Source: Actinomycetes bacterium
Lineage (GTDB): Bacteria > Actinomycetota > Acidimicrobiia > Acidimicrobiales > Palsa-688
Assembly: GCA_021838445.1 (NCBI GenBank)
Contig: JAKCDU010000002.1
Location: forward strand, 62,001-126,000
Length of the DNA: 64,000 bases
Direction: 5' to 3'
Part shown: positions 1 through 64,000 of the stretch, piece after piece
How the letters are laid out: each line of letters begins with the position of its first letter
Position numbering within the stretch: position 1 is the first letter of the stretch
The notes under the pieces: model-generated
What the model saw: the letters and a program-made list of their open reading frames with translations, nothing else
What the model was told of the DNA's origin: nothing
Database searches by the model: none
Position numbers and translations under genes: made by a program

Positions 1-764
1 TCGAACCTTCCCTCCGAGAAGGTGTAGCCGAACACCGGCTCGCGGTCGAGCAGCCCCCTTATGGCGTCGGTGAGCTGGATCTCGCCGCCCCGGCCCGGTC
101 TGGTCGCCGCGATGGCGTCGAAGATGGCGGGGGTGAGCACGTAGCGGCCCATTACGCCGAGGTCCGAGGGGGCGTCCTCGGGGGCCGGCTTCTCGACCAG
201 GTCACGGACCTGCACCATCGACCCGTTGTACCCGTCGAAAGCCACGCAGCCGTACAGCGAGACCTCCCGGTGGTCCACCTGCTTCAGGCACAGCACCGAC
301 GCGCCGGTCTGCTGGTGGGCCACCAACATTCCCGACAGGATCGCCGACTTCGGATGACACAGGTCGTCGGGCAGCATGACAGCGAAAGACTCGTCACCGA
401 CATGGTGCCGGGCCAGGCCGATGGCATGGCCCAGCCCGAGCGGCTGGCCCTGGCGGATGAAATGGATCTGGGCCAGGCCGGAGATGGCCCGCACCGTGTT
501 GAGCTCCTCCTCCTTGCCGGCCTCCCGCAGGAACGCCTCGAGCTCCACCGAACGGTCGAAATGGTCCTCGACATCGCGCTTGCCCCGCCCGGTGATGATC
601 AGGATGTCGGTGATCCCGGCTGCGACGGCCTCCTCGACCACGTACTGGATGGAGGGCTTGTCCACCAGCGGCAGCATCTCCTTGGGGACCGCCTTGGTAG
701 CCGGCAGGAACCGGGTTCCCAAGCCGGCGGCGGGGATCACCGCCTTGCGGACGGATCTGGGCAT
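1..764 (-). CDS. galU: UTP--glucose-1-phosphate uridylyltransferase, partial
   Basis: Makes UDP-glucose from UTP and glucose-1-phosphate in the cytosol, for glycan and envelope synthesis. The reading frame starts at ATG 764 and runs off the window edge, so about 254 of the usual 300 or so residues are visible. The N-terminus carries the nucleotidyltransferase signature: Gly-Leu-Gly-Thr-Arg at residues 14-18, followed by a Lys-Glu-Met-Leu loop, then the conserved GRGKRDVEDHFD segment near residue 85. It is divergent from the FmdB-type gene at 865, the same arrangement I recall around galU in mycobacteria. A purine-rich GAAAGG lies 6 nt before the start and fits a ribosome binding site. Confidence 0.93.
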   Translation of the reverse strand, partial: MPRSVRKAVIPAAGLGTRFLPATKAVPKEMLPLVDKPSIQYVVEEAVAAGITDILIITGRGKRDVEDHFDRSVELEAFLREAGKEEELNTVRAISGLAQIHFIRQGQPLGLGHAIGLARHHVGDESFAVMLPDDLCHPKSAILSGMLVAHQQTGASVLCLKQVDHREVSLYGCVAFDGYNGSMVQVRDLVEKPAPEDAPSDLGVMGRYVLTPAIFDAIAATRPGRGGEIQLTDAIRGLLDREPVFGYTFSEGRF

Positions 765-819
765 GGGTGCCTTTCTACCACCCGACCCACCAGCCGAATC
801 CTCATCGCGTCGGATACAC

Positions 820-846
820 TTGGCACTCGACAGCTTTGAGTGCCAA
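820..846. promoter_or_regulatory. CIRCE element (HrcA operator)
   Basis: A perfect inverted repeat TTGGCACTC-N9-GAGTGCCAA. It matches the CIRCE consensus TTAGCACTC-N9-GAGTGCTAA in arm length and spacer. The only differences are one substitution per arm, and they compensate each other. A possible -10 box (TACACT, 815-820) abuts it, so HrcA bound here would block transcription of the downstream zinc-ribbon gene. Confidence 0.85.
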
Positions 847-864
847 CGGCCGGAGGAGCCACCC

Positions 865-1197
865 ATGCCCACCTACGAATACGCCTGCAAAGACTGCGGG
901 GAGCACCTCGAGGTGGTGCAGTCGTTCAAGGACGATGCCCTGACCGACTGCCCGAGCTGCGGGGGGTCGCTGCGGAAGGTCTTCGGGAACATCGGCATCT
1001 CCTTCAAGGGGAGCGGTTTCTACAAGACCGACAGCCGTAGCTCCTCGTCGTCAAAGACGGCCACGTCTTCAACCTCCTCGGAAGGCTCGGCAACCTCGTC
1101 GGCAACCTCGCCGTCGAGCGACTCTTCGAGTGCATCGTCGGAGACCAAGACCACCGCCAAGAGCGATTCCTCTCCTCCCCCGGCCAAGGCCTCCTAG
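865..1197 (+). CDS. FmdB-family zinc-ribbon protein, heat-shock controlled (Ruc/Rv0991c-like)
   Basis: A 110-residue protein with an N-terminal FmdB zinc ribbon (Cys8, Cys11, Cys29, Cys32) and a disordered Ser/Thr/Pro-rich tail from about residue 57. The M. tuberculosis relative Rv0991c, as I recall, is a redox-regulated chaperone under HrcA control; the CIRCE element 19 bp upstream supports the same regulation here. The GGAGG at 852-856, about 8 nt before ATG 865, sets the start; a longer in-frame extension would run through the operator. The stop overlaps the convergent tag gene by 4 bp. The family name FmdB (regulatory protein) is historical, and chaperone function is inferred from family and control. 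Confidence 0.88.
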   Translation: MPTYEYACKDCGEHLEVVQSFKDDALTDCPSCGGSLRKVFGNIGISFKGSGFYKTDSRSSSSSKTATSSTSSEGSATSSATSPSSDSSSASSETKTTAKSDSSPPPAKAS

Positions 1198-1772
1198 CCT
1201 TCGCTCCGGCGCTTGGCCGGGCAGCCCTGTAGATGGTCGTCGATGACCCCGACCGCCTGCAGGAACGAATGCACGATGGTCGGCCCGACGAACCGGAAAC
1301 CGCGCTTCTTCAGGTCGGCGCTGAGCCGCTCGGACAGATCGCTGCGCGAGGCCACCTCGGCGGCATCGGCCGGATGGTTGACCACGGGTCGGCCGTCGAC
1401 CCACCCCCACAGGTAGGAGGCGAAGGACCCGAAGCCACGCTGGACCTCGATGAACGCCGCAGCGTTGGTGACGCTGGCCGCCACCTTCGAGCGGTGGCGC
1501 ACGATTCCCGAATCGGCGAGGAGCACGCCTTGGCGGTCCGGCCCGAAGGCAGCCACCACCGCCGGATCGAAGCCCATGTAGAGCTCCCGGTAGCGCGGCC
1601 GTTTGAACAGCACCACCGCCCACGACAGGCCCGCCTGGGCGCCCTCGAGGGTTAGCATCTCGAAGAGGTGAACGTCGTCGTGGCTCGGAACGGCCCATTC
1701 CCGGTCGTGGTAGTCCGCCATGGCATCCGACGACTCGGCCCACGGGCAACGCCGGCCCCGACTTTCGGTCAC
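1194..1772 (-). CDS. tag: DNA-3-methyladenine glycosylase I
   Basis: A base-excision repair enzyme that removes 3-methyladenine from alkylated DNA. The 192-residue product matches E. coli Tag along its whole length. Visible are the zinc-snap ligands Cys9, His22, His180 and Cys184, the catalytic-pocket segment LEGAQAGLSW with Glu43, and the KKRGFRFVGPT motif. Length and motifs are complete, so it should be active. It is convergent with the FmdB-type gene and overlaps its stop codon by 4 bp. The start ATG 1772 is the only one that keeps the N-terminal zinc cysteine. Confidence 0.95.
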   Translation of the reverse strand: MTESRGRRCPWAESSDAMADYHDREWAVPSHDDVHLFEMLTLEGAQAGLSWAVVLFKRPRYRELYMGFDPAVVAAFGPDRQGVLLADSGIVRHRSKVAASVTNAAAFIEVQRGFGSFASYLWGWVDGRPVVNHPADAAEVASRSDLSERLSADLKKRGFRFVGPTIVHSFLQAVGVIDDHLQGCPAKRRSEG

Positions 1773-1885
1773 GGACAGAAGATTCGCACAGCCGCCCGCG
1801 CCCGCGACGCGAACTGTCCCTTCTCCCCTGGCGGTCGTCCCCGTCGGGGCGTGTAGTGGATCCGAGGGAGGAGCGCGGGCTGCCT

Positions 1886-2187
1886 GTGACGGATCTGCTG
1901 CGACGCTCAGCGGTGGGTACCCGACCCGACCAGACCGTGGCCCAGGCGACCGCCATCATGAACCAGGCCGGGGTGGGCGCACCGGCGGTGGTGGACGGCG
2001 CCCGACTGGTGGGAGCTCCGGCCGTTTCGTCGGCATGGTGACCGTCGACGACCTGCTCATCCACCTGTCGGCCGACCTGGCCGACCTCACCCACCTGGCG
2101 GCCGACCTGGCCGACCTCACCCGCCCGTTGGCCGGCGAGGTGCTCTTCGCTCAGCGCGACAGCGGTGTGCCCATGCCGACCGGGTGA
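1886..2187 (+). pseudogene. CBS-domain protein, frameshifted
   Basis: The frame opening at GTG 1886 encodes a CBS-domain half (VTDLLRRSAVG... through AGVGAPAVVDGARLVG), then hits a stop at 2039-2041. The next expected segment, GRFVGMVTVDDLL, continues in another frame from about 2015 to the stop at 2187. A GGGAGGAG element lies about 12 nt before the GTG, so it was once translated. The two halves rejoin as one CBS domain plus an actinobacterial-style tail (LTRPLAGEVLFAQRD). It is either a decayed gene or the result of a single sequencing or assembly indel near 2005-2030. An intact CBS gene lies next door on the other strand. Confidence 0.6.
2071..2130 (+). repeat. 30-bp tandem duplication in the broken CBS gene
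   Basis: Two adjacent 30-bp units, identical over the first 22 bases, duplicate ten codons (Ala-Asp-Leu-Ala-Asp-Leu-Thr...) in frame in the tail of the CBS pseudogene. This looks like slippage in a non-essential linker. Confidence 0.8.
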
Positions 2188-2190
2188 TCC

Positions 2191-2616
2191 CTAGCCGGTC
2201 CCGTCGTCGGCCTGGTCGGCCGAGACGTAGACGCCGAGCAGGTCCCGGGCCGATACCACCCCGAGGAACCGTCCGTCCTCCTCGACCAGGAGGTGGCGGA
2301 CCCAGTGGTTCATCATCTCGCCGGCGACTTCGGTCACGGTGGCCGTGGCATCGCACCAAGCCAGCCCGGTGTGGGCCACCTCGTCGACTCGAGTCGTAGC
2401 GGGGTTTCGCCCGTCGGCCACGGCGTGGACGATGTCGCGTTCGGATACGACACCGGTGGGCCGCCCTCCCGGCTCGCCGACCACGACCAGGCCGACCTCC
2501 GCCTCGACCAGCAGGCGGGCCGCCTCGGCCAGCGTGGCCCTCGCCGCGACGGTCACCGCCTCGTCGGATACGACCGCCGAAACCGGCGTCTGCCCAGCCC
2601 TCACCACATCGGTCAT
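2191..2616 (-). CDS. Tandem CBS-domain protein
   Basis: A small soluble protein of about 141 residues made of two CBS motifs (about 13-72 and 75-137), each ending in the typical V-[SV]-x-RD-[IL] helix start (VVSERDIVHAV and VVSARDLLGVY). Stand-alone CBS pairs bind adenosyl ligands such as AMP, ATP or SAM and act as energy sensors; the ligand here is unknown. ATG 2616 is chosen. A GTG three codons upstream (2625) is also possible; neither has a clear ribosome binding site. It ends 3 bp from the CBS pseudogene on the other strand, so the pair may derive from a duplicated CBS locus. Confidence 0.85.
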   Translation of the reverse strand: MTDVVRAGQTPVSAVVSDEAVTVAARATLAEAARLLVEAEVGLVVVGEPGGRPTGVVSERDIVHAVADGRNPATTRVDEVAHTGLAWCDATATVTEVAGEMMNHWVRHLLVEEDGRFLGVVSARDLLGVYVSADQADDGTG

Positions 2617-2649
2617 CGAGACCACAGTCTGGTCGGCTGACTCCCGGGG

Positions 2650-2679
2650 GCCGAGGGCCCAAGGTCACATTCTCCGGGG
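2650..2679 (+). repeat. 30-bp direct repeat, copy A
   Basis: Matches 27 of 30 positions with a second copy at 4399-4428 in the same orientation. The core is GAGGGCCC-n-AGGTCACATTCT. The two copies bracket the MFS exporter gene. Function unknown. Confidence 0.75.
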
Positions 2680-2791
2680 TGTCGCCGGGACCGACGAACG
2701 CGGAACTGACCTTCACCCCTAGCCGCGGCTCACCTGAGGGCCTAAGCCGGACGACGGAGATCGGGCCTTGCACCGCACGAGTGAGGTAGGC

Positions 2792-4372
2792 ATGACTGGA
2801 CTCGGCTCACGTCGGAGCGGACACCACCGGTGGATGGTGCTGGCCGTCCTGTGCGTCAGCCTGCTCGTGGTGAGCCTGGACAACACCATCCTCAACGTGG
2901 CCCTCCCGGTCCTCGTCGCCCGCCTGCATGCGTCGTCGAGCGAGCTCCAATGGATCGTCGATTCCTACGCGGTGGTCTTCGCCGGCCTCATGCTCGTCGC
3001 CGGGAGCCTCGGGGACAGGGTGGGCCGCAAACCGGTGTTCGTGGCCGGTCTGCTCCTCTTCGCCGCCGGGTCGGCCTGGTCGGCCTTCTCGTCGAGCCCC
3101 GGAATGCTGATCGCGGCCCGGGCCTCCATGGGCATCGGGGCCTCCTCCACGATGCCCTCCACGCTCTCCATCCTCACCAATGTCTTCACCGGGGAACGCG
3201 ACCGGGCCCGGGCCATCGGGATATGGGCCGGCGCCACCGGGCTCGGCGTGGCCATCGGGCCGGTGGCCGGGGGATGGCTGCTCGACCGCTTCTGGTGGGG
3301 GTCGGTGTTCCTCGTCAACGTTCCCATCGCCATAACCGGAGCGGTGCTGGCCCTGTGGCTGGTTCCCGACTCACGCAACCCGGCCAGCCGATCCCCCGAC
3401 CTGGTCGGTTCGGTCATGTCGATGGTCGGCATCGGGAGCCTTCTGTGGGGCATCATCGACGCCCCGAGCCGGGGCTGGACCTCGCCGACGGTCCTGGCCG
3501 CGATGATCGGCGGAACGGCCGTCTGCGGCCTGTTCGTCGTGTGGGAGCACCGGTCGTCCCATCCCATGCTGAACATCGGCTTCTTCGCCTCGGCACGCTT
3601 CTCGGCAGCCGTGGCGACCCTCGGCCTGGTGATGTTCGCGCTGATGGGCGGACTGTTCCTGATGACCCAGTACCTCCAGTTCTCCCTCGGTTACACCCCT
3701 CTCGAAGCCGGCCTCCGCATCGTTCCCATCGCCGGCGTCCTGCTCGTGACTGCGCCACTCTCCAATCTGGCGGCGACGCGCCTGGGGACCAAACCAGTGG
3801 TGATCGTTGGTCTCGGATTGATCATCGCCGGCCTGGCCGCCCTCGCCCGGCTCACCGTCCACGGGACCTATCAGGACGCGCTGCCGGCCTTCTTCCTCAT
3901 GGGAGCCGGCGTCGGTCTAGCCTTCGCGCCCTGCACCGAGTCGGTGATGGGGTCCCTGCCCGTCTCGCAGGCGGGGGTCGGATCGGCCACCAACGGGGCT
4001 TCCCTGCAGACCGGGGGGGCGCTCGGGGTGGCGGTGATGGGCAGCATCCTCGACGGCCGCTACCAGGGCTTCCTCGGCCCGCGCCTGACCTCCTACCCGG
4101 TTCCCGCACCCGTGGTGGGCACCATCAAGAGCTCCCTCGGGGCGGCGCTGGCGGTAGCCGACCACGTGGGGGGGGCCGCCGGGGCGGCGTTGGCGACCAC
4201 CGCCCGCCAGGCCTTCATGAGCGGTCTGGGCCCCGCCCTCACCGCTGGGGCGTCGGTGGTGGCCGCCGCTGCGGTGGTGGTAGCGGCGGCCTTGCCCAAT
4301 CGGGGCACAACGGCGCCCCCGGAGCCCGACAGGGAACCGGCGGGCCACCACAGCGAGCTGACCGGGTCCTGA
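2792..4372 (+). CDS. DHA2-family (EmrB/QacA-type) MFS multidrug exporter
   Basis: An integral membrane drug:proton antiporter of about 526 residues with 14 hydrophobic segments, the size and topology of DHA2 exporters. Visible are the motif-D1-like LDNTILNVALPVL near the first helix, the motif-A loop GSLGDRVGRKPVF, and the motif-C-like GATGLGVAIGPVAGGWL in helix 5. ATG 2792 has GAGG 5 nt upstream; a TTG 24 nt earlier has no such signal. The hydrophilic C-terminal tail is Pro-rich. A direct repeat of 30 bp lies on each side of the gene. No adjacent regulator is visible, so substrate and control are unknown. Confidence 0.9.
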   Translation: MTGLGSRRSGHHRWMVLAVLCVSLLVVSLDNTILNVALPVLVARLHASSSELQWIVDSYAVVFAGLMLVAGSLGDRVGRKPVFVAGLLLFAAGSAWSAFSSSPGMLIAARASMGIGASSTMPSTLSILTNVFTGERDRARAIGIWAGATGLGVAIGPVAGGWLLDRFWWGSVFLVNVPIAITGAVLALWLVPDSRNPASRSPDLVGSVMSMVGIGSLLWGIIDAPSRGWTSPTVLAAMIGGTAVCGLFVVWEHRSSHPMLNIGFFASARFSAAVATLGLVMFALMGGLFLMTQYLQFSLGYTPLEAGLRIVPIAGVLLVTAPLSNLAATRLGTKPVVIVGLGLIIAGLAALARLTVHGTYQDALPAFFLMGAGVGLAFAPCTESVMGSLPVSQAGVGSATNGASLQTGGALGVAVMGSILDGRYQGFLGPRLTSYPVPAPVVGTIKSSLGAALAVADHVGGAAGAALATTARQAFMSGLGPALTAGASVVAAAAVVVAAALPNRGTTAPPEPDREPAGHHSELTGS

Positions 4373-4708
4373 TCCGGCCACCCTCGGACACCCCCGGCGC
4401 CGAGGGCCCCAGGTCACATTCTGCGGGCCTCCACGGTGACCGCCTCGGACAGCCCCGGGGAGGTGCCGAGGGTCACACGGGGCCTGCACCGGGGACCACC
4501 GAGCATCCAGGGGACGGCGGCGGCCGGCAGCCGGCCGGGCCGGGCCGGGACCAGTGCGGTTGTGCCACCCAAAGTCCCAAATCACCCAACCCGGAAACAA
4601 TTGCAATCACGGATACCCGAGCCGAGCCCGGACCGGCTCCTGCTACAGCCGCCGGGCCCCGCATGCCGAACTGCAGGACATTCCACCCTCTAGTAACGGA
4701 GACCCGCG
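4373..4708. other. 336-bp intergenic region
   Basis: No coding frame is convincing. It contains direct-repeat copy B (4399-4428), a related CCGAGGGTCACA motif near 4472, and a GC-rich palindrome CGGCCGGC-A-GCCGGCCG (4521-4537) that could fold. A less GC-rich stretch (4560-4620) could house the promoter of the downstream receptor-like gene. I looked for a cyclic-di-GMP riboswitch, common before chemoreceptor genes, and did not see its conserved core. Confidence 0.5.
4399..4428 (+). repeat. 30-bp direct repeat, copy B
   Basis: The partner of 2650-2679, with three substitutions. It lies 27 bp after the MFS stop codon. Confidence 0.75.
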
Positions 4709-5824
4709 GTGAGGACCTTCAGATCGTCCCCCAAGAAAGTTGGGGGTGCGGCCACCATCGACACCATGATGAGCGCGTTGGCCGAGCACATCCCGGCCAA
4801 CATCATGGCCGCCGATGCCAACTTCAAGCTGGTCTTCTTGAACAAGTTCGCTCAGAAGACCCTGCAAGGTCTCGACCAGGAGATCCGCTCGGCCTTCCGG
4901 CTGGGCAGCGACGAGCTCCTCGGCGGCTCCATCCACCGGGTCCATCGCAACCCCGAGCGGGTGGAAGCCATTCTCCGCAACCCCGACTCGTTCCCCCACC
5001 GGGCCACCCTGCGCTTCGGCGACGTCGCCCTCCGGTCGACCATCAACGCCATCTGGGGCGACGGGGGTCGGGTCTTGGGCTATGTCGTCATATGGGACAG
5101 CGTGGCCGCGACCGAGCGCAAGGCTCAGGAACTGACCAGCGACCTGTCGGCGGTGGCCTCCGCCGCGTCGAATTCGGCCGGACTGGTGGCGGCCAACTCC
5201 GTCAACTCGTCCTCGCAGGCCGACCTGGTGGCCGCCGCCGCCGAGGAGATGTCGGCGAGCATCGGGGAGATATCGAGCCGCATGAACCAGGCCGCGGCGG
5301 CGACGATGCGCGGCGTGGAGACCACGAGCGCGGTCACTTCGACCATCGAGGAGCTCAACGCCGACATGAAGCAGATATCCGGCCTGGTCACCTTCATCGA
5401 GGGGGTGGCCTCGCAGACCAACCTCCTGGCCCTGAATGCCACCATCGAATCGGCGCGCGCCGGCGAGGCGGGCAAGGGCTTCGCCGTGGTCGCTTCGGAG
5501 GTGAAGTCGCTGGCCCAGCAAGTCGCCGAGGCGACCCACGAGATCCGTACCAAGGTGCACGCCATCGAGGCCTCGGCGATGTCGGCCGAGCGGTCCATCC
5601 AGGAGCTCAGCCTGGTGGTCAACGAGATCAGCGAGCAGCAGAGCGGCATTGCCGCCGCCGTCGAGGAACAGTCGGCCACGGCGGCCGAGATGACCCGCAG
5701 CATCGGCTCGGTGGCGTCGACGTCGCACGCCCTGAAGGAGATCGCCGAGGAACTCGAGACCATCGCCACGCAGGTCGAGGTCCGCACCGGGGACCTGAAG
5801 ACCCTGCTGCTCGACCAGACCTGA
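4709..5824 (+). CDS. Soluble PAS-domain methyl-accepting chemotaxis-like protein
   Basis: A 371-residue cytosolic receptor-like protein. Residues 20-130 look like a PAS sensor (NIMAADANFKLVFLNKFA opening). From about 140 to 365 is a long helical coiled coil ending in the chemoreceptor signalling tip (about 230-265, with SQTNLLALNATIESARAGE and KGFAVVASEVK), the part that contacts CheA/CheW in classical systems. There is no transmembrane segment. GTG 4709 has GGAG 7 nt upstream. No che or flagellar gene is in the window, so it either serves a distant array or works outside chemotaxis. The ligand is unknown; PAS domains of this type often bind heme or flavin. Confidence 0.9.
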   Translation: MRTFRSSPKKVGGAATIDTMMSALAEHIPANIMAADANFKLVFLNKFAQKTLQGLDQEIRSAFRLGSDELLGGSIHRVHRNPERVEAILRNPDSFPHRATLRFGDVALRSTINAIWGDGGRVLGYVVIWDSVAATERKAQELTSDLSAVASAASNSAGLVAANSVNSSSQADLVAAAAEEMSASIGEISSRMNQAAAATMRGVETTSAVTSTIEELNADMKQISGLVTFIEGVASQTNLLALNATIESARAGEAGKGFAVVASEVKSLAQQVAEATHEIRTKVHAIEASAMSAERSIQELSLVVNEISEQQSGIAAAVEEQSATAAEMTRSIGSVASTSHALKEIAEELETIATQVEVRTGDLKTLLLDQT

Positions 5825-5860
5825 CCTGAGATCGGGTCCCCGGCCGCCCAGCCGCTGCCA

Positions 5861-5914
5861 CCAGGGGGTGCCCGGGCGCCAGGGGGTGTTCAGGCACCAG
5901 GGGGTGGTCAGGCC
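5861..5914 (+). repeat. Three 18-bp imperfect tandem repeats
   Basis: Three units start with CCAGGGGGTG at 5861, 5879 and 5897, with variable 8-bp remainders. They run over the 3' end of msrA (minus strand) between two convergent genes. Confidence 0.75.
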
Positions 5915-6594
5915 TCCGCGCCGGTGGCGTCGAGGACAGCGCCGGTGACGAGGCCGGTCGGACAACCCACCCCGGTGCCCCCCAGGCCGCAGTAGCCGTC
6001 GGGGTTCTTGGCCAGGTACTGCTGGTGGTAGTCCTCGGCGTAGAAGAAGCCGCCCTCGGGAAGGAGGGCGATCTCAGTGGTGACCGGGCCGTAACCGGCC
6101 GCACCCAGCGCCTCACCGTAAGCCCGGCTCGAGCTGCGGGCCGGCTCCACCTGGGCCGGGTCGGTGACGTAGATGGCCGATCGGTACTGGGTTCCCACAT
6201 CGTTGCCCTGGCGCATCCCCTGGGTCGGATCGTGGGACTCCCAGAAGATCCGCAGCATGGCCTCGAAGGTGGTCACCGCCGGGTCCCACACCACCAGCAC
6301 CACCTCGGTGTGACCGGTGCGGCCGCTGCACACCTCGCTGTAGGTCGGGTTGGCGGTGTAGCCCCCGGCGTAGCCGACGGCCGTGGTCCACACGCCCGGG
6401 GCGGTCCAGAACTTGCGCTCGGCGCCCCAGAAGCAGCCCATCCCGAACACCGCGGTGGCGAACCCGTCCGGGAACGGCGGCTTCAGCGGGTGGAAGTTGA
6501 CGAAGTGCTGGGCCGGCACGGCGAGGGGCGTGCCACGCCCGGGGAGGGCGTCGGAGGGGTCGACCATCGCGGTCTTGTGACGGGAGAGGAACAC
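5908..6594 (-). CDS. msrA: Peptide-methionine (S)-S-oxide reductase
   Basis: Repairs oxidised methionine in proteins using thioredoxin. The product of about 228 residues has the catalytic GCFWG motif (Cys54), the [11 protein letters not shown] segment, the TYRS-type GTQYRSAIY strand, and a C-terminal [13 protein letters not shown] with candidate resolving cysteines. The N-terminus ([15 protein letters not shown]) aligns with the E. coli-type MsrA extension, which supports GTG 6594 over the internal ATG 6567. A TACGCT box 6 nt before the GTG also supports it. The upstream neighbour is a NUDIX gene in the same direction, giving an oxidative-damage flavour to the pair. Confidence 0.93.
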
Positions 6595-6600
6595 GCCACC

Positions 6601-6606
6601 AGCGTA
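6601..6606 (-). promoter_or_regulatory. Leaderless -10 box for msrA
   Basis: TACGCT on the minus strand, 6 nt before GTG 6594, places transcription start at or next to the start codon. Confidence 0.5.
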
Positions 6607-6616
6607 GGCCTTCCCC

Positions 6617-7135
6617 TCAGAATACTGGGCCCAACTCCCCCAGGTGGATGGGCTCAGCCGGGGCACCCGCCGCGAGGAACTGGGACAGCTGCTCGGGCAG
6701 CCACGGCGGGATGATCCGCTCCCCCCCGTCCTGGAGGGCCACCAGATCCGGCGCCGCCCACCATCCGATCCCGGAGAACGCCATCGCCTCGAGCGGTTCC
6801 AGGCCGCCCGGCCGGTACGAGCGGGTGTCACCGGTGCCCGCCCACCGGGCGACGTGGATGTGCTCCAGTTGGTCGAAGTGGATACCGGCGAAGACGAAGC
6901 GGGCGTCGTGTCGCCACACGCACGGACCGACTTCCACCCCCTGCAGGCCCGTCTCCTCCTCGATCTCCCGGGCCGCCGCGACGGCGCTCTCCTCGCCTGG
7001 CTCCATGCCCCCGCCCGGCAACTCCCACCAACCGCCCTTGGCTGGCACGAACGGGTCACGGGCCCGCAGCAGAAGCACCCGGTCGGCCTCGTCCAGCACG
7101 ACCGCACGCGCCGCCTGCCGGCGCCGGGCAGCCAC
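6617..7135 (-). CDS. NUDIX hydrolase
   Basis: A 172-residue pyrophosphohydrolase with a complete Nudix box at about residues 41-63 (G-x5-E-x7-REIEEETGL), which binds the divalent metal that hydrolyses nucleoside diphosphate-linked substrates. The preceding [13 protein letters not shown] is typical of the MutT/ADP-ribose pyrophosphatase group. The substrate cannot be told from the sequence. GTG 7135 starts 8 bp after the pmbA stop, so it is probably the third gene of a tldD-pmbA-nudix transcript. The C-terminal region is acidic and has no added domain. Confidence 0.9.
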
Positions 7136-7143
7136 CGGGCGCC

Positions 7144-8538
7144 CTACTGACCGCTCATCGAGATGTCGGATATGGCCAGGGTCAGACCCGACGCCGACGA
7201 CGGCAGGCGCTCGAGGTCGTCCCCCACCGCCACCACCCCGCTCAGCATCCGCTGGATGGTCGAGGCGATGGTGATCTCCCGCACCGGACCGGCCAGCTCC
7301 CCGCCGCTGATCAGCACGCCTTCCGCCCCCACCGAGAAGTCACCGCTCACCGGGTTGACCCCCGAGTGCAGTCCCGACACGGACTGGACCAGCAGGCCCT
7401 CGCCGACCTGGGCGTAGATCTGCTCCGGTCGCAAAGAGCCGGGCACCAGGGTGAGGGCCCGGGCGCCGGTCCCGGGTGCACCGCGGTAACCGGCCCGCAC
7501 GGCCGAGCCCGTCGATACCGTTCCGGCCCGGCGCGCTGCGTAGGTGTTGTAGAGGAACATGCGCAGCACCCCGCCGTCGATGAGCACGTTGCGGCGGGTG
7601 GCCAGGCCCTCGGCGTCGTGGGTGGCGGCCGAGTAGGCCTCCGCATCGGTCGGGTCGTCCACCAGGGTGATCTGCGGTGCGGCCACGGCCTCGCCGACAC
7701 GCTCGGCGAACAGCGATCGGCCTTTCAGCACCGATTCACCGTCGAGCGTCCCGGCCAGGATGGACAGCAGGGCGGCGGTGATGCGCGGCTCGAGGACGGC
7801 GGTGAGACGACCGGAGCGGGGCTTGACCGCGCCGAGGAGGCGGGTGGCCCGCAGCACGGCGTCGGACGCCGCCCGTTCGAGGTCGAGGTCGGCGGGGCCT
7901 CGCCCCACCGAGTAGCCGCTGCCGGTCTGAGTGTCGTCGCCCCCCCCTGCGATGGCCTCGGCCGACAGATAACACGCGGTGCGCCGGGACGACGCCTCGA
8001 TGCCGGTGCTGGTCACCACGGCCGACTCGACCGAGGCGTCGCCCCACTCCGAGGCCCGCAGCTGGCGGATCCGCCGGTCGCCGGCGCGCACCGCGTGCTC
8101 GAGGGCTATGGCCTGCTCGATCTTGCGCTGCGTCGGGTAGGTGGCCAGGTCGTCGCGCCACAGGTCGAGCGAAACGGCGGCCACCCCGTCGGGCACGGCC
8201 AGCCCGAGGTAAGGGTCCTCGCTGGCGAAACCGGCATTGTCCCGGGCGTCGGCGAGAGTCTCGGCCACCACGTCGGCGTCGAGCGACCCGGCGTAGGCGA
8301 AGCCCTGGCGGGACCCGGCCACAACCCGGATGCCGATACCGGCCGACTCGGCCGACGACAGCGACTCGACCTCCCCCTCGAACACCCGGATCTCGGTGTC
8401 GCGCCCGCGGGCCACGTAGGCCTCGACCTGCTCGCCGTCGCGCGCCCAGCCGGCCACCTGCCGGGCCAGGTCCAGCAGGCTCTCAGGGGTAGCACCGCCG
8501 CTGCGGCCCGGGCCGGAGCGGTCCTCGGTGACGGTCAT
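7144..8538 (-). CDS. pmbA: TldD/PmbA family protein (PmbA/TldE subunit)
   Basis: A 464-residue partner of TldD. In E. coli the TldD-TldE heterodimer is a zinc protease that trims microcin B17 precursor and degrades CcdA. This member has the family fold markers (GIGIRVVAGSRQGFAYAGSLD, the RRNVLIDGGVLRMFLYNTYAARR strand, GVNPVSGDFSVGAEG) but no HExxxH motif, as expected for the non-catalytic TldE-type subunit. Its ATG overlaps the tldD stop (ATGA), so the two are translationally coupled. No ribosomal peptide precursor gene is visible nearby, so the substrate is unknown. Confidence 0.92.
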   Translation of the reverse strand: MTVTEDRSGPGRSGGATPESLLDLARQVAGWARDGEQVEAYVARGRDTEIRVFEGEVESLSSAESAGIGIRVVAGSRQGFAYAGSLDADVVAETLADARDNAGFASEDPYLGLAVPDGVAAVSLDLWRDDLATYPTQRKIEQAIALEHAVRAGDRRIRQLRASEWGDASVESAVVTSTGIEASSRRTACYLSAEAIAGGGDDTQTGSGYSVGRGPADLDLERAASDAVLRATRLLGAVKPRSGRLTAVLEPRITAALLSILAGTLDGESVLKGRSLFAERVGEAVAAPQITLVDDPTDAEAYSAATHDAEGLATRRNVLIDGGVLRMFLYNTYAARRAGTVSTGSAVRAGYRGAPGTGARALTLVPGSLRPEQIYAQVGEGLLVQSVSGLHSGVNPVSGDFSVGAEGVLISGGELAGPVREITIASTIQRMLSGVVAVGDDLERLPSSASGLTLAISDISMSGQ

Positions 8539-9929
8539 CGGGCGGTGCCACCCACGGTCAGCCCGGTGACCCTCAGGGTGGGCTGGCCGTCCCCTACGGG
8601 TACGCCCTGGCCGTCCTTGCCGCAGGTCCCGGGGCTGCCCATGGCGAAGTCGTGGCCGACCACGTCGATGTTGCGCAGCACCTCCGGGCCGTTGCCGATG
8701 AGGTTGGCGTCGCGCAGGGGTTCGGTGATCCGCCCGTCCTCGATGAGGTAGGCCTCGGTCATGCCGAACACGAAGTCACCGGAAGCGGTGTTCACCTGGC
8801 CGCCGCCCAACTGGGCCACGTAGACCCCGTAAGGGGTCTGGCGGATGATCTCCTCGGGGTCCTCCTCGCCGGCCAGGACGTAGGTGTTGGTCATGCGCAC
8901 CATGGGCAGATGCTGGTAGCTCTCCCGGCGGCCGTTGCCCGATCCCACCCGGCCCTTCTGGCGGGCCCGCAGCCAGTCCCACATATAGTCGGTGAGGACG
9001 CCGTCCTGGATCAGGACGTTGCGCTGGGCCGGGTGGCCCTCGTCGTCGATGGCGATGGCGCCCCACTCGGGGCCCATGGTCCCGTCGTCTACGAGAGTGA
9101 CGAGCGGGCTGGCGACCAGCTCACCCACCTTGCCGGCGAAGACCGAGGAGTCCTTGGCCACCAGGTCGGCCTCGAGGCCGTGGCCGCACGCCTCGTGGAA
9201 CAGCACGCCCCCGCTCCCCTGCTTGATCACCACCGGCACGCGGCCCGACGGCGCGGGTCGGGCGTTGAGCTTGGTGATGGCCCGGAGCGAGGCGGCTGCG
9301 GCCAGGTCCTCGACGTCCACCCGGTCGAACAGCTCGAACCCGAGGGTGGCACCCACCGATTCCCGCCCCGTCTGCAGGCCGGTGTCGCCCGAGGCCACCG
9401 CCGACACTGCGAAACGCGTCTTCACCTGGTCGTCCCCGGCCAGGACCCCCTCGCTGTTGGCGACGAGGATACGCCGACGGCTGTCTCCGTACACGACGCT
9501 CACCTGGCGGATGGAACCGCCGGCCCGGCGGGCGGCCTCATCGGCCCGGCGCAGCAACTCCACCTTGGTCGCCTTGGCGACGGTCTCGGGGAAGACCGCC
9601 ACGGCGGTGGGTGCGGCGGCGTCGACTCGGCGCAGCTCAGCCCGCTTCACCCCCCCGCCGCCACCACGCGCCGCCGCCGCGGCGGCCTCGGCGGCGGCCC
9701 GCAGACCCGCCTCGCTCAGGTCGCTGGTGTGGGCGAAGCCCGTCGTGTCGCCGAAGACGACCCGGATCCCCGCTCCTCTCTCCCGGCCGGAGGCCAGGTC
9801 CTCGACCCGCCCGTCGTCGAGGCGGGCACCCGTGGCCCGGCGATCCTCGGCGAAGACCTCGGCGAAATCCCCGCCGCTGCGCAGGGCCGCGCCCAGAACA
9901 CCATCGATCACCGCTTCGTCGATCAGCAT
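8535..9929 (-). CDS. tldD: Metalloprotease TldD
   Basis: The catalytic subunit of the TldD-TldE protease, 464 residues. The zinc motif HEACGH (His245, Glu246, His250) lies in GVLFHEACGHGLEAD. Other family strands are AQRNVLIQDGVLTDYMWD and GGGQVNTASGDFVFGM. ATG 9929 has AGGAG 5 nt upstream, which fixes the start; the frame upstream of it is not conserved-looking. It is divergent from the hotdog thioesterase gene and leads the tldD-pmbA-nudix operon. Confidence 0.94.
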   Translation of the reverse strand: MLIDEAVIDGVLGAALRSGGDFAEVFAEDRRATGARLDDGRVEDLASGRERGAGIRVVFGDTTGFAHTSDLSEAGLRAAAEAAAAAARGGGGGVKRAELRRVDAAAPTAVAVFPETVAKATKVELLRRADEAARRAGGSIRQVSVVYGDSRRRILVANSEGVLAGDDQVKTRFAVSAVASGDTGLQTGRESVGATLGFELFDRVDVEDLAAAASLRAITKLNARPAPSGRVPVVIKQGSGGVLFHEACGHGLEADLVAKDSSVFAGKVGELVASPLVTLVDDGTMGPEWGAIAIDDEGHPAQRNVLIQDGVLTDYMWDWLRARQKGRVGSGNGRRESYQHLPMVRMTNTYVLAGEEDPEEIIRQTPYGVYVAQLGGGQVNTASGDFVFGMTEAYLIEDGRITEPLRDANLIGNGPEVLRNIDVVGHDFAMGSPGTCGKDGQGVPVGDGQPTLRVTGLTVGGTAR

Positions 9930-9990
9930 CTCACTCCTATTCGCTCCGCCCGGCGCCGGCCGGTATTGGAACAGAGCGAGGCTACCCGCG

Positions 9991-9996
9991 TACCGT
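9991..9996 (+). promoter_or_regulatory. Leaderless -10 box for the hotdog gene
   Basis: TACCGT, 8 nt before GTG 10005; no ribosome binding site intervenes. Confidence 0.4.
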
Positions 9997-10004
9997 AGAC
10001 AATC

Positions 10005-10382
10005 GTGGCCTTGCAGACCCCCTTGTGCGCCCAGGTCGAACTGGTGGTCACCGAGGCCGACACGGCTATCGCTTTCGGCAGCGGCGACGTGCCGGTGCTC
10101 GCCACCCCCCGGCTGGTCGCGCTGTGCGAGCGGGCCGCCGCCGACGCCCTGAGAGCCCACCTCGAGCGCGGCCAGACCTCGGTCGGCTTCCGAACCGAGA
10201 TCACCCACCTGGTTCCCGTGCTCATCGGCAGCCGGGTCACCGCAGTGGCGGCGTTCGAGCGCTCCGACGGCAAGCGCATCGCCTTCAACGTCTCTGTCAC
10301 CGACCGTTTCGGCCTGGTGGCCGCCGGGAAGGTCGTGAGAGTGGTCGTCGATCCCGCGGTGTTCATGGAGAAGGCCCGCTAG
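10005..10382 (+). CDS. Hotdog-fold thioesterase-like protein (FlK-like)
   Basis: A 125-residue single hotdog domain. The order of elements (VLATPRLVALCERAAADAL helix, then VGFRTEITHLVPVLIGSRV and a GKRIAFNVSVTD strand) resembles the fluoroacetyl-CoA thioesterase FlK group, which hydrolyses small acyl-CoAs. The helix residue Glu in ALCERAA and the His in EITHLVP sit where catalytic residues occur in that family. Substrate unknown. GTG start; no Shine-Dalgarno, but a -10 box 8 nt upstream. The next gene follows after 77 bp in the same direction. Confidence 0.75.
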   Translation: MALQTPLCAQVELVVTEADTAIAFGSGDVPVLATPRLVALCERAAADALRAHLERGQTSVGFRTEITHLVPVLIGSRVTAVAAFERSDGKRIAFNVSVTDRFGLVAAGKVVRVVVDPAVFMEKAR

Positions 10383-10459
10383 CCAAACGCTTGGCAGCGC
10401 GGGTGGCGGCTGGATCAGCCGTTAATGTCGACCAGTTGGAAGAGACCACTACGCCCCAG

Positions 10460-11278
10460 ATGCCTCACTCGCCGCGGCGGGTGCTGCCCTCGCACTGGTG
10501 GCGGGAGGTCCTCATAATCGCTGTCTTCTACGGCCTGTACACCCTCGTGCGCGACCTTCGCGGCGACAAGCCGGTGTCGGTCGACCAGGCGTTCACCAAC
10601 GCCAAGCGGATCATCCACCTGGAGCGGTGGGTCGGTCTGTTCCACGAACAGGATCTGCAGCACGCCCTGCTGAGCCAACGGTGGCTGATCCGCATCTGCG
10701 ACGACTACTACGGGACCGCCCACTTCGTCATCACCATCGGGGTGCTGGTCCTGCTCTTCTTCCGCTTCCCCTACCAGTACCGCTTCTGGCGCAACGTGCT
10801 GGCCCTCATGACCGGCCTGGCCCTGCTGGGCTTCTACTTCTTCCCCCTGATGCCACCCCGGCTCCTGCCGGCGGGGTACGGCTTCGTGGACACGCTGAAG
10901 GTGATCGGAGGCCTGTGGAACTTCACCAGCGGGCCGGTCAACGACGTCTCCAATCAGTACGCGGCCATGCCCAGCCTCCACACCGCCTGGGCCACTTGGT
11001 GCTCCTTCGCTCTCGCCTCGGTCATCCGCCCGCTGTGGGCCCGGGTCCTGATCTTTCTCTACCCCGTGTTCACCATCTTCGCCATCGTGGTGACCGCCAA
11101 CCACTTCTTCGCCGACGCCGCCGCCGGGCTGGCCCTGCTCGGCCTGTCCTTGGCTGTGGTCCATCCCGTCACCGCCGCTCTCGACCGCCAGGCGTGGCGG
11201 CGGGCCGTCCGCCACGAGCACGCCGGGTTGGCCACCAGGGGCACTCCCCTCGCCGGCAGGAGCAACCCCGCCCCGTGA
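10460..11278 (+). CDS. PAP2-superfamily membrane phosphatase/phosphotransferase
   Basis: A membrane protein of about 272 residues with five or six hydrophobic segments. The C-terminal half has the PAP2 signatures MPSLHTAW (catalytic His) and ANHFFADAAAG (H-x4-D), spaced as in inositol-phosphoceramide-synthase-like PAP2 proteins. It probably removes or transfers phosphate on a lipid phosphate or inositol lipid. ATG 10460 is chosen because it begins just before the first helix; upstream in-frame GTG/TTG codons are possible. Its TGA overlaps the GTG of the polyprenyl synthetase, so it may dephosphorylate an isoprenoid diphosphate from that enzyme; this link is inference. Confidence 0.82.
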   Translation: MPHSPRRVLPSHWWREVLIIAVFYGLYTLVRDLRGDKPVSVDQAFTNAKRIIHLERWVGLFHEQDLQHALLSQRWLIRICDDYYGTAHFVITIGVLVLLFFRFPYQYRFWRNVLALMTGLALLGFYFFPLMPPRLLPAGYGFVDTLKVIGGLWNFTSGPVNDVSNQYAAMPSLHTAWATWCSFALASVIRPLWARVLIFLYPVFTIFAIVVTANHFFADAAAGLALLGLSLAVVHPVTAALDRQAWRRAVRHEHAGLATRGTPLAGRSNPAP

Positions 11279-12333
11279 ACCTTCCTCCGCCCGTTCAGGC
11301 GGTGGCCGGGCCGGTCGAGGCCCGCCTGCGCCGATTGTTCGACCAAGAGGACGAGCGGTGGGCCGCCGTCGACCCCGATCTGGCCGCCCCCTTCGAGGCC
11401 CTCCGCTCCTACGTGCTGTCAGGGGGCAAGCGGCTGCGACCGGCCTTCTGCTTTTGGGCCTTCGTGGGCGCCGGTGGCTCGCCCGACGACCCCGCGGTAA
11501 TCGACGCCGGGGCCGCCATCGAGATGCTCCACACCGCGGCACTGATCCACGACGACATCATCGACGGGTCCCTGCGCCGCCACGGCGCCGACACCGTCCA
11601 CGTCCGCTTCGCGGGGATGCACGCCGGTCGGGGATGGTCGGGGACGTCGGCCCGTTTCGGGGAGGGAGCGGCCATCCTCATCGGCGACCTGTCCCTCATC
11701 TACAGCAGCCTCCTCCTGGCCGGGGCCCCCCCGGCGGCGGTGGCCACCTTCGAGGAGATGCGCCTCGAGGTCAACGTGGGCCAGTACCTCGACATCCTGG
11801 GCAGTGCTCAGGGCGTCAGCCGACCCGGCCTGGCGGCCGCCGACCGGGCCCGGCGGATCTGCCGCTTCAAGACGGCCAAGTACACCATCGAGCGGCCGCT
11901 CCACCTGGGCGCCGCCCTGGCCGCCCCCGAGCGGCTCGGCGAGTTGGCCGGTCCGCTGTCGGAGTTCGGGCTGCCCCTCGGTGAGGCCTTCCAACTCAAA
12001 GACGACCTGCTCGGGGTGTTCGGCGACCCTGGAGTAACCGGCAAGCCGGTGGGGGACGACCTGCGGGAGGGCAAACCGACCCTGCTGGCCGCTCTGACCG
12101 CCGATCGCGACCCGCGTTTCGCGACCCGGTTCGGGGCGGCCGATCTCGGCCCCGAAGACATCGCCGACCTGCAGGAGATGATCGTGGCCACCGGTGCCCG
12201 AGCCGAGGTGGAGCAGGCGGTCGACGAGCTCGTGGCCCGCTCCGAGACAGCGCTCGAGCGCCTCCCGCTGAAGGCCCCGGCCCTCACCGCTCTCGGTCTG
12301 GTAGCCCGCTACGTGGCCGGTCGCGACCGCTGA
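11275..12333 (+). CDS. Polyprenyl synthetase (geranylgeranyl diphosphate synthase-like)
   Basis: Condenses IPP onto allylic diphosphates to make a C15-C20 or longer isoprenoid diphosphate. The 352-residue product has the first Asp-rich motif DDIID (93-97) preceded by IEMLHTAALIH, the GGKRLRP IPP-binding segment (50-56), and the second motif KDDLLGVFGD (242-251). The second motif has Gly in place of the last Asp, which is usual in actinobacterial GGPP synthases. GTG 11275 overlaps the PAP2 stop (GTGA). It lies 71 bp before dxs, so precursor supply and chain elongation are adjacent. Chain length cannot be decided by eye. Confidence 0.92.
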   Translation: MNLPPPVQAVAGPVEARLRRLFDQEDERWAAVDPDLAAPFEALRSYVLSGGKRLRPAFCFWAFVGAGGSPDDPAVIDAGAAIEMLHTAALIHDDIIDGSLRRHGADTVHVRFAGMHAGRGWSGTSARFGEGAAILIGDLSLIYSSLLLAGAPPAAVATFEEMRLEVNVGQYLDILGSAQGVSRPGLAAADRARRICRFKTAKYTIERPLHLGAALAAPERLGELAGPLSEFGLPLGEAFQLKDDLLGVFGDPGVTGKPVGDDLREGKPTLLAALTADRDPRFATRFGAADLGPEDIADLQEMIVATGARAEVEQAVDELVARSETALERLPLKAPALTALGLVARYVAGRDR

Positions 12334-12392
12334 AGCGGCTCCCCTGGCGGGTCGCCCGGCGGGGTCGTCTCTTCAAAGGCGGGCGGGGGAGG

Positions 12393-12398
12393 TAGCCT
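12393..12398 (+). promoter_or_regulatory. Leaderless -10 box for dxs
   Basis: TAGCCT, exactly 6 nt before ATG 12405. A GGGGGAGG also lies upstream, so a leadered transcript from the previous gene could be translated as well. Confidence 0.45.
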
Positions 12399-12404
12399 CG
12401 GTAG

Positions 12405-14285
12405 ATGCTTTTGGAGTCGATCGGCTCGCCGACGGACCTCGCTCGGCTGGACCACGACGAGCTCGACACTCTCGCCGCCGAGATACGGGCCTTCATCGTC
12501 AACGCGGTGGCGGTCAACGGAGGGCACCTGGGCTCCAACCTGGGGGCCGTCGAGCTGACCATCGCCGTGCACCGGGTGTTCTCCTCGCCGCGTGACATCC
12601 TCCTGTGGGACACCGGCCACCAGGCTTACGGCCACAAGCTGCTGACCGGCCGGCAGGACATGTTCTCCTCGCTGCGCCAAGGCGGCGGGCTGTCGGGCTA
12701 CCCGTCGCGGGCCGAGTCGGTCCATGACTGGGTGGAGAACAGCCACGCCTCTACCATCCTGAGCTACGCCCACGGCATGGCCGCTGCGCTGGCTCGCAGC
12801 GCCAGCCCCGACCGCCGGGTGGTGGCGGTCATCGGCGACGGCGCCCTCACCGGGGGCATGGCCTTCGAGGGTCTCAACAATCTCGGCCACAGCGGCAGCC
12901 GGGTCGTCATCGTCCTCAACGACAACGGTCGCTCCTACGCGCCGACCGTGTCGCGCCTGTCGGAGAGTCTCACCAAGCTACGGCTCCACCCCGGGCTGAC
13001 CTCGGTACGGTCGCGGATCGAGGAGCGCCTGCGGGAACTGCCCGGCGTCGGCAGTCTCGCCTACAGCAGCCTTCAGGGCCTGTACTCGGCGGTGCGCGAG
13101 GTCATCGAGCCGCCAGCGTTCTTCGAAGCGCTCGGCGTCCGCTACGTCGGTCCCATCGACGGGCACGACATCGCCGGTATGGAGATGGCCCTGGTCCAAG
13201 CGGCCGAGCACGAGGGCCCCATCGTCGTGCACGTGGTCACCCGCAAGGGGCGCGGCTACGCCCCCGCCGAGGACGACGACGAGCGCTGCCTCCACGACGC
13301 ACCGGTGTTCGACCCGGCGGTGGGTCCCGGCGACGATCCCCACGCCCTGAAGGGCTACACCCAGGCGTTCAACGAGGCCATGTTGGCGGCCGGGGAGCGC
13401 CACCCCAATCTGGTGGCCATCACCGCGGCCATGCCGGGTCCCACCGGTCTCCTGCCCTTTGCCACCCGCTGGCCCGACCGCTTCTTCGACGTCGGCATCG
13501 CCGAGCAGACGGCGGTCACCTCGGCCGCGGGCATGGCCATGGGCGGGTTGCGACCGGTCGTGGCGGTCTACTCCACGTTCTTCTCGCGGGCTTTCGACCA
13601 GGCCAACATGGACGTGGGGTTGCACGGCCAGCCCGTGGTGTTCGCCTTGGACCGGGCCGGCATCACCGGTCCCGACGGGGCCAGCCACCACGGCGTGCTG
13701 GACATGGCGCTCAGCCTGCGCATCCCCGGGATGAGCGTCTTCGCCCCCTCGTCGGCCCAGGAGCTGTCGGTGATGCTCGACACCGCCTTGGAGATGAGCG
13801 GCCCATCGGTGATCCGCTACCCCCGGGGGGCGGCCCGCCAGGTCGGCCCCGATCAGGTCGGCTCGGGCCTGAGCGCCCGCCTCCTGCGCCACAGCGACCG
13901 CGACACGGTGTGCATCCTGGCCGTGGGCAAGATGCTCGAAGCCGCCGAGGAGGCGGTGGACATCCTCGCCGCCGACGACATCGACGCCACCCTGTGGGAC
14001 GTGCGGGTCGTCCGCCCTCTCGACCCGCGGATGGTCGCCGACGCCGGCCGCCACGCCTTGGTGGTGACCGTCGAGGACGGCATCCGATCCGGAGGAGCCG
14101 GGTCATTCATCGCTGACGCCGTCGCCGACCTGCAGGAGACCAGGATCGCCCCCCCGTTCCTCATCCTCGGGGTGCCCACCGCCTACATCCCACACGGGGC
14201 CCAGGAGCAGATCCTCTCCCAGTTGGGCCTCGACGGCCCAGGCGTGGCCGCCGCCGTGGCCAAGGCTCTCCCCCGCCCGGCATGA
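12405..14285 (+). CDS. dxs: 1-deoxy-D-xylulose-5-phosphate synthase
   Basis: The first enzyme of the MEP isoprenoid pathway: a thiamine-diphosphate enzyme joining pyruvate and glyceraldehyde-3-phosphate. The 626-residue length is standard. Visible are the N-terminal NGGHLGSNLG with His41, the ThDP motif GDGALTGGMAFEGLNN (about 144-159), the FDVGIAEQ segment carrying the catalytic Glu of the pyrimidine domain, and the C-terminal transketolase domain (EDG..SGGAGS). The following gene overlaps its stop by 4 bp. A second dxs-like copy is not in the window. Confidence 0.97.
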   Translation: MLLESIGSPTDLARLDHDELDTLAAEIRAFIVNAVAVNGGHLGSNLGAVELTIAVHRVFSSPRDILLWDTGHQAYGHKLLTGRQDMFSSLRQGGGLSGYPSRAESVHDWVENSHASTILSYAHGMAAALARSASPDRRVVAVIGDGALTGGMAFEGLNNLGHSGSRVVIVLNDNGRSYAPTVSRLSESLTKLRLHPGLTSVRSRIEERLRELPGVGSLAYSSLQGLYSAVREVIEPPAFFEALGVRYVGPIDGHDIAGMEMALVQAAEHEGPIVVHVVTRKGRGYAPAEDDDERCLHDAPVFDPAVGPGDDPHALKGYTQAFNEAMLAAGERHPNLVAITAAMPGPTGLLPFATRWPDRFFDVGIAEQTAVTSAAGMAMGGLRPVVAVYSTFFSRAFDQANMDVGLHGQPVVFALDRAGITGPDGASHHGVLDMALSLRIPGMSVFAPSSAQELSVMLDTALEMSGPSVIRYPRGAARQVGPDQVGSGLSARLLRHSDRDTVCILAVGKMLEAAEEAVDILAADDIDATLWDVRVVRPLDPRMVADAGRHALVVTVEDGIRSGGAGSFIADAVADLQETRIAPPFLILGVPTAYIPHGAQEQILSQLGLDGPGVAAAVAKALPRPA

Positions 14286-15022
14286 CCGTCGACACCTCCG
14301 TGCACCTGTCGGCTCTCACCGCCGACAGCGAAGCGTTCGCCCAGTGCGCCGCGGGCCATCTCGACCAGCCCGTGCCCTCCTGCCCCGGTTGGGCCGTCGC
14401 CGACCTGGTCGGTCACCTGGGGGGCGTGTACAGCTGGGTCAAGATGGTCGTCGACGCCGCCGGGGCCAGACCCGGCTCCGACCGCGACGGTCCCCCGCCC
14501 GAGCGGGACCAGCTCGTCGAGTGGTTCGCCGACCGGCGTGATGCCATGGTCGAGGCTCTGACCGGTCGCGAGCCCTCGTCGTCGGCGTGGATTTTCGCTG
14601 CGCCCCATACCGGCGACATCGGCTGGTGGCGGCGCCGTCAGGCGCTGGAGACCGCGGTCCACCTCTACGACGTCCAGAGCGCGACGTCGACCCCGGCGGC
14701 GGTGGCACCCGAACTAGCCGCTGACGGTGTGGACGAGGTCCTGACCGTATTCCTGCCGCGCTTCTTGGCCCGGCGGGACGTCCCGGGACTCGAAGGGTCC
14801 GTCCACCTCCACTGCACCGACACCGACGGGGAGTGGGTGGTCGAATTCGGGGGCTCCGAGCCGGAGGTCCGGCGCGAGCACGCCAAGGCGGACACCGCGC
14901 TTCGGGGGCCGGCCTCGGATCTGTTCCTGCTGCTGTGGAACCGCGTGACCCTCGACGGGGCTGGTCTCGAGGTATTCGGTAACCGTCGGGTCGCCGAGGC
15001 GCTGAGCGACGTCCGGCTCTAA
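14282..15022 (+). CDS. Maleylpyruvate isomerase family (mycothiol-dependent-type, DinB fold) protein
   Basis: A 246-residue protein with an N-terminal DinB/MDMPI four-helix domain (SCPGWAVADLVGHLGGVYSW, with its His, and a later WRRRQALETAVHLYD helix with a metal-type His) and a C-terminal MDMPI-C/SCP2-like domain (SDLFLLLWNR). Family members use mycothiol as cofactor in isomerase or transferase reactions; the actual substrate is unknown. The ATG overlaps the dxs stop (ATGA), so it is cotranslated with dxs. Its stop overlaps the convergent SRAP gene by 4 bp. Confidence 0.85.
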   Translation: MTVDTSVHLSALTADSEAFAQCAAGHLDQPVPSCPGWAVADLVGHLGGVYSWVKMVVDAAGARPGSDRDGPPPERDQLVEWFADRRDAMVEALTGREPSSSAWIFAAPHTGDIGWWRRRQALETAVHLYDVQSATSTPAAVAPELAADGVDEVLTVFLPRFLARRDVPGLEGSVHLHCTDTDGEWVVEFGGSEPEVRREHAKADTALRGPASDLFLLLWNRVTLDGAGLEVFGNRRVAEALSDVRL

Positions 15023-15750
15023 GCGGGCCGATCGCCGAGCGGTTCGAGCAGCTCGGGGCCGTCGTGGGCGACGTGGTTGACCCGGGTGGAGACCGGATAG
15101 ACCTCGAGGAGATCGTCGGCGGCGGGCCTCATCAGGGTCTCCACGAGGCCCATGCCGGTCTCGGGGTCGAGCCAGGGCTGCCAGTCGGGCTCCTCGACTA
15201 TCACCGGCATCCGGTCGTGGACGGGGGCCAGGAGGGCGTTGGCGGCGGTGGTGACTATGGCGCAGGTGCGCACCGGGGGGGCGGCCGGCTCCGCCGGATC
15301 GCGCCAGGACTCCCAGATCCCGGCCAGGGCCATGGGCCGCCCGTCACGCCGGCGCACGGCGTGGGGAAGGCGTCCGGCGGCTCGACCGTCGGCGCCGACC
15401 CGGCGCTGCCACTCGTAGAAGGCGTCAGCCGGGATCAGGCACCGCCTGGCCACGACGGCCCGGCGGTAGGCCGGCTTGGTGGTGATCCCCTCGGCTCGGG
15501 CATTGATCATCCGGTTGCCGACCGCGGGGTCCGTGGCCCACGACGGGATCAGACCCCACCTGAAGGTACCGAGGGCCCGGTGGACGGCCTGGTCCGAACC
15601 GCCGCCGGGCCGTCGAAGGGCGACCGCGTAGACGGGCAGTGACGGGGCCACGTTGTAGCGGGGTTCCAGTGGCTCGGCCCGTACCTCTTCGACGCCGAAG
15701 ACCTCGGCGAGGTCGGTGACGGTCGAGGTGGAGGTGAAACGGCCGCACAT
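15019..15750 (-). CDS. SRAP-domain protein (YedK/HMCES-like, abasic-site crosslinker)
   Basis: SRAP proteins shield abasic sites in single-stranded DNA by forming a thiazolidine crosslink through the N-terminal cysteine. The 243-residue protein has the invariant Met-Cys-Gly-Arg-Phe start (Cys2 exposed after Met removal), Asn33 in RYNVAPS, Glu113 in AFYEW and His178 in VHDRMPV, all the active-site residues. ATG 15750 is fixed by Cys2. A TACGGT box 6 nt upstream suggests a leaderless transcript. Confidence 0.95.
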   Translation of the reverse strand: MCGRFTSTSTVTDLAEVFGVEEVRAEPLEPRYNVAPSLPVYAVALRRPGGGSDQAVHRALGTFRWGLIPSWATDPAVGNRMINARAEGITTKPAYRRAVVARRCLIPADAFYEWQRRVGADGRAAGRLPHAVRRRDGRPMALAGIWESWRDPAEPAAPPVRTCAIVTTAANALLAPVHDRMPVIVEEPDWQPWLDPETGMGLVETLMRPAADDLLEVYPVSTRVNHVAHDGPELLEPLGDRPA

Positions 15751-15756
15751 ACGCCC

Positions 15757-15762
15757 ACCGTA
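15757..15762 (-). promoter_or_regulatory. Leaderless -10 box for the SRAP gene
   Basis: TACGGT on the minus strand, 6 nt before ATG 15750, whose position is fixed by the catalytic Cys2. This makes it a strong leaderless case. Confidence 0.6.
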
Positions 15763-15784
15763 GGCCGGTCGGCAAGTAGACTCG

Positions 15785-15796
15785 GGTCTTCAGACC
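15785..15796. promoter_or_regulatory. 12-bp dyad before the membrane protein gene
   Basis: GGTCT-TC-AGACC ends immediately before ATG 15797. It could be an operator or a small hairpin masking the start; no regulator is known. Confidence 0.3.
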
Positions 15797-17548
15797 ATGG
15801 TTCTCGTCTCCCCTGCCCCCTCGCCGCGGGTGCTCTGGCTGCGCCGGCGCGCTGACTCGATCGGCCCCTCAGCTCTGACGTTGATCCTGGCGTCCACCGT
15901 CTTGGTGCTCGGCTGGGCCGGCGTGGACCAGGCGGCCCAGACCTACCGCACGCTCCAGTACCAGCTGCATGGTTTCATGCTGTGGGACAGCGGCTGGTAC
16001 GCCGGCAACTTCCCGCTGGGCTACAGCGTCCTGTTCCCGGTGGTCGCCGGTACGTTCGGGATCAAGATCGTGGCCGTGGCCTCGGCGGTCATCGCCACGT
16101 GGTCGTTCGACCGGGTGATACGCACGTACTTCGGTTCCCGCCCCCTCGGCACCTGGTACTTCGCCATCTCCATGCTCCTTCCGGTGACGATCGGCCAGTG
16201 GCCGTTCCTCGCCGGCGAAGCGGCAGGCCTTCTGTCCCTGCTCAGCCTGCAGAAGGGGCGGCGGTCCCTCGCCTTGGCCATGGGGGTCCTCTCAGCGCTC
16301 TTCTCGCCTCTCGCCGCCGCCTTCCTGGCCATGGGCTATCTGGCCTGGGCGGCCTACTCCAACCGGCGCTGGTGGATGGTGGCCACGGCGGCGGTCAGCC
16401 TCATCGTGGTCCTGGTCCTCGGCGTGCTGTTCCCCGGCACCGGCCCCTTCCCGTTCCCCTGGACCGGACTGGTGCCGACCGAGTTGCTGTGCCTGAGCGT
16501 CATGACCCCCCTGGTAAGGACCACCCCGGCGGTGCGCCTCGGTGCGCTGTTCTACGCGTCGTCGTCGCTGTTCTCCTTCATCGTACCCAACCCTCTGGGA
16601 GGTAACGCCCCCCGCCTGGCAGCCTCGGTGGGGATCCCGCTCCTGGCTTGCTTCCTCACCGTCCCCGGTCCGGCCGACGATCGGGTCTCCCTATCGGGTC
16701 TGCTCCAGCGCAGCACCGACAAGACCCGTTGGCGGCGCTGGACGCTGCCCGACCGTTGGCGCTACGCCGCCGTGCTGCTCGTCGTGCCTTTCGCGGTGTG
16801 GCAGTGGGCCCCCTGGGACGGCGTGGTCACCTCGCCGCAGGCCGCCCGCTACACCCAGGCCTCGTTCTACCAGCCCCTCCTGGCCACCCTCGCAGCGCAG
16901 TCCGCCAACCCGGTCCGGGTGGAGATACCGCCCACCAGCGATCACTGGGAGTCGGCCTTCGTGGCGCCCTACGTTTCGTTGGCCCGGGGTTGGGAGCGTC
17001 AGCTCGACATCGTCGACAATCCGCTGTTCTACACGAAGGCGGCGCTGGCCGGCACCCTGCATGCGGCGGCCTACACCTCCTGGCTGGACGCCGAGGGGAT
17101 CAGCTACGTGGCGCTGCCCTCGGCCCCTCTCGACTACGCCGCCAGAGCCGAGGGCGCGCTGCTCGACTCCGGCCGGGTCCCGGGGCTGCGCCTGGTGTGG
17201 ACCAGTCCCGACTGGAAGCTGTGGCAGGTCGTGTCGAGCCCGGGGCTGGTCAGCGGGCCGGCCACCCTCACCGCCCTCGAACCCGACCACCTGACCCTGC
17301 AGGCCCGCGCCGCGGGAACCATTATCGTGCGGGTCCGCTGGACCAACTTCTGGTCGGTGACCACGGCCAACGCCTGCGTCTCGGCCTCTCCAGCCCCCGG
17401 GGCGCCCCCAGCGACGGAGGGGTCGGGCCTCGACCCGGCGGCGCCGCCCTACCAGTGGACGTCCGTAAAGGCCCTCACAGCCGGCACCATCAGCCTGTCG
17501 GCATCGGTGCTGCACCCGACGGCGCCGGCCTCCTGCCCGTCGTCGTGA
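15797..17548 (+). CDS. Polytopic membrane protein, GT-C-like, unknown function (paralog A)
   Basis: A 583-residue membrane protein with about ten hydrophobic segments in the first 350 residues, then an extracytoplasmic-looking C-terminal domain (from about 355, after QWAPWDGVVTSP) with ERQLDIVDN and WLDAEGISYVALPSAPLDYA. I do not recognise a named family. The layout (short N-tail, LWDSGWYAG after helix 1, WxFLAGE in a luminal loop) recalls GT-C lipid-sugar transferases, but the usual acidic catalytic pair is not obvious. A collinear paralog lies at 25032-26600. It is followed in the same direction by a lipoprotein gene after 103 bp. Confidence 0.8.
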   Translation: MVLVSPAPSPRVLWLRRRADSIGPSALTLILASTVLVLGWAGVDQAAQTYRTLQYQLHGFMLWDSGWYAGNFPLGYSVLFPVVAGTFGIKIVAVASAVIATWSFDRVIRTYFGSRPLGTWYFAISMLLPVTIGQWPFLAGEAAGLLSLLSLQKGRRSLALAMGVLSALFSPLAAAFLAMGYLAWAAYSNRRWWMVATAAVSLIVVLVLGVLFPGTGPFPFPWTGLVPTELLCLSVMTPLVRTTPAVRLGALFYASSSLFSFIVPNPLGGNAPRLAASVGIPLLACFLTVPGPADDRVSLSGLLQRSTDKTRWRRWTLPDRWRYAAVLLVVPFAVWQWAPWDGVVTSPQAARYTQASFYQPLLATLAAQSANPVRVEIPPTSDHWESAFVAPYVSLARGWERQLDIVDNPLFYTKAALAGTLHAAAYTSWLDAEGISYVALPSAPLDYAARAEGALLDSGRVPGLRLVWTSPDWKLWQVVSSPGLVSGPATLTALEPDHLTLQARAAGTIIVRVRWTNFWSVTTANACVSASPAPGAPPATEGSGLDPAAPPYQWTSVKALTAGTISLSASVLHPTAPASCPSS

Positions 17549-17651
17549 GCTAGCGGGTCCGGCCGCGACCTCCCCGAATTCTCCCGCCTCGGCCGCCTGC
17601 AACACCCCGCCGGCCAGCCGACGGACGGCCGGCCGGAACCGGGCCCGCCGC

Positions 17652-19115
17652 GTGGCGGTCGTCGCCCTGGTCGCGATACTCGGTGGCTGCACCACCACCG
17701 CCGGGCCGCCCGCCGGCGCGGGAAGTGCGGTCAGCAGCCCACCCGGCCCTTCGCTGACCACCGGGGCCGCTCCCACCACTTCCGGCCAGCGACCAACCGA
17801 CCCGCCAGCCGTCACCATGTCGGACTCGTGGACCACCTACCAGGCCGATCCCCAGCGGCTCGGCGTGGCCCCCACCCAGCCTCCGCTGGCGCCATTGCAC
17901 CTGGCCTGGTCCGCTTCCCTCGACGGCACAGCAGTGTACGGCCAGCCGCTGTACGCCTCGGGGCTGGTGCTGGTGGCCACCGAGGGCGACGACGTCTACG
18001 CCCTCGATCCCCGCCGCGGCACGGTGGTCTGGAAGGACACCATCGGGGTGCCGCTCCACCACACCGCCTCCTACGCCGGCTGCGGGGACATCGATCCTCT
18101 GGGGGTGACCAGCACGCCGGTGGTCGACCCCCGAGCCGGGGTGCTCTACGCCGTTGGCGAGGTCAGCCAGGGCGGAGCTCCACCGGTCAGCCACGTGCTG
18201 GTGGCCATCGACGTGGCCAGCGGACAGATCCTCGAGAGGGTGGCGGTGGACCCGCCTCTACCCGCCGGGGAGAGCACCATCCACCTGCTCCAGCGGGCCG
18301 CTCTGGCTCTCGGTAACGGCCGGGTGTACGTGGGCTACGGTGGCCAGGCCGGCGACTGCGGCCGCTACCACGGATGGCTGGTCTCGCTCCCGGTGGTCGG
18401 AAGCCCGTCGGGCGGCCCCGAGACGGCCTTCGACGTCACCCCCGACAGCACCGGCGGCGCCATCTGGGAGGGCGGCAGCGGGCCGGCGATCAGCACCGAC
18501 GGCGGGGTCTACCTCACCACCGGCAACCCCAACTCGGGCGGCCCCTCGCCGTGGGCCGAGGCGGTCGTGGAGCTTCCCCCCCTCCTGGGCGCCACCCCCG
18601 AGGCGGTCTTCCAGGACAGGTCTGCGTCGGGTGATCTGGACCTGGCGACGGGCGGCCCGGAACTGCTGCCCGACGGCACCGTCTTCGCCGCTGGCAAGAC
18701 CGAGATCGGCTACCGGCTGCGTCAGTCCGACCTCAGCCCGCTCGGTCCTGTCCGGGGTCGGGTGTGCGATAGCGATCCCGACGGCGGTGCCGCCTACGAC
18801 GGCGGTCTCGCCAGCCTGTTCCTGCCGTGCAACCGGGGCGGTCTGCAGCAGATCGAGCTGGCCGCAGGCCGTGTCGGATGGCGGGCCGGATCGGTCGACT
18901 CGACCCCGGTGCTGGTGAACGGGGCACTTTGGGCCCTGTCCTACCCGGCGGGGATCATCGAGGAGCTCGACCCCGCCACCGGCCGGACCCTCTACCGGTC
19001 GAAGGTGGGCCGCAAAGTTCCCACTTTCGCCTCGCTGAGCGCCGCCGACGGCCTCCTGCTGGTACCGACCCTCAACGGCGCCGCCGCTTTCTCCGGCCCG
19101 CAGGGCCCGGCCTGA
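17652..19115 (+). CDS. Secreted beta-propeller (PQQ-repeat-like) lipoprotein
   Basis: A 487-residue lipoprotein. The N-terminus is a short hydrophobic stretch ending in a lipobox, AILGGC (Cys13), followed by a Ser/Thr/Pro linker to about residue 55. The rest is a beta-propeller with PQQ-like blades: VYGQPLYASGLVLVATEGDDVYALDPRRGTVVW-type repeats with Ala-Leu-Asp-x3-Gly turns. Such proteins scaffold envelope complexes or dehydrogenases; no PQQ-binding residues are evident. GTG 17652 is the first possible start after the previous stop in this frame, though it leaves few positive charges in the signal. The stop codon lies inside a 29-bp tandem repeat. Confidence 0.85.
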   Translation: MAVVALVAILGGCTTTAGPPAGAGSAVSSPPGPSLTTGAAPTTSGQRPTDPPAVTMSDSWTTYQADPQRLGVAPTQPPLAPLHLAWSASLDGTAVYGQPLYASGLVLVATEGDDVYALDPRRGTVVWKDTIGVPLHHTASYAGCGDIDPLGVTSTPVVDPRAGVLYAVGEVSQGGAPPVSHVLVAIDVASGQILERVAVDPPLPAGESTIHLLQRAALALGNGRVYVGYGGQAGDCGRYHGWLVSLPVVGSPSGGPETAFDVTPDSTGGAIWEGGSGPAISTDGGVYLTTGNPNSGGPSPWAEAVVELPPLLGATPEAVFQDRSASGDLDLATGGPELLPDGTVFAAGKTEIGYRLRQSDLSPLGPVRGRVCDSDPDGGAAYDGGLASLFLPCNRGGLQQIELAAGRVGWRAGSVDSTPVLVNGALWALSYPAGIIEELDPATGRTLYRSKVGRKVPTFASLSAADGLLLVPTLNGAAAFSGPQGPA

Positions 19116-19198
19116 CCGGGACAGAGCGGCAGGGCCCGGCCTGACCGGGACAGAGCGGCAGGGCCCGGCCTGACCGGGACAGAGCGGCAGGGCCCGGG
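19101..19198 (+). repeat. 29-bp tandem repeat, three perfect copies plus a partial
   Basis: Units 19101-19129, 19130-19158 and 19159-19187 are identical, and a fourth is truncated after about 11 bp. The stop of the lipoprotein gene is in unit 1. The array fills the gap to the convergent histidine kinase gene. Confidence 0.95.
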
Positions 19199-19218
19199 CG
19201 GGCAGGCGGGATCGGCGG

Positions 19219-20655
19219 TCAGCCGACCGGTGCCGGATGGGGATGGGGATGGGGAGCGGGCGCCGTCAGGCTGGGCGTCGCGGCGGCGATCGCGGGTAGC
19301 CGCAGCACGAACTCGGCACCCTCCCCGACCACCCCGCCGGCCCGGATGGTCCCCCCGTAGAAGCGGCTCAGGTCAGCCACTATGGCCAGTCCCAGGCCGA
19401 ACCCGCCCTCCCCCCGGTCCCGGGCCGAGTCGAGGCGCACGAAACGCTCGAAGATGCGTTCCCGGTCCGCTTCGGCCACGCCCGGGCCGTCGTCGGAGAC
19501 GGTCACCTGGGCGTAGGCCAACCCGTCCTCGACGACGGGCCCGACCTTGACGGTGAGGGCGCTCTCGGCGAAACGCCGCCCATTGTCCACCAGGTTGGCC
19601 ACCATGCGCTCGGCGTAGACGGGGGGCACCCCCACCAGGACCGGGCTCGCCTCCAGGACGACCGTTGGGCCGGTCGGGGCGGCATCGGCGACGATCCGCT
19701 CGACGAGGGCGGCCAGGTCGGTGGGTTCCTTGCTGGCGATGAGCGAGCCCTCATCGGAGCGGGCCAGGAGCAGCAGACCCGAGACCAGCTCCTCCATGCG
19801 GCGGTTCTGCTCGAGGACCTCCCCCGCCACCTCGATCCAGTCGGTCACCGCCGGATGGTGCATGGCCACCTCCAGCTCGGTGCGGATGTTGGCGATCGGG
19901 GACCGCAGCTCGTGGGAGGCGTCGGACACGAAGCGGCGTTCCCGACGCGACGACGCTTCGAGTCGGTCGAGCATGGAGTTGAGCGTGCGGGCCAGCCGGG
20001 CGATCTCGTCCTCGTTGGCCGGCTCGGCCACCCGGTAGCTGTACCCGTCGCGAGTCGAGACCGACATCCCGGCCACCTGTCGCCGCATCCGCTCGATGGG
20101 ACTCAGCGACCGTCCCACGACGACCCAGCAGATGACTCCCACCACTCCGAGCAGCATCGGGGTGCCGATCTCGAGCAGGCGCTGTATGTCAGCCACGGTG
20201 TGATCGAACTGGGCCATGGACGAGATCACCACGACGTCGCCGACCGCCTTGCCTGCCTGCACCGGCACCGACACCATGACCGCGTCGCGCGCCGTGTCGG
20301 CGAAGAAGTCGGGTACGGGCTGGACTCTCGGCGCGCCGGGCTGCCAGAGCGGCGGCAGGTGGCGCAGGGGTTTGCTGGCCCCTACCACCCGACCCCCCAC
20401 GATCACCTGCAGGAACCCGCTGTCGATGGTGGCGCCGGAGGGCACGAAGACGGGGCTGGAGAGGGTCGGGTTGAACGCCACCACTTCCCGGGCGTCCTGC
20501 TCGGCGCTGTTGAGCAGGATCTTCTGCCGCTCGTGATGCAGGTCGAGCTGGATCACTCCCGCGGCCACGACCATGGCGCAGCCCACGGCGAGGAGGGCCG
20601 TAACGGTGATCCGGACCCGGACGCTCCCCACGAAGCGGGAGATGAGCCGCCTCAT
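19219..20655 (-). CDS. Two-component sensor histidine kinase
   Basis: A 478-residue membrane kinase: TM1 about 14-34, an extracytoplasmic sensor of about 125 residues, TM2 about 163-181, HAMP about 183-235, then HisKA with phospho-acceptor His248 in SDASHELRSP and a HATPase domain (NLVDNGRRF N-box, DDGPGV G1, GFGLGLAI G2). The N-box has Gly-Arg where Ala-x is usual. The C-terminus ends in an unusual His-Pro alternation (HPHPHPAP) encoded by a GGGGAT microsatellite. Its ATG overlaps the stop of the response regulator gene, forming an operon. The signal is unknown. Confidence 0.95.
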   Translation of the reverse strand: MRRLISRFVGSVRVRITVTALLAVGCAMVVAAGVIQLDLHHERQKILLNSAEQDAREVVAFNPTLSSPVFVPSGATIDSGFLQVIVGGRVVGASKPLRHLPPLWQPGAPRVQPVPDFFADTARDAVMVSVPVQAGKAVGDVVVISSMAQFDHTVADIQRLLEIGTPMLLGVVGVICWVVVGRSLSPIERMRRQVAGMSVSTRDGYSYRVAEPANEDEIARLARTLNSMLDRLEASSRRERRFVSDASHELRSPIANIRTELEVAMHHPAVTDWIEVAGEVLEQNRRMEELVSGLLLLARSDEGSLIASKEPTDLAALVERIVADAAPTGPTVVLEASPVLVGVPPVYAERMVANLVDNGRRFAESALTVKVGPVVEDGLAYAQVTVSDDGPGVAEADRERIFERFVRLDSARDRGEGGFGLGLAIVADLSRFYGGTIRAGGVVGEGAEFVLRLPAIAAATPSLTAPAPHPHPHPAPVG

Positions 20656-21332
20656 CCGACCGGCACCTCGACGAGGCGGTAACCCTGGCTGCGCACGGTC
20701 TCGACGTGGGAGGGCTTTCCGGGCTGGTCCAGCTTCCGACGGACGTAGCCGACGTAGACCTCCACCACGTTGGGGTCCCGGTCGGCTGCCGGGTCCCAGA
20801 CGTGGTCGAGCAGCTCGGCTTTGGACACGTTCCGGTCGGTGCAGTGCAGCAGGTACACCAAGAGGGCCAGCTCGCGGCGGGTCAGGGACACCTCCTCGCC
20901 GGCCCGCCAGCAGCGGTGGTTGGCCGTGTCCAAGCGCAGGTCGCCATACTCGAACACGGCGCCGGCCGGGGCTCCGCCCCGCCGGATGAGGGCTCTCAGA
21001 CGGGCCAGTAGCACCGGGTAGGAGAACGGCTTGGACAAGAAGTCGTCGGCGCCGCAGTCGAGGGCCTCGGTTTGATCGTCCTCGTCCTGCTTGGCGGTCA
21101 GCATCAGCACCGGGACGTTCGCGCCCGCGGCCCGCAGCTTGGACACCACCTCGTAGCCGCTCAGGCGGGGCAGCATGAGGTCGAGGATGATGGCGTCGTA
21201 GTTGCCGCTCAAGCTCCGCTCGAGCCCGGTCTCCCCGTCGGCGGCCACTTCCACGCCGTAGCCCTCGGCCTGCAGCCCCCGCTCGAGCGAGCGGGCCATG
21301 GCCGCCTCGTCCTCCACGACAAGTATTCGCAC
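20652..21332 (-). CDS. OmpR/PhoB-family response regulator
   Basis: The DNA-binding partner of the adjacent kinase, about 226 residues. The receiver domain (1-115) has the acidic pocket Glu7-Asp8, phospho-acceptor Asp51 in ILDLMLPRLSGYE, Thr79 in MLTAK and Lys101 in FLSKPF. A winged-helix domain follows (about 125-222, with LTRRELALLVYLL and VEVYVGYVRRKL). Two consecutive GTG codons (21335, 21332) can start it; the second puts RILVVEDE at the usual position, with GGGGGTG just upstream. The gene is divergent from a serine hydrolase gene. Confidence 0.95.
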   Translation of the reverse strand: MRILVVEDEAAMARSLERGLQAEGYGVEVAADGETGLERSLSGNYDAIILDLMLPRLSGYEVVSKLRAAGANVPVLMLTAKQDEDDQTEALDCGADDFLSKPFSYPVLLARLRALIRRGGAPAGAVFEYGDLRLDTANHRCWRAGEEVSLTRRELALLVYLLHCTDRNVSKAELLDHVWDPAADRDPNVVEVYVGYVRRKLDQPGKPSHVETVRSQGYRLVEVPVG

Positions 21333-21380
21333 CACCCCCAGTCTGTCGCGCCGGTGACGTGATCGCCGTCCGCCCCGCTC

Positions 21381-21386
21381 TACAGT
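21381..21386 (+). promoter_or_regulatory. Leaderless -10 box for the serine hydrolase
   Basis: TACAGT, exactly 6 nt before ATG 21393. Confidence 0.5.
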
Positions 21387-21392
21387 TCTCGG

Positions 21393-22628
21393 ATGGGGGA
21401 TCTCAGTATCGATACCGAACCGGCCGAAGTGGGTCTCGACCCGTCCCGCTTGGCCCGCATCGACCGGCACTTCGCTACCTACGTGGACGACGGTCGCCTA
21501 CCGGGCTGGTTGATAGTGCTGGCCCGTCGCGGCCGGGTGGCCCACGTCGGGTCCAACGGCTGGCGTGACCGTGAGGGGAACCGGCCGGTCACCACCGACA
21601 CCCTCTGGAGGCTGGCTTCGATGACCAAGCCGGTGACCTCAGTGGCCGCGCTCATGCTCTACGAGGAGGGCGCCTTCGAGCTCAAGGATCCCATCTCCCG
21701 CTGGCTGCCGGAGTTCGCCGAGGCGCGGGTCTACGAGTCGGGCGGGTCGGCGAATCCGACCACCCGGCCGGTCGAGGAGCCCATCCGGGTTTGGCATCTG
21801 CTCACCCACACCGCCGGCCTCACCTACGGCTTCCACCACTCCCACCCGGTGGACGCCATGTACCGGGCGGCGGGCTTCGAGTGGGGCACCCCGCCGGGGG
21901 CCGACCTGGCCCGCTGCTGCGAACTTTGGGCTGAGCAGCCGCTGCTGTTCGAGCCGGGACGCGAATGGAACTACTCGGTGGCCACCGACGTCCTCGGCCG
22001 GCTCGTGGAGGTGGTCTCCGGCGAGACCCTGGAGCAGTTCTTTCGCTCACGGGTGCTCGGACCGCTCGGCATGCACGACACCGGCTTCTGGGTGACCGAG
22101 GACCGCGCCGAGCGGCTGGCCGCCGCCTACGCCGCCAACCCGGCCGGCCGCTCCGCGCCGGCGGTGCCCTTCGACGGGAGCGGCGCGCTGTCTCCGCCTT
22201 CGAGCCTCTCAGGCGGCGGTGGCCTGATCGGGCCGGCCGGCGATTACCTGCGCTTCGCCGAGATGCTCCGCCGGGGCGGCGCGCTCGACGGGGTGCGGCT
22301 GCTGTCGCCCCGCACCGTCGCCTACATGACCGCCAACCACCTACCCGGCGGCGTGGACCTGGAGCAGTTCGGCCGGCCGCTGTTCGCCGAAACCACTTTC
22401 GACGGTGTCGGGTTCGGCCTCGGGGTGTCGGTGGTGACCGATCCGGTCAAGGGCAAGGTGTTGAGCCGGGCTGGGGAATTCGGCTGGGGCGGGGCCTTCA
22501 GCACGTTCTTCTTCGTCTCGCCGGCTGAGGACCTGACGGTGGCGCTGTTCACTCAGCTGCTGCCCTCGAGCACCCACCCCATCCGCAGCGAGCTCAAACA
22601 GCTGGCCTACCAGGCCATCGTCGACTGA
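21393..22628 (+). CDS. Serine hydrolase, class C beta-lactamase / EstB-like family
   Basis: A 411-residue hydrolase of the penicillin-binding-protein-like fold. The nucleophile motif is SMTK (Ser76, Lys79) and the second motif is Tyr194-Ser195-Val196 in EWNYSVATD. The third-motif region is GWGGAFSTFF, with Trp-Gly-Gly rather than Lys-Thr-Gly, which favours an esterase or peptidase role (EstB-like) over resistance. There is no signal peptide, so it is cytosolic. It is divergent from the two-component operon and may be a target of it; that is inference. Confidence 0.88.
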   Translation: MGDLSIDTEPAEVGLDPSRLARIDRHFATYVDDGRLPGWLIVLARRGRVAHVGSNGWRDREGNRPVTTDTLWRLASMTKPVTSVAALMLYEEGAFELKDPISRWLPEFAEARVYESGGSANPTTRPVEEPIRVWHLLTHTAGLTYGFHHSHPVDAMYRAAGFEWGTPPGADLARCCELWAEQPLLFEPGREWNYSVATDVLGRLVEVVSGETLEQFFRSRVLGPLGMHDTGFWVTEDRAERLAAAYAANPAGRSAPAVPFDGSGALSPPSSLSGGGGLIGPAGDYLRFAEMLRRGGALDGVRLLSPRTVAYMTANHLPGGVDLEQFGRPLFAETTFDGVGFGLGVSVVTDPVKGKVLSRAGEFGWGGAFSTFFFVSPAEDLTVALFTQLLPSSTHPIRSELKQLAYQAIVD

Positions 22629-22640
22629 GCGGGCCTCGCC

Positions 22641-22665
22641 GCCCGTCGCCGGGCCGGCGACGGGC
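22641..22665. terminator. Hairpin between convergent genes
   Basis: A perfect 10-bp stem GCCCGTCGCC / GGCGACGGGC with a 5-nt loop, in the gap between the serine hydrolase and the convergent membrane protein. It has no T-tract, common in high-GC genomes. Confidence 0.6.
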
Positions 22666-22674
22666 CGGGGGGCG

Positions 22675-23322
22675 TCAGACGACGGGGGTCGCGATACGCG
22701 GCACGGGCCGGCAGCCGGCGCACGCGCTGGCGACGAGCCCGGCGGCGCGGGCCCGGCAGATGAGCAGCGATATCATCGCTCCCGACCCGCTCCACAACCA
22801 CCCGGTGAGGGTGTGAGCCCCGAGGAACACCGACATCGGGGTCATCATGAGCAGCACCAGCGTGGTCGCCCCGCTGCCCAGATAGACCACCGTCCACACG
22901 ATGGACAGGGTCCGGGTGAGCGAGCGCCGGGCGGCCAACCCGTCGGCGGCGGTGGGCACCAGGTCGCGGGCCAGGCGCACGACGAGCGGCTCGCCGGTGA
23001 ACATGGTGGCGAGGAACATCAGCCCGAACCCGGCCGTCTCGGCCACGGGTATGGCGAAGTACACGAAAGGATGCCCCGAGAGGATGGCGGCGAGCCCCCG
23101 CAGGGTGGCCATGAACACCGTGATGAGCAGCATGCCCGACACCCGGTGATTACGGAAATGCTGGTAGATGGCAACGGTGTAGGCGTAGACGACCGACAGG
23201 CCGATGGCCCAGGTGATGGTGCCGGCGGCCATAACGACGTAGAACAGCAGCAGCGGGATGAGAGTCGCCACCAACAGAGCAGGTATGGCTCCCCGCACGA
23301 GATTCAACGCCGACCGCCACAC
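22675..23322 (-). CDS. VC0807-like/DUF3159-like polytopic membrane protein
   Basis: A protein of about 215 residues with five or six hydrophobic segments (AIPALLVATLIPLLLFYVV, then ITWAIGLSVVYAY and others). The YFAIPVAETAGFGLMFLATM segment with its buried Glu, and the order of helices, resemble VC0807-type proteins of unknown function. The frame stays open far upstream into the divergent GT39 gene; GTG 23322 is the first start inside this gene's own territory. It ends in a Cys-x-Cys-like tail (ACAGCRP). Confidence 0.7.
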   Translation of the reverse strand: MWRSALNLVRGAIPALLVATLIPLLLFYVVMAAGTITWAIGLSVVYAYTVAIYQHFRNHRVSGMLLITVFMATLRGLAAILSGHPFVYFAIPVAETAGFGLMFLATMFTGEPLVVRLARDLVPTAADGLAARRSLTRTLSIVWTVVYLGSGATTLVLLMMTPMSVFLGAHTLTGWLWSGSGAMISLLICRARAAGLVASACAGCRPVPRIATPVV

Positions 23323-23385
23323 AGATCTCTTGTCGGTGCCCCCGGGCGTTTCCTTGACGACCCCTAACCGCCTGCCGGCAACGGT

Positions 23386-23391
23386 TAGCCT
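23386..23391 (+). promoter_or_regulatory. Leaderless -10 box for the GT39 gene
   Basis: TAGCCT, exactly 6 nt before GTG 23398. Confidence 0.5.
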
Positions 23392-23397
23392 GCTTGG

Positions 23398-25032
23398 GTG
23401 CCCCCCAATACCCACGGGGAAGGCGGTGCGGTGACCACCGCCCCGGCGACCACTGGTGAGTGGCTGCTCCCCCGGTTCGCCGGGTACCGCCGGCCCCGGG
23501 TGCTCCAAGCCGATCGCGCCCTGGTCGCCGCTTTCGTCGCGCTGGCGGCCGTCCTGCGGGTGCCGAACCTGGGCCGGGCCTACTGGATCGACGAGGGGAT
23601 AAGCATCGGGATCGCGTCCCACCCCCTGACCCAACTGCCCCGCCTGCTGCGCCAGGACGGATCTCCGCCGCTCTTCTACGTCCTGCTTCACTTCTGGCTC
23701 GAGACCGTGGGCCGCTCCGAAGTGGCGACCCACCTACTTCCCCTGATGGTCTCGCTGCTCACCATTCCGGCAGGCTACTGGGCCGCCACCGAGCTTTTCG
23801 ATCGGCGGGCCGGGCTGGCAGCCGCCGGCCTACTGGCCACCAACCCGTTCCTCAACTGGTACTCCACCGAGACGCGCATGTACACGCTGGTGGTCCTGCT
23901 GGTACTGATCGGGGTGACCTTCGCCTGGAGGGCCCAGCGTGACCGGAATGCGGCCGACGCCGCCAAGGCGGTGATTGCCTACGCCGCGCTCATGTACACC
24001 CATGACTGGGGCATCTACCTGGTCGGCGCCACCGCCTTGGTCCTGTTCCTGGTGACCTGGCGGCGCGGCGACCGGACGGCCTCTCTGTGGGTGGCGGGCG
24101 GCGGCTTGGCGGTAGCGGTCCTGTGGCTCCCGTGGCTCCCCTCGTTCCTCTTCCAGGCCGGCCACACGGCGGCACCGTGGGCCGTCCGGCCGGGGATCGG
24201 TGACATCTTCGCCGACCCCGCCTCGGTGCTCGGCGGCACCCTGGGTTTCTTGGTGGCGCCGGCCCTGGCCATCGGTTCGTACCTGTGCTGGAGCAAGCTG
24301 GCGCCGGGCACCCGCCAAACGGCGGGGGCCATGGCCTGGATGGCCCTGGCGGCCACCGTGGCGGGGTACATCGGCGCGCTGATCGAGCCGTCGTGGACGG
24401 CCCGCTACCTGGCGGTGATCGTGGCGCCGTATCTGCTGGCCGCGGCCGGGGCCCTGTCGACGACGTTGAGGGGCCGGGTGGTGCTGGCCTCGGTGGGGTC
24501 GGGGCTGGCTCTGTGGTCGATCGTCGGCAGTCTGCTACCCAACCCCAACGGGCGCTACGCCAAGGACAATATGGCGGCCATCGCCGGTGCCGCCCGCCCC
24601 TACCTGGCCTCCGGCGACATGGTGGTGGTCGACCAGACCGAGCAACTCGCCGTCGCCCGCCACTACCTGCCCGGGGACCTCCAGTACCTGACGCCTTCGG
24701 GACCCGTCGCTGATCCGACCGTGGTGGACTGGCGCAACCTGGTGCAGCGGCTACAGCAGGCGACGCCCTGCGAGGCCATAGGCCCCACCTTGCGGTCGCT
24801 GGCCATCGGGTCGAGCGTCCTCGAGATCCTTCCCGCCCGCAAGCTCGGAGCCTCGGGGTCGGCATGGTCCAAAGCGGTCACCGGCCAGGTCCTCGCCGTC
24901 GACGGCTTCTTGAGCCGCGACCCCAGCCTGCGGATCGTGGCGCTGTTCAGGCAGGGCCTGCACCCCCAGCCCTACGCCCCGGTAGAGGGAGTCCTCTACC
25001 AGAAGACGGCGCGGACGCCTCCCTGCACCTGA
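23398..25032 (+). CDS. GT39-family (ArnT/PMT-like) membrane glycosyltransferase
   Basis: A 544-residue GT-C enzyme with about eleven hydrophobic segments. The first luminal loop carries YWIDEG (Asp65, Glu66), the catalytic acid pair of the family. It is followed by RQDGSPPLFYVLLHFW and a STETRMYTL segment typical of PF13231 proteins. Such enzymes move a sugar from a polyprenyl-phosphate carrier to a lipid or protein outside the membrane; donor and acceptor are unknown. GTG 23398 is backed by the -10 box; GTG 23431 with GGAAGG upstream is an alternative. Its TGA overlaps by 1 nt the ATG of the next membrane protein, so they are cotranslated. Confidence 0.88.
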   Translation: MPPNTHGEGGAVTTAPATTGEWLLPRFAGYRRPRVLQADRALVAAFVALAAVLRVPNLGRAYWIDEGISIGIASHPLTQLPRLLRQDGSPPLFYVLLHFWLETVGRSEVATHLLPLMVSLLTIPAGYWAATELFDRRAGLAAAGLLATNPFLNWYSTETRMYTLVVLLVLIGVTFAWRAQRDRNAADAAKAVIAYAALMYTHDWGIYLVGATALVLFLVTWRRGDRTASLWVAGGGLAVAVLWLPWLPSFLFQAGHTAAPWAVRPGIGDIFADPASVLGGTLGFLVAPALAIGSYLCWSKLAPGTRQTAGAMAWMALAATVAGYIGALIEPSWTARYLAVIVAPYLLAAAGALSTTLRGRVVLASVGSGLALWSIVGSLLPNPNGRYAKDNMAAIAGAARPYLASGDMVVVDQTEQLAVARHYLPGDLQYLTPSGPVADPTVVDWRNLVQRLQQATPCEAIGPTLRSLAIGSSVLEILPARKLGASGSAWSKAVTGQVLAVDGFLSRDPSLRIVALFRQGLHPQPYAPVEGVLYQKTARTPPCT

Positions 25033-26600
25033 TGGCGGCCGCGCTGCTGGCCGCCGCCGTGGTCACCCTCGGCCGCCTCCTCGGCTGGCAGGGCGTGGAC
25101 ATGGCCGCCCAGGTGTACCGGGTGGACAGCCTGCGCCGCAACGGCTTCACGCTGTGGGATTTCGGCTGGTACGGGGGGCACTGGACCCTCGACTACAGCC
25201 TGCTGTACCCGCCGCTGGCCCGGTGGCTCGGCATCACCGCGACCACCGTCGCGTCGGCGGCGCTGGCCGCGTTGGCCTTCGACCGCCTGGCGCGCCGCCA
25301 CCTCGGGGAGGGGGCGGCGGTGGCTTCGCTGGTGTTCGCCGCGGGGACCCTCGTGTCGGCCTCCATCGGCCAGTTGACCTTCCTCGGCGGCGAGGCTTTC
25401 GGCCTCGGTGCGGTCTGGGCCCTGTCGGGTCGCCGGCGATCCCTGGCCGTGCTGCTGGCCCTGGGCGCCACCCTGACCAGCCCGCTCACCGGCGCGTTCG
25501 TGGCTCTCGCCGGCGCTGCGTGGGCCCTCGACCGGGGGTGGGAGCGCGACCGGGCCGGATGGTGGGGGGTGGCGGTGGCCGCGGCCGCGGCGGTACCGGT
25601 GCTCGTCGCCGCGGTGGTCTTCCCCGGCGACGGGCCCATGCCGTACCCGGCCGTCGACTGGCTGTGGGAGATGACCGTGGCCGCCGTCGTGGTCGCCTTG
25701 GCCGGCCGCCGATGGCGCCCGCTCAGCATCGGCGGCCTGCTGTACATGGCCACTACCACCGTCTCCTTCGCCGTCCCGAGCGCTCTGGGCGGCAACGTGG
25801 GGCGTCTCGAGGACATGGTCGCGCTGCCCGTCGCGCTGGCCCTGGCCTGGTCGCGCCGTCGGCTCCTGGCGCCGGTGGCGGCGCTGCCCCTGGCCCTCTC
25901 ACAGTGGGCTCCGGCCTGGGGTGCCTTCGCCGTCGCCCCCACCGCCGCCGCCGCCCACCGGTCCTTCTACGACCCGCTGGTCCAGGTCCTCGCCGCCCGG
26001 GCGGCGACCGGACCACCCGGGCGGGTCGAGGTGGTCCCCACGGCGTGGCACTGGGAAGCGGCATGGGTCGCTCCCGTCGTGCCACTGGCCCGGGGCTGGG
26101 AACGCCAGTTGGACGAGGCCGACAACCCGATCTTCTACCGGGCCGGCGCCCTCAACGGGGCGAGCTACCGGGCCTGGCTGATCGCCAACGGCGTCCGCTT
26201 CGTGGCCCTGCCGGCGGCGCCCCTCGACATGGCCGGGCGCGCCGAAGGGCGGCTCGTGTCGGCGGGGCTGGTACCGGGCCTGCACCTGGTCTGGAGGACG
26301 CCGCAGTGGCAGCTGTACTTGGTGGCGGGAAGCCCGGGCATCGTGTCCGGCCCGGCCGAGCTCGTATCCACCAGTGCAGCCCGGATCCAGGTGGACGTGC
26401 GGGCGGCGGGGATCGTGGCGGTGCGGGTCCGCTGGACCCCGGACTGGTATGTGGCGTCGGGGTCGGGGTGCGTGTCGGGCCGCGGCGGGTGGATCGATCT
26501 GCACGCCTCCCGACCGGGGCCGGTCAGCCTCGAGCTGTCCCCCCTCCATCCCGGTCGCGGCGCCTGCCCGGGGCCGACGCTGACCGCCCGGCGCGGCTGA
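25032..26600 (+). CDS. Polytopic membrane protein, GT-C-like, unknown function (paralog B)
   Basis: A 522-residue collinear paralog of the protein at 15797-17548. Shared blocks include GVD-x-AAQ-x-YR after helix 1, LWD-x-GWY, a luminal FL-x-GEA, an FPG-x-GP-x-P segment, LGGN near helix 9, and the C-terminal LARGWERQLD, YxxWL, VALPxAPLD and PGLxLVW blocks. It is shorter at the N-terminus and C-terminus than paralog A. ATG 25032 overlaps the GT39 stop (TGATG). Coupling to GT39 suggests both act in one glycolipid or glycan export path; this is inference. Confidence 0.8.
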   Translation: MAAALLAAAVVTLGRLLGWQGVDMAAQVYRVDSLRRNGFTLWDFGWYGGHWTLDYSLLYPPLARWLGITATTVASAALAALAFDRLARRHLGEGAAVASLVFAAGTLVSASIGQLTFLGGEAFGLGAVWALSGRRRSLAVLLALGATLTSPLTGAFVALAGAAWALDRGWERDRAGWWGVAVAAAAAVPVLVAAVVFPGDGPMPYPAVDWLWEMTVAAVVVALAGRRWRPLSIGGLLYMATTTVSFAVPSALGGNVGRLEDMVALPVALALAWSRRRLLAPVAALPLALSQWAPAWGAFAVAPTAAAAHRSFYDPLVQVLAARAATGPPGRVEVVPTAWHWEAAWVAPVVPLARGWERQLDEADNPIFYRAGALNGASYRAWLIANGVRFVALPAAPLDMAGRAEGRLVSAGLVPGLHLVWRTPQWQLYLVAGSPGIVSGPAELVSTSAARIQVDVRAAGIVAVRVRWTPDWYVASGSGCVSGRGGWIDLHASRPGPVSLELSPLHPGRGACPGPTLTARRG

Positions 26601-26623
26601 CCCGCCGTATCATCGAGGTCGCG

Positions 26624-27343
26624 ATGCGACCCCTCTCCTGCCTCGAGGTCACCAACTCGGCGCCGGGTTTCGCTCTCGACATTCTCGATCCCGCGACCAG
26701 GGCCCAGGTGGCGGCCCACCTGCTGCGCTGCGACGACTGCCGGCGGCGGGTCACCTCGATGCAGTCGGCGGCGGCGGAACTGCTCGACTTGAACCGCGGC
26801 GACGGTCCCCCCTCCGGCTGGCGGGCCGAGTCGTGGTCGGCCGGGTGGAGCGGCGATCCCCACGACCACTCCGATTGGGCCGCCCCCGAGGACGCCGACT
26901 GGCTGGAAGGCTCCGACGGGTCCACGCCGGCGCGGCGCCCGGTCCGGCGTCGCCTCCGTACGGTTCTGTCGGTAGCCGCCGCCGCTCTGCTCGTGGTCGG
27001 CACGACGCTCGGCCCCGAACTCGAGCAGGCGGCGTCGCATCCCGAGAACCCGACGGTGACCGTCCGGTTGATGGCCGCCGGCTCGGCGGTCGGCACCGTC
27101 GCCCTGTTCACCGGCGCGGTCGAGGCCATAGACGTGGCCGTCGAGGGCCTGTCGGAGTCTGGGACCATGGACATCCTGGTGGTCGACCGCTCCGGCACGG
27201 CCACTTCGGTCGGCCAGATCGAGGTGTCCCGAAGCCGCGGTGCCTGGCTCGGACACCCGCCGGTGCTCCTCGGCTCGCTGACCAGCCTGGTCCTCGTCGA
27301 CGACCAGCGCCGGGAGGTCGCCTCGGCCGCCCTGGCCACCTGA
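26624..27343 (+). CDS. Anti-sigma-factor-like zinc-finger membrane protein
   Basis: A 239-residue single-pass protein. The N-terminus has Cys6 and a His32-x3-Cys36-x2-Cys39 motif, as in zinc-containing anti-sigma domains. A Trp/Asp-rich linker follows, then a transmembrane helix (about 114-130) and an extracytoplasmic beta-rich domain. This layout is that of anti-ECF-sigma factors, but no sigma factor gene is adjacent. ATG 26624 has GAGG 6 nt upstream and lies 23 bp after paralog B, so it is probably the last gene of the GT39-paralog B operon. Confidence 0.7.
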   Translation: MRPLSCLEVTNSAPGFALDILDPATRAQVAAHLLRCDDCRRRVTSMQSAAAELLDLNRGDGPPSGWRAESWSAGWSGDPHDHSDWAAPEDADWLEGSDGSTPARRPVRRRLRTVLSVAAAALLVVGTTLGPELEQAASHPENPTVTVRLMAAGSAVGTVALFTGAVEAIDVAVEGLSESGTMDILVVDRSGTATSVGQIEVSRSRGAWLGHPPVLLGSLTSLVLVDDQRREVASAALAT

Positions 27344-27401
27344 ACCCGGACCGGTCACCGGCGACGGGGGAAAACCAGTTTCGCCTGCGCCACCCGGTGG
27401 C

Positions 27402-27407
27402 TACGGT
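27402..27407 (+). promoter_or_regulatory. Leaderless -10 box for the MFS gene
   Basis: TACGGT, exactly 6 nt before GTG 27414. Confidence 0.5.
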
Positions 27408-27413
27408 CGACGC

Positions 27414-28640
27414 GTGCGCCTCCTCCGCCAGCCTCGCCTGGCACTCATGTTCACCGGCGCCGCCCTCAACGAGATAGGCAGCTGGGCCTCCCTGATCGCC
27501 TTTTGGGGTTACGCCGCTTATCGCTTCCACTCCAGCCCCGACCAGATCGCCCTCGTGAGCGTCATGTGGTCGGCGCCGGGTGCGCTGTTCGGTCTGGTCA
27601 GCGGTGGGCCCATAGACCGCTACGGGCCCAAAGCGGTGATGATCGCCGCCGACGTGGTCGGGTTCGTCGCCGCAGTGGGGATGGTCTGGTCCACCACCTA
27701 CCTCCAACTGGTCGCCATGGTGACCCTCTCGGGCACCGCCGGGGCGTTCGGGCGGCCGGCGGCGTCCAGCCTTCCGCCCCGGCTGGTCGATGACGCAGAG
27801 CTGCTGCAGGCCAACGCCCTGCTCGGTCTGACGACCCAGGTAGCCCTGGTCGTCGGGCCGCTGGTGGCGTCTGTCGCCATATCGGTGTGGAGCGTGAGGG
27901 CCGCGTTCGTGGTCGACGCAGCCACCTTCGTGGTCGGAGCCCTGACGACCCTGCCCCTGCGCCTGCGCCCCGTGGGCCCCGCCGGCAGTCACGAGTCCGG
28001 AGCCACCCACGGGTCCGGTAGCTCCGACCTGTGGAGCGGCTTACGGCTGGCGTGGCGGGTGGGGAGCATCCGGCGCACGCTCCTTCTCGGTCTGGCCCTG
28101 TTCGGCTCGTGGGGGGCGTCGATGGTGATGGAGCCGTTGTACGTGCGCGACGTCCTGCACCGCTCGAGCGCCACCTTCGGATGGCTCCAGACCGTGTTCG
28201 GCCTGGGCCTCATCGTCACCACCCTCCTCCTGCCGCGACTGGGCGAGCGGGTGGTCAACGGTCGGGCCCAGGCCGCCTCGGTGATGGCCTCTGCCGGGGC
28301 GGTGACCCTGTACCTGGCCACCAGCTCCCTGGTGGCCGCGGCCATCGGGATCTTCCTGTGGGGGGTCCTCACCAGCCTGTTCCTCCCGCCCTTCTACACC
28401 CTGCTGCAACGCTCGACCCCGGCCGAGAGCCACGGGCGCATCATGGCGACGGCCGGGATGGCCAACGGCGTGGCCGGACTCGTCACGACCCCGCTGGCCG
28501 GGGTGGTGGTCGCCGCGGTCGGGGTGCGCAGCACCGCCTTGGCCGTCGCCGCCGGCCTGCTCGCGGCCGGCGCGTCGGGGTGGCTGGCCGATCAGGGAGC
28601 GGCGAACAGCGAGTCCAGGGCGGCGGCCAGGGCCGGGTAG
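27414..28640 (+). CDS. MFS transporter (EntS/MFS_3-like)
   Basis: A 408-residue transporter with about twelve hydrophobic segments. The N-terminal NEIGSWASLIAFWGYAAYRF and the motif-A-like loop SGGPIDRYGPKAVM match the MFS_3 group, which includes enterobactin exporter-like proteins. The helix 4-5 region has GAFGRPAASSLPPRLV, typical of that group. A His/Gly/Ser-rich central loop is about residues 190-205. Substrate unknown. The last 49 bp overlap the convergent surE 3' end. Confidence 0.85.
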   Translation: MRLLRQPRLALMFTGAALNEIGSWASLIAFWGYAAYRFHSSPDQIALVSVMWSAPGALFGLVSGGPIDRYGPKAVMIAADVVGFVAAVGMVWSTTYLQLVAMVTLSGTAGAFGRPAASSLPPRLVDDAELLQANALLGLTTQVALVVGPLVASVAISVWSVRAAFVVDAATFVVGALTTLPLRLRPVGPAGSHESGATHGSGSSDLWSGLRLAWRVGSIRRTLLLGLALFGSWGASMVMEPLYVRDVLHRSSATFGWLQTVFGLGLIVTTLLLPRLGERVVNGRAQAASVMASAGAVTLYLATSSLVAAAIGIFLWGVLTSLFLPPFYTLLQRSTPAESHGRIMATAGMANGVAGLVTTPLAGVVVAAVGVRSTALAVAAGLLAAGASGWLADQGAANSESRAAARAG

Positions 28641-29443
28641 GCCGACTCCTCGGCCGAGCTGTCAGGGGTGGAGTCGATGTCGGTCAGGTGGCCGAGAAGG
28701 CTGAGCGAAATGAGGTTGCGTTCCACCGCCCCGCCGTCGGTCCCGTCGGGCAGGGAAACCGCATCGCCCCACTCCATGACCACCTTGTAGCTTCCCGGGC
28801 GGCCCTCGTGCGGATCGAGCCGGGCCTCGGAGATGACCCGGGGAGGCACCCTCCCCAGAATGGTGCGCTGCCAGCCGGCCATCTCGTCCAGGGGCAGGTT
28901 GGGCACGTTGAGGTTGACCAGCACCGGGACCGGCACCCCGCTGCCGGCCAGGGCGCCGGTCACCGCCGAGGCGGCGGCCGCGGCCGACTCCCAGTGCATC
29001 CCTTTCAGCATGTCGTCCCAGCCCTGGCCTTCGATGCCGTAGCCCTCCACCGCCTGGCTGACCGCCACCGCCGGGATGCCCCGCGTCCGCGCCGTCAAAG
29101 CCGCCCCGACGGTGCCGGAGTGGTACACCGAGCGGCCCACGTTGATCCCGGGGTTGATGCCGGCCACGACCAGATCGAAAGGCGGTCCGAAGACCCCGAG
29201 ACCGGCGAAGAGGACGCACAGGGCGGGAGGGCCACTCACTGTCCACGCCTCGTGCGCACCGGCGACCTCGCAGCGGCGGACCTCCGGACGCATCTCGTTG
29301 AGAACGCCCAGCGAGGCGGCCGCCCCGGAGAACTCGCGGTCGGGGGCGATCACCGTGACCTCGCCGTGAGCGGCCACCGCCCGGGCCAGGACATGGATTC
29401 CCTCGGAGTCGATTCCGTCGTCGTTGGTCACGAGGATGCGCAC
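28592..29443 (-). CDS. surE: 5'/3'-nucleotidase SurE
   Basis: A metal-dependent nucleoside monophosphatase and survival protein. The 283-residue protein has the N-terminal VTNDDG metal site (Asp8, Asp9), the SGAAA loop with Ser39 and GINPGINVG with its metal-binding Asn. The middle carries an HSGTVGAALTA segment typical of SurE. GTG 29443 starts the protein directly at RILVTNDDG. It overlaps the convergent MFS gene by 49 bp and is 26 bp from the divergent hypothetical gene. Confidence 0.95.
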   Translation of the reverse strand: MRILVTNDDGIDSEGIHVLARAVAAHGEVTVIAPDREFSGAAASLGVLNEMRPEVRRCEVAGAHEAWTVSGPPALCVLFAGLGVFGPPFDLVVAGINPGINVGRSVYHSGTVGAALTARTRGIPAVAVSQAVEGYGIEGQGWDDMLKGMHWESAAAAASAVTGALAGSGVPVPVLVNLNVPNLPLDEMAGWQRTILGRVPPRVISEARLDPHEGRPGSYKVVMEWGDAVSLPDGTDGGAVERNLISLSLLGHLTDIDSTPDSSAEESAYPALAAALDSLFAAP

Positions 29444-29456
29444 ACCTACTTACTAC

Positions 29457-29462
29457 TACGGT
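29457..29462 (+). promoter_or_regulatory. Leaderless -10 box for the 182-residue hypothetical gene
   Basis: TACGGT, 7 nt before ATG 29470. The 26-bp gap is shared with the divergent surE start, so the two promoters must overlap. Confidence 0.45.
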
Positions 29463-29469
29463 CTCGGGC

Positions 29470-30018
29470 ATGCTCTACGCGTGGGGTTTCGACCGTATCG
29501 GCGTGGTCGCCGGTGACCTGTTCTTCGTCGACCCTGACCCGGCCCCGGGCCAGGAGGGAGCCGAGCACGGCGTACGCCTGGAGGTACGGCTGCTCGAGCG
29601 GCCACCACTGACCGGCTCGGTGTACGCCGCCCAACCCATCGTCATAGACCGACCGGTATGGCGGGCCGACCTGCTCGAGACGCTGAGCGCAGAACCGGGC
29701 AGCCACGACCGGACCCACCACCATCCCCGCTTCCGGGGCTGGGAGCCGGGGAGCCGCCAGTACGAGGAGGCCCTGTCAACCGACCCGCTCGGGTGGCTGC
29801 AGCAGCGGCTGGAGGACCTACCCGGTCTCCTCGCCGGGGCCGACCTGCCCCCCGACACCGCCGGTGCGGGCGATGCCGCGGCCCTGGCCCGGGTCGCGCC
29901 CCTCATCGCCTCCGCCGTCTCGGATCTGCTCGGACAGGTCCGACGTGGCGAGCTGGGCAACCCCCCCGAGGGAGTACCGGCCGATCAGCTGACCGGAGCG
30001 CGCGTCAGCTGGCTGTGA
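29470..30018 (+). CDS. Conserved-looking hypothetical protein, 182 residues
   Basis: I do not recognise it. It is a soluble protein with an N-terminal beta-rich half (MLYAWGFDRIGVVAGDLFFVDP, then VRLEVRLLERPPLTGSVYAAQPIVIDRPVWRADLL split over strands) and a helical, Leu-rich C-terminal half. His-rich THHHPRFRGW near residue 85 and conserved-looking Trp residues suggest a folded, possibly metal- or ligand-binding domain. It is divergent from surE and convergent with GH15, overlapping it by 14 bp. No membrane segment or signal peptide. Confidence 0.6.
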   Translation: MLYAWGFDRIGVVAGDLFFVDPDPAPGQEGAEHGVRLEVRLLERPPLTGSVYAAQPIVIDRPVWRADLLETLSAEPGSHDRTHHHPRFRGWEPGSRQYEEALSTDPLGWLQQRLEDLPGLLAGADLPPDTAGAGDAAALARVAPLIASAVSDLLGQVRRGELGNPPEGVPADQLTGARVSWL

Positions 30019-32014
30019 ACCCCGGGTCGGGCTCGTCGGCCTCGGGGTGACCGTTGGCGGTGATCGCCACGGGGTTGCCGTGAACGTTCACCGCCACCTG
30101 GTCCTGGGTCTGCTCGGCTCGCACCACGTGCATGACCGCGTTGACCAGGGCCAGATGGGTGAACGCCTGCGGGAAGTTGCCGAGGTGGCGCCCGCTGCGG
30201 GGGTCGAGCTCCTCGGCGTAGAGCTCGAGGGGGCTGGCCAGCGAGAGCAGTCGTTCGCAGAGCCGCCGCCCCCGGTCGATCTCGCCGATCTCCACCAGGG
30301 CCGACACCAGCCAGAACGAGCAGATGGTGAACGTACCCTCGTGGCCTTCGAGGCCGTCGCTGGTCTCGTCGGTGCGGTAGCGCAGCACCAGACCGTCCTC
30401 GGTCAGCTCGTCGGCGATGGCCAGGACGGTGGCCTGGATGCGCGGGTCATCGGGCGGCAGGAAACGCAACAGGGGCAGCAGCAGCAGCGAGGCGTCGAGG
30501 TTCTTCGAGCCGTAGTACTGGACGAACACGCCCCGCTCGTCGACGCCGCGGGCGCAGATGTCGGCGTGGATCTGGTCGGCCAGGGCCTGCCATTTCTCTG
30601 CGTAATCGGGCTTCTCGTACATGCGGGCCAGCCGGGCCCCCCGATCCAGAGCGACCCAGCACATCAGCTTGCTGCTGGTGAAGTGCTGCGGGTCGCCTCT
30701 CACCTCCCAGATACCGCGGTCGGGCTCCTCCCAGTTGGCCGCGGCCGCCTCGACCTGTCTGAGCAGGAAAGGCCACATCGACTCCTGGAGCCGGCTGCGG
30801 GACCGGACGTGGAGGAGGACCGAGTCGAGGACGGCGCCCCACACGTCGTGCTGCCGCTGGTTGTAGGCGCCGTTGCCGATACGCACCGGTGATGCCCCCT
30901 CGTAGCCCGACAGGTGCGGGAGGGTCGACTCGGCCAGGTCGGTCTCGCCTCCGACCCCGTACATGATCTGAAGGTCGGAGTCGCGCGACGCATCGCCGAT
31001 GAAGTAGAAGAAGTCGTCCGCCTCCCGGTCGAAGCCGAGGGTGTAGAGCCCCCACAGCGCGAAGGTGGAGTCGCGCACCCAGGCGTAGCGGTAGTCCCAG
31101 TTGCGTTCCCCCTGGGGGGTCTCGGGCAGGCTGGTGGTGGCGGCCGCCAGGAGAGCCCCGGTGGGGGCGTAGGTGAGACCTTTGAGGGTCAGCGCGCTGC
31201 GTTGCAGGTAGCTGCGCCAGCGGTGATCGGGGAAGGTCCCCCCGGTGATCCACTGGCGCCAGTGCTCCGAGGTTCGGGACATGCGGGCGGCCGCGTCGGC
31301 GAAGGTGCGCGGCGCGGGCAGCGGCGACCACGAGAGGGCGACGAAGTGCTCGTCGCCCTCGGCCATGCGGGTCCGGGCCTTCAGGCAGCGGCGCTCGGTA
31401 CCCGGGCGCAGGTCGGTGGTGATGCGCAGCTGCACCCCCGATCCGTCGTGGGACGCCAGCAGCTCCCCGTAGCCGTCGCCCTGGTACTCCCAGCGGGCCT
31501 CGTCGCGGCCGTAGTCGAACATCGGCTCGCAGGTCATGGACAACTCGACGGTGCCGCTCACACATTTGACGGTCCGCAGGAGGCAGTGCTCGGCGTCGTG
31601 GTCGGTGGGCGAACGGCGATGGGTGTGTGATCGCTGGTCGACGTTGTGCCAGGGACCGACCACGAGGGCATCGCGGACGATCAGCCACCCGGTGCGGGTC
31701 TGCCAGGTCGTCTCCAGCATGAGGCTGCCGGGCAGGTAGCGCCGGGCCGCCGGGACGATCTCGTCGTAGGGACCGACCCGGAAGCTCCCGGCGCTGCGGT
31801 CGAGCAGCGCGGCGAAGATGCTCGGGGAGTCGGGCCGGGGCAGGCACATCCATTCCACCGCCCCCGAAGGGGCGATGAGACAGTTGGTCTCGCAGTCGGA
31901 CAGGAAGGCGTAGTCGCCTATGGGCGGGAAAGCGCTACCCCCCGCCGTCCACATCCCAGAGTCGGTCTGGAAGGCTCCGGTGGACGCGTCGGGCTGGGAC
32001 GGGGTCTTATCCAC
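30005..32014 (-). CDS. Glycoside hydrolase family 15 protein (trehalase/glucoamylase-like)
   Basis: A 669-residue cytosolic enzyme with an N-terminal beta-sandwich (about 25-270) and an (alpha/alpha)6 barrel (about 290-650). Diagnostic segments are FPPIGDYAFLSDCETNCLI at the start, GERNWDYRYAWVRDSTF with the sugar-binding Trp-Asp-Tyr-Arg-Tyr, and GNFPQAFTHLALVNA at the end. Actinobacterial GH15 proteins of this length include the mycobacterial trehalase, so trehalose hydrolysis is the best guess; glucoamylase activity is the alternative. GTG 32014 follows a TAACTT -10 box by 6 nt. Confidence 0.9.
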   Translation of the reverse strand: MDKTPSQPDASTGAFQTDSGMWTAGGSAFPPIGDYAFLSDCETNCLIAPSGAVEWMCLPRPDSPSIFAALLDRSAGSFRVGPYDEIVPAARRYLPGSLMLETTWQTRTGWLIVRDALVVGPWHNVDQRSHTHRRSPTDHDAEHCLLRTVKCVSGTVELSMTCEPMFDYGRDEARWEYQGDGYGELLASHDGSGVQLRITTDLRPGTERRCLKARTRMAEGDEHFVALSWSPLPAPRTFADAAARMSRTSEHWRQWITGGTFPDHRWRSYLQRSALTLKGLTYAPTGALLAAATTSLPETPQGERNWDYRYAWVRDSTFALWGLYTLGFDREADDFFYFIGDASRDSDLQIMYGVGGETDLAESTLPHLSGYEGASPVRIGNGAYNQRQHDVWGAVLDSVLLHVRSRSRLQESMWPFLLRQVEAAAANWEEPDRGIWEVRGDPQHFTSSKLMCWVALDRGARLARMYEKPDYAEKWQALADQIHADICARGVDERGVFVQYYGSKNLDASLLLLPLLRFLPPDDPRIQATVLAIADELTEDGLVLRYRTDETSDGLEGHEGTFTICSFWLVSALVEIGEIDRGRRLCERLLSLASPLELYAEELDPRSGRHLGNFPQAFTHLALVNAVMHVVRAEQTQDQVAVNVHGNPVAITANGHPEADEPDPGFTAS

Positions 32015-32020
32015 CCCAAC

Positions 32021-32026
32021 AAGTTA
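32021..32026 (-). promoter_or_regulatory. Leaderless -10 box for the GH15 gene
   Basis: TAACTT on the minus strand, 6 nt before GTG 32014. Confidence 0.45.
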
Positions 32027-32080
32027 AACCCGACCGGGGCCCCGGGACGGGCCGGGCGCCCTCAGCACCCGGGGGACGGC

Positions 32081-33358
32081 TCAGCTGCGCGCCGGCGCCA
32101 ACCGCTTGAGCGCCAAGCCCCCCTCGAAGGGACGGCGCTGGAACGCCGCCGGAGCGACGTAGCCGGTCGGCCCCAGAGGCTGGTGGACGTCCTCGACGAG
32201 CGGCCCGATCTCGGCCGCGATCGGGGCCAGGGCGTCGAGGTCGAACCCGTAGAGACGGCCGGCGTTACCAGCCAGGATCTTGCGGGTGTTCTCCACCGAC
32301 TCCGAGTGCAGAGCCCACTGGATGGCCACCTTGGAGTCGGGTGTGGTCCCCTCCTCGTGGGGGTAGTCGCTACCCCACAGGATGTGGTCGGCGCCGACGA
32401 AGCCGATCATGTCGAGCTCGTAGGGGCTGAAGCCCGACGAGCCGAAGTACACGTTGCGCTTGACGTACTCGCTCGGGGTCAGGCTGAGCTCGTCCACCGA
32501 GGAGCCGCCGAAGATGCCGTAGGTGCGGTTCTCGGCCGAGGACTTCATGGTGGGCACCATGGCGTCGAGGGTCGCCACGACCATCCGGACCCAGAGCGTG
32601 CCCTGCTCGGTGGGGACGAAGCGCAGGCTCGGGTAGCGCTCGAAGACGCCGGCCAGGATCAGATGGCCGAGGGTCCGCTGGGCCCAGGACGCCATCTCGG
32701 TGATGAGCACCGGATTGGACGCCGGCTGGTCCATGGGCATGATGGGGCTACCCGCACCCGAGTGCTGCACGACGGTCAGGTCGAGGTCGTGGCAGAGAGC
32801 CCACAGAGGCTCGTAGCAGGTGTGGAACAGGGGGGCCACCACTTCGTCGCCGGGCGACACGGCGGGCACGAGGACGCCGCCGAAGCATCCCTGCTCGACT
32901 CCCCACTTGATCTCCTCGATGGCCAGATCGACGTCGTTGGGGAAGATCTGGATCAAACCCCGCCGCCGGGTCGGCGCCTGGGACACGAAGTCGACCTGCC
33001 AGCGATTGTGGGCCTTGACCCCCGCCCAGCGCTTGTCCAGCTCGTCGGCGGTACGGGGCAGGCTGATGGTGATGTTGGGAGTGGTGGGGAAGAACGGGGG
33101 GACGGTGTTGGGGAACAGGAGCTCCCCGGCGACGCCGTCGGCGTCCATCTCGGCCATCCGGAAGTCGTGGTCCCAGTTGCGCTTGGCCGTGGCGATGATC
33201 AGATCGTCGAAGGGGCTTATGTAACTGTCGGCCCACGCGTCGAAGTCGTCGTGCAGGCGGGTCGGCAGGTAAGGCTTGTAGTCACGAAGGTCAGCTCCGG
33301 CGTGGGTGTCCGCCGAGATCACCACATAACGATCGCCATCATCCCACTTAACGGTCAT
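32081..33358 (-). CDS. Amidohydrolase-2 family metal-dependent hydrolase (paralog 1)
   Basis: A 425-residue TIM-barrel protein of the amidohydrolase-2 (PF04909) group, which hydrolyses or decarboxylates cyclic and aromatic acids. N-terminal ISADTHAG holds a metal-type His19. Later elements are FPNTVPPFF, VQHSGAG and WGSDYPHEEGT with the conserved Asp. The related protein at 55678-56931 shares the same blocks, including FPNTVPPFFP and the C-terminal AGNAGRLYGFD-like segment. The substrate is unknown. The start is precisely defined by a leaderless promoter. It precedes GH15 on the same strand by 66 bp but is unlikely to share its function. Confidence 0.88.
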   Translation of the reverse strand: MTVKWDDGDRYVVISADTHAGADLRDYKPYLPTRLHDDFDAWADSYISPFDDLIIATAKRNWDHDFRMAEMDADGVAGELLFPNTVPPFFPTTPNITISLPRTADELDKRWAGVKAHNRWQVDFVSQAPTRRRGLIQIFPNDVDLAIEEIKWGVEQGCFGGVLVPAVSPGDEVVAPLFHTCYEPLWALCHDLDLTVVQHSGAGSPIMPMDQPASNPVLITEMASWAQRTLGHLILAGVFERYPSLRFVPTEQGTLWVRMVVATLDAMVPTMKSSAENRTYGIFGGSSVDELSLTPSEYVKRNVYFGSSGFSPYELDMIGFVGADHILWGSDYPHEEGTTPDSKVAIQWALHSESVENTRKILAGNAGRLYGFDLDALAPIAAEIGPLVEDVHQPLGPTGYVAPAAFQRRPFEGGLALKRLAPARS

Positions 33359-33364
33359 GTGCTC

Positions 33365-33393
33365 AGACTACGGATATCTTTGACATCTGTCAA
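33365..33393 (-). promoter_or_regulatory. Leaderless promoter with -35 dyad for amidohydrolase paralog 1
   Basis: On the minus strand: -35 TTGACA (33393-33388, a perfect consensus), 17-bp spacer, -10 TAGTCT (33370-33365), 6 nt, then ATG 33358 at +1. The -35 is one arm of TTGACA-TC-TGTCAA (33380-33393), a likely repressor site. Confidence 0.75.
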
Positions 33394-33416
33394 TGATCCG
33401 GGTGGGGGCGGGGCGG

Positions 33417-34253
33417 TCAGGCGGTGACGCGCGCCGACGCCCCCGCCGACAGGTCGAGGACGGCACCGGTCATGTGGCGGGCCTCGTGGCTGCAGAGGAA
33501 CACGACCATCGCCGAGATCTCCTCGGGCTCGAGGACGGCGTCGGGCTGCACATGCAGCAGGCCGAGGAAGGCTTTGGCGTCCTCGAAGGTCGGCGACTCG
33601 AGGTCGGGGCGCACTTTGCGGGCCAGCCCCTCGTTGTGCACCATCGGGGTGTCGATGTTGCCCGGGGCGATGGCGTTGACGGTGATGCCGAAGCGGGCCA
33701 GGTCCTGCGCGGTGCTCTTCACCAGACCGATGACCCCCCATTTGGACGCCACGTAGGCCCCCATCCCGCCGCTGGCCCCCCGCCCCATCATGGAGGAGAT
33801 GCCGATGATCCGGCCCCGGCCTCCTTTGATCATGTGCGGGGCGGCGGCCCGGAAGGTGTGAAAGGTTCCGGTCAGGTTGGTGTCGATCACGTCGGCCCAG
33901 CGGGCCGGATCGGCCACCTGCACGGGGTCGCCCCCGCTGATCCCGGCGTTGGCCACGGCGATGTCGAGCCGGCCGGCGTCGGTCACCACCTCGCCCACCG
34001 CGGCGTCGAGCGAGGCGAAGTCCCTCACATCGACGCGCTTGGCCCACACCCTGCGGCCCTCGTCGCGGATCATGTCGGCGGTCGCCTTCAGGTCCTCCTC
34101 CCGGGCCAGGGGGTAGTCGAGGGTCGGGAGGTCGTGGCACTGGTCGAAGATGGCCACGTCCGCTCCCTCCCGGGCGAGAGCCAGAGCGTGGCTGCGTCCC
34201 ATTCCCCTGGCCCCACCCGTGACCAGGGCCACCTGACCGTCGAACCGTCCCAT
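33417..34253 (-). CDS. Short-chain dehydrogenase, mycofactocin-type
   Basis: A 278-residue Rossmann oxidoreductase with TGGARGMGR (12-20) for the nucleotide, NAG at 102-104, Ser153-Ser154 and Tyr167-x3-Lys171. Between beta-2 and beta-3 it has the long insertion (about 37-70, with CHDLPTLDYPLAREEDLKAT) that marks the mycofactocin-coupled SDR subfamily, whose NAD stays bound and is reoxidised by mycofactocin. The substrate is probably an alcohol or hydroxyacyl compound. No mft genes are in the window. It lies 58 bp upstream of amidohydrolase paralog 1 on the same strand, but that gene has its own promoter. Confidence 0.88.
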   Translation of the reverse strand: MGRFDGQVALVTGGARGMGRSHALALAREGADVAIFDQCHDLPTLDYPLAREEDLKATADMIRDEGRRVWAKRVDVRDFASLDAAVGEVVTDAGRLDIAVANAGISGGDPVQVADPARWADVIDTNLTGTFHTFRAAAPHMIKGGRGRIIGISSMMGRGASGGMGAYVASKWGVIGLVKSTAQDLARFGITVNAIAPGNIDTPMVHNEGLARKVRPDLESPTFEDAKAFLGLLHVQPDAVLEPEEISAMVVFLCSHEARHMTGAVLDLSAGASARVTA

Positions 34254-34282
34254 GGGGCGGGCAGGTTAGACACTCCGAGCAC

Positions 34283-34318
34283 CGATCGCGCCGATCACGC
34301 CGATCACGCCGATCACGC
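34283..34318 (+). repeat. Four 9-bp tandem repeats in a divergent promoter region
   Basis: Units of CGATCACGC (the first is CGATCGCGC) occupy 34283-34318, between the divergent SDR and fbiC genes. They contain repeated GATC. Confidence 0.85.
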
Positions 34319-34347
34319 CGCTCCTGCGGGTACCGGCCCGGCCCGGG

Positions 34348-34353
34348 TAGCGT
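34348..34353 (+). promoter_or_regulatory. Candidate -10 box for fbiC
   Basis: TAGCGT, 8 nt before ATG 34362; no ribosome binding site is present. Confidence 0.35.
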
Positions 34354-34361
34354 GACCCGGC

Positions 34362-36707
34362 ATGGAGCCGGTGGAAGAGTCGCACGAGTTGCAGCGCAGG
34401 GCCAGGGCCATCCGGGACCGCGCCTTCGGCACGCGGGTCACGTTCTCCCCCAAGGTGTTCATACCCCTGACCATGCTGTGCCGGGACCGCTGCGGCTACT
34501 GCACTTTCGCCAAAGCCCCGGCCCGCATCGACTCGCCCTTCCTCAGCCCCGACGAGGTCGTCGACCTGGCCCGGCGGGGGGCGGAGGTGGGCTGCCACGA
34601 GGCGCTGTTCACTCTGGGCGAACGCCCCGAGGAGCGCTACCCCCTGGCCCGGGCCTGGCTGGCCGAGCACGGGTACCGCTCCACCGTCGACTACCTCGTG
34701 GCCATGTGCCGCCTGGTGATCGACGAGACCGGTCTGCTCCCCCACGCCAACGCCGGGGCGCTCTTCGCCGAGGAACTGTCGGCGCTGCGCCCGGTGACGG
34801 CCAGCCAGGGAATGATGCTCGAGACCCTCCGGGAGGACATCGAGGCCCACCGGGGTTCCCCGGACAAGCTGCCGGCCCGGCGCCTGGCCACCCTGGAGGA
34901 GGCCGGACGCCTGGCCATCCCCTTCACGACCGGAATCCTCGTCGGCATCGGCGAGACCCGCGCCGACCGCATCGAGGCCATCGAGGCCATCGCCGCCGCC
35001 CACGCCCGCCACGGCCACGTTCAGGAAGTGATCGTCCAGAACTTCCTGCCCAAGCCGGGGACGGCCATGCACCGGGACCAACCGTGCCCCGACGCCGACT
35101 TCCTCGAGGCCATCGCCCTGGCCCGGACCATCCTCCCGCCCGAGGTCCACTTGCAGGCACCGCCCAATCTGTCCGACGATTTCGGGCGCCTGCTCGACGC
35201 CGGCATCGACGACTGGGGCGGGGTGTCGGCGGTGACGGCCGACCACGTGAACCCCGAGCGGCCGTGGCCTTCGCTCGAACGCCTGCGGGCCGCCACCGAG
35301 GCGGCCGGCAAGACGCTGGCCCCGCGCCTCACCATCTACCCCGAGTTCGCCGCCGACCCCGACAGGTGGCTCGACGCCGACATGCGCTTCGCCGTGCTCG
35401 ACCGTTGCGACGCCGAGAGCCTGGCGCGCGACGACCCCGGCTCGGTCTTCCCGCAGAAGGTCGGCGAGTACCGCAACATCGGCGACGGCGCCGAGGTCAT
35501 CCTGGTCGGCCGGCGCTCGACCCAGTGGTACTCCGGTGCCGACCGCAGCCCCATCCAGCTGGTCGGGTCAGCAGCACCCGAGCCGCGGTTGGCCCAAGGG
35601 CCGGTGGCCGAGGTGCTGACCGGTGTGCGTCTCGGCCAGGAACCCGGGGAGGAGGAGCTCACGGTCCTGTTCTCGGCGCGCCGTGCCGAGGTCGCCGCGG
35701 TGGCCGCGCTCGCCGACGAGCTGAGGGCCGAGGCGGTCGGCGACACGGTGACGTGGGTCTCCAACCGCAACATCAACTACACCAACGTGTGCACCTTCAA
35801 ATGTCGCTTCTGCGGCTTCTCCAAGGGCCCGTTGTCCTTGAACCTGCGGGGCACGCCCTACCTTCTCACCCTCGAGGACATCGCCGCCCGGACCCGCGAG
35901 GCCTGGGACATGGGAGCCACCGAGGTCTGCCTGCAGGGAGGCATCCATCCCGACTTCGACGGGGACTACTACATCGACGTGACGAGGGCGGTCAAAGAGG
36001 CGGCTCCCGACATCCACGTGCACGGCTTCACCGCGCTCGAGGTGACCGAGGGGGCCCGGCGCCTCGGTGAGCCGCTGGAGACCTACCTGAGGCGCCTCAT
36101 GGACGCCGGCCTGCGCAGCCTGCCCGGGACCGCGGCCGAAATCCTCGACGACGGCATACGGGCCACCCTCTGCCCGGACAAGATCGACACCCAGCAGTGG
36201 CTCGACGCCCATCGCTCGGCCCACCGGGTCGGCCTGCGCTCGAACATCACCATCATGTTCGGCTCCATCGAGACCCCCCGCCACTGGGCCCGTCACCTGG
36301 TCATAACCCGCGACCTGCAGAAGGAGACCGGCGGCTTCACCGAGTTCGTGGCGCTCCCCTTCGTGCACATGGCCGCCCCCATCTACCTGCAGCGCAAGTC
36401 CCGCCGCGGACCGACGTGGCGCGAGGTGGTGCTCATGCACGCCGTGGCCCGCATCGCCTACCGCGGCTTGATCGACCACGTCCAGGCGTCGTGGGTGAAA
36501 CTCGGCGCCGACGGGGTGCGCCAGCTGCTCCAGGCCGGAGTGGACGACCTCGGGGGCACCCTCATCGACGAGAACATCTCCCGTGCCGCCGGTGCCTCCC
36601 ACGGCCAAGGCATGCAGGAGGAAGGTTTCCGGTCGATCACCTCACCACTTGGTCGCACCCTGGAGCAGCGGACCACCCTGTACGGCAGGGTGGTCGCGGC
36701 CCTCTGA
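34362..36707 (+). CDS. fbiC: FO synthase (fused CofG-CofH)
   Basis: Builds the deazaflavin FO, the chromophore of coenzyme F420, from tyrosine and a pyrimidine intermediate using two radical-SAM centres. The 781-residue protein is a CofG half (about 1-380) with CRDRCGYC (Cys40, 44, 47) and a CofH half (about 440-781) with CTFKCRFC (Cys477, 481, 484). The fusion is normal for Actinobacteria; the length is slightly below the roughly 850 residues of mycobacterial FbiC. The nearest obvious F420-type user in the window is the LLM oxidoreductase at 51262. It is divergent from the SDR; other F420 genes are not in the window. Confidence 0.97.
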   Translation: MEPVEESHELQRRARAIRDRAFGTRVTFSPKVFIPLTMLCRDRCGYCTFAKAPARIDSPFLSPDEVVDLARRGAEVGCHEALFTLGERPEERYPLARAWLAEHGYRSTVDYLVAMCRLVIDETGLLPHANAGALFAEELSALRPVTASQGMMLETLREDIEAHRGSPDKLPARRLATLEEAGRLAIPFTTGILVGIGETRADRIEAIEAIAAAHARHGHVQEVIVQNFLPKPGTAMHRDQPCPDADFLEAIALARTILPPEVHLQAPPNLSDDFGRLLDAGIDDWGGVSAVTADHVNPERPWPSLERLRAATEAAGKTLAPRLTIYPEFAADPDRWLDADMRFAVLDRCDAESLARDDPGSVFPQKVGEYRNIGDGAEVILVGRRSTQWYSGADRSPIQLVGSAAPEPRLAQGPVAEVLTGVRLGQEPGEEELTVLFSARRAEVAAVAALADELRAEAVGDTVTWVSNRNINYTNVCTFKCRFCGFSKGPLSLNLRGTPYLLTLEDIAARTREAWDMGATEVCLQGGIHPDFDGDYYIDVTRAVKEAAPDIHVHGFTALEVTEGARRLGEPLETYLRRLMDAGLRSLPGTAAEILDDGIRATLCPDKIDTQQWLDAHRSAHRVGLRSNITIMFGSIETPRHWARHLVITRDLQKETGGFTEFVALPFVHMAAPIYLQRKSRRGPTWREVVLMHAVARIAYRGLIDHVQASWVKLGADGVRQLLQAGVDDLGGTLIDENISRAAGASHGQGMQEEGFRSITSPLGRTLEQRTTLYGRVVAAL

Positions 36708-36742
36708 CGGGGTCGGAGGGGTGGGAGCCGAGCGGCAGCTCC

Positions 36743-36748
36743 TAAGGT
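36743..36748 (+). promoter_or_regulatory. Leaderless -10 box for the quinone oxidoreductase gene
   Basis: TAAGGT, 7 nt before ATG 36756. Confidence 0.45.
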
Positions 36749-36755
36749 CGAACCC

Positions 36756-37733
36756 ATGAGAGCTGTTGTGTGCCGGGAGATCGGCGGCCCCGACCTCCTG
36801 GCCATCGAGGACGTGGCGGAGCCGGTCGCAGGGCCGGGGCAGGTGCTGGTCGAGGTCCGGGCCTGCTCGGTCAACTTCCCGGACCTGCTCATGATCCAGA
36901 ACCTCTACCAGTTCAAGCCGGAGCTGCCGTTCATCCCCGGCAGCGAGGTGGCCGGGGTGGTGCACGCCGTCGGGGACGGCGTCGACCGCTTCTCGCCCGG
37001 CGACAGGGTTCTCGGCAGCTCGCTGTTCGTGGGAGGGCTGGCCGAGTTGGCGGCACTGTCAGCCGACACGACCGTCGCCGTACCCGACGATGTCAGCTTC
37101 GAGGACGCCGCCGGACTCCTCTACGCCTACGGAACCTCTCAGTACGCCCTGAAGGACCGGGCCCGCCTGCGGCCGGGCGAGACCCTGCTGGTGCTCGGCG
37201 CGGCCGGAGGGGTGGGTCTGGCCGCGGTGGAGATCGGAGTCCTGATGGGCGCCCGGGTGATCGCCGCAGCGTCGACCGACGAGAAGCTCGAGCTGTGCCG
37301 GGCCCACGGGGCGGCGGAGACGATCAACTACAGCCGCGAGGACCTGAAGGCCCGGGTGCGCGAGCTCACCGGCGGCGCCGGGGCGGACGTGGTCTACGAC
37401 CCGGTGGGCGGCCCCTACTCGGAGCCGGCCCTGCGCTCGACGGCCTGGGAGGGACGCTTCCTCGTCATCGGTTTCGCCGCCGGCGACATCCCCCGGATGC
37501 CGCTCAACCTGGCTCTGCTGCGCGGCTGCAGCATCGTCGGCGTGTTCTGGGGATCGTTCGTCGGGCGCGAACCGCAACGTCACCGGGCCAACGTCTCGGA
37601 GCTGGTGGAGTGGTGGCGCAGACAGTCCCTGCGACCGCACACTTCGGCGTCCTACCCACTCGAACGCTCGGCGTCGGCTTTCGCCGACCTGGCCGAGCGG
37701 CGGGTCATGGGCAAGGTGGTCGTGGTCCCCTGA
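36756..37733 (+). CDS. NADPH:quinone oxidoreductase, zinc-independent MDR family
   Basis: A 325-residue medium-chain reductase. The N-terminal GroES-like domain has VRACSVNFPDLLMIQNLYQFKPELPFIPGSEVAG, a QOR-type signature broken here into its blocks, and lacks the catalytic-zinc cysteine and lobe cysteines. The Rossmann motif is LGAAGGVGLAAVEIG (about 144-158), and GADVVYDPVGG and a C-terminal MGKVVVVP follow. Members reduce quinones or enoyl groups with NADPH. The leaderless -10 box suggests its own promoter, 48 bp after fbiC. Confidence 0.9.
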   Translation: MRAVVCREIGGPDLLAIEDVAEPVAGPGQVLVEVRACSVNFPDLLMIQNLYQFKPELPFIPGSEVAGVVHAVGDGVDRFSPGDRVLGSSLFVGGLAELAALSADTTVAVPDDVSFEDAAGLLYAYGTSQYALKDRARLRPGETLLVLGAAGGVGLAAVEIGVLMGARVIAAASTDEKLELCRAHGAAETINYSREDLKARVRELTGGAGADVVYDPVGGPYSEPALRSTAWEGRFLVIGFAAGDIPRMPLNLALLRGCSIVGVFWGSFVGREPQRHRANVSELVEWWRRQSLRPHTSASYPLERSASAFADLAERRVMGKVVVVP

Positions 37734-37782
37734 CCACCCGGCCCGACCCAGGCGGAGCCCGGCGCCCCTCCGGCCTCCCGCG

Positions 37783-37788
37783 TAGGAT
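37783..37788 (+). promoter_or_regulatory. Leaderless -10 box for the M20 amidohydrolase gene
   Basis: TAGGAT, 7 nt before ATG 37796. Confidence 0.45.
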
Positions 37789-37795
37789 AAGCGGA

Positions 37796-39007
37796 ATGAG
37801 CGGAATGGTCGATAGAGAGCTCGCAGTCGATCTGAGACGATCCGCAGGGTCGGCCATGGAGGACGCCGTCGACACCCGACGCCGCATCCACGCCGACCCC
37901 GAGATCGGCCTGGAACTGCCCCACACCCAGGAGCTGGTGGCGTCGAAGCTGGCGCAACTGGGCCTGCGCATGGTCATGGGCCGCGGGTGCTCGTCAGTGG
38001 TCGCGGTCATCGAAGGTGACCGCCCCGGTCCGACCACGCTCCTTCGCGCCGACATGGACGCCCTGGAGATGCCCGAGGACACCGGCCTCGAGTTCGCGTC
38101 GCGGACCGCCGGGCGGATGCACGCCTGCGGCCACGACGCCCACACCGCCATGCTCCTCGGCGCCGCCCGCCTCCTCTGCGACCGGCGCCGCGAGCTCGCC
38201 GGCCGGGTGGTCCTCATGTTCCAACCGGGCGAGGAGGGCCATGACGGGGCCAGGGTCATGCTCGACGAGGGCCTCCTCGCCGAGTACCACCCGGACCGGG
38301 CCTTCGCCCTGCACATCTCCTCGGTCCTGCCGTCCGGGTGGATCAGCACCCGGCCGGGAACGCTGATGGCATCGGCCGACGAGTTCCGCGTGACGGTCAC
38401 CGGCCGGGGCGGGCACGCCTCGATGCCCCACGACGCCACCGACCCGGTGCCGGCGGCCTGCACCATCGTGACCTCGATCCAGTCCATGGTGACCCGCACC
38501 GTGCCGGCCTTCGATCCCGCGGTGGTCACCGTCAGCACCATCCACGGGGGGACGGCGACCAACGTGATCCCCGAGCGGGTCGTTCTCGGCGGAACCATCC
38601 GGGCCGTCTCGGACCGCTCCCGTGACCTGGTGCTCTCCAAGCTCGGCGAGCTGTGCCGGAACGTGGCGGAAGCCCACGGCTGCCGGGCCGAGATGGAGGT
38701 CCAGCCGCACAGCTATCCCGTCACCGTCAACGACGACGACTTCGCCGCCCACACCCTCGCCGTGGCGCGCCGCCTGGTAGGCGACGGGGCCATGACGATG
38801 CCCACCCCGGTCATGGGGGCCGAGGACTGGTCCCACGTCCTGCGCCAGGTCAAGGGCAGCATGGCCTTCCTGGGAGCGGCCCCGAGCGGGGTGGCCAGTC
38901 CGGCCCCGAACCACTCGAACCACTTCGTGATCGAAGAGGACGCCATGGCCGACGGGATGGCCATGTACGCGGCCATGGCTCTGAGCGGCGACGGTGAGCC
39001 GGCGTGA
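37796..39007 (+). CDS. M20-family amidohydrolase (hippurate/IAA-amino-acid hydrolase-like)
   Basis: A 403-residue metal-dependent amidase that cleaves N-acyl amino acids or related amides. Metal ligands are visible in HACGHDAH (Cys111, His113, His116) and FQPGEEG (Glu146, Glu147). The lid domain begins at about 190 with RVTVTGRGGHASMPH. A late NHSNHFVIEED supplies the last metal His. ATG 37796 is chosen; ATG 37805 is possible. The stop overlaps the GTG of the carbonic anhydrase (GTGA), giving a two-gene transcript. Confidence 0.92.
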   Translation: MSGMVDRELAVDLRRSAGSAMEDAVDTRRRIHADPEIGLELPHTQELVASKLAQLGLRMVMGRGCSSVVAVIEGDRPGPTTLLRADMDALEMPEDTGLEFASRTAGRMHACGHDAHTAMLLGAARLLCDRRRELAGRVVLMFQPGEEGHDGARVMLDEGLLAEYHPDRAFALHISSVLPSGWISTRPGTLMASADEFRVTVTGRGGHASMPHDATDPVPAACTIVTSIQSMVTRTVPAFDPAVVTVSTIHGGTATNVIPERVVLGGTIRAVSDRSRDLVLSKLGELCRNVAEAHGCRAEMEVQPHSYPVTVNDDDFAAHTLAVARRLVGDGAMTMPTPVMGAEDWSHVLRQVKGSMAFLGAAPSGVASPAPNHSNHFVIEEDAMADGMAMYAAMALSGDGEPA

Positions 39008-39513
39008 GCGCCACTGATGGCCTCATCGCCAACGCCGAACGCTACTTCGAACGGGGCTTCCACGACGGCTCCCGGGCGGTGCGGCCGGCGCTACAGCTGA
39101 CCGTCGTGTCGTGCATGGACTCGCGCATCGACCTGTTCTCCCTCCTCGGGCTCAAGATCGGCGACGCCCACATGATCCGCAACGCCGGCGGAGTGGTCAC
39201 CGAGGACACCATCCGTTCGCTGGCCATCTCGCAGCGCTTTCTCGGCACCCGCGAGATCGTGCTGATCCACCACACCAACTGCGGCCTCGAAGGACTCGAC
39301 GACCAGCGGCTCGCCGACGACCTCGAGTCGGAGACGGGTACCCGTCCGACATGGCGGGCCCGCGGTTTCACCGACGTGGCCGACGATGTCCGGCGTTCCA
39401 TCGAGGCCATCCGGGCCGACCCGTTCGTCAAGGAGAAGGGATCCATCCGCGGCTTCGTCTTCGACGTGGTGACCGGTCGCCTGGAGGAGGTCCAGCCCCC
39501 ACCCAGATCATGA
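39004..39513 (+). CDS. Beta-carbonic anhydrase
   Basis: Interconverts CO2 and bicarbonate with a zinc ion. The 169-residue protein has the ligands Cys37 (VSCMDSR, with the Asp39-Arg41 dyad), His90 and Cys93 (HHTNCG), and RNAGG near residue 60. It is shorter than plant-type enzymes and close to the small mycobacterial class. It is coupled to the M20 amidohydrolase by a 4-bp overlap, but no functional link is evident. Confidence 0.94.
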   Translation: MSATDGLIANAERYFERGFHDGSRAVRPALQLTVVSCMDSRIDLFSLLGLKIGDAHMIRNAGGVVTEDTIRSLAISQRFLGTREIVLIHHTNCGLEGLDDQRLADDLESETGTRPTWRARGFTDVADDVRRSIEAIRADPFVKEKGSIRGFVFDVVTGRLEEVQPPPRS

Positions 39514-39516
39514 CAT

Positions 39517-39537
39517 CTGCACTGCCCTGACGTGCAG
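39517..39537 (+). other. Weak hairpin after carbonic anhydrase
   Basis: CTGCAC-N9-GTGCAG begins 4 nt after the stop codon. The rest of the 182-bp gap to 39696 shows GC-rich short repeats but no coding frame. Confidence 0.35.
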
Positions 39538-39695
39538 TCGGGTCGGGCCCCTTCGGGCAGCTCCCGAGGCCAAGTCCTGCCCCGAGGTGCAGCCAAAGGG
39601 ACACAACCGCTCCGACCGCGGCCCACAGGCTTGCTCGTACTCCGGGCGTAGCCCATGATGTCACCCGGAAGTCACGTCGAAGGGAGCAGCCGGAA

Positions 39696-40685
39696 ATGGT
39701 TTGGCAACTGGACCAGGGGCAACGTGAGCAGCTCATCGGAGTCGACCTGCCCCGTGACCCAGCCAGCTACATCAAGCAGATCAACGAGCCGCTGGGCGAG
39801 ATCTTCCAGACCTGGATGGAGAACCGGACCCGGGAGGGGAACACGCCGGTCGCCAATCTGGTGGACTTCCTGGTCAGGATCGATCTGGGTCATGACCCGA
39901 CGGAGATCTACGAGCACTTCCTGGGCCCCGAGGCCGAGACCGCCGGCCAGCCGATCAGCTGGCCCAGCAACTACGACATCGCCGCCGCCATCAACGAGAT
40001 CGCCACCTACGAGGTGATGTCGACGCTCGCCGAAGCTACGAACGAGACGGTCGAAAAGCCGAGCTACCAGGAGTACGCCGACGCCGTCCGCCGGGCCGGC
40101 GAACTGGGGCTGCAATGGCTGGGTGACGTGTACGTCCCGTCGTTCGTCGGTGAGGCCTCGATCATGGCCGAGGAGGAGTCGAAGAAGCTGCTGGAGGACC
40201 TCCAGCGCATGACCGACGAGGAAGGTGAAGAGGGCGAGCAGCAGCCCCTCGGAGAGGCCCCCCCGGACCTCGGCGGCGACGATCTGGTCGCGATCGCCGA
40301 GCAGCAGGTAGGGGCCGTGGAGCTCGACCCGGTGCAGATGCGCACGCAGATCCTCGCCTCGTGGCCGTCCTTTGCCTCGAACCTGCGCGATTCCAACCAG
40401 CAAACCCTCAAGAATCTGGACGAGGACGAGAGCGGGGCCCACCCGCTCCCCCTGCTCGTGATGGAGAACTGGGTCCAGGTCGGCGACGACCTCGAGCTGT
40501 TGGAACAGGCACAACACCAGTTCCTCTTGGACAACTGCACCCGGGGATCGGTGTGGATCCCGCTCAAAGGCGGTGTCTTCAATCCCGGCACGATCGCAGT
40601 AGCGGGACCCTTCACCCAGGACGACAAGGACCGGATCGTCCGCCGCTTCGGCGAATTCTCCAAGAAGGCTGTCGAGTTCCGCTGA
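39696..40685 (+). CDS. Hypothetical protein, 329 residues, acidic
   Basis: I do not recognise this protein. It is soluble, with no signal or membrane segment. Residues 1-130 are mixed helices (GVDLPRDPASYIKQINEPLG, then IDLGHDPTEIYEHFL), 135-200 are helical and end in a very acidic stretch (about 175-200, EEGEEGEQQ), and 205-329 have Trp-rich blocks (ASWPSFASNLRD, LVMENWVQVGDDLELL, GSVWIPLKGGVFNPG). GAAGGGAG lies about 9 nt before ATG 39696, so it is well translated. Neighbours on both sides are metabolic genes with their own signals, which gives no hint. Codon use matches its neighbours, so recent transfer is not suggested. Confidence 0.75.
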   Translation: MVWQLDQGQREQLIGVDLPRDPASYIKQINEPLGEIFQTWMENRTREGNTPVANLVDFLVRIDLGHDPTEIYEHFLGPEAETAGQPISWPSNYDIAAAINEIATYEVMSTLAEATNETVEKPSYQEYADAVRRAGELGLQWLGDVYVPSFVGEASIMAEEESKKLLEDLQRMTDEEGEEGEQQPLGEAPPDLGGDDLVAIAEQQVGAVELDPVQMRTQILASWPSFASNLRDSNQQTLKNLDEDESGAHPLPLLVMENWVQVGDDLELLEQAQHQFLLDNCTRGSVWIPLKGGVFNPGTIAVAGPFTQDDKDRIVRRFGEFSKKAVEFR

Positions 40686-40717
40686 GCCGCCTGGCGCAGC
40701 CTTCGAGATTGCCCTTC

Positions 40718-40734
40718 CCCCTATAGTTCAGGGG
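40718..40734. promoter_or_regulatory. Dyad around a -10 box before the crotonase gene
   Basis: CCCCT-N7-AGGGG surrounds TATAGT, a near-consensus -10. A second, wider dyad TTGCCC/GGGCAA (40709-40737) is centred on the same point. GGGGAGGAA then precedes ATG 40753. A repressor site over the -10 is likely. Confidence 0.45.
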
Positions 40735-40752
40735 CAAAAGGGGAGGAACCCA

Positions 40753-41610
40753 ATGGCATACACCGTCATCCTCGTGGACGAGCCGGCACCAGGCGTCCGC
40801 CGCATCACATTGAACCGGCCCGAGAAGCGCAACGCACTGTTCCACCCGCTGCGGGGTGAGATCCTCGACGCCCTGCGGGACGCCGACCAGGACGACTCGA
40901 TCCGGGTCAGCATCGTGCGCGGCGCCGGCAAGTGCTTCTCGGCCGGCTACGACCTCGGAGGCGGCAACGAGGGACTCGACGAGCCGTTCTACACCCCCGG
41001 GGGAGACGGCCACTGGCCCCGCCATGTCACCGAGGGCTGGATGAGCATCTGGGACCTGGCCAAGCCGGTCATCGCCCAGGTCCACGGCTACTGCCTGGCC
41101 GGCGGCAGCGAGCTGGCCTCGGGCTGCGACCTCATCTATGTGGCCGAGGACGCCCAGATCGGTTACCCGGCGGTCCGCTTCGGCGTGCCCGACATGCACT
41201 TCCACGCCTGGACCATGGGGATGCGCAAGGCCATGGAGGCCATGCTCACCGGCAACTCCATGAGCGGGGTGGAGGCCGTCCGCCTGGGCTGGGCCAACGA
41301 CGCCTTCCCGGTCGACCAGCTCGACGCCGCCGTCGTGGACGTGGCCTCGCGCATCGCCCAGCTGCCGCCGGACATCGTCCAGATCAACAAGCGGGTCGTG
41401 CACCGCCAGATGGAGGTCATGGGGCTTCGCACCGGCATCAGGATCGGTACCGAACTGTGTGCCCTCGGAACCCGCCAGGAGTCCATGCGTGCGTTCATCG
41501 CCGAGATGGAGGGCGGCCTCACCGCCGCCCTGACCAAGCGTGACGCCCCCTTCGGCGACTACCGCACCGCCGAGCGCCAGCCTTCGGCCGCCCCCACCGC
41601 CGGGGACTGA
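40753..41610 (+). CDS. Enoyl-CoA hydratase/isomerase (crotonase) family protein
   Basis: A 285-residue crotonase acting on acyl-CoA intermediates of beta-oxidation-like pathways. The oxyanion-hole segments are FSAGYDLGGG and GYCLAGGSELASGCDL, with Glu in the first catalytic position. The second catalytic Glu (in the usual PE-x-x-x-G) is replaced by PAVRFGVPD, so it may not be a true hydratase; isomerase, thioesterase or hydrolase activity are options. The C-terminal helical region is longer than the 260 residues typical, with a Pro/Ala tail. A strong ribosome binding site and a dyad promoter precede it. It faces the CoA-transferase cluster. Confidence 0.88.
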   Translation: MAYTVILVDEPAPGVRRITLNRPEKRNALFHPLRGEILDALRDADQDDSIRVSIVRGAGKCFSAGYDLGGGNEGLDEPFYTPGGDGHWPRHVTEGWMSIWDLAKPVIAQVHGYCLAGGSELASGCDLIYVAEDAQIGYPAVRFGVPDMHFHAWTMGMRKAMEAMLTGNSMSGVEAVRLGWANDAFPVDQLDAAVVDVASRIAQLPPDIVQINKRVVHRQMEVMGLRTGIRIGTELCALGTRQESMRAFIAEMEGGLTAALTKRDAPFGDYRTAERQPSAAPTAGD

Positions 41611-41648
41611 TCCGCCCACCACCCACCACCCACCTACCGCCGAGAGCC

Positions 41649-41683
41649 GGGGGGCGCCAGGCGCAAAGGCGCGGGCGCCCTCC
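41649..41683. terminator. Hairpin between crotonase and the convergent CoA-transferase gene
   Basis: GGGGGGCGCC pairs with GGCGCCCTCC over ten pairs with one G-U, and the loop holds a 4-bp inner stem (GCGC). A bidirectional terminator is likely. Confidence 0.55.
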
Positions 41684-41711
41684 CCGGGGCGGCGTCTCGA
41701 CCACCACTTCT

Positions 41712-44051
41712 TCAGATGCACACCCCGTCGCGGGCCAGTTGCTGCACCTTCTCGGCCCCGAGGCCGAGAACCTGGCCCAGGACCTCGGCGGTGTCAGCTC
41801 CGAGGCAGGGGGCCGACGCCGGCACCCGCTGGGCGGTGAGCGACATCCGCACCGGGTCACCGGCGTGACGCTCGGGCCCCACCTCCGGGTGGTTCAACTC
41901 GACGAGAAAGCCGCGGGCCCGCAGGTGGGGGTCGTCGAGATGGTCGAGCGGTCCCGTGACCGGACAGGCGGAGACCCCCGCCGCCTGCAGGCGGGCCGAC
42001 AGGTCGCCGCCGTCCTGGCCGGCTGTCCACTCAGCCACCCGGGCGGCGATCTCCCCGGCCCGCTCGAGACGGCCCCCAAGCGTGGTCGAACCAGGGTCGT
42101 CGGGCCAGCCGGCCACGCCGCGCAGGGCCTCCCACTGGGCATCGTCGGCAGCCACGATGGCCACCCAGCGGTCGTCGCCGGCCACCGGGAACACCCCGTG
42201 GGGGCAGGCCCGGGTGCTGTCGTTGCCCGCCGCTCGGGGGTCCGCACCCGACGCCCAGGCGTCGATGTAGACCTCGCCGCGCAGCCACGCCGCGAACTCC
42301 GTCTGGGCCATCTCGATCTGCTGACCCTCGCCGGTGAGACGGCGGTGGTCGATGGCCGCCAGGACGGCCACCGAGAGGAATTTGCCGGCGACGTGATCGG
42401 GATGGTTGAGCGAGGTGCCGCACGGATACGGCGCGTCGGGATGGTTCCACAGGTGGTGCTGACCGACGAAGCCGAAGTTGAGCGGCCCGTAGGCCGGCAT
42501 CCGGGCCAGCGGCCCGGTCGAGCCGTAGCCCTGTGACGACACGTAGATGACCTGCGGGTTGAGCGCTCTAACAGCCTGGTAGCCGAGGCCCATGTCCTCG
42601 AGCACCCCTCCGCGGTAGTTCTCCACCACGACGTCGGCCCGGGCGCACAGCTGGCGGGCCAGCGCCCTGCCCTCCTCGGTGTCCAGGTTGAGCGTGACGC
42701 TGCGCCGGCCCCGGCACTCGGCGTTGAAGGCGAAGGCGCAGTTGACCCGATCGAATCCGGCCGTGCGCAACACGTCGAGGTGCACGGCCGACTCGATCTT
42801 GATGACGTCGGCCCCGAAGCCGGACAGGACCAGGCTCAGCTCCGGCCCCACCGCGGCCATTCCGAACTCGACGACCCGCAGACCTTCGAGCAGCATCCCG
42901 TCGCCTCCCCCTGAGCGGGGGTCGGGGCGCTCGGGCCACACCAGGGCGGCCGGCGCGGCGGGGTCCACCGGGGTCGCCGGCCGGGCCGAGCTGCGTCCCG
43001 GTGTGGCCGACAAGTGGACCGGGGGCCGGACCACGGGAGCGCCCTCGAAGCCGGCGAAGGCCGACTCGTCGAAGACGCGGCGGTGCTGCACATGCTCGTG
43101 GGCCACGTACTCGCTCGGCATGTGGATGACCCCGAGGGTGGCCCCCACCCGGCTGGCCTCCTCGAAGAGCTGGGCCCGGGTACGGTCGCGCAGCGTCTCG
43201 GCCATCACCAGCCGGGCCACGTCGGCGTTCATCCGCCGGTACAGCGGGTCCAGCCACTCCTCGGCGGTGAGCACCTCCGGCTCTCCCGCCAGTCGCACCG
43301 CACCCCGCCACTGCTTGTCGTTGCCGATCACGAAGCGCACCCAGCCGTCCGCCGCCGGTAGCACCTGATAGAAGCCGTCGGCGTTCCGTTTGCCCTCGGC
43401 CGGCAGGAAAGGATTGATCTTCAGGTAGTCGTGGACGGCCACCGACCACGGCACCGTGCCGGCCAGAGTGGCCTCTTGGACGCTGATCTCCACGGTCTGG
43501 CCCCGCCCGTGACGGCGCCGGTCCATGAGGGCGGCGACGGCGCCGATGGCCCCGTACACAGAGGCGGCGTCGTGGGCGAGGAACCCCGGGCACCAGCAGG
43601 GCGCCCGGTCGGGGAACCCACTGGCGAACAGGGTCCCTCCGGCCGCCTGGGCGGTGAGCGGTTCGAGCCGCCAGCCCGAGCGGGGACCGCTCGACCCGAA
43701 GTCGGTCAGGGTCACGTGCACCAGGTGGGGATGAACCGCCCGTACGGAGGCCTCGTCGAGTCCGAGAGCGTCCCGCTCGGCGGGTCGCAGGTTATCGATC
43801 AGCACGTCGGCGCGCGCCGCCAGCCCGTGCAGCACCTGCGGGTCTCCGGCCCAGGCGAGGCGCCGCTTGTTGGCGTGGCGGTACTCCTCCTCGCTGCCCT
43901 GCGCCGGCTGTCGGCGGGGCCCATCGAGACGGATCACGTCGGCGCCCAGGTCGGCCATCATCCGGCCGCACATGGCTCCCCTCAAGTCGGTGACCTCGAG
44001 CACCCTCCAGGCCCCGAGCGGGCCGCGTCGCATTTCGGCGTCATGATCCAC
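41712..44051 (-). CDS. CaiB/BaiF CoA-transferase, two-domain fusion
   Basis: A 779-residue protein made of two family III CoA-transferase domains (about 8-385 and 400-779). Each has the Rossmann opening (RVLEVTDLRGAMCGRMMADLGADVIRLD; RVVEFGMAAVGPELSLVLSGFGADVIKIE, quoted in blocks) and the position of the catalytic Asp (FLAHDAASVYGAIG and NHPDHVAGKF). Such enzymes move CoA between carboxylic acids without a covalent thiol intermediate; most are dimers of single-domain chains, so the fusion would make an internal interlocked pair. GTG 44051 is favoured by a TATGCT box 8 nt upstream; ATG 44033 is the alternative. The substrate is unknown. Confidence 0.9.
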   Translation of the reverse strand: MDHDAEMRRGPLGAWRVLEVTDLRGAMCGRMMADLGADVIRLDGPRRQPAQGSEEEYRHANKRRLAWAGDPQVLHGLAARADVLIDNLRPAERDALGLDEASVRAVHPHLVHVTLTDFGSSGPRSGWRLEPLTAQAAGGTLFASGFPDRAPCWCPGFLAHDAASVYGAIGAVAALMDRRRHGRGQTVEISVQEATLAGTVPWSVAVHDYLKINPFLPAEGKRNADGFYQVLPAADGWVRFVIGNDKQWRGAVRLAGEPEVLTAEEWLDPLYRRMNADVARLVMAETLRDRTRAQLFEEASRVGATLGVIHMPSEYVAHEHVQHRRVFDESAFAGFEGAPVVRPPVHLSATPGRSSARPATPVDPAAPAALVWPERPDPRSGGGDGMLLEGLRVVEFGMAAVGPELSLVLSGFGADVIKIESAVHLDVLRTAGFDRVNCAFAFNAECRGRRSVTLNLDTEEGRALARQLCARADVVVENYRGGVLEDMGLGYQAVRALNPQVIYVSSQGYGSTGPLARMPAYGPLNFGFVGQHHLWNHPDAPYPCGTSLNHPDHVAGKFLSVAVLAAIDHRRLTGEGQQIEMAQTEFAAWLRGEVYIDAWASGADPRAAGNDSTRACPHGVFPVAGDDRWVAIVAADDAQWEALRGVAGWPDDPGSTTLGGRLERAGEIAARVAEWTAGQDGGDLSARLQAAGVSACPVTGPLDHLDDPHLRARGFLVELNHPEVGPERHAGDPVRMSLTAQRVPASAPCLGADTAEVLGQVLGLGAEKVQQLARDGVCI

Positions 44052-44059
44052 AGGTCCGG

Positions 44060-44065
44060 AGCATA
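44060..44065 (-). promoter_or_regulatory. Candidate -10 box for the two-domain CoA-transferase
   Basis: TATGCT on the minus strand, 8 nt before GTG 44051. Confidence 0.4.
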
Positions 44066-44105
44066 AAGCCGCCGGGGAGCGATCGCGGGTGGCAGCCCCA
44101 CCATC

Positions 44106-44111
44106 TAAGGT
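44106..44111 (+). promoter_or_regulatory. Leaderless -10 box for the AMACR-like gene
   Basis: TAAGGT, 7 nt before GTG 44119. It is divergent from the -10 at 44060-44065. Confidence 0.45.
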
Positions 44112-44118
44112 TCGGCTC

Positions 44119-45324
44119 GTGGGGAATGCAGCACAGCCCGCTTCGGGCCCGGAGCGCAGCGGGCCTCTCGGCGACGTCAGAGTGGTCGAGCTGGCCAGCC
44201 TGGCCCCCGGTCCGTTCGCGGCCTGCCTGCTGGCCGACATGGGCGCGGATGTGATCAGGGTCGACCGCATCGGGCCCCGGCCGGCGTTCGCCTCCGATCT
44301 GCTGGATCGGGGCAAGCGTTCCCTCGCGGTGGATCTCAAGCACGCCGGGGGCGTCTCGCTCCTCCTCGACCTGGTCGCCCGGGCCGACATCCTCATCGAA
44401 GGCTTCCGGCCGGGCGTGACCGAGCGTCTCGGTGTGGGACCCGACGCGTGCCTGGCCCACAACCCGGCCCTGGTCTACGGGCGCATGACCGGCTTCGGCC
44501 AGACGGGGCCTCTCGCCGACCGGGCCGGTCACGACATCGACTACATCGCCCTGGCCGGCGCGCTGTCGCGCATCGGCCGGCGCGACCAGCCCCCCACCCC
44601 GCCGCTGAACCTGGTCGGTGATTTCGGGGGCGGGAGCATGTTCTTGGTGTTCGGGGTGCTGTGCGCCCTCCACGAGGCGCGCCGCACCGGGCGGGGCCAG
44701 GTGGTCGACGCCGCCATGGTCGAGGGCGCCGGGTACCTGATGCTCCCCTTCTTCGGGACGCCGGCCTCGGCGGGACGCGCCGGGGGGGAAGCGGGCGACT
44801 CCCCCCGCCGGGCCCCGTTCGAGCGGGGCCGGTCCATCCTCGACTCCGGAGCCCCTTTCTACGATGCCTACCTCGCCGCCGACGGGCGGTGGGTGGCGGT
44901 GGGAGCCATCGAGCCTCAGTTCTACGCCGCCCTCCTCGCCGGTCTCGGCCTCGACGGGTCGGCCCTGCCCGACCAGATGGACACCGCGTCGTGGCCGGCC
45001 ATGAAGGAGCGCTTCGCCGAGGTCTTCGCGTCGCGCACCCGCGACGAGTGGGAGCAGGTGTTCGCCGGGACCGACGCCTGCGTGGCCCCGGTGCTCGAGC
45101 TCGACGAACTGGAGGATCACCCCCACCACCGCTCCCGGGGCTGGCTCGAGCACCACCACGGCGTGCTCCAACCCGGCCCGGTACCCCGCCTGTCGGTCAG
45201 CCCGGGGCGTATCGGCGGTCCGCCACCCGTCACCGGGGAGCACACCGACCGGATCCTCGAGGAGTGGCTGGGTCTCGACCCGGCGACCGTCGGTGCCATG
45301 CATCGGGACGGGGTGGTGGCATGA
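44119..45324 (+). CDS. CaiB/BaiF family, alpha-methylacyl-CoA racemase-like
   Basis: A single-domain family III protein of about 401 residues. The signature GHDIDYIALAGALSRIG and the NLVGDFGGGSM segment, with the His and Asp used for proton transfer, match alpha-methylacyl-CoA racemase (AMACR), which flips the C25 methyl of sterol or bile-acid side chains or of branched-chain acyl-CoAs. The GTG at 44119 follows a -10 box by 7 nt; an upstream GTG at 44089 adds ten residues with no conserved look. An AMACR next to a CYP125/124-like P450 fits side-chain oxidation of sterols or isoprenoids. Confidence 0.88.
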   Translation: MGNAAQPASGPERSGPLGDVRVVELASLAPGPFAACLLADMGADVIRVDRIGPRPAFASDLLDRGKRSLAVDLKHAGGVSLLLDLVARADILIEGFRPGVTERLGVGPDACLAHNPALVYGRMTGFGQTGPLADRAGHDIDYIALAGALSRIGRRDQPPTPPLNLVGDFGGGSMFLVFGVLCALHEARRTGRGQVVDAAMVEGAGYLMLPFFGTPASAGRAGGEAGDSPRRAPFERGRSILDSGAPFYDAYLAADGRWVAVGAIEPQFYAALLAGLGLDGSALPDQMDTASWPAMKERFAEVFASRTRDEWEQVFAGTDACVAPVLELDELEDHPHHRSRGWLEHHHGVLQPGPVPRLSVSPGRIGGPPPVTGEHTDRILEEWLGLDPATVGAMHRDGVVA

Positions 45325-45345
45325 CGGCCGGCCCGGTGCTAGAAC

Positions 45346-45359
45346 CAGAACACGTTTCA
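45346..45359. promoter_or_regulatory. KstR-like operator before the P450
   Basis: CAGAACACGTTTCA fits TnnAACnnGTTnnA at all but the first base. It lies 56 bp before the P450 start, and TAGAAC just upstream (45340-45345) could be its -10. Confidence 0.55.
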
Positions 45360-45415
45360 GGGCTGCCGGCCAGAGGGTCGCGCCCCTGGACGGGTGACCA
45401 ACGGGAGGGAACCCC

Positions 45416-46657
45416 ATGGAGCTGAGCGACATCGACCTGTTGAACCGGGACCGCTTCACCGAAGGCGTCCCCCACGAATGGTTCACCTACCTGAGGAGCA
45501 ACGCTCCCATCTACTTCCATCCCGAGCCCGACGGCGGGCCGGGGTTCTGGGTCTTCAGCAAGTACGACGACGTGGTGGCCATCGGCCGGGACGCCAAGCG
45601 CTTCTCCTCGGATCAGAACCGTGGTGGCGTGGTGCAGATCGAGGAGATGCCCGACGCTCAGGAGTGGGAGGGGGGCCAGCTGATGCTGACCATGGACCCG
45701 CCCGCCCACACCCGCCACCGACGCCTGGTCAACCGGGGTTTCACCCCGAAGATGATCGGGATGCTCGAGCCTCACATCCGTGAGATCACCGCCCGGATCA
45801 TCGACGAGGCGGTCGCCAAAGGTGACGTTGACTTCGTGGTGGACGTGGCGTCGGAGCTGCCTCTGCAGGTGATCGCCGAGATCATGGGGGTTCCGCTGGA
45901 GGACCGCCACAAGGTCTTCGACTGGTCCAACCGCATGATCGGCAGCGAGGACCCGGAGTACGCGGTGGCCCAGGAGAACGTCCAGCAGGCCCAGATCGAG
46001 ATGTTCATGTACGCCCAGTCGCTCGCCGCTCGCCGCCGCGAGGAGCCCCGCGACGACATCATCACCAAGCTGCTGTCGGCCGACATCGACGGCGACCAGC
46101 TGAGCGAGATGGACTTCAACCTGTTCTTCATGCTCCTCGCCGTGGCCGGCAACGAGACCACCCGCAACTCCATATCCCACGGCATGAACGCCTTCTTGGA
46201 GCACCCCGACCAGTACCAGCTCCTGCTCGAGCGTCCCGACCTCATGGACAGCGCCATCGAGGAAGTCCTCCGCTGGGCGTCGCCGGTGATGTACTTCCGC
46301 CGGAACGTCACCGAGGACGTTTTGTACAAGGGTCACGAGCTGAAAGCCGGCCAGAAGGTGACCATCTGGTACGTGTCGGCCAACCGCGACGAGGACGTGT
46401 TCAACGATCCGTTCCGCTTCGACATCGCCCGTCACCCCAACGACCATGTCGCTTTCGGTGGGGGTGGCCCCCACCACTGCCTCGGAGCCAACCTGGCCCG
46501 CATGGAGATGCGGGTCTTCTTCGAGGAGCTGACCCGGCGGGTGCCCTCCGTCGAGTCGATCGGTGAGATCTCCCGTCTGCGTTCGAACTTCATCGGCGGG
46601 ATCAAACATCTCCCGGTGCACTTCAGCGCGGCCGGCCGGGCCATGTCCCCCGCGTGA
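45416..46657 (+). CDS. Cytochrome P450, CYP125/CYP124-like
   Basis: A 413-residue soluble bacterial P450. The heme loop is FGGGGPHHCLG (Cys355), the I-helix has AGNETTRNS with the oxygen-activating Thr, and the K-helix is EEVLR. The DDIITKLLSADIDGDQLSE and MLLAVAGNETTRNSISHGM segments, and the C-terminal RLRSNFIGGIKHLPVHF, are close to CYP125 and CYP124, which hydroxylate the terminal carbon of cholesterol-type or methyl-branched lipid side chains. It is preceded by a KstR-like site and GGGAGGGA. Its stop overlaps the next CoA-transferase gene (GTGA). Ferredoxin and reductase genes are not adjacent. Confidence 0.93.
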   Translation: MELSDIDLLNRDRFTEGVPHEWFTYLRSNAPIYFHPEPDGGPGFWVFSKYDDVVAIGRDAKRFSSDQNRGGVVQIEEMPDAQEWEGGQLMLTMDPPAHTRHRRLVNRGFTPKMIGMLEPHIREITARIIDEAVAKGDVDFVVDVASELPLQVIAEIMGVPLEDRHKVFDWSNRMIGSEDPEYAVAQENVQQAQIEMFMYAQSLAARRREEPRDDIITKLLSADIDGDQLSEMDFNLFFMLLAVAGNETTRNSISHGMNAFLEHPDQYQLLLERPDLMDSAIEEVLRWASPVMYFRRNVTEDVLYKGHELKAGQKVTIWYVSANRDEDVFNDPFRFDIARHPNDHVAFGGGGPHHCLGANLARMEMRVFFEELTRRVPSVESIGEISRLRSNFIGGIKHLPVHFSAAGRAMSPA

Positions 46658-49077
46658 GCGACCCGGGCCTGCCCCTCGCCGGGCTGCGGGTGCTCGACAT
46701 GGCCGACGAGCGGTCGGAGCTGTGCGGCCGCCTGCTCGCCGACCTCGGCGCCGACGTGGTCCGCGTGGAGCCGCCCGGCGGCTCGCCGTCGCGGCGGCTG
46801 CCACCGCGCATCGGCGAGTTGAGCGCCTTCTTCGAGGTCCGCAACTTCAACAAGCGTTCGGCGGTCGTCGACTTGGACTCCGAAGCGGGCCGGGAACGCC
46901 TGCTCGACCTGTTGGGCCGGGCCGACGTGTGGATCGAGACGACCAAGCCCGGCCGCCTCGCCGCCGTCGGCCTCGATCCGGTCGACATCTCCCGCCGCTT
47001 CCCCCATCTCGTCGTCGCCTCCCTCACCGACTTCGGCCAGACCGGCCCCTACCGGGATTTCGAGGCCACCGACGACGTGCTCACCGCCATCGGGGGGGAG
47101 ATCTTCCGCAGCGGGGTGGTCGGCCGCCCACCGCTGCTGGTGCCCGGGTCGTTCGCCTACGACGTGTCGGGAGTGATGGGGGCGTTCGCGGTGCTCACCG
47201 CCTACTGGCAGAAGCTGCGGACCGGATCGGGTCAGCACCTCGACTTCTCCATCCTCGAGGCTTGCGCCCAGTCCACCGACTGGTCCCTCGCCAACTACAG
47301 CGCGGTGGCCGGCACGGGGGCCCCCTACCTCGAGGTGCGGGCCGGCTCGGGGATCGTTTACCCGATGTACCCCTGCAAGGACGGCTACGTGCGGCTGGTC
47401 ATCCTGAGCCCCCGCCAGTGGCACGCCATGCGGGAATGGTTGGGTGACCCGGAGTTCCTGAAAGACCCCCACTGGGATTCGCTGCTCGGCCGCATGAGCA
47501 TCCAGGAGGACATCCTCGACCCGCTCTACGCCGAGCTGTTCATGACCATGGGCATGTCCGAGCTGTCAGCCGAAGCTCAGCGGCGCGGCATCGTGATGAC
47601 GCCTGTGATGCATCCCCGGGCCGTGCTCGAGTCCGAGCACTTCCAGGCCCGGCACTCCTTCGCCGAGGTCCGCTACGCCGACGTCGGTGCCGGCCAGATC
47701 GCCGCCAGCATGCTGGAGCTGAACGGCCGACGAGCGGGCCTGCGGACCCCGGCCCCGACCCTCGGGGAGCACGACGCCGAGATCGAGCCCTCCTGGCCCG
47801 ACCACCGCCAGGTTGGCGGGGGAGAATCCTCGCCGGCCGGTCCCCGGCTCCCCTTCGAGGGCCTGCGGGTCATCGATTTCGGCCACGGGGGCGTAGGTGT
47901 GGAGGTCGGCCGCCTCTTCGCCGAGTACGGCGCCGACGTCATCAAGATCGAGAGCCGTGCCTACCCCGACTTCATCCGGCTGGTCGCCGGGTCGGAGATG
48001 TCCCCCTCGTTTGCCTCGTCTTCTCGCTCCAAGCGCAGCCTGGGGGTCAACATCAAGACCCCCGAGGGCCTCGAGCTGATCAAACGGCTGATCGCCGGGG
48101 CTGACGTGGTGATCGAGAACAACTCGGCGGGCACCATGGACGACCTCGGTCTCGGCTGGAGTGCGCTACGAGAGGTCAACCCCGGCGTCGTGATGGTGAG
48201 CAGCCAACTGATGGGCTCCACCGGACCGTGGTCGGGCTGGCTCGGTTACGGCCCGAGCACCCGCCCGGCAGGAGGAATGACCTGGCTGTGGAACTTCCCC
48301 GACGGCGACATGCCACCGGGAGCCAGCGTGATATTCCCCGACCACCTCGTCGGCCGGGTCGGAGCCGTGGCCGGTGTCGCCGGCCTCATCGCCCGTGAGC
48401 GCACCGCTGAGGGGGCCCATTTCGAGGCGGCCCAGGTGGAGACGGTGCTCACCTGCATGGCCCAGTACTTCCTCCAGGAGAGCCTCGAGCCGGGCTCGGT
48501 CAGGCCGGCCGGCAACCGCCGTGCCCAGGGCGCACCGTGGGGTGTCTACCAGTGTGCCGGCGAGGAACGGTGGGTGGTGATCACCTGCCGCCACGATGAC
48601 GACTGGTCGGCCCTGCGCAAAGCCATGGGTGACCCCGAGTGGGCCGCCGACCCGGCCCTCTCCGGCGCCGAGGGTCGCCGCCTCCAACACGATCGGATCG
48701 ACGCCCACCTCACGGAGTGGACGGCGCAGCGCAGCGACCGCCAGGCGATGGAGACGCTGCAGGCCTTCGGGGTTCCGGCCGGCATGATGACCTACGCCTC
48801 CGACGAACCCAACGACCCCCATCTGCAGGCTCGGGGCTACCTGGCCCCGATCGACCAACCCGGTGTCGGCCCCATGATCCTCGAAGGCCCGGCGTTCTAC
48901 GGTTCGGCCATGGGCCGACCCCTCATCACGCCGGCCCCGGCCCTGGGCGAGCACACCCGCGACATCGCCACCGCCCTCCTCGGTCTCGACGACGAGGGAA
49001 CCGAGGACCTGATCCGGTCCGGCGTGCTCGAAGTGACGCCACCCGTCACGGGTCAGCCGGCCAGCGCCAACATCTGA
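46654..49077 (+). CDS. CaiB/BaiF CoA-transferase, two-domain fusion
   Basis: An 807-residue double-domain family III transferase, the same design as the gene at 41712: domain 1 about 5-385 (DMADERSELCGRLLADLGADVV opening, catalytic Asp in SFAYDVSGVMGAF), domain 2 about 400-800 (DFGHGGVGVEVGRLFAEYGADVI opening, Asp in IFPDHLVGRVG). GTG 46654 overlaps the P450 stop, so P450 and transferase are cotranslated; a carboxylate made by the P450 is a natural substrate for CoA transfer. This link is inference. The 3' end overlaps a third, unusual transferase gene. Confidence 0.9.
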   Translation: MSDPGLPLAGLRVLDMADERSELCGRLLADLGADVVRVEPPGGSPSRRLPPRIGELSAFFEVRNFNKRSAVVDLDSEAGRERLLDLLGRADVWIETTKPGRLAAVGLDPVDISRRFPHLVVASLTDFGQTGPYRDFEATDDVLTAIGGEIFRSGVVGRPPLLVPGSFAYDVSGVMGAFAVLTAYWQKLRTGSGQHLDFSILEACAQSTDWSLANYSAVAGTGAPYLEVRAGSGIVYPMYPCKDGYVRLVILSPRQWHAMREWLGDPEFLKDPHWDSLLGRMSIQEDILDPLYAELFMTMGMSELSAEAQRRGIVMTPVMHPRAVLESEHFQARHSFAEVRYADVGAGQIAASMLELNGRRAGLRTPAPTLGEHDAEIEPSWPDHRQVGGGESSPAGPRLPFEGLRVIDFGHGGVGVEVGRLFAEYGADVIKIESRAYPDFIRLVAGSEMSPSFASSSRSKRSLGVNIKTPEGLELIKRLIAGADVVIENNSAGTMDDLGLGWSALREVNPGVVMVSSQLMGSTGPWSGWLGYGPSTRPAGGMTWLWNFPDGDMPPGASVIFPDHLVGRVGAVAGVAGLIARERTAEGAHFEAAQVETVLTCMAQYFLQESLEPGSVRPAGNRRAQGAPWGVYQCAGEERWVVITCRHDDDWSALRKAMGDPEWAADPALSGAEGRRLQHDRIDAHLTEWTAQRSDRQAMETLQAFGVPAGMMTYASDEPNDPHLQARGYLAPIDQPGVGPMILEGPAFYGSAMGRPLITPAPALGEHTRDIATALLGLDDEGTEDLIRSGVLEVTPPVTGQPASANI

Positions 49078-50528
49078 GCCAACCGCTACCTCTGCGAGGC
49101 CTCACCTTCGGGCCCACCACCCCCTGGTCGGCCCTTCTCCTGGCCGCTCTCGGCGCCCGGCGGGCGGCGCCGGGTCAGGCCGCGGACCTGCCAGGCGTCG
49201 AGAGCGACCGCCTCGATCCCCGACCCTGGGAGATCGGACTGCCGGCGGGAACCCTCGACTACTGCACCGGCTTGGCCCTGGCGACCGCGGCGGTGGCCGG
49301 GCGGGCGGTGTCGGGTACGGCGGTGGCCGTGCAGTTGCGCCTGCCCGAAGTGATGGCGGCAGCCTACGGTTCCCCCTTCGAGATGCGCCCCGGCCCGCCG
49401 GTGCGCGCCGGTGACGGTTGGCTGCACGCCGACCTGGGCGCGGCGGGTGACGCCGAGTCGTTCGCCCTCCTCCTGTCCACCCTGCCCGCAGGCCTCACCG
49501 CCCGCCGGATCGCCGGGGAAGCCCAGGGCTGGCGGCTCCCGGTCTGCGACTACCGCCGGCGCCCGGCGCCCGGCCCGGTCCGCCGGGATCCGGGTCACTC
49601 CCCCCCGGGCGACGACGGGGCGCTCTCCCCCGACCCAGTGCCGTGGCGGTGGACCTTCGGGACCCGACCACCCCTCGCCGCGCCGCACGGGCGGCCGCTG
49701 CGGGTGCTGGACCTGACCAACATGTGGGCCGGCCCGCTGGCCACGTGGCTGCTGGCCGGACTCGGAGCCTCGGTCACCAAGGTCGAGCCCTCCTTCCGCC
49801 CCGACGGATTCCGGGCCGTGGCCGGCGGCGGCATATACCCCGGCGGTAAGCCGTGCCAGCGGGGGCGGGACTCGGGCATGTGGAACGCCCTCAACCGCTC
49901 CAAGAAGGTCGTGGAACTGGACCTGAGGCGCCGGGCCGACCGGGACCGGTTCGTGGAGATGGCCGGTCACAGCGATGTGGTCATCGACAGCTTCTCCCCG
50001 CGGGTAATGCCCAACTTCGGGCTCGAGTTGCCACTCGGGCCCCTCTACGTGTCGATGCCCGCCTTCCCGCCCGGGCCGCAGCGGGACTGGGTCGCCTACG
50101 GCTCGGGGGTGCACGCCAGCAGCGGGCTCGGCGACGTCGGCGACGGCCGCTTCGCCGCCCCGGCCGTCAGCTACCCCGATCCCCTCGCCGGCTTCGCCGC
50201 CGCGCTGGCGGTGACGGCGGCGCTTCGGGGCCGCAGCCGGGGGGTGCCCATCGACGGGGTGGAAGTCTCCCTGGCCGAAGCAATCGCTCCGCTGTCAGCC
50301 GCGCCCCCCGAGGCCGCCGGGCCGGCCGGGCCGGGTGGGACCTCCGGGAGGGATGATCGTGGGGCAGGCGGGGAACATTCGCCTCTCGTTCACCCCGGCG
50401 TGGAGGGTCTGGGGCGGCGGCTGCTCGAGCGCGCCAGCGCGATGGGCTTGATGCGGGATGGCCGGGTTTGCGACCGAATGCTCCCGCACCCGGCTGCGGT
50501 CTTCGCCGCCAAAGAGAATGTGTTCTAG
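49074..50528 (+). CDS. CaiB/BaiF CoA-transferase with a degenerate first domain
   Basis: About 484 residues. The C-terminal part (from about 205, LRVLDLTNMWAGPLATWLLAGLGASVTKVE in blocks) is a family III domain with Asp in SYPDPLAGF. The first 200 residues keep only the later half of such a domain (LDYCTGLALATAAVAG, then LPEVMAAAYGS). The frame has no ATG or GTG at its natural beginning; a CTG at 49074 overlaps the previous stop (CTGA), so a rare CTG start or reinitiation is proposed. If translation begins later, at the next in-frame GTG (about 49290), the protein would be about 410 residues. The KstR-like site over its 3' end belongs to the next gene. Confidence 0.7.
   Translation: MSQPLPLRGLTFGPTTPWSALLLAALGARRAAPGQAADLPGVESDRLDPRPWEIGLPAGTLDYCTGLALATAAVAGRAVSGTAVAVQLRLPEVMAAAYGSPFEMRPGPPVRAGDGWLHADLGAAGDAESFALLLSTLPAGLTARRIAGEAQGWRLPVCDYRRRPAPGPVRRDPGHSPPGDDGALSPDPVPWRWTFGTRPPLAAPHGRPLRVLDLTNMWAGPLATWLLAGLGASVTKVEPSFRPDGFRAVAGGGIYPGGKPCQRGRDSGMWNALNRSKKVVELDLRRRADRDRFVEMAGHSDVVIDSFSPRVMPNFGLELPLGPLYVSMPAFPPGPQRDWVAYGSGVHASSGLGDVGDGRFAAPAVSYPDPLAGFAAALAVTAALRGRSRGVPIDGVEVSLAEAIAPLSAAPPEAAGPAGPGGTSGRDDRGAGGEHSPLVHPGVEGLGRRLLERASAMGLMRDGRVCDRMLPHPAAVFAAKENVF
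50514..50527. promoter_or_regulatory. KstR-like operator before the TetR gene
   Basis: GAGAATGTGTTCTA, a 14-bp dyad (arms GAGAA/TTCTA, spacer TGTG), lies 13 nt before ATG 50541 and overlaps the stop of the upstream transferase. GAGAAT can serve as -10. It suggests autoregulation. Confidence 0.65.
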
Positions 50529-50540
50529 TTTCGCGGGGAT

Positions 50541-51146
50541 ATGAGCGAGTCGGGAACGGCTACCGCCGTCGACGGGTCACCCTTGACCGCCAAGGCTCTC
50601 GTCCGTCGCCAGCGGATCGTGGAGACAGCCATCGAGCTGGGCACCGAGGGCGGCTACGAGGCGGTGCACATGCGGGTGGTGGCCGAACGGGCCGGGGTGG
50701 CCCTGGCCACCGTCTACCGCTATTTCGAGTCGAAGGACCACCTGCTTTCGGCGGCGGTGTCGGAATGGACGTCACAGCTGCAGTCCCAGCTGAACCGGTC
50801 ACCGGCCCGGGGCGACCAACCGGTCGACCGGCTGGTGGACGTCTTGCGCCGCGCCTCGCGGGGCATCGAGCGGCGGCCCCGCTTCGCCGCCGCCCTGATC
50901 CGGGCACTGCACTCTCCCGACCCCGGAGTGGGCAGCGCCGCGGCCAAGGTGGGCCAGCAGATCCGGGCCATGGCCACGCCCATACTCTCCGACCTGCCGG
51001 CCCCCGACGTCGACGGCATAGTGGCCGTGCTGGGCCACGTGTGGGACTCGTCGATCATGGCGTGGGCCAACGGTCGGACGCCTATATCGGCCATCGGCGA
51101 CGAGTTGGAGAACGCCGCTCGGCTCCTCCTGGCCGGGCGCTACTGA
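50541..51146 (+). CDS. TetR-family regulator, KstR-like
   Basis: A 201-residue repressor with an N-terminal helix-turn-helix (about 22-68: RQRIVETAIELGTEGGYEAVHMR, then VALATVYRYFESKDHLL). That DNA-binding half closely resembles KstR, the cholesterol-catabolism repressor of mycobacteria. The C-terminal helical domain binds a ligand, expected to be an acyl-CoA intermediate. A KstR-like dyad lies directly upstream, and similar dyads lie before the P450 and the DUF35-thiolase operon, so these are its probable targets. It is convergent with the LLM gene, with a strong hairpin between. Confidence 0.88.
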   Translation: MSESGTATAVDGSPLTAKALVRRQRIVETAIELGTEGGYEAVHMRVVAERAGVALATVYRYFESKDHLLSAAVSEWTSQLQSQLNRSPARGDQPVDRLVDVLRRASRGIERRPRFAAALIRALHSPDPGVGSAAAKVGQQIRAMATPILSDLPAPDVDGIVAVLGHVWDSSIMAWANGRTPISAIGDELENAARLLLAGRY

Positions 51147-51202
51147 GCCACTCCCGGTCCCGGGCCGTCCCGGCCGCCCAGCCCCCGACGCGGGCCCGCC
51201 TC

Positions 51203-51241
51203 CCGGTCCCCGGGGGCGCTCCACCGCCCCCCGGGGACCGG
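51203..51241. terminator. Long hairpin between TetR and LLM genes
   Basis: A 16-bp stem CCGGTCCCCGGGGGCG pairs with its complement containing one extra C, across a 6-nt loop. It lies between two convergent genes and probably ends both transcripts. Confidence 0.7.
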
Positions 51242-51261
51242 CACGACCGCGAGCCCGGCCC

Positions 51262-52299
51262 TCAGCCGAGGATCACCTCGGCGACGGTTCGCATCTCGTC
51301 GAGCGACCGGGCCCCCACGACGAGGGTGGTGACCCCCGCCTCCTCCCACATCGGCAGCTCGTCGCGGATCTGCTCTCTGGTGCCGACCAGCGAGATGTCC
51401 GCCACCATCTGGCGGGGAACCGCGGCGATGGCCTCCTCGCGCTTGCCCTCGAAGAACAGGTCCTGGACCTGATCGGCCTCTTTCTCGTAGCCCATCCGGG
51501 CGAAGACGTTCTTGTGGAAGTTCATGTCCTTGGCTCCCATACCGCCGATGTAGAAGCCGAGCATCGGCTTCATGGCGTCGAGCACCGTGTCGCGGTCGTC
51601 GGTCACCACCACCGAGCAGTTGGCCAGGATCTCGAAATCCTCGGCCTGGCGGCGGGCACCCGGCCGGGCGAAGCCTTCGTCCAGCCATTCCCGGTACATG
51701 GTGTGGGCCCGGGGCGAGTAGTAGATGGGGAGCCAGCCGTCGGCGATCTCGGCGGTGAGCGCAATGTTCTTCGGCCCTTCCGATCCGAGGAGGATGGGGA
51801 TGTCGGCGCGGAGGGGGTGGACGATGGGCTTGAGCGGCTTGCCCAGTCCGAGGGCGTTCTCACCGCGGTAGGGCAGCGGGAAGTGGGGGCCGTCGCTGGT
51901 CACGGGGGCCTCACGAGCCAGGACCTGGCGCACGATGTCCACGTACTCGCGGGTCCGGGCCAGCGGCTTCCCGAAGGGTTGGCCGTACCATCCCTCCACG
52001 ACCTGCGGCCCCGACAGGCCCAGCCCGAGGGCCAGCCGACCGCCGCAGAGGTGGTCGAGGGTGATGGCGGCCATGGCCGTAGCCGTGGGCGTGCGGGCCG
52101 ACATCTGGACGATGGAGGTGCCGAGCCGGATTCGGCTGGTCCTCGATCCCCACCACGCCAGTGGGGTGAACGCGTCCGAACCCCACGATTCGGCGGTGAA
52201 CGCGATGTCGAATCCGAGCTTGTCGGCCTCGACCATCTTCTGCTCGGCGTCGGCCGGTGGCTGCGCGCTCCAGTAGCCCAGTTGCAGTCCGAGTTTCAT
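51262..52299 (-). CDS. LLM-class F420-dependent oxidoreductase (Rv3520c-like)
   Basis: A 345-residue luciferase-like TIM barrel that probably uses reduced F420, which links it to fbiC in this window. The N-terminus (KLGLQLGYWSAQPPADAE, SWGSDAFTPLAWWGSRTSRI) and LGLSGPQVVEGWYGQPF match the Rv3520c subfamily found in the mycobacterial sterol regulon. ATG 52299 has AGGGGAGAG about 8 nt upstream. It is divergent from the DUF35-thiolase operon, with a KstR-like site between, the same gene order as Rv3520c-Rv3521. The reaction is unknown; a steroid-ring or side-chain redox step is plausible. Confidence 0.92.
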   Translation of the reverse strand: MKLGLQLGYWSAQPPADAEQKMVEADKLGFDIAFTAESWGSDAFTPLAWWGSRTSRIRLGTSIVQMSARTPTATAMAAITLDHLCGGRLALGLGLSGPQVVEGWYGQPFGKPLARTREYVDIVRQVLAREAPVTSDGPHFPLPYRGENALGLGKPLKPIVHPLRADIPILLGSEGPKNIALTAEIADGWLPIYYSPRAHTMYREWLDEGFARPGARRQAEDFEILANCSVVVTDDRDTVLDAMKPMLGFYIGGMGAKDMNFHKNVFARMGYEKEADQVQDLFFEGKREEAIAAVPRQMVADISLVGTREQIRDELPMWEEAGVTTLVVGARSLDEMRTVAEVILG

Positions 52300-52341
52300 C
52301 CCGTGCTCTCCCCTCTGGGCCGGCTCGCTTGCCGGCCAAAC

Positions 52342-52355
52342 TAGAATGTGTTCTG
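52342..52355. promoter_or_regulatory. KstR-like operator in the LLM/DUF35 divergent region
   Basis: TAGAATGTGTTCTG shares 12 of 14 bases with the site at 50514-50527. TAGAAT (52342-52347) can be the -10 of the plus-strand operon, giving a 5' leader of about 10 nt. Confidence 0.65.
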
Positions 52356-52363
52356 ATTTTAGG

Positions 52364-52801
52364 GTGAGCGAACCGAGAGTCACAGAGACCAAGCTCGAGT
52401 TTCCTTACAGCCGAACGCTCGGACCCGTCGTCGGGGCGTTCCTCGCGGGTCTTCGGGAGGGGAAGCTGTATGGGATCCGAGGTAAGGACGGGCGGGTTCT
52501 GACCCCGCCCCTCGAGTACGACCCGGAGACGGGCGAATCGCTCGGCACCGACCTGGTGCCGGTGGGACCCGAGGGCACGGTGGTGGCCTGGACGTGGGTG
52601 GACCAGCCGAGCCCCAAGCATCCACTGACCCACCCTTTTTCCTTCGCCCTGGTCAAGCCCGACGGGGCCGACACGCCCCTGGTGAGCCCCGTCGATGCCG
52701 GGTCGAGCGACCGCATGTCCACCGGCATGAAGGTCCGGCCCCGCTTCAACCCCGAGCCTCACGGCCTGATCACCGACCTCACCTGGGAGCCAGTGGCATG
52801 A
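52364..52801 (+). CDS. DUF35-like OB-fold protein lacking zinc cysteines
   Basis: About 145 residues. The core (GPVVGAFLAGLREGKLYGIRG, then GRVLTPPLEYDPETGE) is the DUF35 (acyl-CoA-associated OB-fold) pattern, but the zinc-ribbon cysteines are missing. In mycobacteria one longer protein, Rv3521, appears to carry both halves; here the second half is the next gene, overlapping by 4 bp. DUF35 proteins are accessory subunits of thiolase-like retro-aldolases. GTG 52364 is chosen because an earlier ATG (52346) lies within the operator. Confidence 0.82.
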   Translation: MSEPRVTETKLEFPYSRTLGPVVGAFLAGLREGKLYGIRGKDGRVLTPPLEYDPETGESLGTDLVPVGPEGTVVAWTWVDQPSPKHPLTHPFSFALVKPDGADTPLVSPVDAGSSDRMSTGMKVRPRFNPEPHGLITDLTWEPVA

Positions 52802-53340
52802 CCGACACCCCGAAAGAACACATGGTCATGGAGCATCTCGTGACCCTGACCTATCACGAGCGGCTCACCGAGAACCTCAACCGTTACGCCGACAACCTTC
52901 TCGAGGGCCGCATCATCGGCGCCAAGTGCCCGTCGTGCGGACGGGTGTTCGTTCCCTCCAAGGGCTACTGCTCGCTGTGCGTGGTTCCCACCACCGAGGC
53001 CGACGAGGTGGAGGTCCCCGACACCGGGATAGTCACCGGCTTCACGATCGTCTCCCCGGTCAACTACTACGGGCAGAAGAAGACCGAGCCGTTCGTGTTC
53101 GCGTCGGTGCTCCTCGACGGGGCCGACACGACCCTCGGGGGCATGGACATCACCGGCGTCCCCCATTCCGAGCTGCGCAGCGGCCTGCGGGTCAAGGCCA
53201 AGTGGAAGCCCCGCGAGGAGCGCTCGGTGGAAGGCATGAGCAACCGGGGCTGGGGTGGCTTCGGTGACGTGGTCGAGTCATTCGAAGTCACCGGCGAACC
53301 CGACGCCGATGAGGAAACCTACAAGGAGCACCTGTTCTGA
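52798..53340 (+). CDS. DUF35 zinc-ribbon OB-fold protein
   Basis: About 180 residues. An N-terminal helix (LTENLNRYADNLLEGRIIGAK in blocks) leads to an intact zinc ribbon CPSC...CSLC (residues 42-61) and an OB-fold (GIVTGFTIVSPVNYYG). DUF35 partners such as ChsH2 bind acyl-CoA and assemble with thiolase-fold aldolases. The ATG overlaps the first DUF35 gene (ATGA) and the stop overlaps the first thiolase-like gene, so the four genes form one operon. Confidence 0.9.
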   Translation: MTDTPKEHMVMEHLVTLTYHERLTENLNRYADNLLEGRIIGAKCPSCGRVFVPSKGYCSLCVVPTTEADEVEVPDTGIVTGFTIVSPVNYYGQKKTEPFVFASVLLDGADTTLGGMDITGVPHSELRSGLRVKAKWKPREERSVEGMSNRGWGGFGDVVESFEVTGEPDADEETYKEHLF

Positions 53341-54407
53341 TGCCCGCCACCGACATAGCCATAGTCGGCTTCGCCCAGAGCCCGTCGCTTCGCGACGCCA
53401 ACCCCAGCGAGGTCCAGCTCCTGGTCCCCGTGGTCACCCAGGCCATCGAGATGGCCGGCATCAACCGCCGCGAGATCGGCTTCACGTGTGCCGGCAGCTG
53501 CGACTACCTGACCGGCGGACCTTTCGCCTTCGTGTCCAACCTCGAAGCGGCCGGTGCCTGGCCGCCCATCTCGGAATCGCACGTCGAAGCCGACGGGGCG
53601 TGGGCCATGTACGAGGCCTGGATGCGCCTGCAAGAGGGGGACATCGACATCGCCCTGGCCTTCGGCTCGGGCAAGTCCTCGCCGTCCAATCCGGCGGAGG
53701 TGTGGGCCCAGCAGCTCGACCCCTACTATCTGGCGCCCCTCGGGGTGGACCCGATCTCCCTGGCCGGCATCCAGGCCCGGGCTCTGCTCGACTCGGGCAA
53801 AGCCACCGAGGAGGACTTCGCCAAGGTCGTCGTCAACAGCCGCCGCAACGCCGCCGCCAACCCCAACGCCCAGCTCAAAGACGCCGACACCACCGTGGAG
53901 GCCCTTCTGGCCGAACCGTACTTCCGCACGCCCCTGCGCAAGCATGACTGCCCGCCCATCTCCGACGGGGCGGTGGCGGTCGTCATGGCCCGTGGCGACA
54001 AGGCCCGCGAGCTGTGCTCCCGGCCGGCGTGGATCCGCGGCATGGATCACCGCATCGAGGCCCACCAGCCCGGCGTGCGGGACCTCACTTCGTCGCCGTC
54101 CACGGCTCTGGCCGCCCGCAAGGCCGGCTACGACGGTGGCCCGCTCGACGTGGTGGAACTGTCGGGTACGTTCAGCCCCCAGGAACTGATCCTCCTCGAC
54201 GCTCTCGGCCTGTCGCTCGACGGCGACACCAAGGTCAACCCGTCCGGGGGGGCCCTGGCCGGCAATCCCATAATGGCCGTCGGGCTGGTCCGCATCGTCG
54301 AGGCCGCGGCCCGCATCATCGACGGATCCGCCAACCGGGTCCTGGCCCACGCCACCGGAGGACCTCTGCTCCAGCAGAACCTCGTCTGCCTCATGGAGGG
54401 GGAGTGA
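53340..54407 (+). CDS. Thiolase-like lipid-transfer protein, Ltp4-like
   Basis: A 355-residue thiolase fold whose canonical catalytic groups are absent. The N-terminal site that normally holds Cys reads SHVEADGAW, and the C-terminal GHP motif reads AGNP (Asn for His) in NPSGGALAGNP. It resembles Rv3522 (ltp4). Proteins of this kind form retro-aldolases with DUF35 partners and remove acetyl- or propionyl-CoA units from sterol side chains without the thiolase Cys. Its ATG overlaps the DUF35 stop (TGATG). Confidence 0.88.
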   Translation: MPATDIAIVGFAQSPSLRDANPSEVQLLVPVVTQAIEMAGINRREIGFTCAGSCDYLTGGPFAFVSNLEAAGAWPPISESHVEADGAWAMYEAWMRLQEGDIDIALAFGSGKSSPSNPAEVWAQQLDPYYLAPLGVDPISLAGIQARALLDSGKATEEDFAKVVVNSRRNAAANPNAQLKDADTTVEALLAEPYFRTPLRKHDCPPISDGAVAVVMARGDKARELCSRPAWIRGMDHRIEAHQPGVRDLTSSPSTALAARKAGYDGGPLDVVELSGTFSPQELILLDALGLSLDGDTKVNPSGGALAGNPIMAVGLVRIVEAAARIIDGSANRVLAHATGGPLLQQNLVCLMEGE

Positions 54408-54409
54408 CC

Positions 54410-55561
54410 ATGTCCAACGAGAGATGCGCCATCATCGGCGTAGGCCAGACCAACTTCAAGAAGCGGCGCGACGACGTGTCCATGCCAGGCCTGCTGCGCG
54501 AGGCCATCGACCGGGCCCTCGAAGACGCCGAGTTGACCCTGAGAGACGTCGACGCGGTGGTCATCGGCAAGGCCCCCGACGCCTTCGAAGGGGTGGTGAC
54601 CCCGGAGATCTTCCTGGCCGACGCTCTGGGCGCGACCAACAAGCCCCTGCTTCGGGTTCACACCGCCGGCTCGGTCGGGGGCTCGACGTGCATCGTCGGT
54701 GCCCACCACGTGATCGCCGGTATCCACGGCACGGTCCTGGCCGTTTCCTGGGAGAAGCAGTCCGAGGGCAACGCCCAGTGGGGCCTGGCCGGCGGCCGGT
54801 CGGGCGGCATCGGAGCCGGTGGCGCCTTCGCCCCGTGGATGCGGGCCTACATCGAGCGGTCGGGCGCCCCCGAGTACATCGGGTGGATGGTCGCGGTCAA
54901 GGACCGGCGCAACGCGGCGAAGAACCCATACGCCCACCTGAAGATGCCCGACATCACCTTGGAGCAGGTGAAGGAGTCCCCGATGCTGTGGGACCCCATC
55001 CGCTTCCAGGAGTCCTGTCCGTCCTCCGACGGTGCGTGCGCGGTGATCCTCACCAACGAGGAGGGGGCCAGGCGGTCCTCCAAGCCGGCGGCGTGGTTCC
55101 ACGGCCTTTCGGTCAAGAGCGAGTTGTCCAACTTCCCGGGTCGCAACCCGGTGAAGCCCCAGGCCGGCGTCGAGTGCGCCCACGACGTCTACCGCCAGGC
55201 GGGGATCACCAATCCCCGGTCGGAGATCGACGTGGCCGAGCTGTACGTTCCCTTCTCCTGGTACGAGCCCATGTGGCTCGAGGGTCACGACATCGCCGGT
55301 CCCGGCGAGGGCTGGAAGATGGTCGACTCGGGAGAGACCGACCTCGGGGGCAACTTCCCCGTGAACCCGTCGGGCGGGGTGTTGTCGACCAACGCCATCG
55401 GCGCTTCGGGCATGGTCCGCTTCGCCGAGGCCGCCCTGCAGGTTCGGGGACTGGCCGGTGAGCACCAGATTCCCGGTGTCCGCACGGCGCTGGCCCAGGC
55501 CTATGGCGGGGCCGCCAACTACTTCGCCATGGGGGTGCTGCGCACCACCCCTCCGCAGTAG
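54410..55561 (+). CDS. Thiolase-like lipid-transfer protein, Ltp3-like
   Basis: A 383-residue thiolase-fold protein, the Rv3523 (ltp3) counterpart. It has the general thiolase layout (IIGVGQTNF opening, VHTAGSVGGSTCIVG around the nucleophile region, NPSGGVLSTNAIG near the end), but the GHP histidine is Asn and the nucleophile position appears to be Ser-Val. It probably pairs with the Ltp4-like protein as a heterodimer. ATG 54410 has GGAGGGGGAG upstream. A long hairpin ends the operon. Confidence 0.88.
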   Translation: MSNERCAIIGVGQTNFKKRRDDVSMPGLLREAIDRALEDAELTLRDVDAVVIGKAPDAFEGVVTPEIFLADALGATNKPLLRVHTAGSVGGSTCIVGAHHVIAGIHGTVLAVSWEKQSEGNAQWGLAGGRSGGIGAGGAFAPWMRAYIERSGAPEYIGWMVAVKDRRNAAKNPYAHLKMPDITLEQVKESPMLWDPIRFQESCPSSDGACAVILTNEEGARRSSKPAAWFHGLSVKSELSNFPGRNPVKPQAGVECAHDVYRQAGITNPRSEIDVAELYVPFSWYEPMWLEGHDIAGPGEGWKMVDSGETDLGGNFPVNPSGGVLSTNAIGASGMVRFAEAALQVRGLAGEHQIPGVRTALAQAYGGAANYFAMGVLRTTPPQ

Positions 55562-55587
55562 TCGGGACGCCGCGGGTCCGACCGCGC

Positions 55588-55619
55588 GAGGAAGGGGCCC
55601 CCTCGGGGGCCCCTTCCTC
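55588..55619. terminator. Strong bidirectional hairpin terminator
   Basis: A perfect 15-bp stem (GAGGAAGGGGCCCCC and its complement) separated by 2 nt, 26 nt after the thiolase stop and 58 nt from the stop of the convergent amidohydrolase. A short T-rich stretch follows on the plus strand. Confidence 0.8.
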
Positions 55620-55677
55620 CTCTACGGTTTTGCGGTCGGTGACCCGACGCCACCCTGACGCCCCAGGGGGGCGGTTG

Positions 55678-56931
55678 CTACAGGCCCTTGCCGGCGCCGC
55701 GCAGCAGCGCCTCGTTGGGCTCGTCGGGGAGACCGTCGAGAGGCTGCGACAGCTCTTCCACGGTCGGGCCGAACTGCCGGGCCCGATCGGCCAGAGCGGC
55801 CATGTCGAACCCGTAGAGCTTGGCGCAGTTCTCGCCGAGGATGCGCGACATCTCGGCGGGCGCCACCCCGGGGAAGACCTGGCGCAGGTGCTCACGGGTG
55901 TAGGGGTGGGTGCCCTCGTCGTGGGGGTAGTCCGAGCCCCACATGAAACGGTCGGGTGCGACGAACTCCCGGAAGTCGGCGTCTTCGGGCCGCGGCTGCG
56001 AGACGCCCATCCACACGTTCTGGGCGAAGTACTCCGAGGCCAGGTGATTGAGCTTGTGGGCGTCGTCGTAGCGGATCTCACCGGTCTGGCCGGTCTTGCG
56101 GATCTGGTCGATGGTGGCGTCCAGCCGCTTGAGAAGGGGCGGCACCCAGGCGCCGCCGGTCTCGGTGATGGCCATCTTGAGGCGGGGGAAGCGCTCGAAG
56201 ATGCCGCCCAGGATGAAGTGGACGAACGGCCGCTGCGAGTAGAAGCCGACCTCGTTGATGTAGAGGAGCATGGAGAAGGGGTAGTTGCCGTAGTTGGGCA
56301 CCCCGGTCCCGCCGTGCACGTTGACCACCACGTCGAGATCCTGGATGACCTCCCACAGACGGTCGTACTCGGGATCGTAGAGCGGCTTGACCCACTTGCA
56401 GTCGGGCGGCACGTTGGGGAGCAGGATCCCGCCCCGCAGCCCGTGCTCCTTGATCCACTTGACGTCGGCGATGGCGTCGTCGATGTCGTTGAGGAAGATC
56501 TGCCCGATGCCGGCCCGGCGCTCGGGGTACTGGTTGCAGAAATCGACCAGCCAGCGGTTGTGGGCCCTTATCCCGGCCAGGCGCTTCTCGTAGTACTCGG
56601 GCTCGGGCGGCCCGGCGAAGAGGACGAACGACGGGAAGAACGGGGGAACGGTGTTGGGGAAGATGACCTCGCCCACCACACCGTCGGCTTCCTGCTGGGA
56701 GTTACGCATCTCGTTGTCCCAGTTGCGGTAGCGACGGGTGTCACCGAGATCCTTGAACGGGTTCTTGTACCTGTTGCGCCAGGCGTCGAACTCCTCGAGG
56801 TAGGCGGGATCGAGATACTCCCGGTACTGGGCGTGACTTCCACCGGCGTGGCTGTCAGCCGTGATGATGGTGTAGTGGCCGTCGGTGCGGTCGAGGGCCT
56901 CGACACCTGTGCTCTGGGTGACCGTACTCAT
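55678..56931 (-). CDS. Amidohydrolase-2 family metal-dependent hydrolase (paralog 2)
   Basis: A protein of about 417 residues related to that at 32081. It has ITADSHAG with metal-type His28, FPNTVPPFFPS, VVNVHGGTG, and WGSDYPHDEGTHPY with the conserved Asp. The two paralogs share the FPNTVPPFF and GSDYPH blocks and similar length. ATG 56931 fits a TACGAT -10 box 6 nt upstream, so the upstream GTG 56937 is disfavoured. It is divergent from the carboxylesterase gene across a dyad. Substrate unknown; co-location with catabolic genes suggests ring- or lactone-type hydrolysis. Confidence 0.88.
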   Translation of the reverse strand: MSTVTQSTGVEALDRTDGHYTIITADSHAGGSHAQYREYLDPAYLEEFDAWRNRYKNPFKDLGDTRRYRNWDNEMRNSQQEADGVVGEVIFPNTVPPFFPSFVLFAGPPEPEYYEKRLAGIRAHNRWLVDFCNQYPERRAGIGQIFLNDIDDAIADVKWIKEHGLRGGILLPNVPPDCKWVKPLYDPEYDRLWEVIQDLDVVVNVHGGTGVPNYGNYPFSMLLYINEVGFYSQRPFVHFILGGIFERFPRLKMAITETGGAWVPPLLKRLDATIDQIRKTGQTGEIRYDDAHKLNHLASEYFAQNVWMGVSQPRPEDADFREFVAPDRFMWGSDYPHDEGTHPYTREHLRQVFPGVAPAEMSRILGENCAKLYGFDMAALADRARQFGPTVEELSQPLDGLPDEPNEALLRGAGKGL

Positions 56932-56937
56932 GCCCAC

Positions 56938-56943
56938 ATCGTA
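56938..56943 (-). promoter_or_regulatory. Leaderless -10 box for amidohydrolase paralog 2
   Basis: TACGAT on the minus strand, 6 nt before ATG 56931. The 17-bp dyad upstream fills the -10/-35 spacer exactly. Confidence 0.6.
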
Positions 56944-56960
56944 CTAGAATCAGCTTCTAG
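56944..56960. promoter_or_regulatory. Inverted-repeat operator between amidohydrolase and carboxylesterase
   Basis: CTAGAA-TCAGC-TTCTAG, a perfect 6-bp-arm dyad, ends directly before ATG 56961. The arms resemble those of the KstR-like sites, but the spacer is 5 bp instead of 4, so the binding protein may differ. Confidence 0.6.
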
Positions 56961-58445
56961 ATGAAAGTCGAACTGGACACTGCGCTGGGTAGGGTCCGAG
57001 GTACACGGGATGACCGCGGCCTCGAGACCTACCGAGGAATTCCCTATGCCCAACCTCCCACCGGGCCTTGGCGGTTCAAGGCACCCCGCCCTCCGACCGG
57101 CTGGAGCGGGGTGCTCGACGCCACCTCGCCCGGGCCCTCACCGGTGCAATCGGGCTCCAGTATGTTCAGCGGTGTGCTCCCCGGCAATCGAGTGGAGCGG
57201 GTCGAGGAGGACTGTCTCACCCTGGACGTGTGGACGCCCTCGAGCGGCGACGGCGTGAGCCGGCCGGTGATGGTGTGGATCTGCGGGGGTGCCTTCATGA
57301 CCGGTGGCAGCGCCATCGAGACCTACGACGGCAGCGCCTTGGCCGCGACCCAGGACGTGGTGGTGGTGTCGGTCAACTACCGCCTCGGCGCCCTCGGTTT
57401 CCTCTGGGTGGATGGAGGCGACTCCAACTGCGGGCTTCGGGACCAACTCGAGGCTCTGCGTTGGGTGGGCCGCCACATCGCCTCCTTCGGCGGGGACCCC
57501 GAGCGCATCACCGTCTTCGGGGAGTCGGCGGGGGCCGGCTCCATCCTCCACATGCTGCCGGCGGCGGCCCGGGAGGGGCTGGTGGCGCGGGCCATTCTGC
57601 AGAGCCCCGGCGTGGAGCACACCCAGACCCCCGAGGTGGCCGAGCAGGTCAAGCGGGCGGTGAGGACCGCGGCCGGGGTCGGCCGGGACGCCGATCTGGG
57701 GGACCTGTCGTGGGGCGCGCTCCTCGACGCCCAGGAGAGCGCGGTGCTCGCCTTGATGGGCTCGGTCAGCGCCATGCCCTACCACCCTGTCGTCGACGGA
57801 GATCTGCTGGCTCACAAGCCCGGGGTGGCCTGGCAGGCCCCCGGCGTCGATCTGATGTTCAGCTGGACGGCCGAGGAGATGCGCCTCTACCCCGATCCTG
57901 GGGCGGCCGACGAGGCCGGGCTCCTGGCCCGGGTCCGGGGCCTGATCGAGCGGCGCAACGGTGCCGACCCCGGCGACGAGGTTGCCCGGCGGCTGGTCTC
58001 GTTCTACGCCGACCGGGGTTCCGGGCCCGACGTGTGGGCGGCCATCCAGACCGACGCGCTCATGCTGCTGCCGGCCCGTCGGGTGCTGTCGTTCCCCGGG
58101 GTGTCGGCCCACGTGGCCCAGTTCGACTGGGGGGCCACCGGGGGCGAGTGGCGCAGGGGGGCGTTCCACGCCATCGACCTGCCCTTCACCTTCGCCACCT
58201 TGGACCGCTGCGGCTGGCTGGACTTCCTCGGTGCCGGGGGCGGCAACGACCGGGGGGCCATTGCGGTGGCCGACGCCCACATGGCCGCTTGGGGGGCCTT
58301 CGCCCGCCGCGGGGACCCCGGGTGGGGACGGTATCCCGACGAGGTGATGCACTTCGACGCCGAGTGCCGGGTCACCGGAGACCCTCTGGTGGAGGCGGCA
58401 ACCGCCTGGCAGGGCCTGTGGGACCCCGACGGACGGCAGATGTGA
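56961..58445 (+). CDS. Type-B carboxylesterase (PnbA-like)
   Basis: A 494-residue alpha/beta hydrolase. The nucleophile elbow is FGESAGAGS (about 190), the oxyanion region is WICGGAFMTGG (about 110), and the N-terminus has YRGIPYAQPPTGPWRF, characteristic of carboxylesterase B. No signal peptide, so it is intracellular, and probably cleaves esters of a catabolic substrate. ATG 56961 directly follows an operator dyad and has no ribosome binding site; TAGAAT at 56945-56950 would start transcription a few bases before it. It ends 4 bp from the convergent alpha-mannosidase gene. Confidence 0.92.
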   Translation: MKVELDTALGRVRGTRDDRGLETYRGIPYAQPPTGPWRFKAPRPPTGWSGVLDATSPGPSPVQSGSSMFSGVLPGNRVERVEEDCLTLDVWTPSSGDGVSRPVMVWICGGAFMTGGSAIETYDGSALAATQDVVVVSVNYRLGALGFLWVDGGDSNCGLRDQLEALRWVGRHIASFGGDPERITVFGESAGAGSILHMLPAAAREGLVARAILQSPGVEHTQTPEVAEQVKRAVRTAAGVGRDADLGDLSWGALLDAQESAVLALMGSVSAMPYHPVVDGDLLAHKPGVAWQAPGVDLMFSWTAEEMRLYPDPGAADEAGLLARVRGLIERRNGADPGDEVARRLVSFYADRGSGPDVWAAIQTDALMLLPARRVLSFPGVSAHVAQFDWGATGGEWRRGAFHAIDLPFTFATLDRCGWLDFLGAGGGNDRGAIAVADAHMAAWGAFARRGDPGWGRYPDEVMHFDAECRVTGDPLVEAATAWQGLWDPDGRQM

Positions 58446-58449
58446 GCTT

Positions 58450-61400
58450 CTAGCGGCACCCGAACCGGAGGGTCACCAGCTCGAACGGCCGCAGCGCCAG
58501 CCGCACGGAGCGGCCGGTGTGGTCGAGGGTGGCGACGGGCTGCTCGAGCAGGTCGGTCCGGACCACGACGTCGAACGGCTGGTGCCATGTGACCGTGACC
58601 GGCTGGCGGGAGCCGTGGACCTCGCACAGGCGTAGCACCACGCCGTCGCCCTGCTCGGGCCGCTTCACCGCTTCGATGCTGACCCCGGGCCGGTCGACCT
58701 CGACCAGCCGACCCGCCCCCCGGACCCTCCCGTCGCGGATCTCCAGTGGCAGGTTGAGAGCCTCGGCCTCCTCCACGACCCGTCCCTCCCGGTGGTCACC
58801 GGGATGGGCCAGGAGCGAGTAGGTGAAGCGGTGCAGGCCCCGATCGGCGTTCGGATCGGGGAATCCCGGTCCGCGCAGCAAAGACAGCCGCAGGGTGTGA
58901 CCGCGCACGTCGTAGCCGTACTTGCAGTCGTTGAGCAGGGCCGCGCCGTACCCGGGCTCACCGAGGTGGGCCCACCGGTGGCCGCACACCTCGAACCGGG
59001 CGCGGTCCCAGCTGGTGTTGGCGTGAGTCGGACGTTCGACGTAGCCGTGCTGGATTTCGTAGGCGGCCCGCTCGGCGCGCACCGCCACGGGGAACGCGAC
59101 CTTCAAGAAGCGGTGGCGTTCCTGCCAGTCGATCTCGGTCAGGAAATCGATCCGCCGGGCGCCGGCTCGGAGCCGTACGGTCTGGCTGAGCGTCGATCCG
59201 GTGCCGAAGCGGCGGGAGAATCCCAGGGCGGCGCGAAGGGGCCGCTGCTCGACGATCCTCGGGGCTTGGTCGAGCGGCCCGTCGAGGTCTTCGACGCGCT
59301 CCAGGTAGTCGAAGTCGACATCCCAGGCGTCGAAGGCTTTCGGATGATCCTCGTGGAGCTGGAAGAGGTTGGCCCGCTCCCCCGCGGCGACCACCTCGCG
59401 ACCTTCGGCGTGGTCCCAGATGGAGGTGACCAGACCGCGATCGTCGAGGGTCACCCTCACGATGCCATTGTCGAGATGGGTGGGGCCGGCGGCGACGGGC
59501 CGCGGTGCGCCACCACGGGGACCGCGGGGGGCTAGCGGGGCCCAGCCGCAGCCCGCCACCTCGACCCAGGCGAGCTCGCCGGGGCGCACCTCGACGACCT
59601 CGGCGCGGTCGTAGCTCGACGGGTTGAACACGGCGCGGTGGGCGCCGTCGGGGGGTGCCAGGTCGGACAGGGCGGCGTCTATGACCTCCCGGCCGCCCTC
59701 GAGCACCCCCCGGTGATCGACCGCCGCGTCGCGGTACACCCAGGCGATGCTCGATCCGGGGATGATGTCGTGGAACTGATTGAGCAGGAGCAGCTCCCAG
59801 AGCGCGTCGAGGCGGCCCTGTAGCTGCGGTCCGCCGCGTCCGGCCGCCACCGACCACAGCTCGGCGGCGCGCAGCGCCTCCTCGGCCCGGCGGTTGGCGA
59901 GCTTCACATCGGCGTGGGTCGTGGCCGTGGCCCGGTGGGCCTCGAGGTACAGCTCCCCCACCCAGGTCGCCAGACCGGCCCGCTCGGCTTCTTGGCGCAG
60001 CGCGTCGAGGAAGGTATCGAGGCGGCCCAACGACATCCGGGGCAGGCCGTCGATGTCGGCCAGGCGGCGGGCCGCCTCGATCTGGTGGGCGGCGGGGCCG
60101 CCGCCCCCGTCGCCATAACCGAAGGGATAGAGGGTGTGGCCGCTGCGGGCACCGTCGGCGAAGTTGCGATCGTCGGCGAGCAGCTCGGGGACCGACACCG
60201 AGCCGTTGTAAGTCGCCGCTGGCGGGAAGTGGGCCAGCACCCGACTGCCGTCGTGGCCCTCCCACCAGAAGGTGCTGTGAGGGAAGGTGTTGGTGTCGTT
60301 CCAGCTCATCTTCTGGGTGATGAGGACGTCGACGCCGACCCCTCGGGCGATCTGGGGCAGGGCCGCCGAGTAACCGAACACGTCGGGTATCCACATCTCC
60401 CGGGCGCCCACCCCGAACTCGTCGCGGAAGAAGCGTTGACCGTGCACGAACTGTCGGACCAGCGACTCACCCGACGGGATGTTGGTGTCGGACTCCACCC
60501 ACATCCCCCCGACCGGCTCCCAGCGGCCGGCCGCCACCATCGCCTGGATCTGCCGGTACAGGTCGGGGTAGTCCTCCTTGACCCACTGGTACTGGACGGC
60601 CTGGCTGCAGACGAAGGTGTACTCGGCATAGCGCTCCAACAGCCGGAGCTGGTTGGCGAAGGACCGACCACACTTGCGCCGGGTCTCGCGCACCGGCCAC
60701 AGCCAGGCCGTGTCGATGTGGGCGTGTCCGACCGCGGTGATCTGGTGGCGCCGTCCCGGTCCCGGTACCGGGCCGGCACGGTCGAGGAGAGGCCGCAGGG
60801 CGTCGCGGGCCGCACCCGTCGCCGACCGGTCGGCCCCGACCACGAGCTCCACGGCCCGGCCGAGGGCGGCCAGGGCCGGCCCCCGGCGGTCCTCCATCCA
60901 CTCGGCCATCTGGATCACCACCTCCATGTCGGCGACGAGGGCCTCCATCCCCCGGTCCACCGTGGCCAGGTCGGCCCGCTCGAGGGTGTAGAGCGCCGGG
61001 CCCCGGTAGTCCGGTTCGAGGGGAGGCCAGTCCGCCCGGTCCCACGGCGGGATGGGGTTGGCCGCCGCCTCGACGTAGAAATCGACGGTGCCGTCGCGGC
61101 CGGCCAGTCCGGCGACGGGCACCTGGCGATGGTGGTGGTGCAGGCCCTGGACCGGTACCAGGTCGGGCGTCCACACCAGCCCTTCGGCGCTGAAGCCCAC
61201 CACCGTGGCGCCGCCCAGGTGGACCAGGGCCACCACCTCCTGCCCGGACCACGCCGGCGGGATGGCCGAACGGAACCGGAACCAGGTGGTGGACCACATG
61301 CCGCCCCACCGCTGGCCGACGCCGAACGCCTCGAAGGGTCCGCCGACGGCGCGGGCCGGGGGCTCGGGCTCGCCGGGGAGATGCCGGGCCGACACCTCCA

Positions 61401-61479
61401 GGGCGACACAGCGGGGGTGAACCCGGGGTGTGAGCGCCTCGGCCAGGAAGGCCCGGGCCCCCTCGAGCGACACCGTCAC
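58450..61479 (-). CDS. Glycoside hydrolase family 38 alpha-mannosidase
   Basis: A 1009-residue enzyme of the bacterial GH38 type: zinc-binding GHAHIDTAWLW (His254, Asp256), the nucleophile Asp366 in MWIPDVFGYS, the SDTNIPSGESLVRQ loop, and large C-terminal beta-sandwich domains (about 600-1009). It hydrolyses alpha-mannosides, probably trimming mannose-containing glycans or lipoglycans. No signal peptide is evident. GTG 61479 is preceded by GGACGG. It follows the Mca-like gene by 111 bp on the same strand but has no evident functional tie. Confidence 0.93.
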   Translation of the reverse strand: MTVSLEGARAFLAEALTPRVHPRCVALEVSARHLPGEPEPPARAVGGPFEAFGVGQRWGGMWSTTWFRFRSAIPPAWSGQEVVALVHLGGATVVGFSAEGLVWTPDLVPVQGLHHHHRQVPVAGLAGRDGTVDFYVEAAANPIPPWDRADWPPLEPDYRGPALYTLERADLATVDRGMEALVADMEVVIQMAEWMEDRRGPALAALGRAVELVVGADRSATGAARDALRPLLDRAGPVPGPGRRHQITAVGHAHIDTAWLWPVRETRRKCGRSFANQLRLLERYAEYTFVCSQAVQYQWVKEDYPDLYRQIQAMVAAGRWEPVGGMWVESDTNIPSGESLVRQFVHGQRFFRDEFGVGAREMWIPDVFGYSAALPQIARGVGVDVLITQKMSWNDTNTFPHSTFWWEGHDGSRVLAHFPPAATYNGSVSVPELLADDRNFADGARSGHTLYPFGYGDGGGGPAAHQIEAARRLADIDGLPRMSLGRLDTFLDALRQEAERAGLATWVGELYLEAHRATATTHADVKLANRRAEEALRAAELWSVAAGRGGPQLQGRLDALWELLLLNQFHDIIPGSSIAWVYRDAAVDHRGVLEGGREVIDAALSDLAPPDGAHRAVFNPSSYDRAEVVEVRPGELAWVEVAGCGWAPLAPRGPRGGAPRPVAAGPTHLDNGIVRVTLDDRGLVTSIWDHAEGREVVAAGERANLFQLHEDHPKAFDAWDVDFDYLERVEDLDGPLDQAPRIVEQRPLRAALGFSRRFGTGSTLSQTVRLRAGARRIDFLTEIDWQERHRFLKVAFPVAVRAERAAYEIQHGYVERPTHANTSWDRARFEVCGHRWAHLGEPGYGAALLNDCKYGYDVRGHTLRLSLLRGPGFPDPNADRGLHRFTYSLLAHPGDHREGRVVEEAEALNLPLEIRDGRVRGAGRLVEVDRPGVSIEAVKRPEQGDGVVLRLCEVHGSRQPVTVTWHQPFDVVVRTDLLEQPVATLDHTGRSVRLALRPFELVTLRFGCR

Positions 61480-61590
61480 GGCGCCCGTCCATCGGTCGAC
61501 GCCCCAGCGTGGGCCGGCACCGCTCCATCGGCCGGCGCCCGTCCTGGCCCGGACGCGGCGGGGCTCATCGGGTCGGTCGGGTGGGCGCCG

Positions 61591-62454
61591 TCACCGCAGC
61601 CCGGCGAAGAGGTCGTCTTCGGGTAACGCCGCACCGGTCCGGTCGACGGCCCGCACGAACGCCTCCTGGCCCATCAGCTCGCCGAAGACGTCCCGGCCCA
61701 TCTTCAAGAAGAAGATGTTGTCCGACTGGCTGGCGTGGCACTGCAGGGACTCGAACTTCTGGTCGGCGTGACCGGCCACGTCCACGTAGGTGGTGACGTC
61801 CTCGTCGGGCGTGCCCCACTCCTCGCGCCCGCCTCCCCTCCGGCGCTCGGCGTCGTCGCCATCGTGACCGTCACCATCGGCTTCTCCACCGAAATCCAAA
61901 CCGAGCTCCTGTATTCGGCGCCCGAACTCGGCCATGCGGCTGCGGGGTACCGCGGTGTAGTACAGCTTCGCCGCGGTCCCCGTCTGGCGGTCGGCCTCCA
62001 GGGTGATGCGATGGGCCTGGATGTGGTCGGGGTGGCCGTAGAACCCGTTGGGGTCGTAGGTGACGAGCACCTGCGGCTGGTAGTGCCGGACGAGCTCGGC
62101 CAGGCGCCCGGCGGCTTCGGTGACGGGGACGCCCCAGAAGGCGCCCACCGCATCGTTCTCGGGCCAGCCCATCATCCCGCTGTCGGCGTACCCGAGAAGC
62201 TCCAGGTGGGTCACTCCGAGCACCGACGCGCTGGCCCGCAACTCAGCCGTGCGGGCCTCGACCACTGCTGACCGGTCGTGGCCCTCCTGGCCCGGCTTGA
62301 CGCCCCCGTCCCCGTCTCCGCAGCCGCCGTCGGTGCAGGTCACCAGGACGGTGCGGACGCCCTCGGCGGCGTACCTGGCGAGGATGCCGCCGGTACTGAT
62401 CGATTCGTCGTCGGGGTGGGCGTGTACCGCCATGAGCGTCAGGGGGGAAACCAC
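61591..62454 (-). CDS. PIG-L family deacetylase, mycothiol S-conjugate amidase-like
   Basis: A 287-residue zinc amidase. HAHPDDES (His13, Asp15, Asp16) and GHPDHIQAH are the PIG-L metal motifs. Length and start (VSPLTLMAVHAHPDDE) fit Mca, which detoxifies mycothiol conjugates, or its relative MshB, which makes mycothiol. The Gly-rich acidic loop (about 195-215, DGDGHDGDD) is unusual. GTG 62454 has a TAGGCT -10 box 7 nt upstream, so a longer frame that would run into the divergent VOC gene is rejected. Confidence 0.88.
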   Translation of the reverse strand: MVSPLTLMAVHAHPDDESISTGGILARYAAEGVRTVLVTCTDGGCGDGDGGVKPGQEGHDRSAVVEARTAELRASASVLGVTHLELLGYADSGMMGWPENDAVGAFWGVPVTEAAGRLAELVRHYQPQVLVTYDPNGFYGHPDHIQAHRITLEADRQTGTAAKLYYTAVPRSRMAEFGRRIQELGLDFGGEADGDGHDGDDAERRRGGGREEWGTPDEDVTTYVDVAGHADQKFESLQCHASQSDNIFFLKMGRDVFGELMGQEAFVRAVDRTGAALPEDDLFAGLR

Positions 62455-62461
62455 GCGGTCC

Positions 62462-62467
62462 AGCCTA
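62462..62467 (-). promoter_or_regulatory. Leaderless -10 box for the PIG-L gene
   Basis: TAGGCT on the minus strand, 7 nt before GTG 62454. Confidence 0.5.
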
Positions 62468-62515
62468 GGGGGGGAGGGCAGCCCCGACGCGGCCCCGGTG
62501 GGACAGGATGGGGCG

Positions 62516-62896
62516 GTGAGGATCATCGGCCTCGATCACATCGGGTTGAACACGACCGACCCGGAACGCGCCCTCGCCTGGTACACGGCGGTCCTGGGGC
62601 TGAGCGGGGAGCGCGTCGAAGAGTGGCGCTGCGGCGAGGCCCCGTTCCCGTCGGTGCGCGTCGACGCCGGCACCATCATCGACCTGTTCGCCGGGGAGAG
62701 CCGGGCGGGCCCGCCCAACCTCGACCACTTCTGTCTGGTCATGCCCGCCGACGACTGGGAGGAGATGGTCGCTTCGGGCCTGGTGCCGATCGAGCGCGGC
62801 CCCTCCACGGTCTTCGGCGCCCGCGGCAGCGGCCGGTCGGTCTATGTACGCGACCCCGACGACAACTTGGTGGAGCTACGCCGCTACGACGACTGA
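62516..62896 (+). CDS. VOC-family (glyoxalase-like) protein
   Basis: A 126-residue two-module VOC fold. Elements are IIGLDHIGLNTTDPERALAWYTAVLG at the start and VYVRDPDDNLVELRRYD at the end, with His (LDHIG), a middle His (NLDHFCL) and C-terminal Glu (LVELR) as the metal triad. VOC members include lyases, dioxygenases and drug-binding proteins; function here is unknown. AGGATGGGG precedes GTG 62516. It is divergent from the PIG-L gene and convergent with the DyP gene. Confidence 0.88.
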   Translation: MRIIGLDHIGLNTTDPERALAWYTAVLGLSGERVEEWRCGEAPFPSVRVDAGTIIDLFAGESRAGPPNLDHFCLVMPADDWEEMVASGLVPIERGPSTVFGARGSGRSVYVRDPDDNLVELRRYDD

Positions 62897-62912
62897 CCGG
62901 TGACCGGCGGCG

Positions 62913-63794
62913 TCAGTCGGCCACGAAACGGGCCAGAGCGTCCACCGACGGGATGACGTAGTAGGCCCCCGACAGCGGGGTGGTGTACCTGGTCAGCGCG
63001 TCGCGGATGCCGTCGTCGGCGCCGGCCATCCGCCGGAGCATGGCGGCCAAGGGGTGCTGGGTGGCGCAGAACCCGACGAAGACCGTTCCATGGTCGGTCG
63101 GGCTGCCGTAGCCCACGTTGCGGCGGTAGATGGCCAGTTCCTCCCCGTCCTCCTCGATGACGTTGCGAGCCACGTGGGAGGCCTCGGGCAGGATGTCGTC
63201 GTCGAGCTGGACGCTGTCGGGCTTGGTCCGCCCGATGACCAGCTCCTGGTCGTGATCGCTGAGGTCACGCCAGGAGGGCAGATGCTGCCACTTCTGGTAG
63301 AGCAGCACGCTCGAGCCGTCCTGGGGCAGTACGGCCACCTTCTCGGCTTCGAGCATCGACGGGTTCTCGGTCCCGTCGATGAAACCGGTCAGGTCCCGGT
63401 CGTGGCGGTAGACCCATCCGATCAGCTCGGTCGCCACCGTGGCCACCGGGGCGGCCCTGTCCATGACCCGCACGGCACTGTCGAACACCACGTCGCGTCG
63501 GCCGCCGGCGATCCAGAACCAGGCGTCGTGCTGGGTGGCAGGCATCTCGAAATCGGCGCCGCGGATGACCTCGAAAGGCGACACGTTGGTCCGGGCCGCC
63601 TCCGGGGCCACCTCCCCCCACAACCCGGGCTCGAAGCCGACCACCACGCTCAGTCCCCCAGCCGAAGTTCCCGGGCCGACCAGGGCGGCCAGCGCAGCCA
63701 CGAGGTCGGCGGCGGCCGCCCCGGGACGCAGGTCGAGCTCGATGAAGCAGTGCTCGGTCGTCCCGAGCGAGAATATCCCCGGCTGCGGCTGCAT
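62913..63794 (-). CDS. DyP-type heme peroxidase
   Basis: A 293-residue dye-decolorizing peroxidase. Distal GFIDGTENP (Asp140), proximal heme His207 in EASHVARN, and Arg224/225 in AIYRRNVGYG are all present. There is no Tat signal, so it is a cytosolic or encapsulin-cargo class B enzyme. A short targeting tail of the encapsulin type is not obvious, and no encapsulin gene is visible. ATG 63794 overlaps the stop of the acyl-CoA dehydrogenase by 1 nt, so the two are cotranslated. Confidence 0.93.
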   Translation of the reverse strand: MQPQPGIFSLGTTEHCFIELDLRPGAAAADLVAALAALVGPGTSAGGLSVVVGFEPGLWGEVAPEAARTNVSPFEVIRGADFEMPATQHDAWFWIAGGRRDVVFDSAVRVMDRAAPVATVATELIGWVYRHDRDLTGFIDGTENPSMLEAEKVAVLPQDGSSVLLYQKWQHLPSWRDLSDHDQELVIGRTKPDSVQLDDDILPEASHVARNVIEEDGEELAIYRRNVGYGSPTDHGTVFVGFCATQHPLAAMLRRMAGADDGIRDALTRYTTPLSGAYYVIPSVDALARFVAD

Positions 63795-64000
63795 CAGCGG
63801 GGCACCCGCGACCAGGGCAGTTCCTTGTCCACCCTGACGTCGCCGGGCAGGCCCAGCACCCTCTCTCCCATGATGTTGCGCTGAATCTCCGACGTACCTC
63901 CCTCGATGGAGTTGGCCCTCGACCGCAAGAACATCTTGCGGGACGAGCCGGCGGGACCGGTCAATCCGAGGCCCTCGGTGCGCTCCATGCGGTACTCGTA
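63794..64000 (-). CDS. Acyl-CoA dehydrogenase, C-terminal fragment (cut by window edge)
   Basis: Only the last 68 or so residues are visible. They carry the acyl-CoA dehydrogenase C-terminal signature [22 protein letters not shown], in the helix bundle that contacts FAD. The gene continues beyond 64000. It oxidises an acyl-CoA at the alpha-beta position, in keeping with the catabolic character of the region. Confidence 0.9.

Follow-up and report, generated by a model that had tools for sequence, protein, structure and literature searches.

Two integral membrane proteins, A and B, encoded in one 64,000-nucleotide stretch of actinobacterial DNA (hereafter the window) are probably two diverged copies of a single GT-C-fold glycosyltransferase family, judging from sequence comparison and modelling, with the activity itself predicted. 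Most likely they would work on the outer face of the membrane, where they would transfer sugar from a polyprenyl-phosphate carrier to a membrane-anchored glycan. Both genes and their relevant neighbours are listed in Table 1.

Table 1 Genes of the window in the surroundings of A and B.
Feature	Position	Strand	Length (aa)	Remarks
PAP2_3 (PF14378) membrane lipid phosphatase/phosphotransferase	10460-11278	+	272	
Polyprenyl synthetase (PF00348)	11281-12333	+	350	length as translated
DXS, 1-deoxy-D-xylulose-5-phosphate synthase	12405-14285	+	626	
Paralogue A	15797-17548	+	583	ORF confirmed
PQQ_2 beta-propeller protein	17652-19115	+		downstream of A; lipobox-like N-terminus
Small membrane protein	22687-23325	-		divergent from the PMT_2 gene, conserved there
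PMT_2-type (GT39-like) GT-C protein	23398-25032	+	544	directly upstream of B
Paralogue B	25032-26600	+	522	ORF confirmed; same architecture as A
Anti-sigma-factor-like protein (zf-HC2)	26627-27343	+		downstream of B

A and B align collinearly across almost their full length with 222 of 554 positions identical (40%, 301 bits, E 1e-99; BLASTP), and GC content by codon position is of the coding type in both frames. The original prediction had described two collinear paralogues with common blocks, and these blocks were recovered: LARGWERQLD is common to both proteins and the VALPxAPLD loop reads VALPSAPLD in A and VALPAAPLD in B. Judging from the tree, they are old paralogues. A is composed of a transmembrane module with a loop carrying Asp44 after helix 1, a central alpha/beta domain with the motifs HWE and RGWERQLD, and an all-beta C-terminal domain. 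Hydropathy averaged over the family revealed 11 runs above 1.0, or nine once neighbouring runs were merged. For the GT-C superfamily, a GT-C core and between 7 and 13 transmembrane helices are described (PMC11127046), and the hydropathy runs and structural matches are consistent with this helix count and core, the latter with models of low confidence.

The family set comprised 67 members with the subsets A2 (n = 46) and A4 (n = 21); fragments below 400 profile positions and a copy of A (G026), a duplicate of L005, were left out of the 46-member set. None of the 67 members reached the gathering cut-off of PF10131 (PTPS_related; no match at E 1 or better), PF11847 (GT-C_AftD), PF09586 (YfhO) or the GT39/PMT models PF13231 and PF02366. 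The same holds for the GT-C models of Pfam as a whole, the best match being Glucos_trans_II in one member (E 0.85; not used), and none of the 46 A2 members matched a GT-C model of NCBIfam. Searches against solved structures with phmmer and with a profile returned nothing related (best E 0.35 and 0.96), a single scan of viral contigs was likewise without relatives, and one annotated member record reads 'hypothetical protein'. The Pfam and NCBIfam copies searched contain no model that fits the family, which is apparently new and unnamed. The original prediction had named a confident match to a known family outside the glycosyltransferases as evidence against its own proposal; such a match was looked for and did not occur. 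Matches to a SepA efflux pump (E 0.00099, one of 21 A4 members), to CrcB (E 0.038) and a permease subunit (E 0.45) of NCBIfam in one member each, to phasin_PhaP7 of NCBIfam (E 0.034, 14.2 bits against a cut-off of 200) and to BagC_FevH (E 0.0016, one member) were regarded as chance; scattered single matches, such as the Pfam match to DUF7134 in one member only (E 7.4e-5), were not used. Counts of genomes containing the family are lower bounds, because only 3 or 6 candidates were scored per genome and a two-row model was used in some scans. Among Streptomyces-like genomes (g178), at least 11 matched the family, five of them with two strong matches each. A contig scan from two sequences gave only three loci owing to its narrow peptide patterns and is uninformative on distribution.

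Profile-profile comparison, which had been suggested as a check for a GT-C fold, revealed remote kinship with three GT-C families. The 67-member profile matched that of 10 PF10131-locus proteins, selected from 17 loci and trimmed by their G-x-D motif, at 98.1% (E 1.1e-13, 151 columns), and Asp44 of A was paired with the Asp of a GGD motif. When motif filter and trimming were omitted, the match was 97.6% with the eight loci that exceeded the Pfam cut-off and 98.1% with all 17; the subset profiles A2 and A4 alone gave 97.1% and 98.0%, respectively. AftD was matched at 80.3% (E 1.4e-5, 168 columns) via the same catalytic-Asp loop and YfhO at 89.3% (E 2.1e-6, 73 columns) in the C-terminal domain only, with profiles that were built from 9 of 13 and 12 of 15 loci, respectively, and from frames chosen by hydrophobicity, some of them cut at locus ends. 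Seven control profiles from small sets of 2 to 14 sequences (PMT_2 neighbour, GT87-PAP2, PAP2, MFS, AI-2E permease, kinase and symporter) gave 0.1-0.7%, while ten column shuffles and a reversed profile all stayed at or below 0.4%. On these comparisons, the family is a predicted remote GT-C glycosyltransferase. Direct homology to the neighbouring PMT_2 protein (11 sequences, 0.7%) or to the GT87-PAP2 pair (two sequences) was undetectable by profile comparison, although both are GT-C proteins themselves.

PTPS_related, which is listed as a GT-C member of clan CL0111 and as being of unknown function (PMC7801869), resembles A and B most in profile and shares the pattern G-x-D...A-H/Q...W-Y-x-G, but the 10 frames used measure 712-940 aa and the match is confined to the N-terminal part. 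The mycobacterial arabinofuranosyltransferase AftD resembles A and B in the aligned loop Asp and in fold, whereas most PF11847 frames have 1294-1484 aa. Separate PF11847 genes are present on other contigs of the window's genome. The teichoic-acid glycosyltransferase YfhO, similar in its C-terminal domain, is thought to use C55-P-GlcNAc as the donor when it adds GlcNAc to a membrane-anchored polymer (PMC7389260). This is the job proposed here for A and B, although teichoic acid is not indicated for them. The mycobacterial enzymes PimE, MptA-C, EmbC and AftB are described as using polyprenyl-phosphate sugar donors (PMC3485146). The mycobacterial lipoglycan GT-C enzymes are similar to A and B in fold and, in one lineage, through the occurrence of family genes in an inositol-lipid operon, but the two GT87-PAP2 sequences lack a direct profile match.

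Structure prediction, likewise suggested beforehand, agreed with the profile result. AlphaFold models of A and B, both built on the same five sequences and of low confidence (mean pLDDT 54.0 and 56.6, pTM 0.43 and 0.45), retrieved GT-C enzymes in 43 of 50 structural rows for A (Z 11.5-5.4) and in 37 of 50 for B, for which ranks 1-36 were all GT-C and the first unrelated row had a Z of 6.0. AftD chains (6w98, 6wby, 6wbx), AftB and EmbB were retrieved with both models, EmbC with A and PimE with B. Foldseek searches with the two models gave no match at E < 0.001.

Asp44 (numbering of A) is invariant in all 65 readable members, and the remaining two rows are gapped at this position because contig ends cut them. 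Asn270 and Arg273 are each conserved in 66 of 67 members, and Arg397-Gly398-Trp399, Gln402 and Glu452 each in 67 of 67. In the low-confidence model of A, Asp44 is located between helix 10-37 and helix 45-58, directly before the latter, in a loop with pLDDT < 50. In GT-CA enzymes, juxtamembrane helix 1 is reported to carry the catalytic Asp at its tip (PMC12041299), and Asp44, as an Asp following the first transmembrane helix, is in line with this and a putative catalytic residue. A conserved Arg in front of TM10 is a further GT-C feature given in the literature (PMC7801869); Arg273 may be compared with it, with helix numbering being insecure in the models.

The gene neighbourhoods point to lipid and glycan metabolism. 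A block of PAP2_3, polyprenyl synthetase and DXS, absent from the original prediction, precedes A in the window. In 10 host-family genomes, DXS was found on the stretch that carries the A-type gene, and it accompanies the family gene in all three loci of another family (f32). PAP2_3 lies within 300 bp of a family gene in at least 12 of 36 positive genomes compared to an expected 0.16, and this adjacency occurs in four families (f100, f92, f84 and f89). The expected value presumes that genes are placed at random and that related genomes are independent, which makes the corresponding P value too small; in the other 24 genomes no PAP2_3 was found within this distance among the matches listed. In one lineage, the family gene is part of an operon with genes for inositol-phosphate synthase, a CDP-alcohol phosphatidyltransferase, PAP2_3 and GT4, and in another it lies beside GT87-PAP2_3. 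The family recurs next to genes of lipid synthesis in other actinobacteria. Neighbouring genes were called with a home-made codon-position caller that overlooks some genes, including the PAP2_3 and polyprenyl synthetase genes of the window. For this reason, tblastn and genome-wide family searches served as the basis for counting neighbours. In the open-licence literature, we found nothing on GT87 with PAP2 in Streptomyces or on uncharacterised Streptomyces GT-C enzymes, and nothing relevant on phosphatidylinositol-phosphate synthase with PAP2 apart from one unrelated plant paper.

The two neighbours named in the original prediction were also recovered. A is followed by the PQQ_2 protein, in line with the proposed beta-propeller lipoprotein, and the gene upstream of B was assigned to PMT_2 (PF13231, 36.6 bits against a cut-off of 26.1), its stop codon TGA (25030-25032) sharing one base with the ATG of B (25032-25034). 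Of the 10 examined host-family genomes that carry a B copy, nine have the PMT_2 gene directly upstream of it. Such tight coupling to a second GT-C protein could also indicate that A and B have the fold and lack catalysis, acting as scaffold or substrate-binding subunits with PMT_2 as the catalytic partner of B. PIG-U, a GPI transamidase component described as an enzymatically inactive GT-C protein (PMC7801869), is among the structural matches of A and B, and the fold is thus no proof of activity. Nevertheless, we consider a scaffold role unlikely, since Asp44 and Arg273 are conserved in a manner unlike a scaffold and since no stretch compared outside the host family contains a match to the PMT_2 partner.

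Oligosaccharyltransferase, AglB and PglB chains were among the best structural matches as well, and the segment 352-479 of A, taken by itself, matches the C-terminal domain of AglB (3vu0; Z 8.2, rmsd 3.2, 114 aligned). A transfer of whole lipid-linked glycans to protein or polymer, as by STT3, AglB or PglB, is nonetheless improbable: the matching profiles are PTPS_related, AftD and YfhO, no STT3 family matched in Pfam (67 members) or NCBIfam (A2), and single-sugar enzymes such as ArnT are within 1 Z unit in the rows of B. The original prediction had offered lipid-linked sugar transferases or flippases. The former are favoured by the controlled GT-C profile homology, the model matches, the invariant Asp and the carrier-lipid and lipid-glycan neighbours, whereas flippases, for which only the polytopic nature and nearby glycan genes speak, are very improbable given the GT-C-like fold, the invariant loop Asp, the MFS control profile at 0.1% and the finding that no flippase or transporter family matched several members in Pfam (67 members) or NCBIfam (A2).

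For the preferred outer-face transferases, we infer activity, donor, acceptor and residue roles as follows. A polyprenyl-phosphate-linked monosaccharide would be made on the inner face, flipped by other proteins and bound by A or B in a groove within the membrane. Catalysis would involve Asp44 at the tip of the first juxtamembrane helix, the conserved GxNxxR segment with Arg273 may hold the lipid phosphate, and the soluble domain, which bears HWE and RGWxRQxD, may help to place the acceptor. A membrane-anchored glycan or glycolipid would then receive the sugar on the outer face. As both copies were long retained, A and B probably form different linkages or use different acceptors.

GT-C enzymes build lipoglycans and cell-wall glycans, and those of mycobacteria are viewed as potential drug targets (PMC3123699). 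A surface-glycan role would fit A and B. If they are transferases, the family would account for a so far unassigned step in how several actinobacterial lineages synthesise their envelope glycans, and its position among inositol-lipid genes in one operon would offer a direct guess at the acceptor. It may be speculated that the family glycosylates inositol-phospholipid-anchored glycans outside mycobacteria, across several actinobacterial lineages; the inositol operon would then be a second, non-mycobacterial route to phosphatidylinositol-anchored lipoglycans, with A and B as its duplicated elongation enzymes in the host family of the window.

As a point against the transferase reading, none of the window genes covered by a general family scan was assigned to a polyprenyl-phosphate-sugar synthase, and the MFS gene that follows B is the sole transporter among them. 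The small membrane protein divergent from PMT_2 has no Pfam match in its window copy, and its homologue L063 shows a weak match to IspA (PF04279, 21.0 bits, under the cut-off of 28.7).

GT-C homology, an invariant aspartate of the catalytic type and neighbouring genes for carrier lipids or lipid glycans support the original guess of sugar transferases, and point to the family of paralogues A and B being outer-face glycosyltransferases that use a polyprenyl-phosphate sugar. Both open reading frames proved real, as did their paralogy (40% identity over 554 aligned columns, E 1e-99), and the cited motifs LARGWERQLD and VALPxAPLD occur in each protein. The ATG of B shares 1 base with the stop codon of the gene upstream. 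Searching the host genome with A returned only A plus two pieces of B.

Features of the window and of related loci (L, loci of relatives; G000, the window's genome; C, contig)
Feature	Location	Strand	Remark
TldD/TldE (PmbA) pair, presumed	7144-10208	-	two adjacent genes
PAP2_3	10460-11278		upstream of A
Polyprenyl synthetase	11281-12333		upstream of A
DXS	12405-14285		upstream of A
Paralogue A	15797-17548	+	583 aa
PMT_2 gene	23398-25032	+	directly upstream of B
Paralogue B	25032-26600	+	522 aa
Fused CofG/CofH FO synthase, presumed	34362-36707	+	781 aa
PF11847 (AftD-type) matches	G000:C104:11639-12613; G000:C61:4-1260		perhaps one split gene
NAGPA (PF09992)	L063:8793-9914		adjoins A-type gene
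GT87-PAP2_3 fusion	L139:7349-9433; L141:10759-12918		Pfam run on L139 only
PAP2_3 near inositol-phosphate synthase, examples	L144:10958-13614; L149:7049-11318		
GT4-PHP fusion	L144:13648-15516		

Neither A nor B has a Pfam match, and NCBIfam gave nothing of note; among 67 family members searched against Pfam, the sole GT-C-like match was Glucos_trans_II (E 0.85, one member). Profile-profile comparison, as proposed originally, does reach GT-C families. The 67-member profile matched ten proteins of PF10131 loci from the same class with 98.1% (E 1.1e-13; all E-values here are for single comparisons), placing WAGVDQAAQTYR...WDSGWYAG of A opposite PTGGDMGAHV...WSNDWYAG. PF10131 (PTPS_related) is a member of the GT-C clan (PMC7801869). 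The ten proteins had been chosen and trimmed by a G-x-D motif; because this motif contains the aligned Asp, the comparison was repeated without it, which gave 97.6% (E 2.9e-12) for the 8 loci above the Pfam cut-off and 98.1% (E 1.2e-13) for all 17. AftD proteins matched the same region (80.3%) and YfhO proteins the C-terminal domain (89.3%, 73 columns). Shuffled and reversed profiles stayed at or below 0.4%, and seven other families, in control sets of 2 to 14 sequences, at or below 0.7%. Two of these seven, PMT_2 and GT87-PAP2, are GT-C proteins themselves and still gave no match to the 67-member profile.

Structure prediction leaned the same way. The AlphaFold models of A and B are weak and, being built from the same five sequences, not independent, and Foldseek returned nothing below E 0.001 with either. 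A second alignment of these weak models to solved structures was one-sidedly GT-C: among the matches listed, 43 of 50 for A and 37 of 50 for B, with the translocon entries 9n9j, 8b6l and 6ftg scored by inference as OST catalytic chains. Those of A comprise AglB, OST, PMT, PIG-U, GPI mannosyltransferase I, ALG3/6/9, ArnT, PglB, AftD, AftA, AftB, EmbB/C and DPY19; for B, ranks 1-36 are GT-C throughout (Z 10.0 to 6.6, PimE being the last). Mostly helical models can reach Z 13-14 through a common arrangement; this evidence carries weight because nearly all rows belong to one superfamily. In the models, residues 352-479 of A resemble the C-terminal domain of AglB (Z 8.2), and residues 436-504 of B the beta domains of glycoside hydrolases (pullulanase, GH164 mannosidase, alpha-amylase; Z 5.2-5.7).

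D44 (A numbering) is kept in all 65 members that reach this position. GT-CA enzymes carry their essential Asp at the tip of juxtamembrane helix 1 (PMC12041299), and the model of A, unsure in this region, places D44 at that site, between helices 10-37 and 45-58. Also conserved in the family alignment are G268, R397-G398-W399, Q402 and E452 (67/67 each), N270 and R273 (66/67 each), E376 (65/67, H in the other 2), E385 (61/67) and H383 (60/67). Roles assigned to R273, the HWE segment and the RGWxRQxD segment are guesses.

The closest working analogy is YfhO, thought to place GlcNAc from C55-P-GlcNAc onto lipoteichoic acid (PMC7389260), or the enzymes by which mycobacteria elongate PIM and LM (PMC3485146). 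The superfamily and its chemistry are already known; the family itself matched no model of the Pfam and NCBIfam libraries, and may be an existing CAZy family, GT136 being one candidate. GT136 is a GT-C family established not long ago from a predicted GT-C structure together with an assay (PMC11127046).

Family matches were found in 25 of the 32 genomes of the window's own family f1 and in at least 19 of 198 in the order sample (two-row model for both), and in at least 37 of 396 in the phylum sample (46-row model); the order and phylum counts are lower bounds because few candidates per genome were scored. One genome, G103, had only a weak match (95 positions, 19.1 bits) and was excluded later, so that later counts refer to 36 genomes. 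Eleven of the positives in the phylum sample belong to genus g178 (genome size 6.1-9.9 Mb); five of these eleven carry two strong matches, and one more, G383, has a strong and a weak one. These are probably Streptomyces, given relatives on named Streptomyces and Embleya plasmid records. In a tree of 46 members, whose root serves drawing only, the clade of A holds 20 rows, every one from f1, and that of B 14 rows, among them rows from other families and one under the record title Solirubrobacterales. The paralogues are thus old rather than a recent tandem copy.

The neighbourhood analysis placed carrier-lipid or lipid-glycan genes beside family members. In the window, an MDMPI protein and a divergent SRAP protein lie between the DXS block and A. 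In ten genomes of the host family (window, L004, L005, L060, L061, L065, L066, L067, L069, L072), tblastn places DXS on the stretch that carries the A-type gene; DXS is absent from L063, L071 and L074 within several kb on both sides, and the other stretches with an A-type gene are either short or cut off close to it. Ten genomes of the host family that have a B copy were examined, and in nine of them (window, L005/L078, L060, L063, L064, L068, L070, L072, L077) B directly follows the PMT_2 gene; the exception is G030, whose second copy is outside the tree. Genomes G003 and G004 have the PMT_2 gene still, with no B found, and B-type loci outside f1 showed no match to the PMT_2 protein. Five genomes of the host family (L063, L065, L066, L067, L069) have a NAGPA phosphodiester glycosidase gene beside the A-type gene (Pfam identity from L063 only). 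The PF11847 matches suggest further arabinan- or lipoglycan-like chemistry in the window's genome, where inositol-phosphate synthase is on a different contig from A and B.

The family gene again occurs with DXS at three distant loci of family f32: it adjoins DXS in L089, stands after polyprenyl synthetase and before DXS in L093, with all three on the same strand, and is 5-6 kb away from each of these two genes in L094. In Streptomyces-like loci it faces a GT87-PAP2_3 fusion end to end (L139, L141) or adjoins a D-Ala-D-Ala carboxypeptidase (L138, L140, L142), and L137 has neither beside it. PAP2_3 lies within 300 bp in at least 12 of the 36 positive genomes (0.16 expected by a crude count), and inositol-phosphate synthase within 3 kb in seven. 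Of nine stretches fetched from families f100 and f92, six (L143, L144, L145, L147, L148, L149; not L146, L150, L152) carry the family gene together with PAP2_3, a CDP-alcohol phosphatidyltransferase and a GT4-PHP protein, and all of these six but L143 have inositol-phosphate synthase as well. An inositol-lipid acceptor is thus suggested, by lineages other than the window's only.

In at least 16 of the 36 genomes, a PAP2_3 gene and an inositol-phosphate synthase gene are about 3.1 kb or less apart, and the CDP-alcohol phosphatidyltransferase sits between them in all five fetched stretches showing all three. Such a PAP2_3 could be the phosphatase converting phosphatidylinositol phosphate to phosphatidylinositol. 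The last gene of the inositol-lipid operon, in L144 and its homologues, encodes a fusion of a GT4 glycosyltransferase with a PHP phosphoesterase domain.

Follow-up and report, generated by a model that had tools for sequence, protein, structure and literature searches.

A probable KstR-type sterol side-chain operon with fused CaiB/BaiF CoA-transferases beside CYP125 in an uncultured actinobacterium

Genes and operators at the locus

The window, i.e., the whole stretch of 64,000 nucleotides analysed here, contains the four CaiB/BaiF genes around a cytochrome P450 gene that an earlier note on this DNA had described. The Pfam family CoA_transf_3 (PF02515) was detected in all four genes with two, one, two and one matched stretches, and both double-domain fusions reported in the note carry two stretches each. 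The following features were annotated:

40753..41610, + strand, enoyl-CoA hydratase (ECH_1; Pfam 153 bits), convergent with fusion A
41712..44033, − strand, fusion A, CoA-transferase with BbsE-like N-domain and BbsF-like C-domain (two Pfam stretches, PDB matches, tree)
44089..45324, + strand, MCR/AMACR homolog (similarity to M. tuberculosis MCR, catalytic residues)
45346..45359, − strand, KstR-type operator TGAAACGTGTTCTG upstream of CYP125, one mismatch to TnnAACnnGTTnnA
45416..46657, + strand, CYP125 cytochrome P450, predicted sterol C26 monooxygenase (similarity to CYP125MRCA and CYP125A1)
46654..49077, + strand, fusion B, BbsE-like N-domain and BbsF-like C-domain
48340..48342, + strand, codon for Asp563, the predicted catalytic residue of fusion B (aligned with BbsF D178)
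49074..50528, + strand, CaiBc, reduced two-part CaiB protein (start, 10 homologs, half-fold match)
50178..50180, + strand, codon for the Asp of the CaiBc motif YPDP
50514..50527, + strand, KstR-type operator GAGAATGTGTTCTA, ending 14 bp upstream of the start codon of the TetR gene
50541..51146, + strand, KstR-like TetR repressor
51262..52299, − strand, F420-dependent LLM oxidoreductase, Rv3520c family (ORF opens at 52392)
52342..52355, + strand, KstR-type operator TAGAATGTGTTCTG in an Rv3520c/Rv3521-type divergent gap
52364..52801, + strand, OB-fold protein (ChsH2_C type), Rv3521-like (Pfam PF01796; start 52346 or 52364)
52594..53340 (ORF frame), + strand, second small ORF with Zn-finger/OB-like sequence, true start probably near 52822
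53340..54407, + strand, Ltp4-like lipid-transfer protein
54404..55561, + strand, Ltp3-like thiolase-domain protein (ORF opens at 54014)
55678..56937, − strand, amidohydrolase (Pfam PF04909)

As noted before, the P450 and fusion B genes overlap, the P450 ORF running 4 bp into fusion B, which starts with GTG; the probable CTG start of CaiBc in turn overlaps the fusion B stop codon (CTGA). The fusion A ORF is over-long, opening at 44462 with domains from near 44033, and we infer a start near the ATG at 44033. The racemase gene, on the opposite strand, starts at 44089 or 44119.

The P450 scores 534 bits to CYP125MRCA and 360 bits to CYP125A1, and its top 12 PDB sequences are all CYP125, with CYP124 next. 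Its identity to M. tuberculosis CYP125A1 is 48% over 383 aligned residues, above the threshold of 40%. By sequence, it is classed as a CYP125, for which oxidation of cholest-4-en-3-one at C26 is predicted. The AMACR-like gene was likewise recognised correctly in the earlier note, scoring 380 bits to M. tuberculosis MCR compared to 118 bits for the best non-racemase. The likeness to this enzyme and to human AMACR consists in full-length similarity to the former and in three catalytic residues, as named in the titles of mutant structure entries: the equivalents of His126, Asp156 and Glu241 are all kept (GHDIDY, VGDFGG and GAIEPQ aligned). In M. tuberculosis the MCR gene (Rv1143) lies elsewhere in the genome, whereas here the racemase gene adjoins CYP125.

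CaiBc, whose first domain was described earlier as half-degenerate, is compressed in its first half, and the match of its second half is limited to Pfam positions 4-209 of 366. An assembly frameshift was ruled out, since ten homologs from several families have the same compressed layout; the Asp of the YPDP motif is invariant in all ten. The predicted model (pLDDT 65, pTM 0.72) gave a half-fold match only.

A chance origin is excluded: two congeners have the same block at 82-97% conservation, and other arrangements of it occur in two further families of the order. With 33 domains and about nine double fusions, CaiB is no rarity in this genome, where P450-CaiB neighbourhoods are also common. 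Both observations would suit a reading in which the CaiB genes are bystanders of a genome-wide paralog expansion that came to lie beside CYP125 by chance. This reading, already disfavoured, is very improbable in view of the overlapping genes, the KstR sites that directly precede fusion B by 35 and 63 bp in two other families, and the co-occurrence of the module genes in rearranged order.

Fused CoA-transferases of the BbsE and BbsF type

The closest characterised relative of the fusions considered here is BbsEF, the succinyl-CoA:(R)-benzylsuccinate CoA-transferase of anaerobic toluene degradation (PDB 9fn0, 9fol). The best PDB matches of fusion A are 9fn0_A for the N-domain and 9fn0_B for the C-domain. 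In a tree of the modules, one branch (support 100/99, present in 100% of bootstrap trees) separated the 30 N modules, which grouped with BbsE, from the 30 C modules, which grouped with BbsF. For fusion B, the predicted model reached a pTM of 0.93 and its C-domain a TM of 0.94 to BbsEF chain D; the structural alignment (VIA-align) covers residues 396-795, and the N-domain fold was assigned from sequence and from Foldseek matches to 9fn0_A.

The title of PDB entry 9fol names a D178-CoA adduct of BbsF. At the aligned position, an Asp is present in every fusion C-domain compared and in nearly no N-domain; both fusions of the window have D in the C-domain and Y or H in the N-domain. Fusion N-domains carry an Asp one residue further on. 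Six active transferase domains were ruled out, since neither of the two N-domains shows the catalytic Asp at this position. The earlier count of about six domains is right, but the proposed serial action of six is not supported: judged by their residues, they amount to three Asp-bearing transferase sites plus one racemase.

Both fusions are, by sequence, covalently joined BbsE+BbsF-type CoA-transferases in which the C-terminal half alone carries a predicted catalytic Asp. They are called BbsEF-like and not a BbsEF, because BbsE and BbsF are separate subunits whereas both halves are joined here in single chains of 807 aa (fusion B) and about 774 aa (fusion A). Furthermore, identity to BbsEF is about 30% and the context is an aerobic P450/sterol one. 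BbsEF acts on (R)-benzylsuccinate with succinyl-CoA as donor; for the fusions, substrate and donor are only proposed here.

KstR-type regulation and sterol genes

The three operators each show one or two departures from the strict TnnAACnnGTTnnA-type consensus. Only five such sites were found in the 4.0-Mb genome, the one at 50514 among them, and a reversed-pattern control gave 0. At another locus (L014), a KstR-type site lies at the same spot before CYP125 (3816). In M. tuberculosis, a KstR site lies in the Rv3520c/Rv3521 gap, and the Rv3545c/Rv3546 site resembles the operator upstream of CYP125 here (PMC1995591); the sites at the CYP125, kstR and Rv3520c/Rv3521 promoters of its KstR regulon thus have counterparts in the same three places. 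This supports the assignment of the genes to a putative sterol regulon and speaks against an absence of co-regulation, which the earlier note had named as contradicting its proposal. The best NCBIfam match of the TetR protein is NF033703 (KstR) with 132.8 bits, below the curated cut-off of 280, and for this reason it is called KstR-like only.

The downstream genes were assigned to TIGR03559 (F420 oxidoreductase, 498.6 bits, cut-off 335), PRK07937 (Ltp4-like protein, 484.8 bits, cut-off 419) and PRK08313 (Ltp3-like protein, 596.9 bits, cut-off 514). Their order is that of M. tuberculosis, where Rv3520c-Rv3523 form the same series of F420 oxidoreductase, OB-fold protein, Ltp4 and Ltp3. In other genomes, orthologs of the amidohydrolase (62-71%) have CYP125 or further genes of the KstR regulon nearby, and in genome G387 a KstR site is followed by an ECH gene directly before the fusion A ortholog.

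The proposal of CoA transfer and racemisation on an oxidised sterol side chain is favoured by CYP125, the MCR-like racemase and the three operators. The accompanying statement that the pathway is not obviously described in mycobacteria is not supported, as the mycobacterial KstR pathway has the same regulator type, operators, P450 (Rv3545c in M. tuberculosis), racemase and Rv3520c-Rv3523-type series. The difference lies in the enzymes of CoA activation alone, with two fused CoA-transferases and a reduced CaiB protein here and no ligase gene in the cluster or on the contig.

Among the C,D-ring markers, the genome contains homologs of IpdA (277 bits to solved IpdA, next family 72) and EchA20 (PRK07938, 429 bits, cut-off 260) near another KstR site. 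In contrast to the M. tuberculosis KstR regulon, a strong KshA is absent from this genome, as from five other module-bearing genomes; PF19298 reaches only 24.8 bits here (cut-off 23.3) compared to 123-136 bits in most ligase-type CYP125 genomes. The HsaC marker TIGR03213 scores 305 bits (cut-off 366), far from the steroid genes, and the KshA-bearing relatives G084 and G107 have no TIGR03213 match.

The substrate could also be another branched isoprenoid or triterpenoid (a hopanoid side chain, a branched lipid), for which a CYP125-like P450 and a KstR-like regulator were recruited. The lack of a strong KshA and the KstR score below the family cut-off fit this, as do the nearest structure to the P450, which is ancestral CYP125 and not CYP125A1, and Myxococcota orthologs of fusion B with no CYP125 of comparable similarity nearby. 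It is considered unlikely, however, given operators at positions equivalent to those of M. tuberculosis, the Rv3520c-Rv3523-type series, and the IpdA and EchA20 homologs at another KstR site. With high confidence, the locus is interpreted as a KstR-type sterol side-chain operon of an uncultured actinobacterium. Nothing speaks for a mycobacterial host, as the congeners are metagenome-assembled genomes of uncultured bacteria labelled 'Actinomycetes' or 'Acidobacteriota'.

Ligase absence and CoA activation of the CYP125 product

To our knowledge, for the sterol degraders investigated to date, CoA activation of the CYP125 product has been assigned to ATP-dependent ligases, e.g., FadD19. The ligase neighbouring CYP125 in relatives was typed as PRK07798 acyl-CoA synthetase. 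Among 16 genomes compared, an ortholog of this CYP125-linked ligase scores at least 590 bits in all ten module-free genomes and at most 480 bits in all six module genomes. These six are not independent, three belonging to one genus and a fourth to its family, and in one of them (G397) fusion B is cut by the contig end and the best CYP125 reaches only 49%. The best match in the genome analysed here has 391 bits and 46% compared to 590-1317 bits in ligase-type genomes. No AMP-binding gene was detected on the 162-kb contig; the whole genome has 46 AMP-binding matches. The contrast with ligase-based activation drawn in the earlier note is in line with these results. As FadD19 is not strictly needed for cholesterol use in M. 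smegmatis (PMC6273163), absence of a FadD19-type ligase by itself is no proof of replacement.

The locus might be a sterol side-chain operon in which a remaining FadD ligase activates the C26 acid, while the CaiB fusions act on later acids (C24, C22, ring-derived propanoate) or recycle CoA between intermediates. KstR-linked ligases do persist, one directly behind a KstR site on contig C52 and another, CasG-like (522 bits, cut-off 750), near the site on C75, and the regulon contig of G387 has several ligases, with ligases linked to KstR sites. Two fusions plus CaiBc also exceed the need of one activation step, and fusion A of G387 lies beside ECH, away from CYP125. This possibility, which deserves some weight, is nevertheless rated the less probable one, since fusion B is coupled to CYP125 by the 4-bp overlap and the missing ligase is specifically the CYP125 neighbour of other genomes. 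Where the module genes recur rearranged, CYP125 is on the same contig.

The whole is best explained by a non-orthologous, ATP-saving replacement of the ligase activating the CYP125 product, to which we give about even chances; the evidence is genomic throughout, and activity and substrate are deduced from it. CYP125 would oxidise the terminal methyl group of the sterol side chain to the C26 acid, which fusion B, translated in overlap with CYP125, would load with CoA via an aspartyl-CoA intermediate on Asp563. The donor would be another acyl-CoA, either succinyl-CoA or a short acyl-CoA from beta-oxidation. Fusion B would thereby stand in for the ATP-dependent ligase adjoining CYP125 in relatives, a role as C26-acid activator that may or may not apply with similar probability. 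The MCR homolog would epimerise C25 prior to beta-oxidation, and the probable substrates of fusion A and CaiBc would be steroid acids of the same regulon that arise later or differ in shape. Somewhat more tentatively, we suggest that activation is ATP-independent, a single-chain BbsEF-type CoA-transferase having displaced the FadD19-type ligase and moving CoA from pathway products to the C26 acid, and that genomes without strong KshA may open the steroid nucleus another way.

If true, a CoA-transferase at the C26 step would alter the energy balance of the pathway and provide enzyme tools for steroid-CoA thioester synthesis, and genome surveys based on FadD19 or KshA would overlook a lineage of sterol degraders. 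It would also give a concrete, testable role to the widespread double-domain CaiB fusions, most of which have no assigned function.

A literature search, with most subscription papers outside its scope, retrieved no paper in which CaiB is connected with the sterol side chain. The parts consulted of a study on SAR202 (PMC5395668) offer no operon, operator or ligase-absence evidence and no specific step for the CaiB proteins. They do describe many CaiB/BaiF paralogs together with CYP125-type P450s, as found here, and propose that the CaiB/BaiF proteins feed new substrates into degradation.

Gene layout and conservation of the CaiB/P450 interval

Judged from its sequence, the locus appears to be a genuine sterol side-chain operon, conserved and under KstR control, whose activation module is unusual. 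The four CaiB/BaiF genes with a P450 described in the earlier note were borne out, the genes holding two, one, two and one Pfam CoA_transf_3 stretches in map order, and the P450 indeed overlaps a fusion, by 4 bp. The features and some ordinary neighbours in the window are:

12405-14285, DXP synthase gene (ordinary neighbour)
30005-32014, GH15 trehalase-like gene (ordinary neighbour)
34362-36707, FO synthase (FbiC type) gene (ordinary neighbour)
41712-44033, minus strand, fusion A, double-domain CaiB/BaiF protein
44089-45324, plus strand, MCR homolog, single-domain CaiB protein
45346, predicted KstR-type site upstream of CYP125
45416-46657, P450 (CYP125)
46654-49077, plus strand, fusion B, double-domain CaiB/BaiF protein
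49074-50528, plus strand, CaiBc, reduced two-part CaiB protein
50514, predicted KstR-type site, ending 14 bp ahead of the TetR start codon
52342, predicted KstR-type site in the Rv3520c/Rv3521-type gap
58450-61479, GH38 mannosidase gene (ordinary neighbour)

CaiBc probably starts with a CTG at 49074, within the TGA stop of fusion B. The start is arranged likewise in a near-identical relative (L015), and in a second relative (L014) it is a GTG 5 bp past the fusion B stop. Because of the 4-bp overlap and the CTG within the fusion B stop, CYP125, fusion B and CaiBc read as a single translationally coupled unit, with the start deduced from sequence.

The block is kept in L015 (97%) and L014 (82%), and the same genes occur in reshuffled order in families f59 (genome G387) and f2 (genome G340). 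Wherever a complete fusion B ortholog (at least 58%) is present, the same contig also carries a CYP125 (at least 64%). In G397, fusion B is cut short by a contig end and adjoins CaiBc, KstR, Rv3520c, Ltp4 and Ltp3. Fusion B orthologs at 51-55% were found in Myxococcota MAGs (L016-L020), two near Rv3520c-type F420 oxidoreductases and two accompanied by a second fusion paralog; no comparable CYP125 lies nearby in any of them.

Two side observations concern L015 (JAGWSF010000111.1). This public MAG is labelled Acidobacteriota, yet falls in the genus of the window genome, and the label looks wrong. Its counterpart of the 329-aa gene at 39696-40685, which has no Pfam match, is 62% identical, compared with 96-97% for the neighbours; the gene appears to be exchanged or fast-evolving.

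Sterol side-chain genes and KstR-type operators

The best PDB sequences for the P450, CYP125MRCA (534 bits) and CYP125A1 (360 bits, 48% identity), assign it to CYP125. The single-domain CaiB protein is homologous to MCR/AMACR (380 bits) and keeps the equivalents of H126, D156 and E241; MCR of M. tuberculosis converts the 25R acyl-CoA, made by FadD19, into the 25S epimer for beta-oxidation (PMC12682127). Downstream follow a TetR with KstR as its best-matching family (132.8 bits, under the cut-off of 280), an F420 oxidoreductase of the Rv3520c family (499 bits versus a cut-off of 335), an OB-fold protein, and PRK07937 and PRK08313 proteins, both matching above their cut-offs. The series described for M. 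tuberculosis is Rv3520c (F420 oxidoreductase), Rv3521, ltp4 (Rv3522) and ltp3 (Rv3523).

The KstR motif is TnnAACnnGTTnnA, and its sites in M. tuberculosis lie at kstR, Rv3520c/Rv3521 and Rv3545c (CYP125)/Rv3546 (PMC1995591); the predicted sites of the window lie at the same three kinds of place. A search of the 4.0-Mb genome allowing at most one mismatch found five places in total, and the reversed pattern none. In G387, every place found is on a single 117-kb contig that also carries CYP125, CaiBc, both fusions, MCR, TetR, Ltp3/Ltp4 and Rv3520c; in G340, all five are on two contigs, one with CYP125, CaiBc and both fusions. Fusion B has an upstream site at 35 bp in G387 (two mismatches) and at 63 bp in G340 (one mismatch), and a further site lies 44 bp upstream of the ECH-fusion A pair in G387. 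This predicted placement speaks against an absence of co-regulation, which the earlier note had set against its own reading.

A second KstR-site locus of the genome (G000:C75:32001-65816; L124, L131) encodes IpdA/IpdB (IpdA homolog 277 bits versus 72 for the next family), an EchA20-type hydratase, an acyl-CoA dehydrogenase pair, a PRK06059 lipid-transfer protein, a P450 46% identical to the window CYP125, a CasG-like ligase and its own TetR. Together with the KstR sites, CYP125 and the Rv3520c-Rv3523-type series, this locus supports a predicted sterol pathway. A strong KshA is missing in the six genomes carrying the fusion module (G000, G395, G396, G387, G340, G402), where PF19298 is absent or at about 25 bits; it is mostly present in the ligase-type genomes, and missing in some (G020, G096). 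Either a different enzyme opens the steroid nucleus, or the molecule is used only in part. The window genome has IpdA and EchA20 homologs despite lacking a strong KshA, and KshA-independent opening is possible in the module genomes.

Nature of the fusions and CaiBc

In both fusions, the N-domain matches BbsE and the C-domain BbsF, the subunits of succinyl-CoA:(R)-benzylsuccinate CoA-transferase (PDB 9fn0, chains A and B; subunit letters assigned here from the position of the catalytic Asp). A tree of 70 domains has one branch (100/99 support) that splits all 30 N-type from all 30 C-type modules, with BbsE and BbsF on opposite sides, and two pairs of adjacent single-domain genes of the same genome (C17, C65) group likewise. 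The catalytic Asp (BbsF D178, per the title of PDB 9fol) is present in all C-domains; at the aligned position it is missing from the N-domains of both window fusions and from nearly all others, and fusion A- and B-type N-domains have an Asp one residue beyond. Structure prediction gave fusion B as a single compact chain (pLDDT 89, pTM 0.93), its C-domain superposing on BbsEF chain D (TM 0.94, rmsd 1.8).

A compressed first part and an invariant Asp in the second are common to 10 CaiBc homologs, which marks CaiBc as a conserved reduced protein; it may be a partner protein or a reduced transferase. No described counterpart of the family (window 49074-50528, L083-L089) was found. CaiBc also adjoins Rv3520c on the L083-L085 contigs, on which no fusion B was found; on L083, FbiC-ADH lies upstream of CaiBc too.

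Apparent replacement of the CYP125-linked ligase

Several relatives that lack the CaiB module have a close CYP125 adjoined by an acyl-CoA synthetase; in G190 the two are divergent, with two KstR sites in between. This ligase matches the PRK07798 type (727 bits versus a cut-off of 543), to which we take FadD19 to belong. Among 16 compared genomes, related to one another and mostly MAGs, its ortholog scores at least 590 bits in each of the 10 ligase-type genomes; the six genomes with the module all give 389-480 bits. No AMP-binding genes were found on the window's 162-kb contig; the same genome has other KstR-linked ligases on C52 and C75 (CasG-like). In M. smegmatis, FadD19 is dispensable on cholesterol and required for C24-branched sterols (PMC6273163). 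The remaining ligases, this dispensability and the related sample caution against over-reading the replacement.

The enzyme kinds are each known already; the literature search found no report of their combination, or of a ligase apparently replaced by a single-chain BbsEF-type transferase. The nearest precedent is the proposal for SAR202 that recalcitrant organic matter is the target of a CaiB expansion together with CYP125 (PMC5395668).

Genome-wide, 8 of the 24 P450 genes are no more than 10 kb from a CaiB locus (2.2 expected) and 6 of 24 are near a ligase (5.4 expected, no such excess), by a simple binomial that takes no account of contig ends or clustering. Combining a P450 with a CoA-transferase may be a general strategy of the organism.
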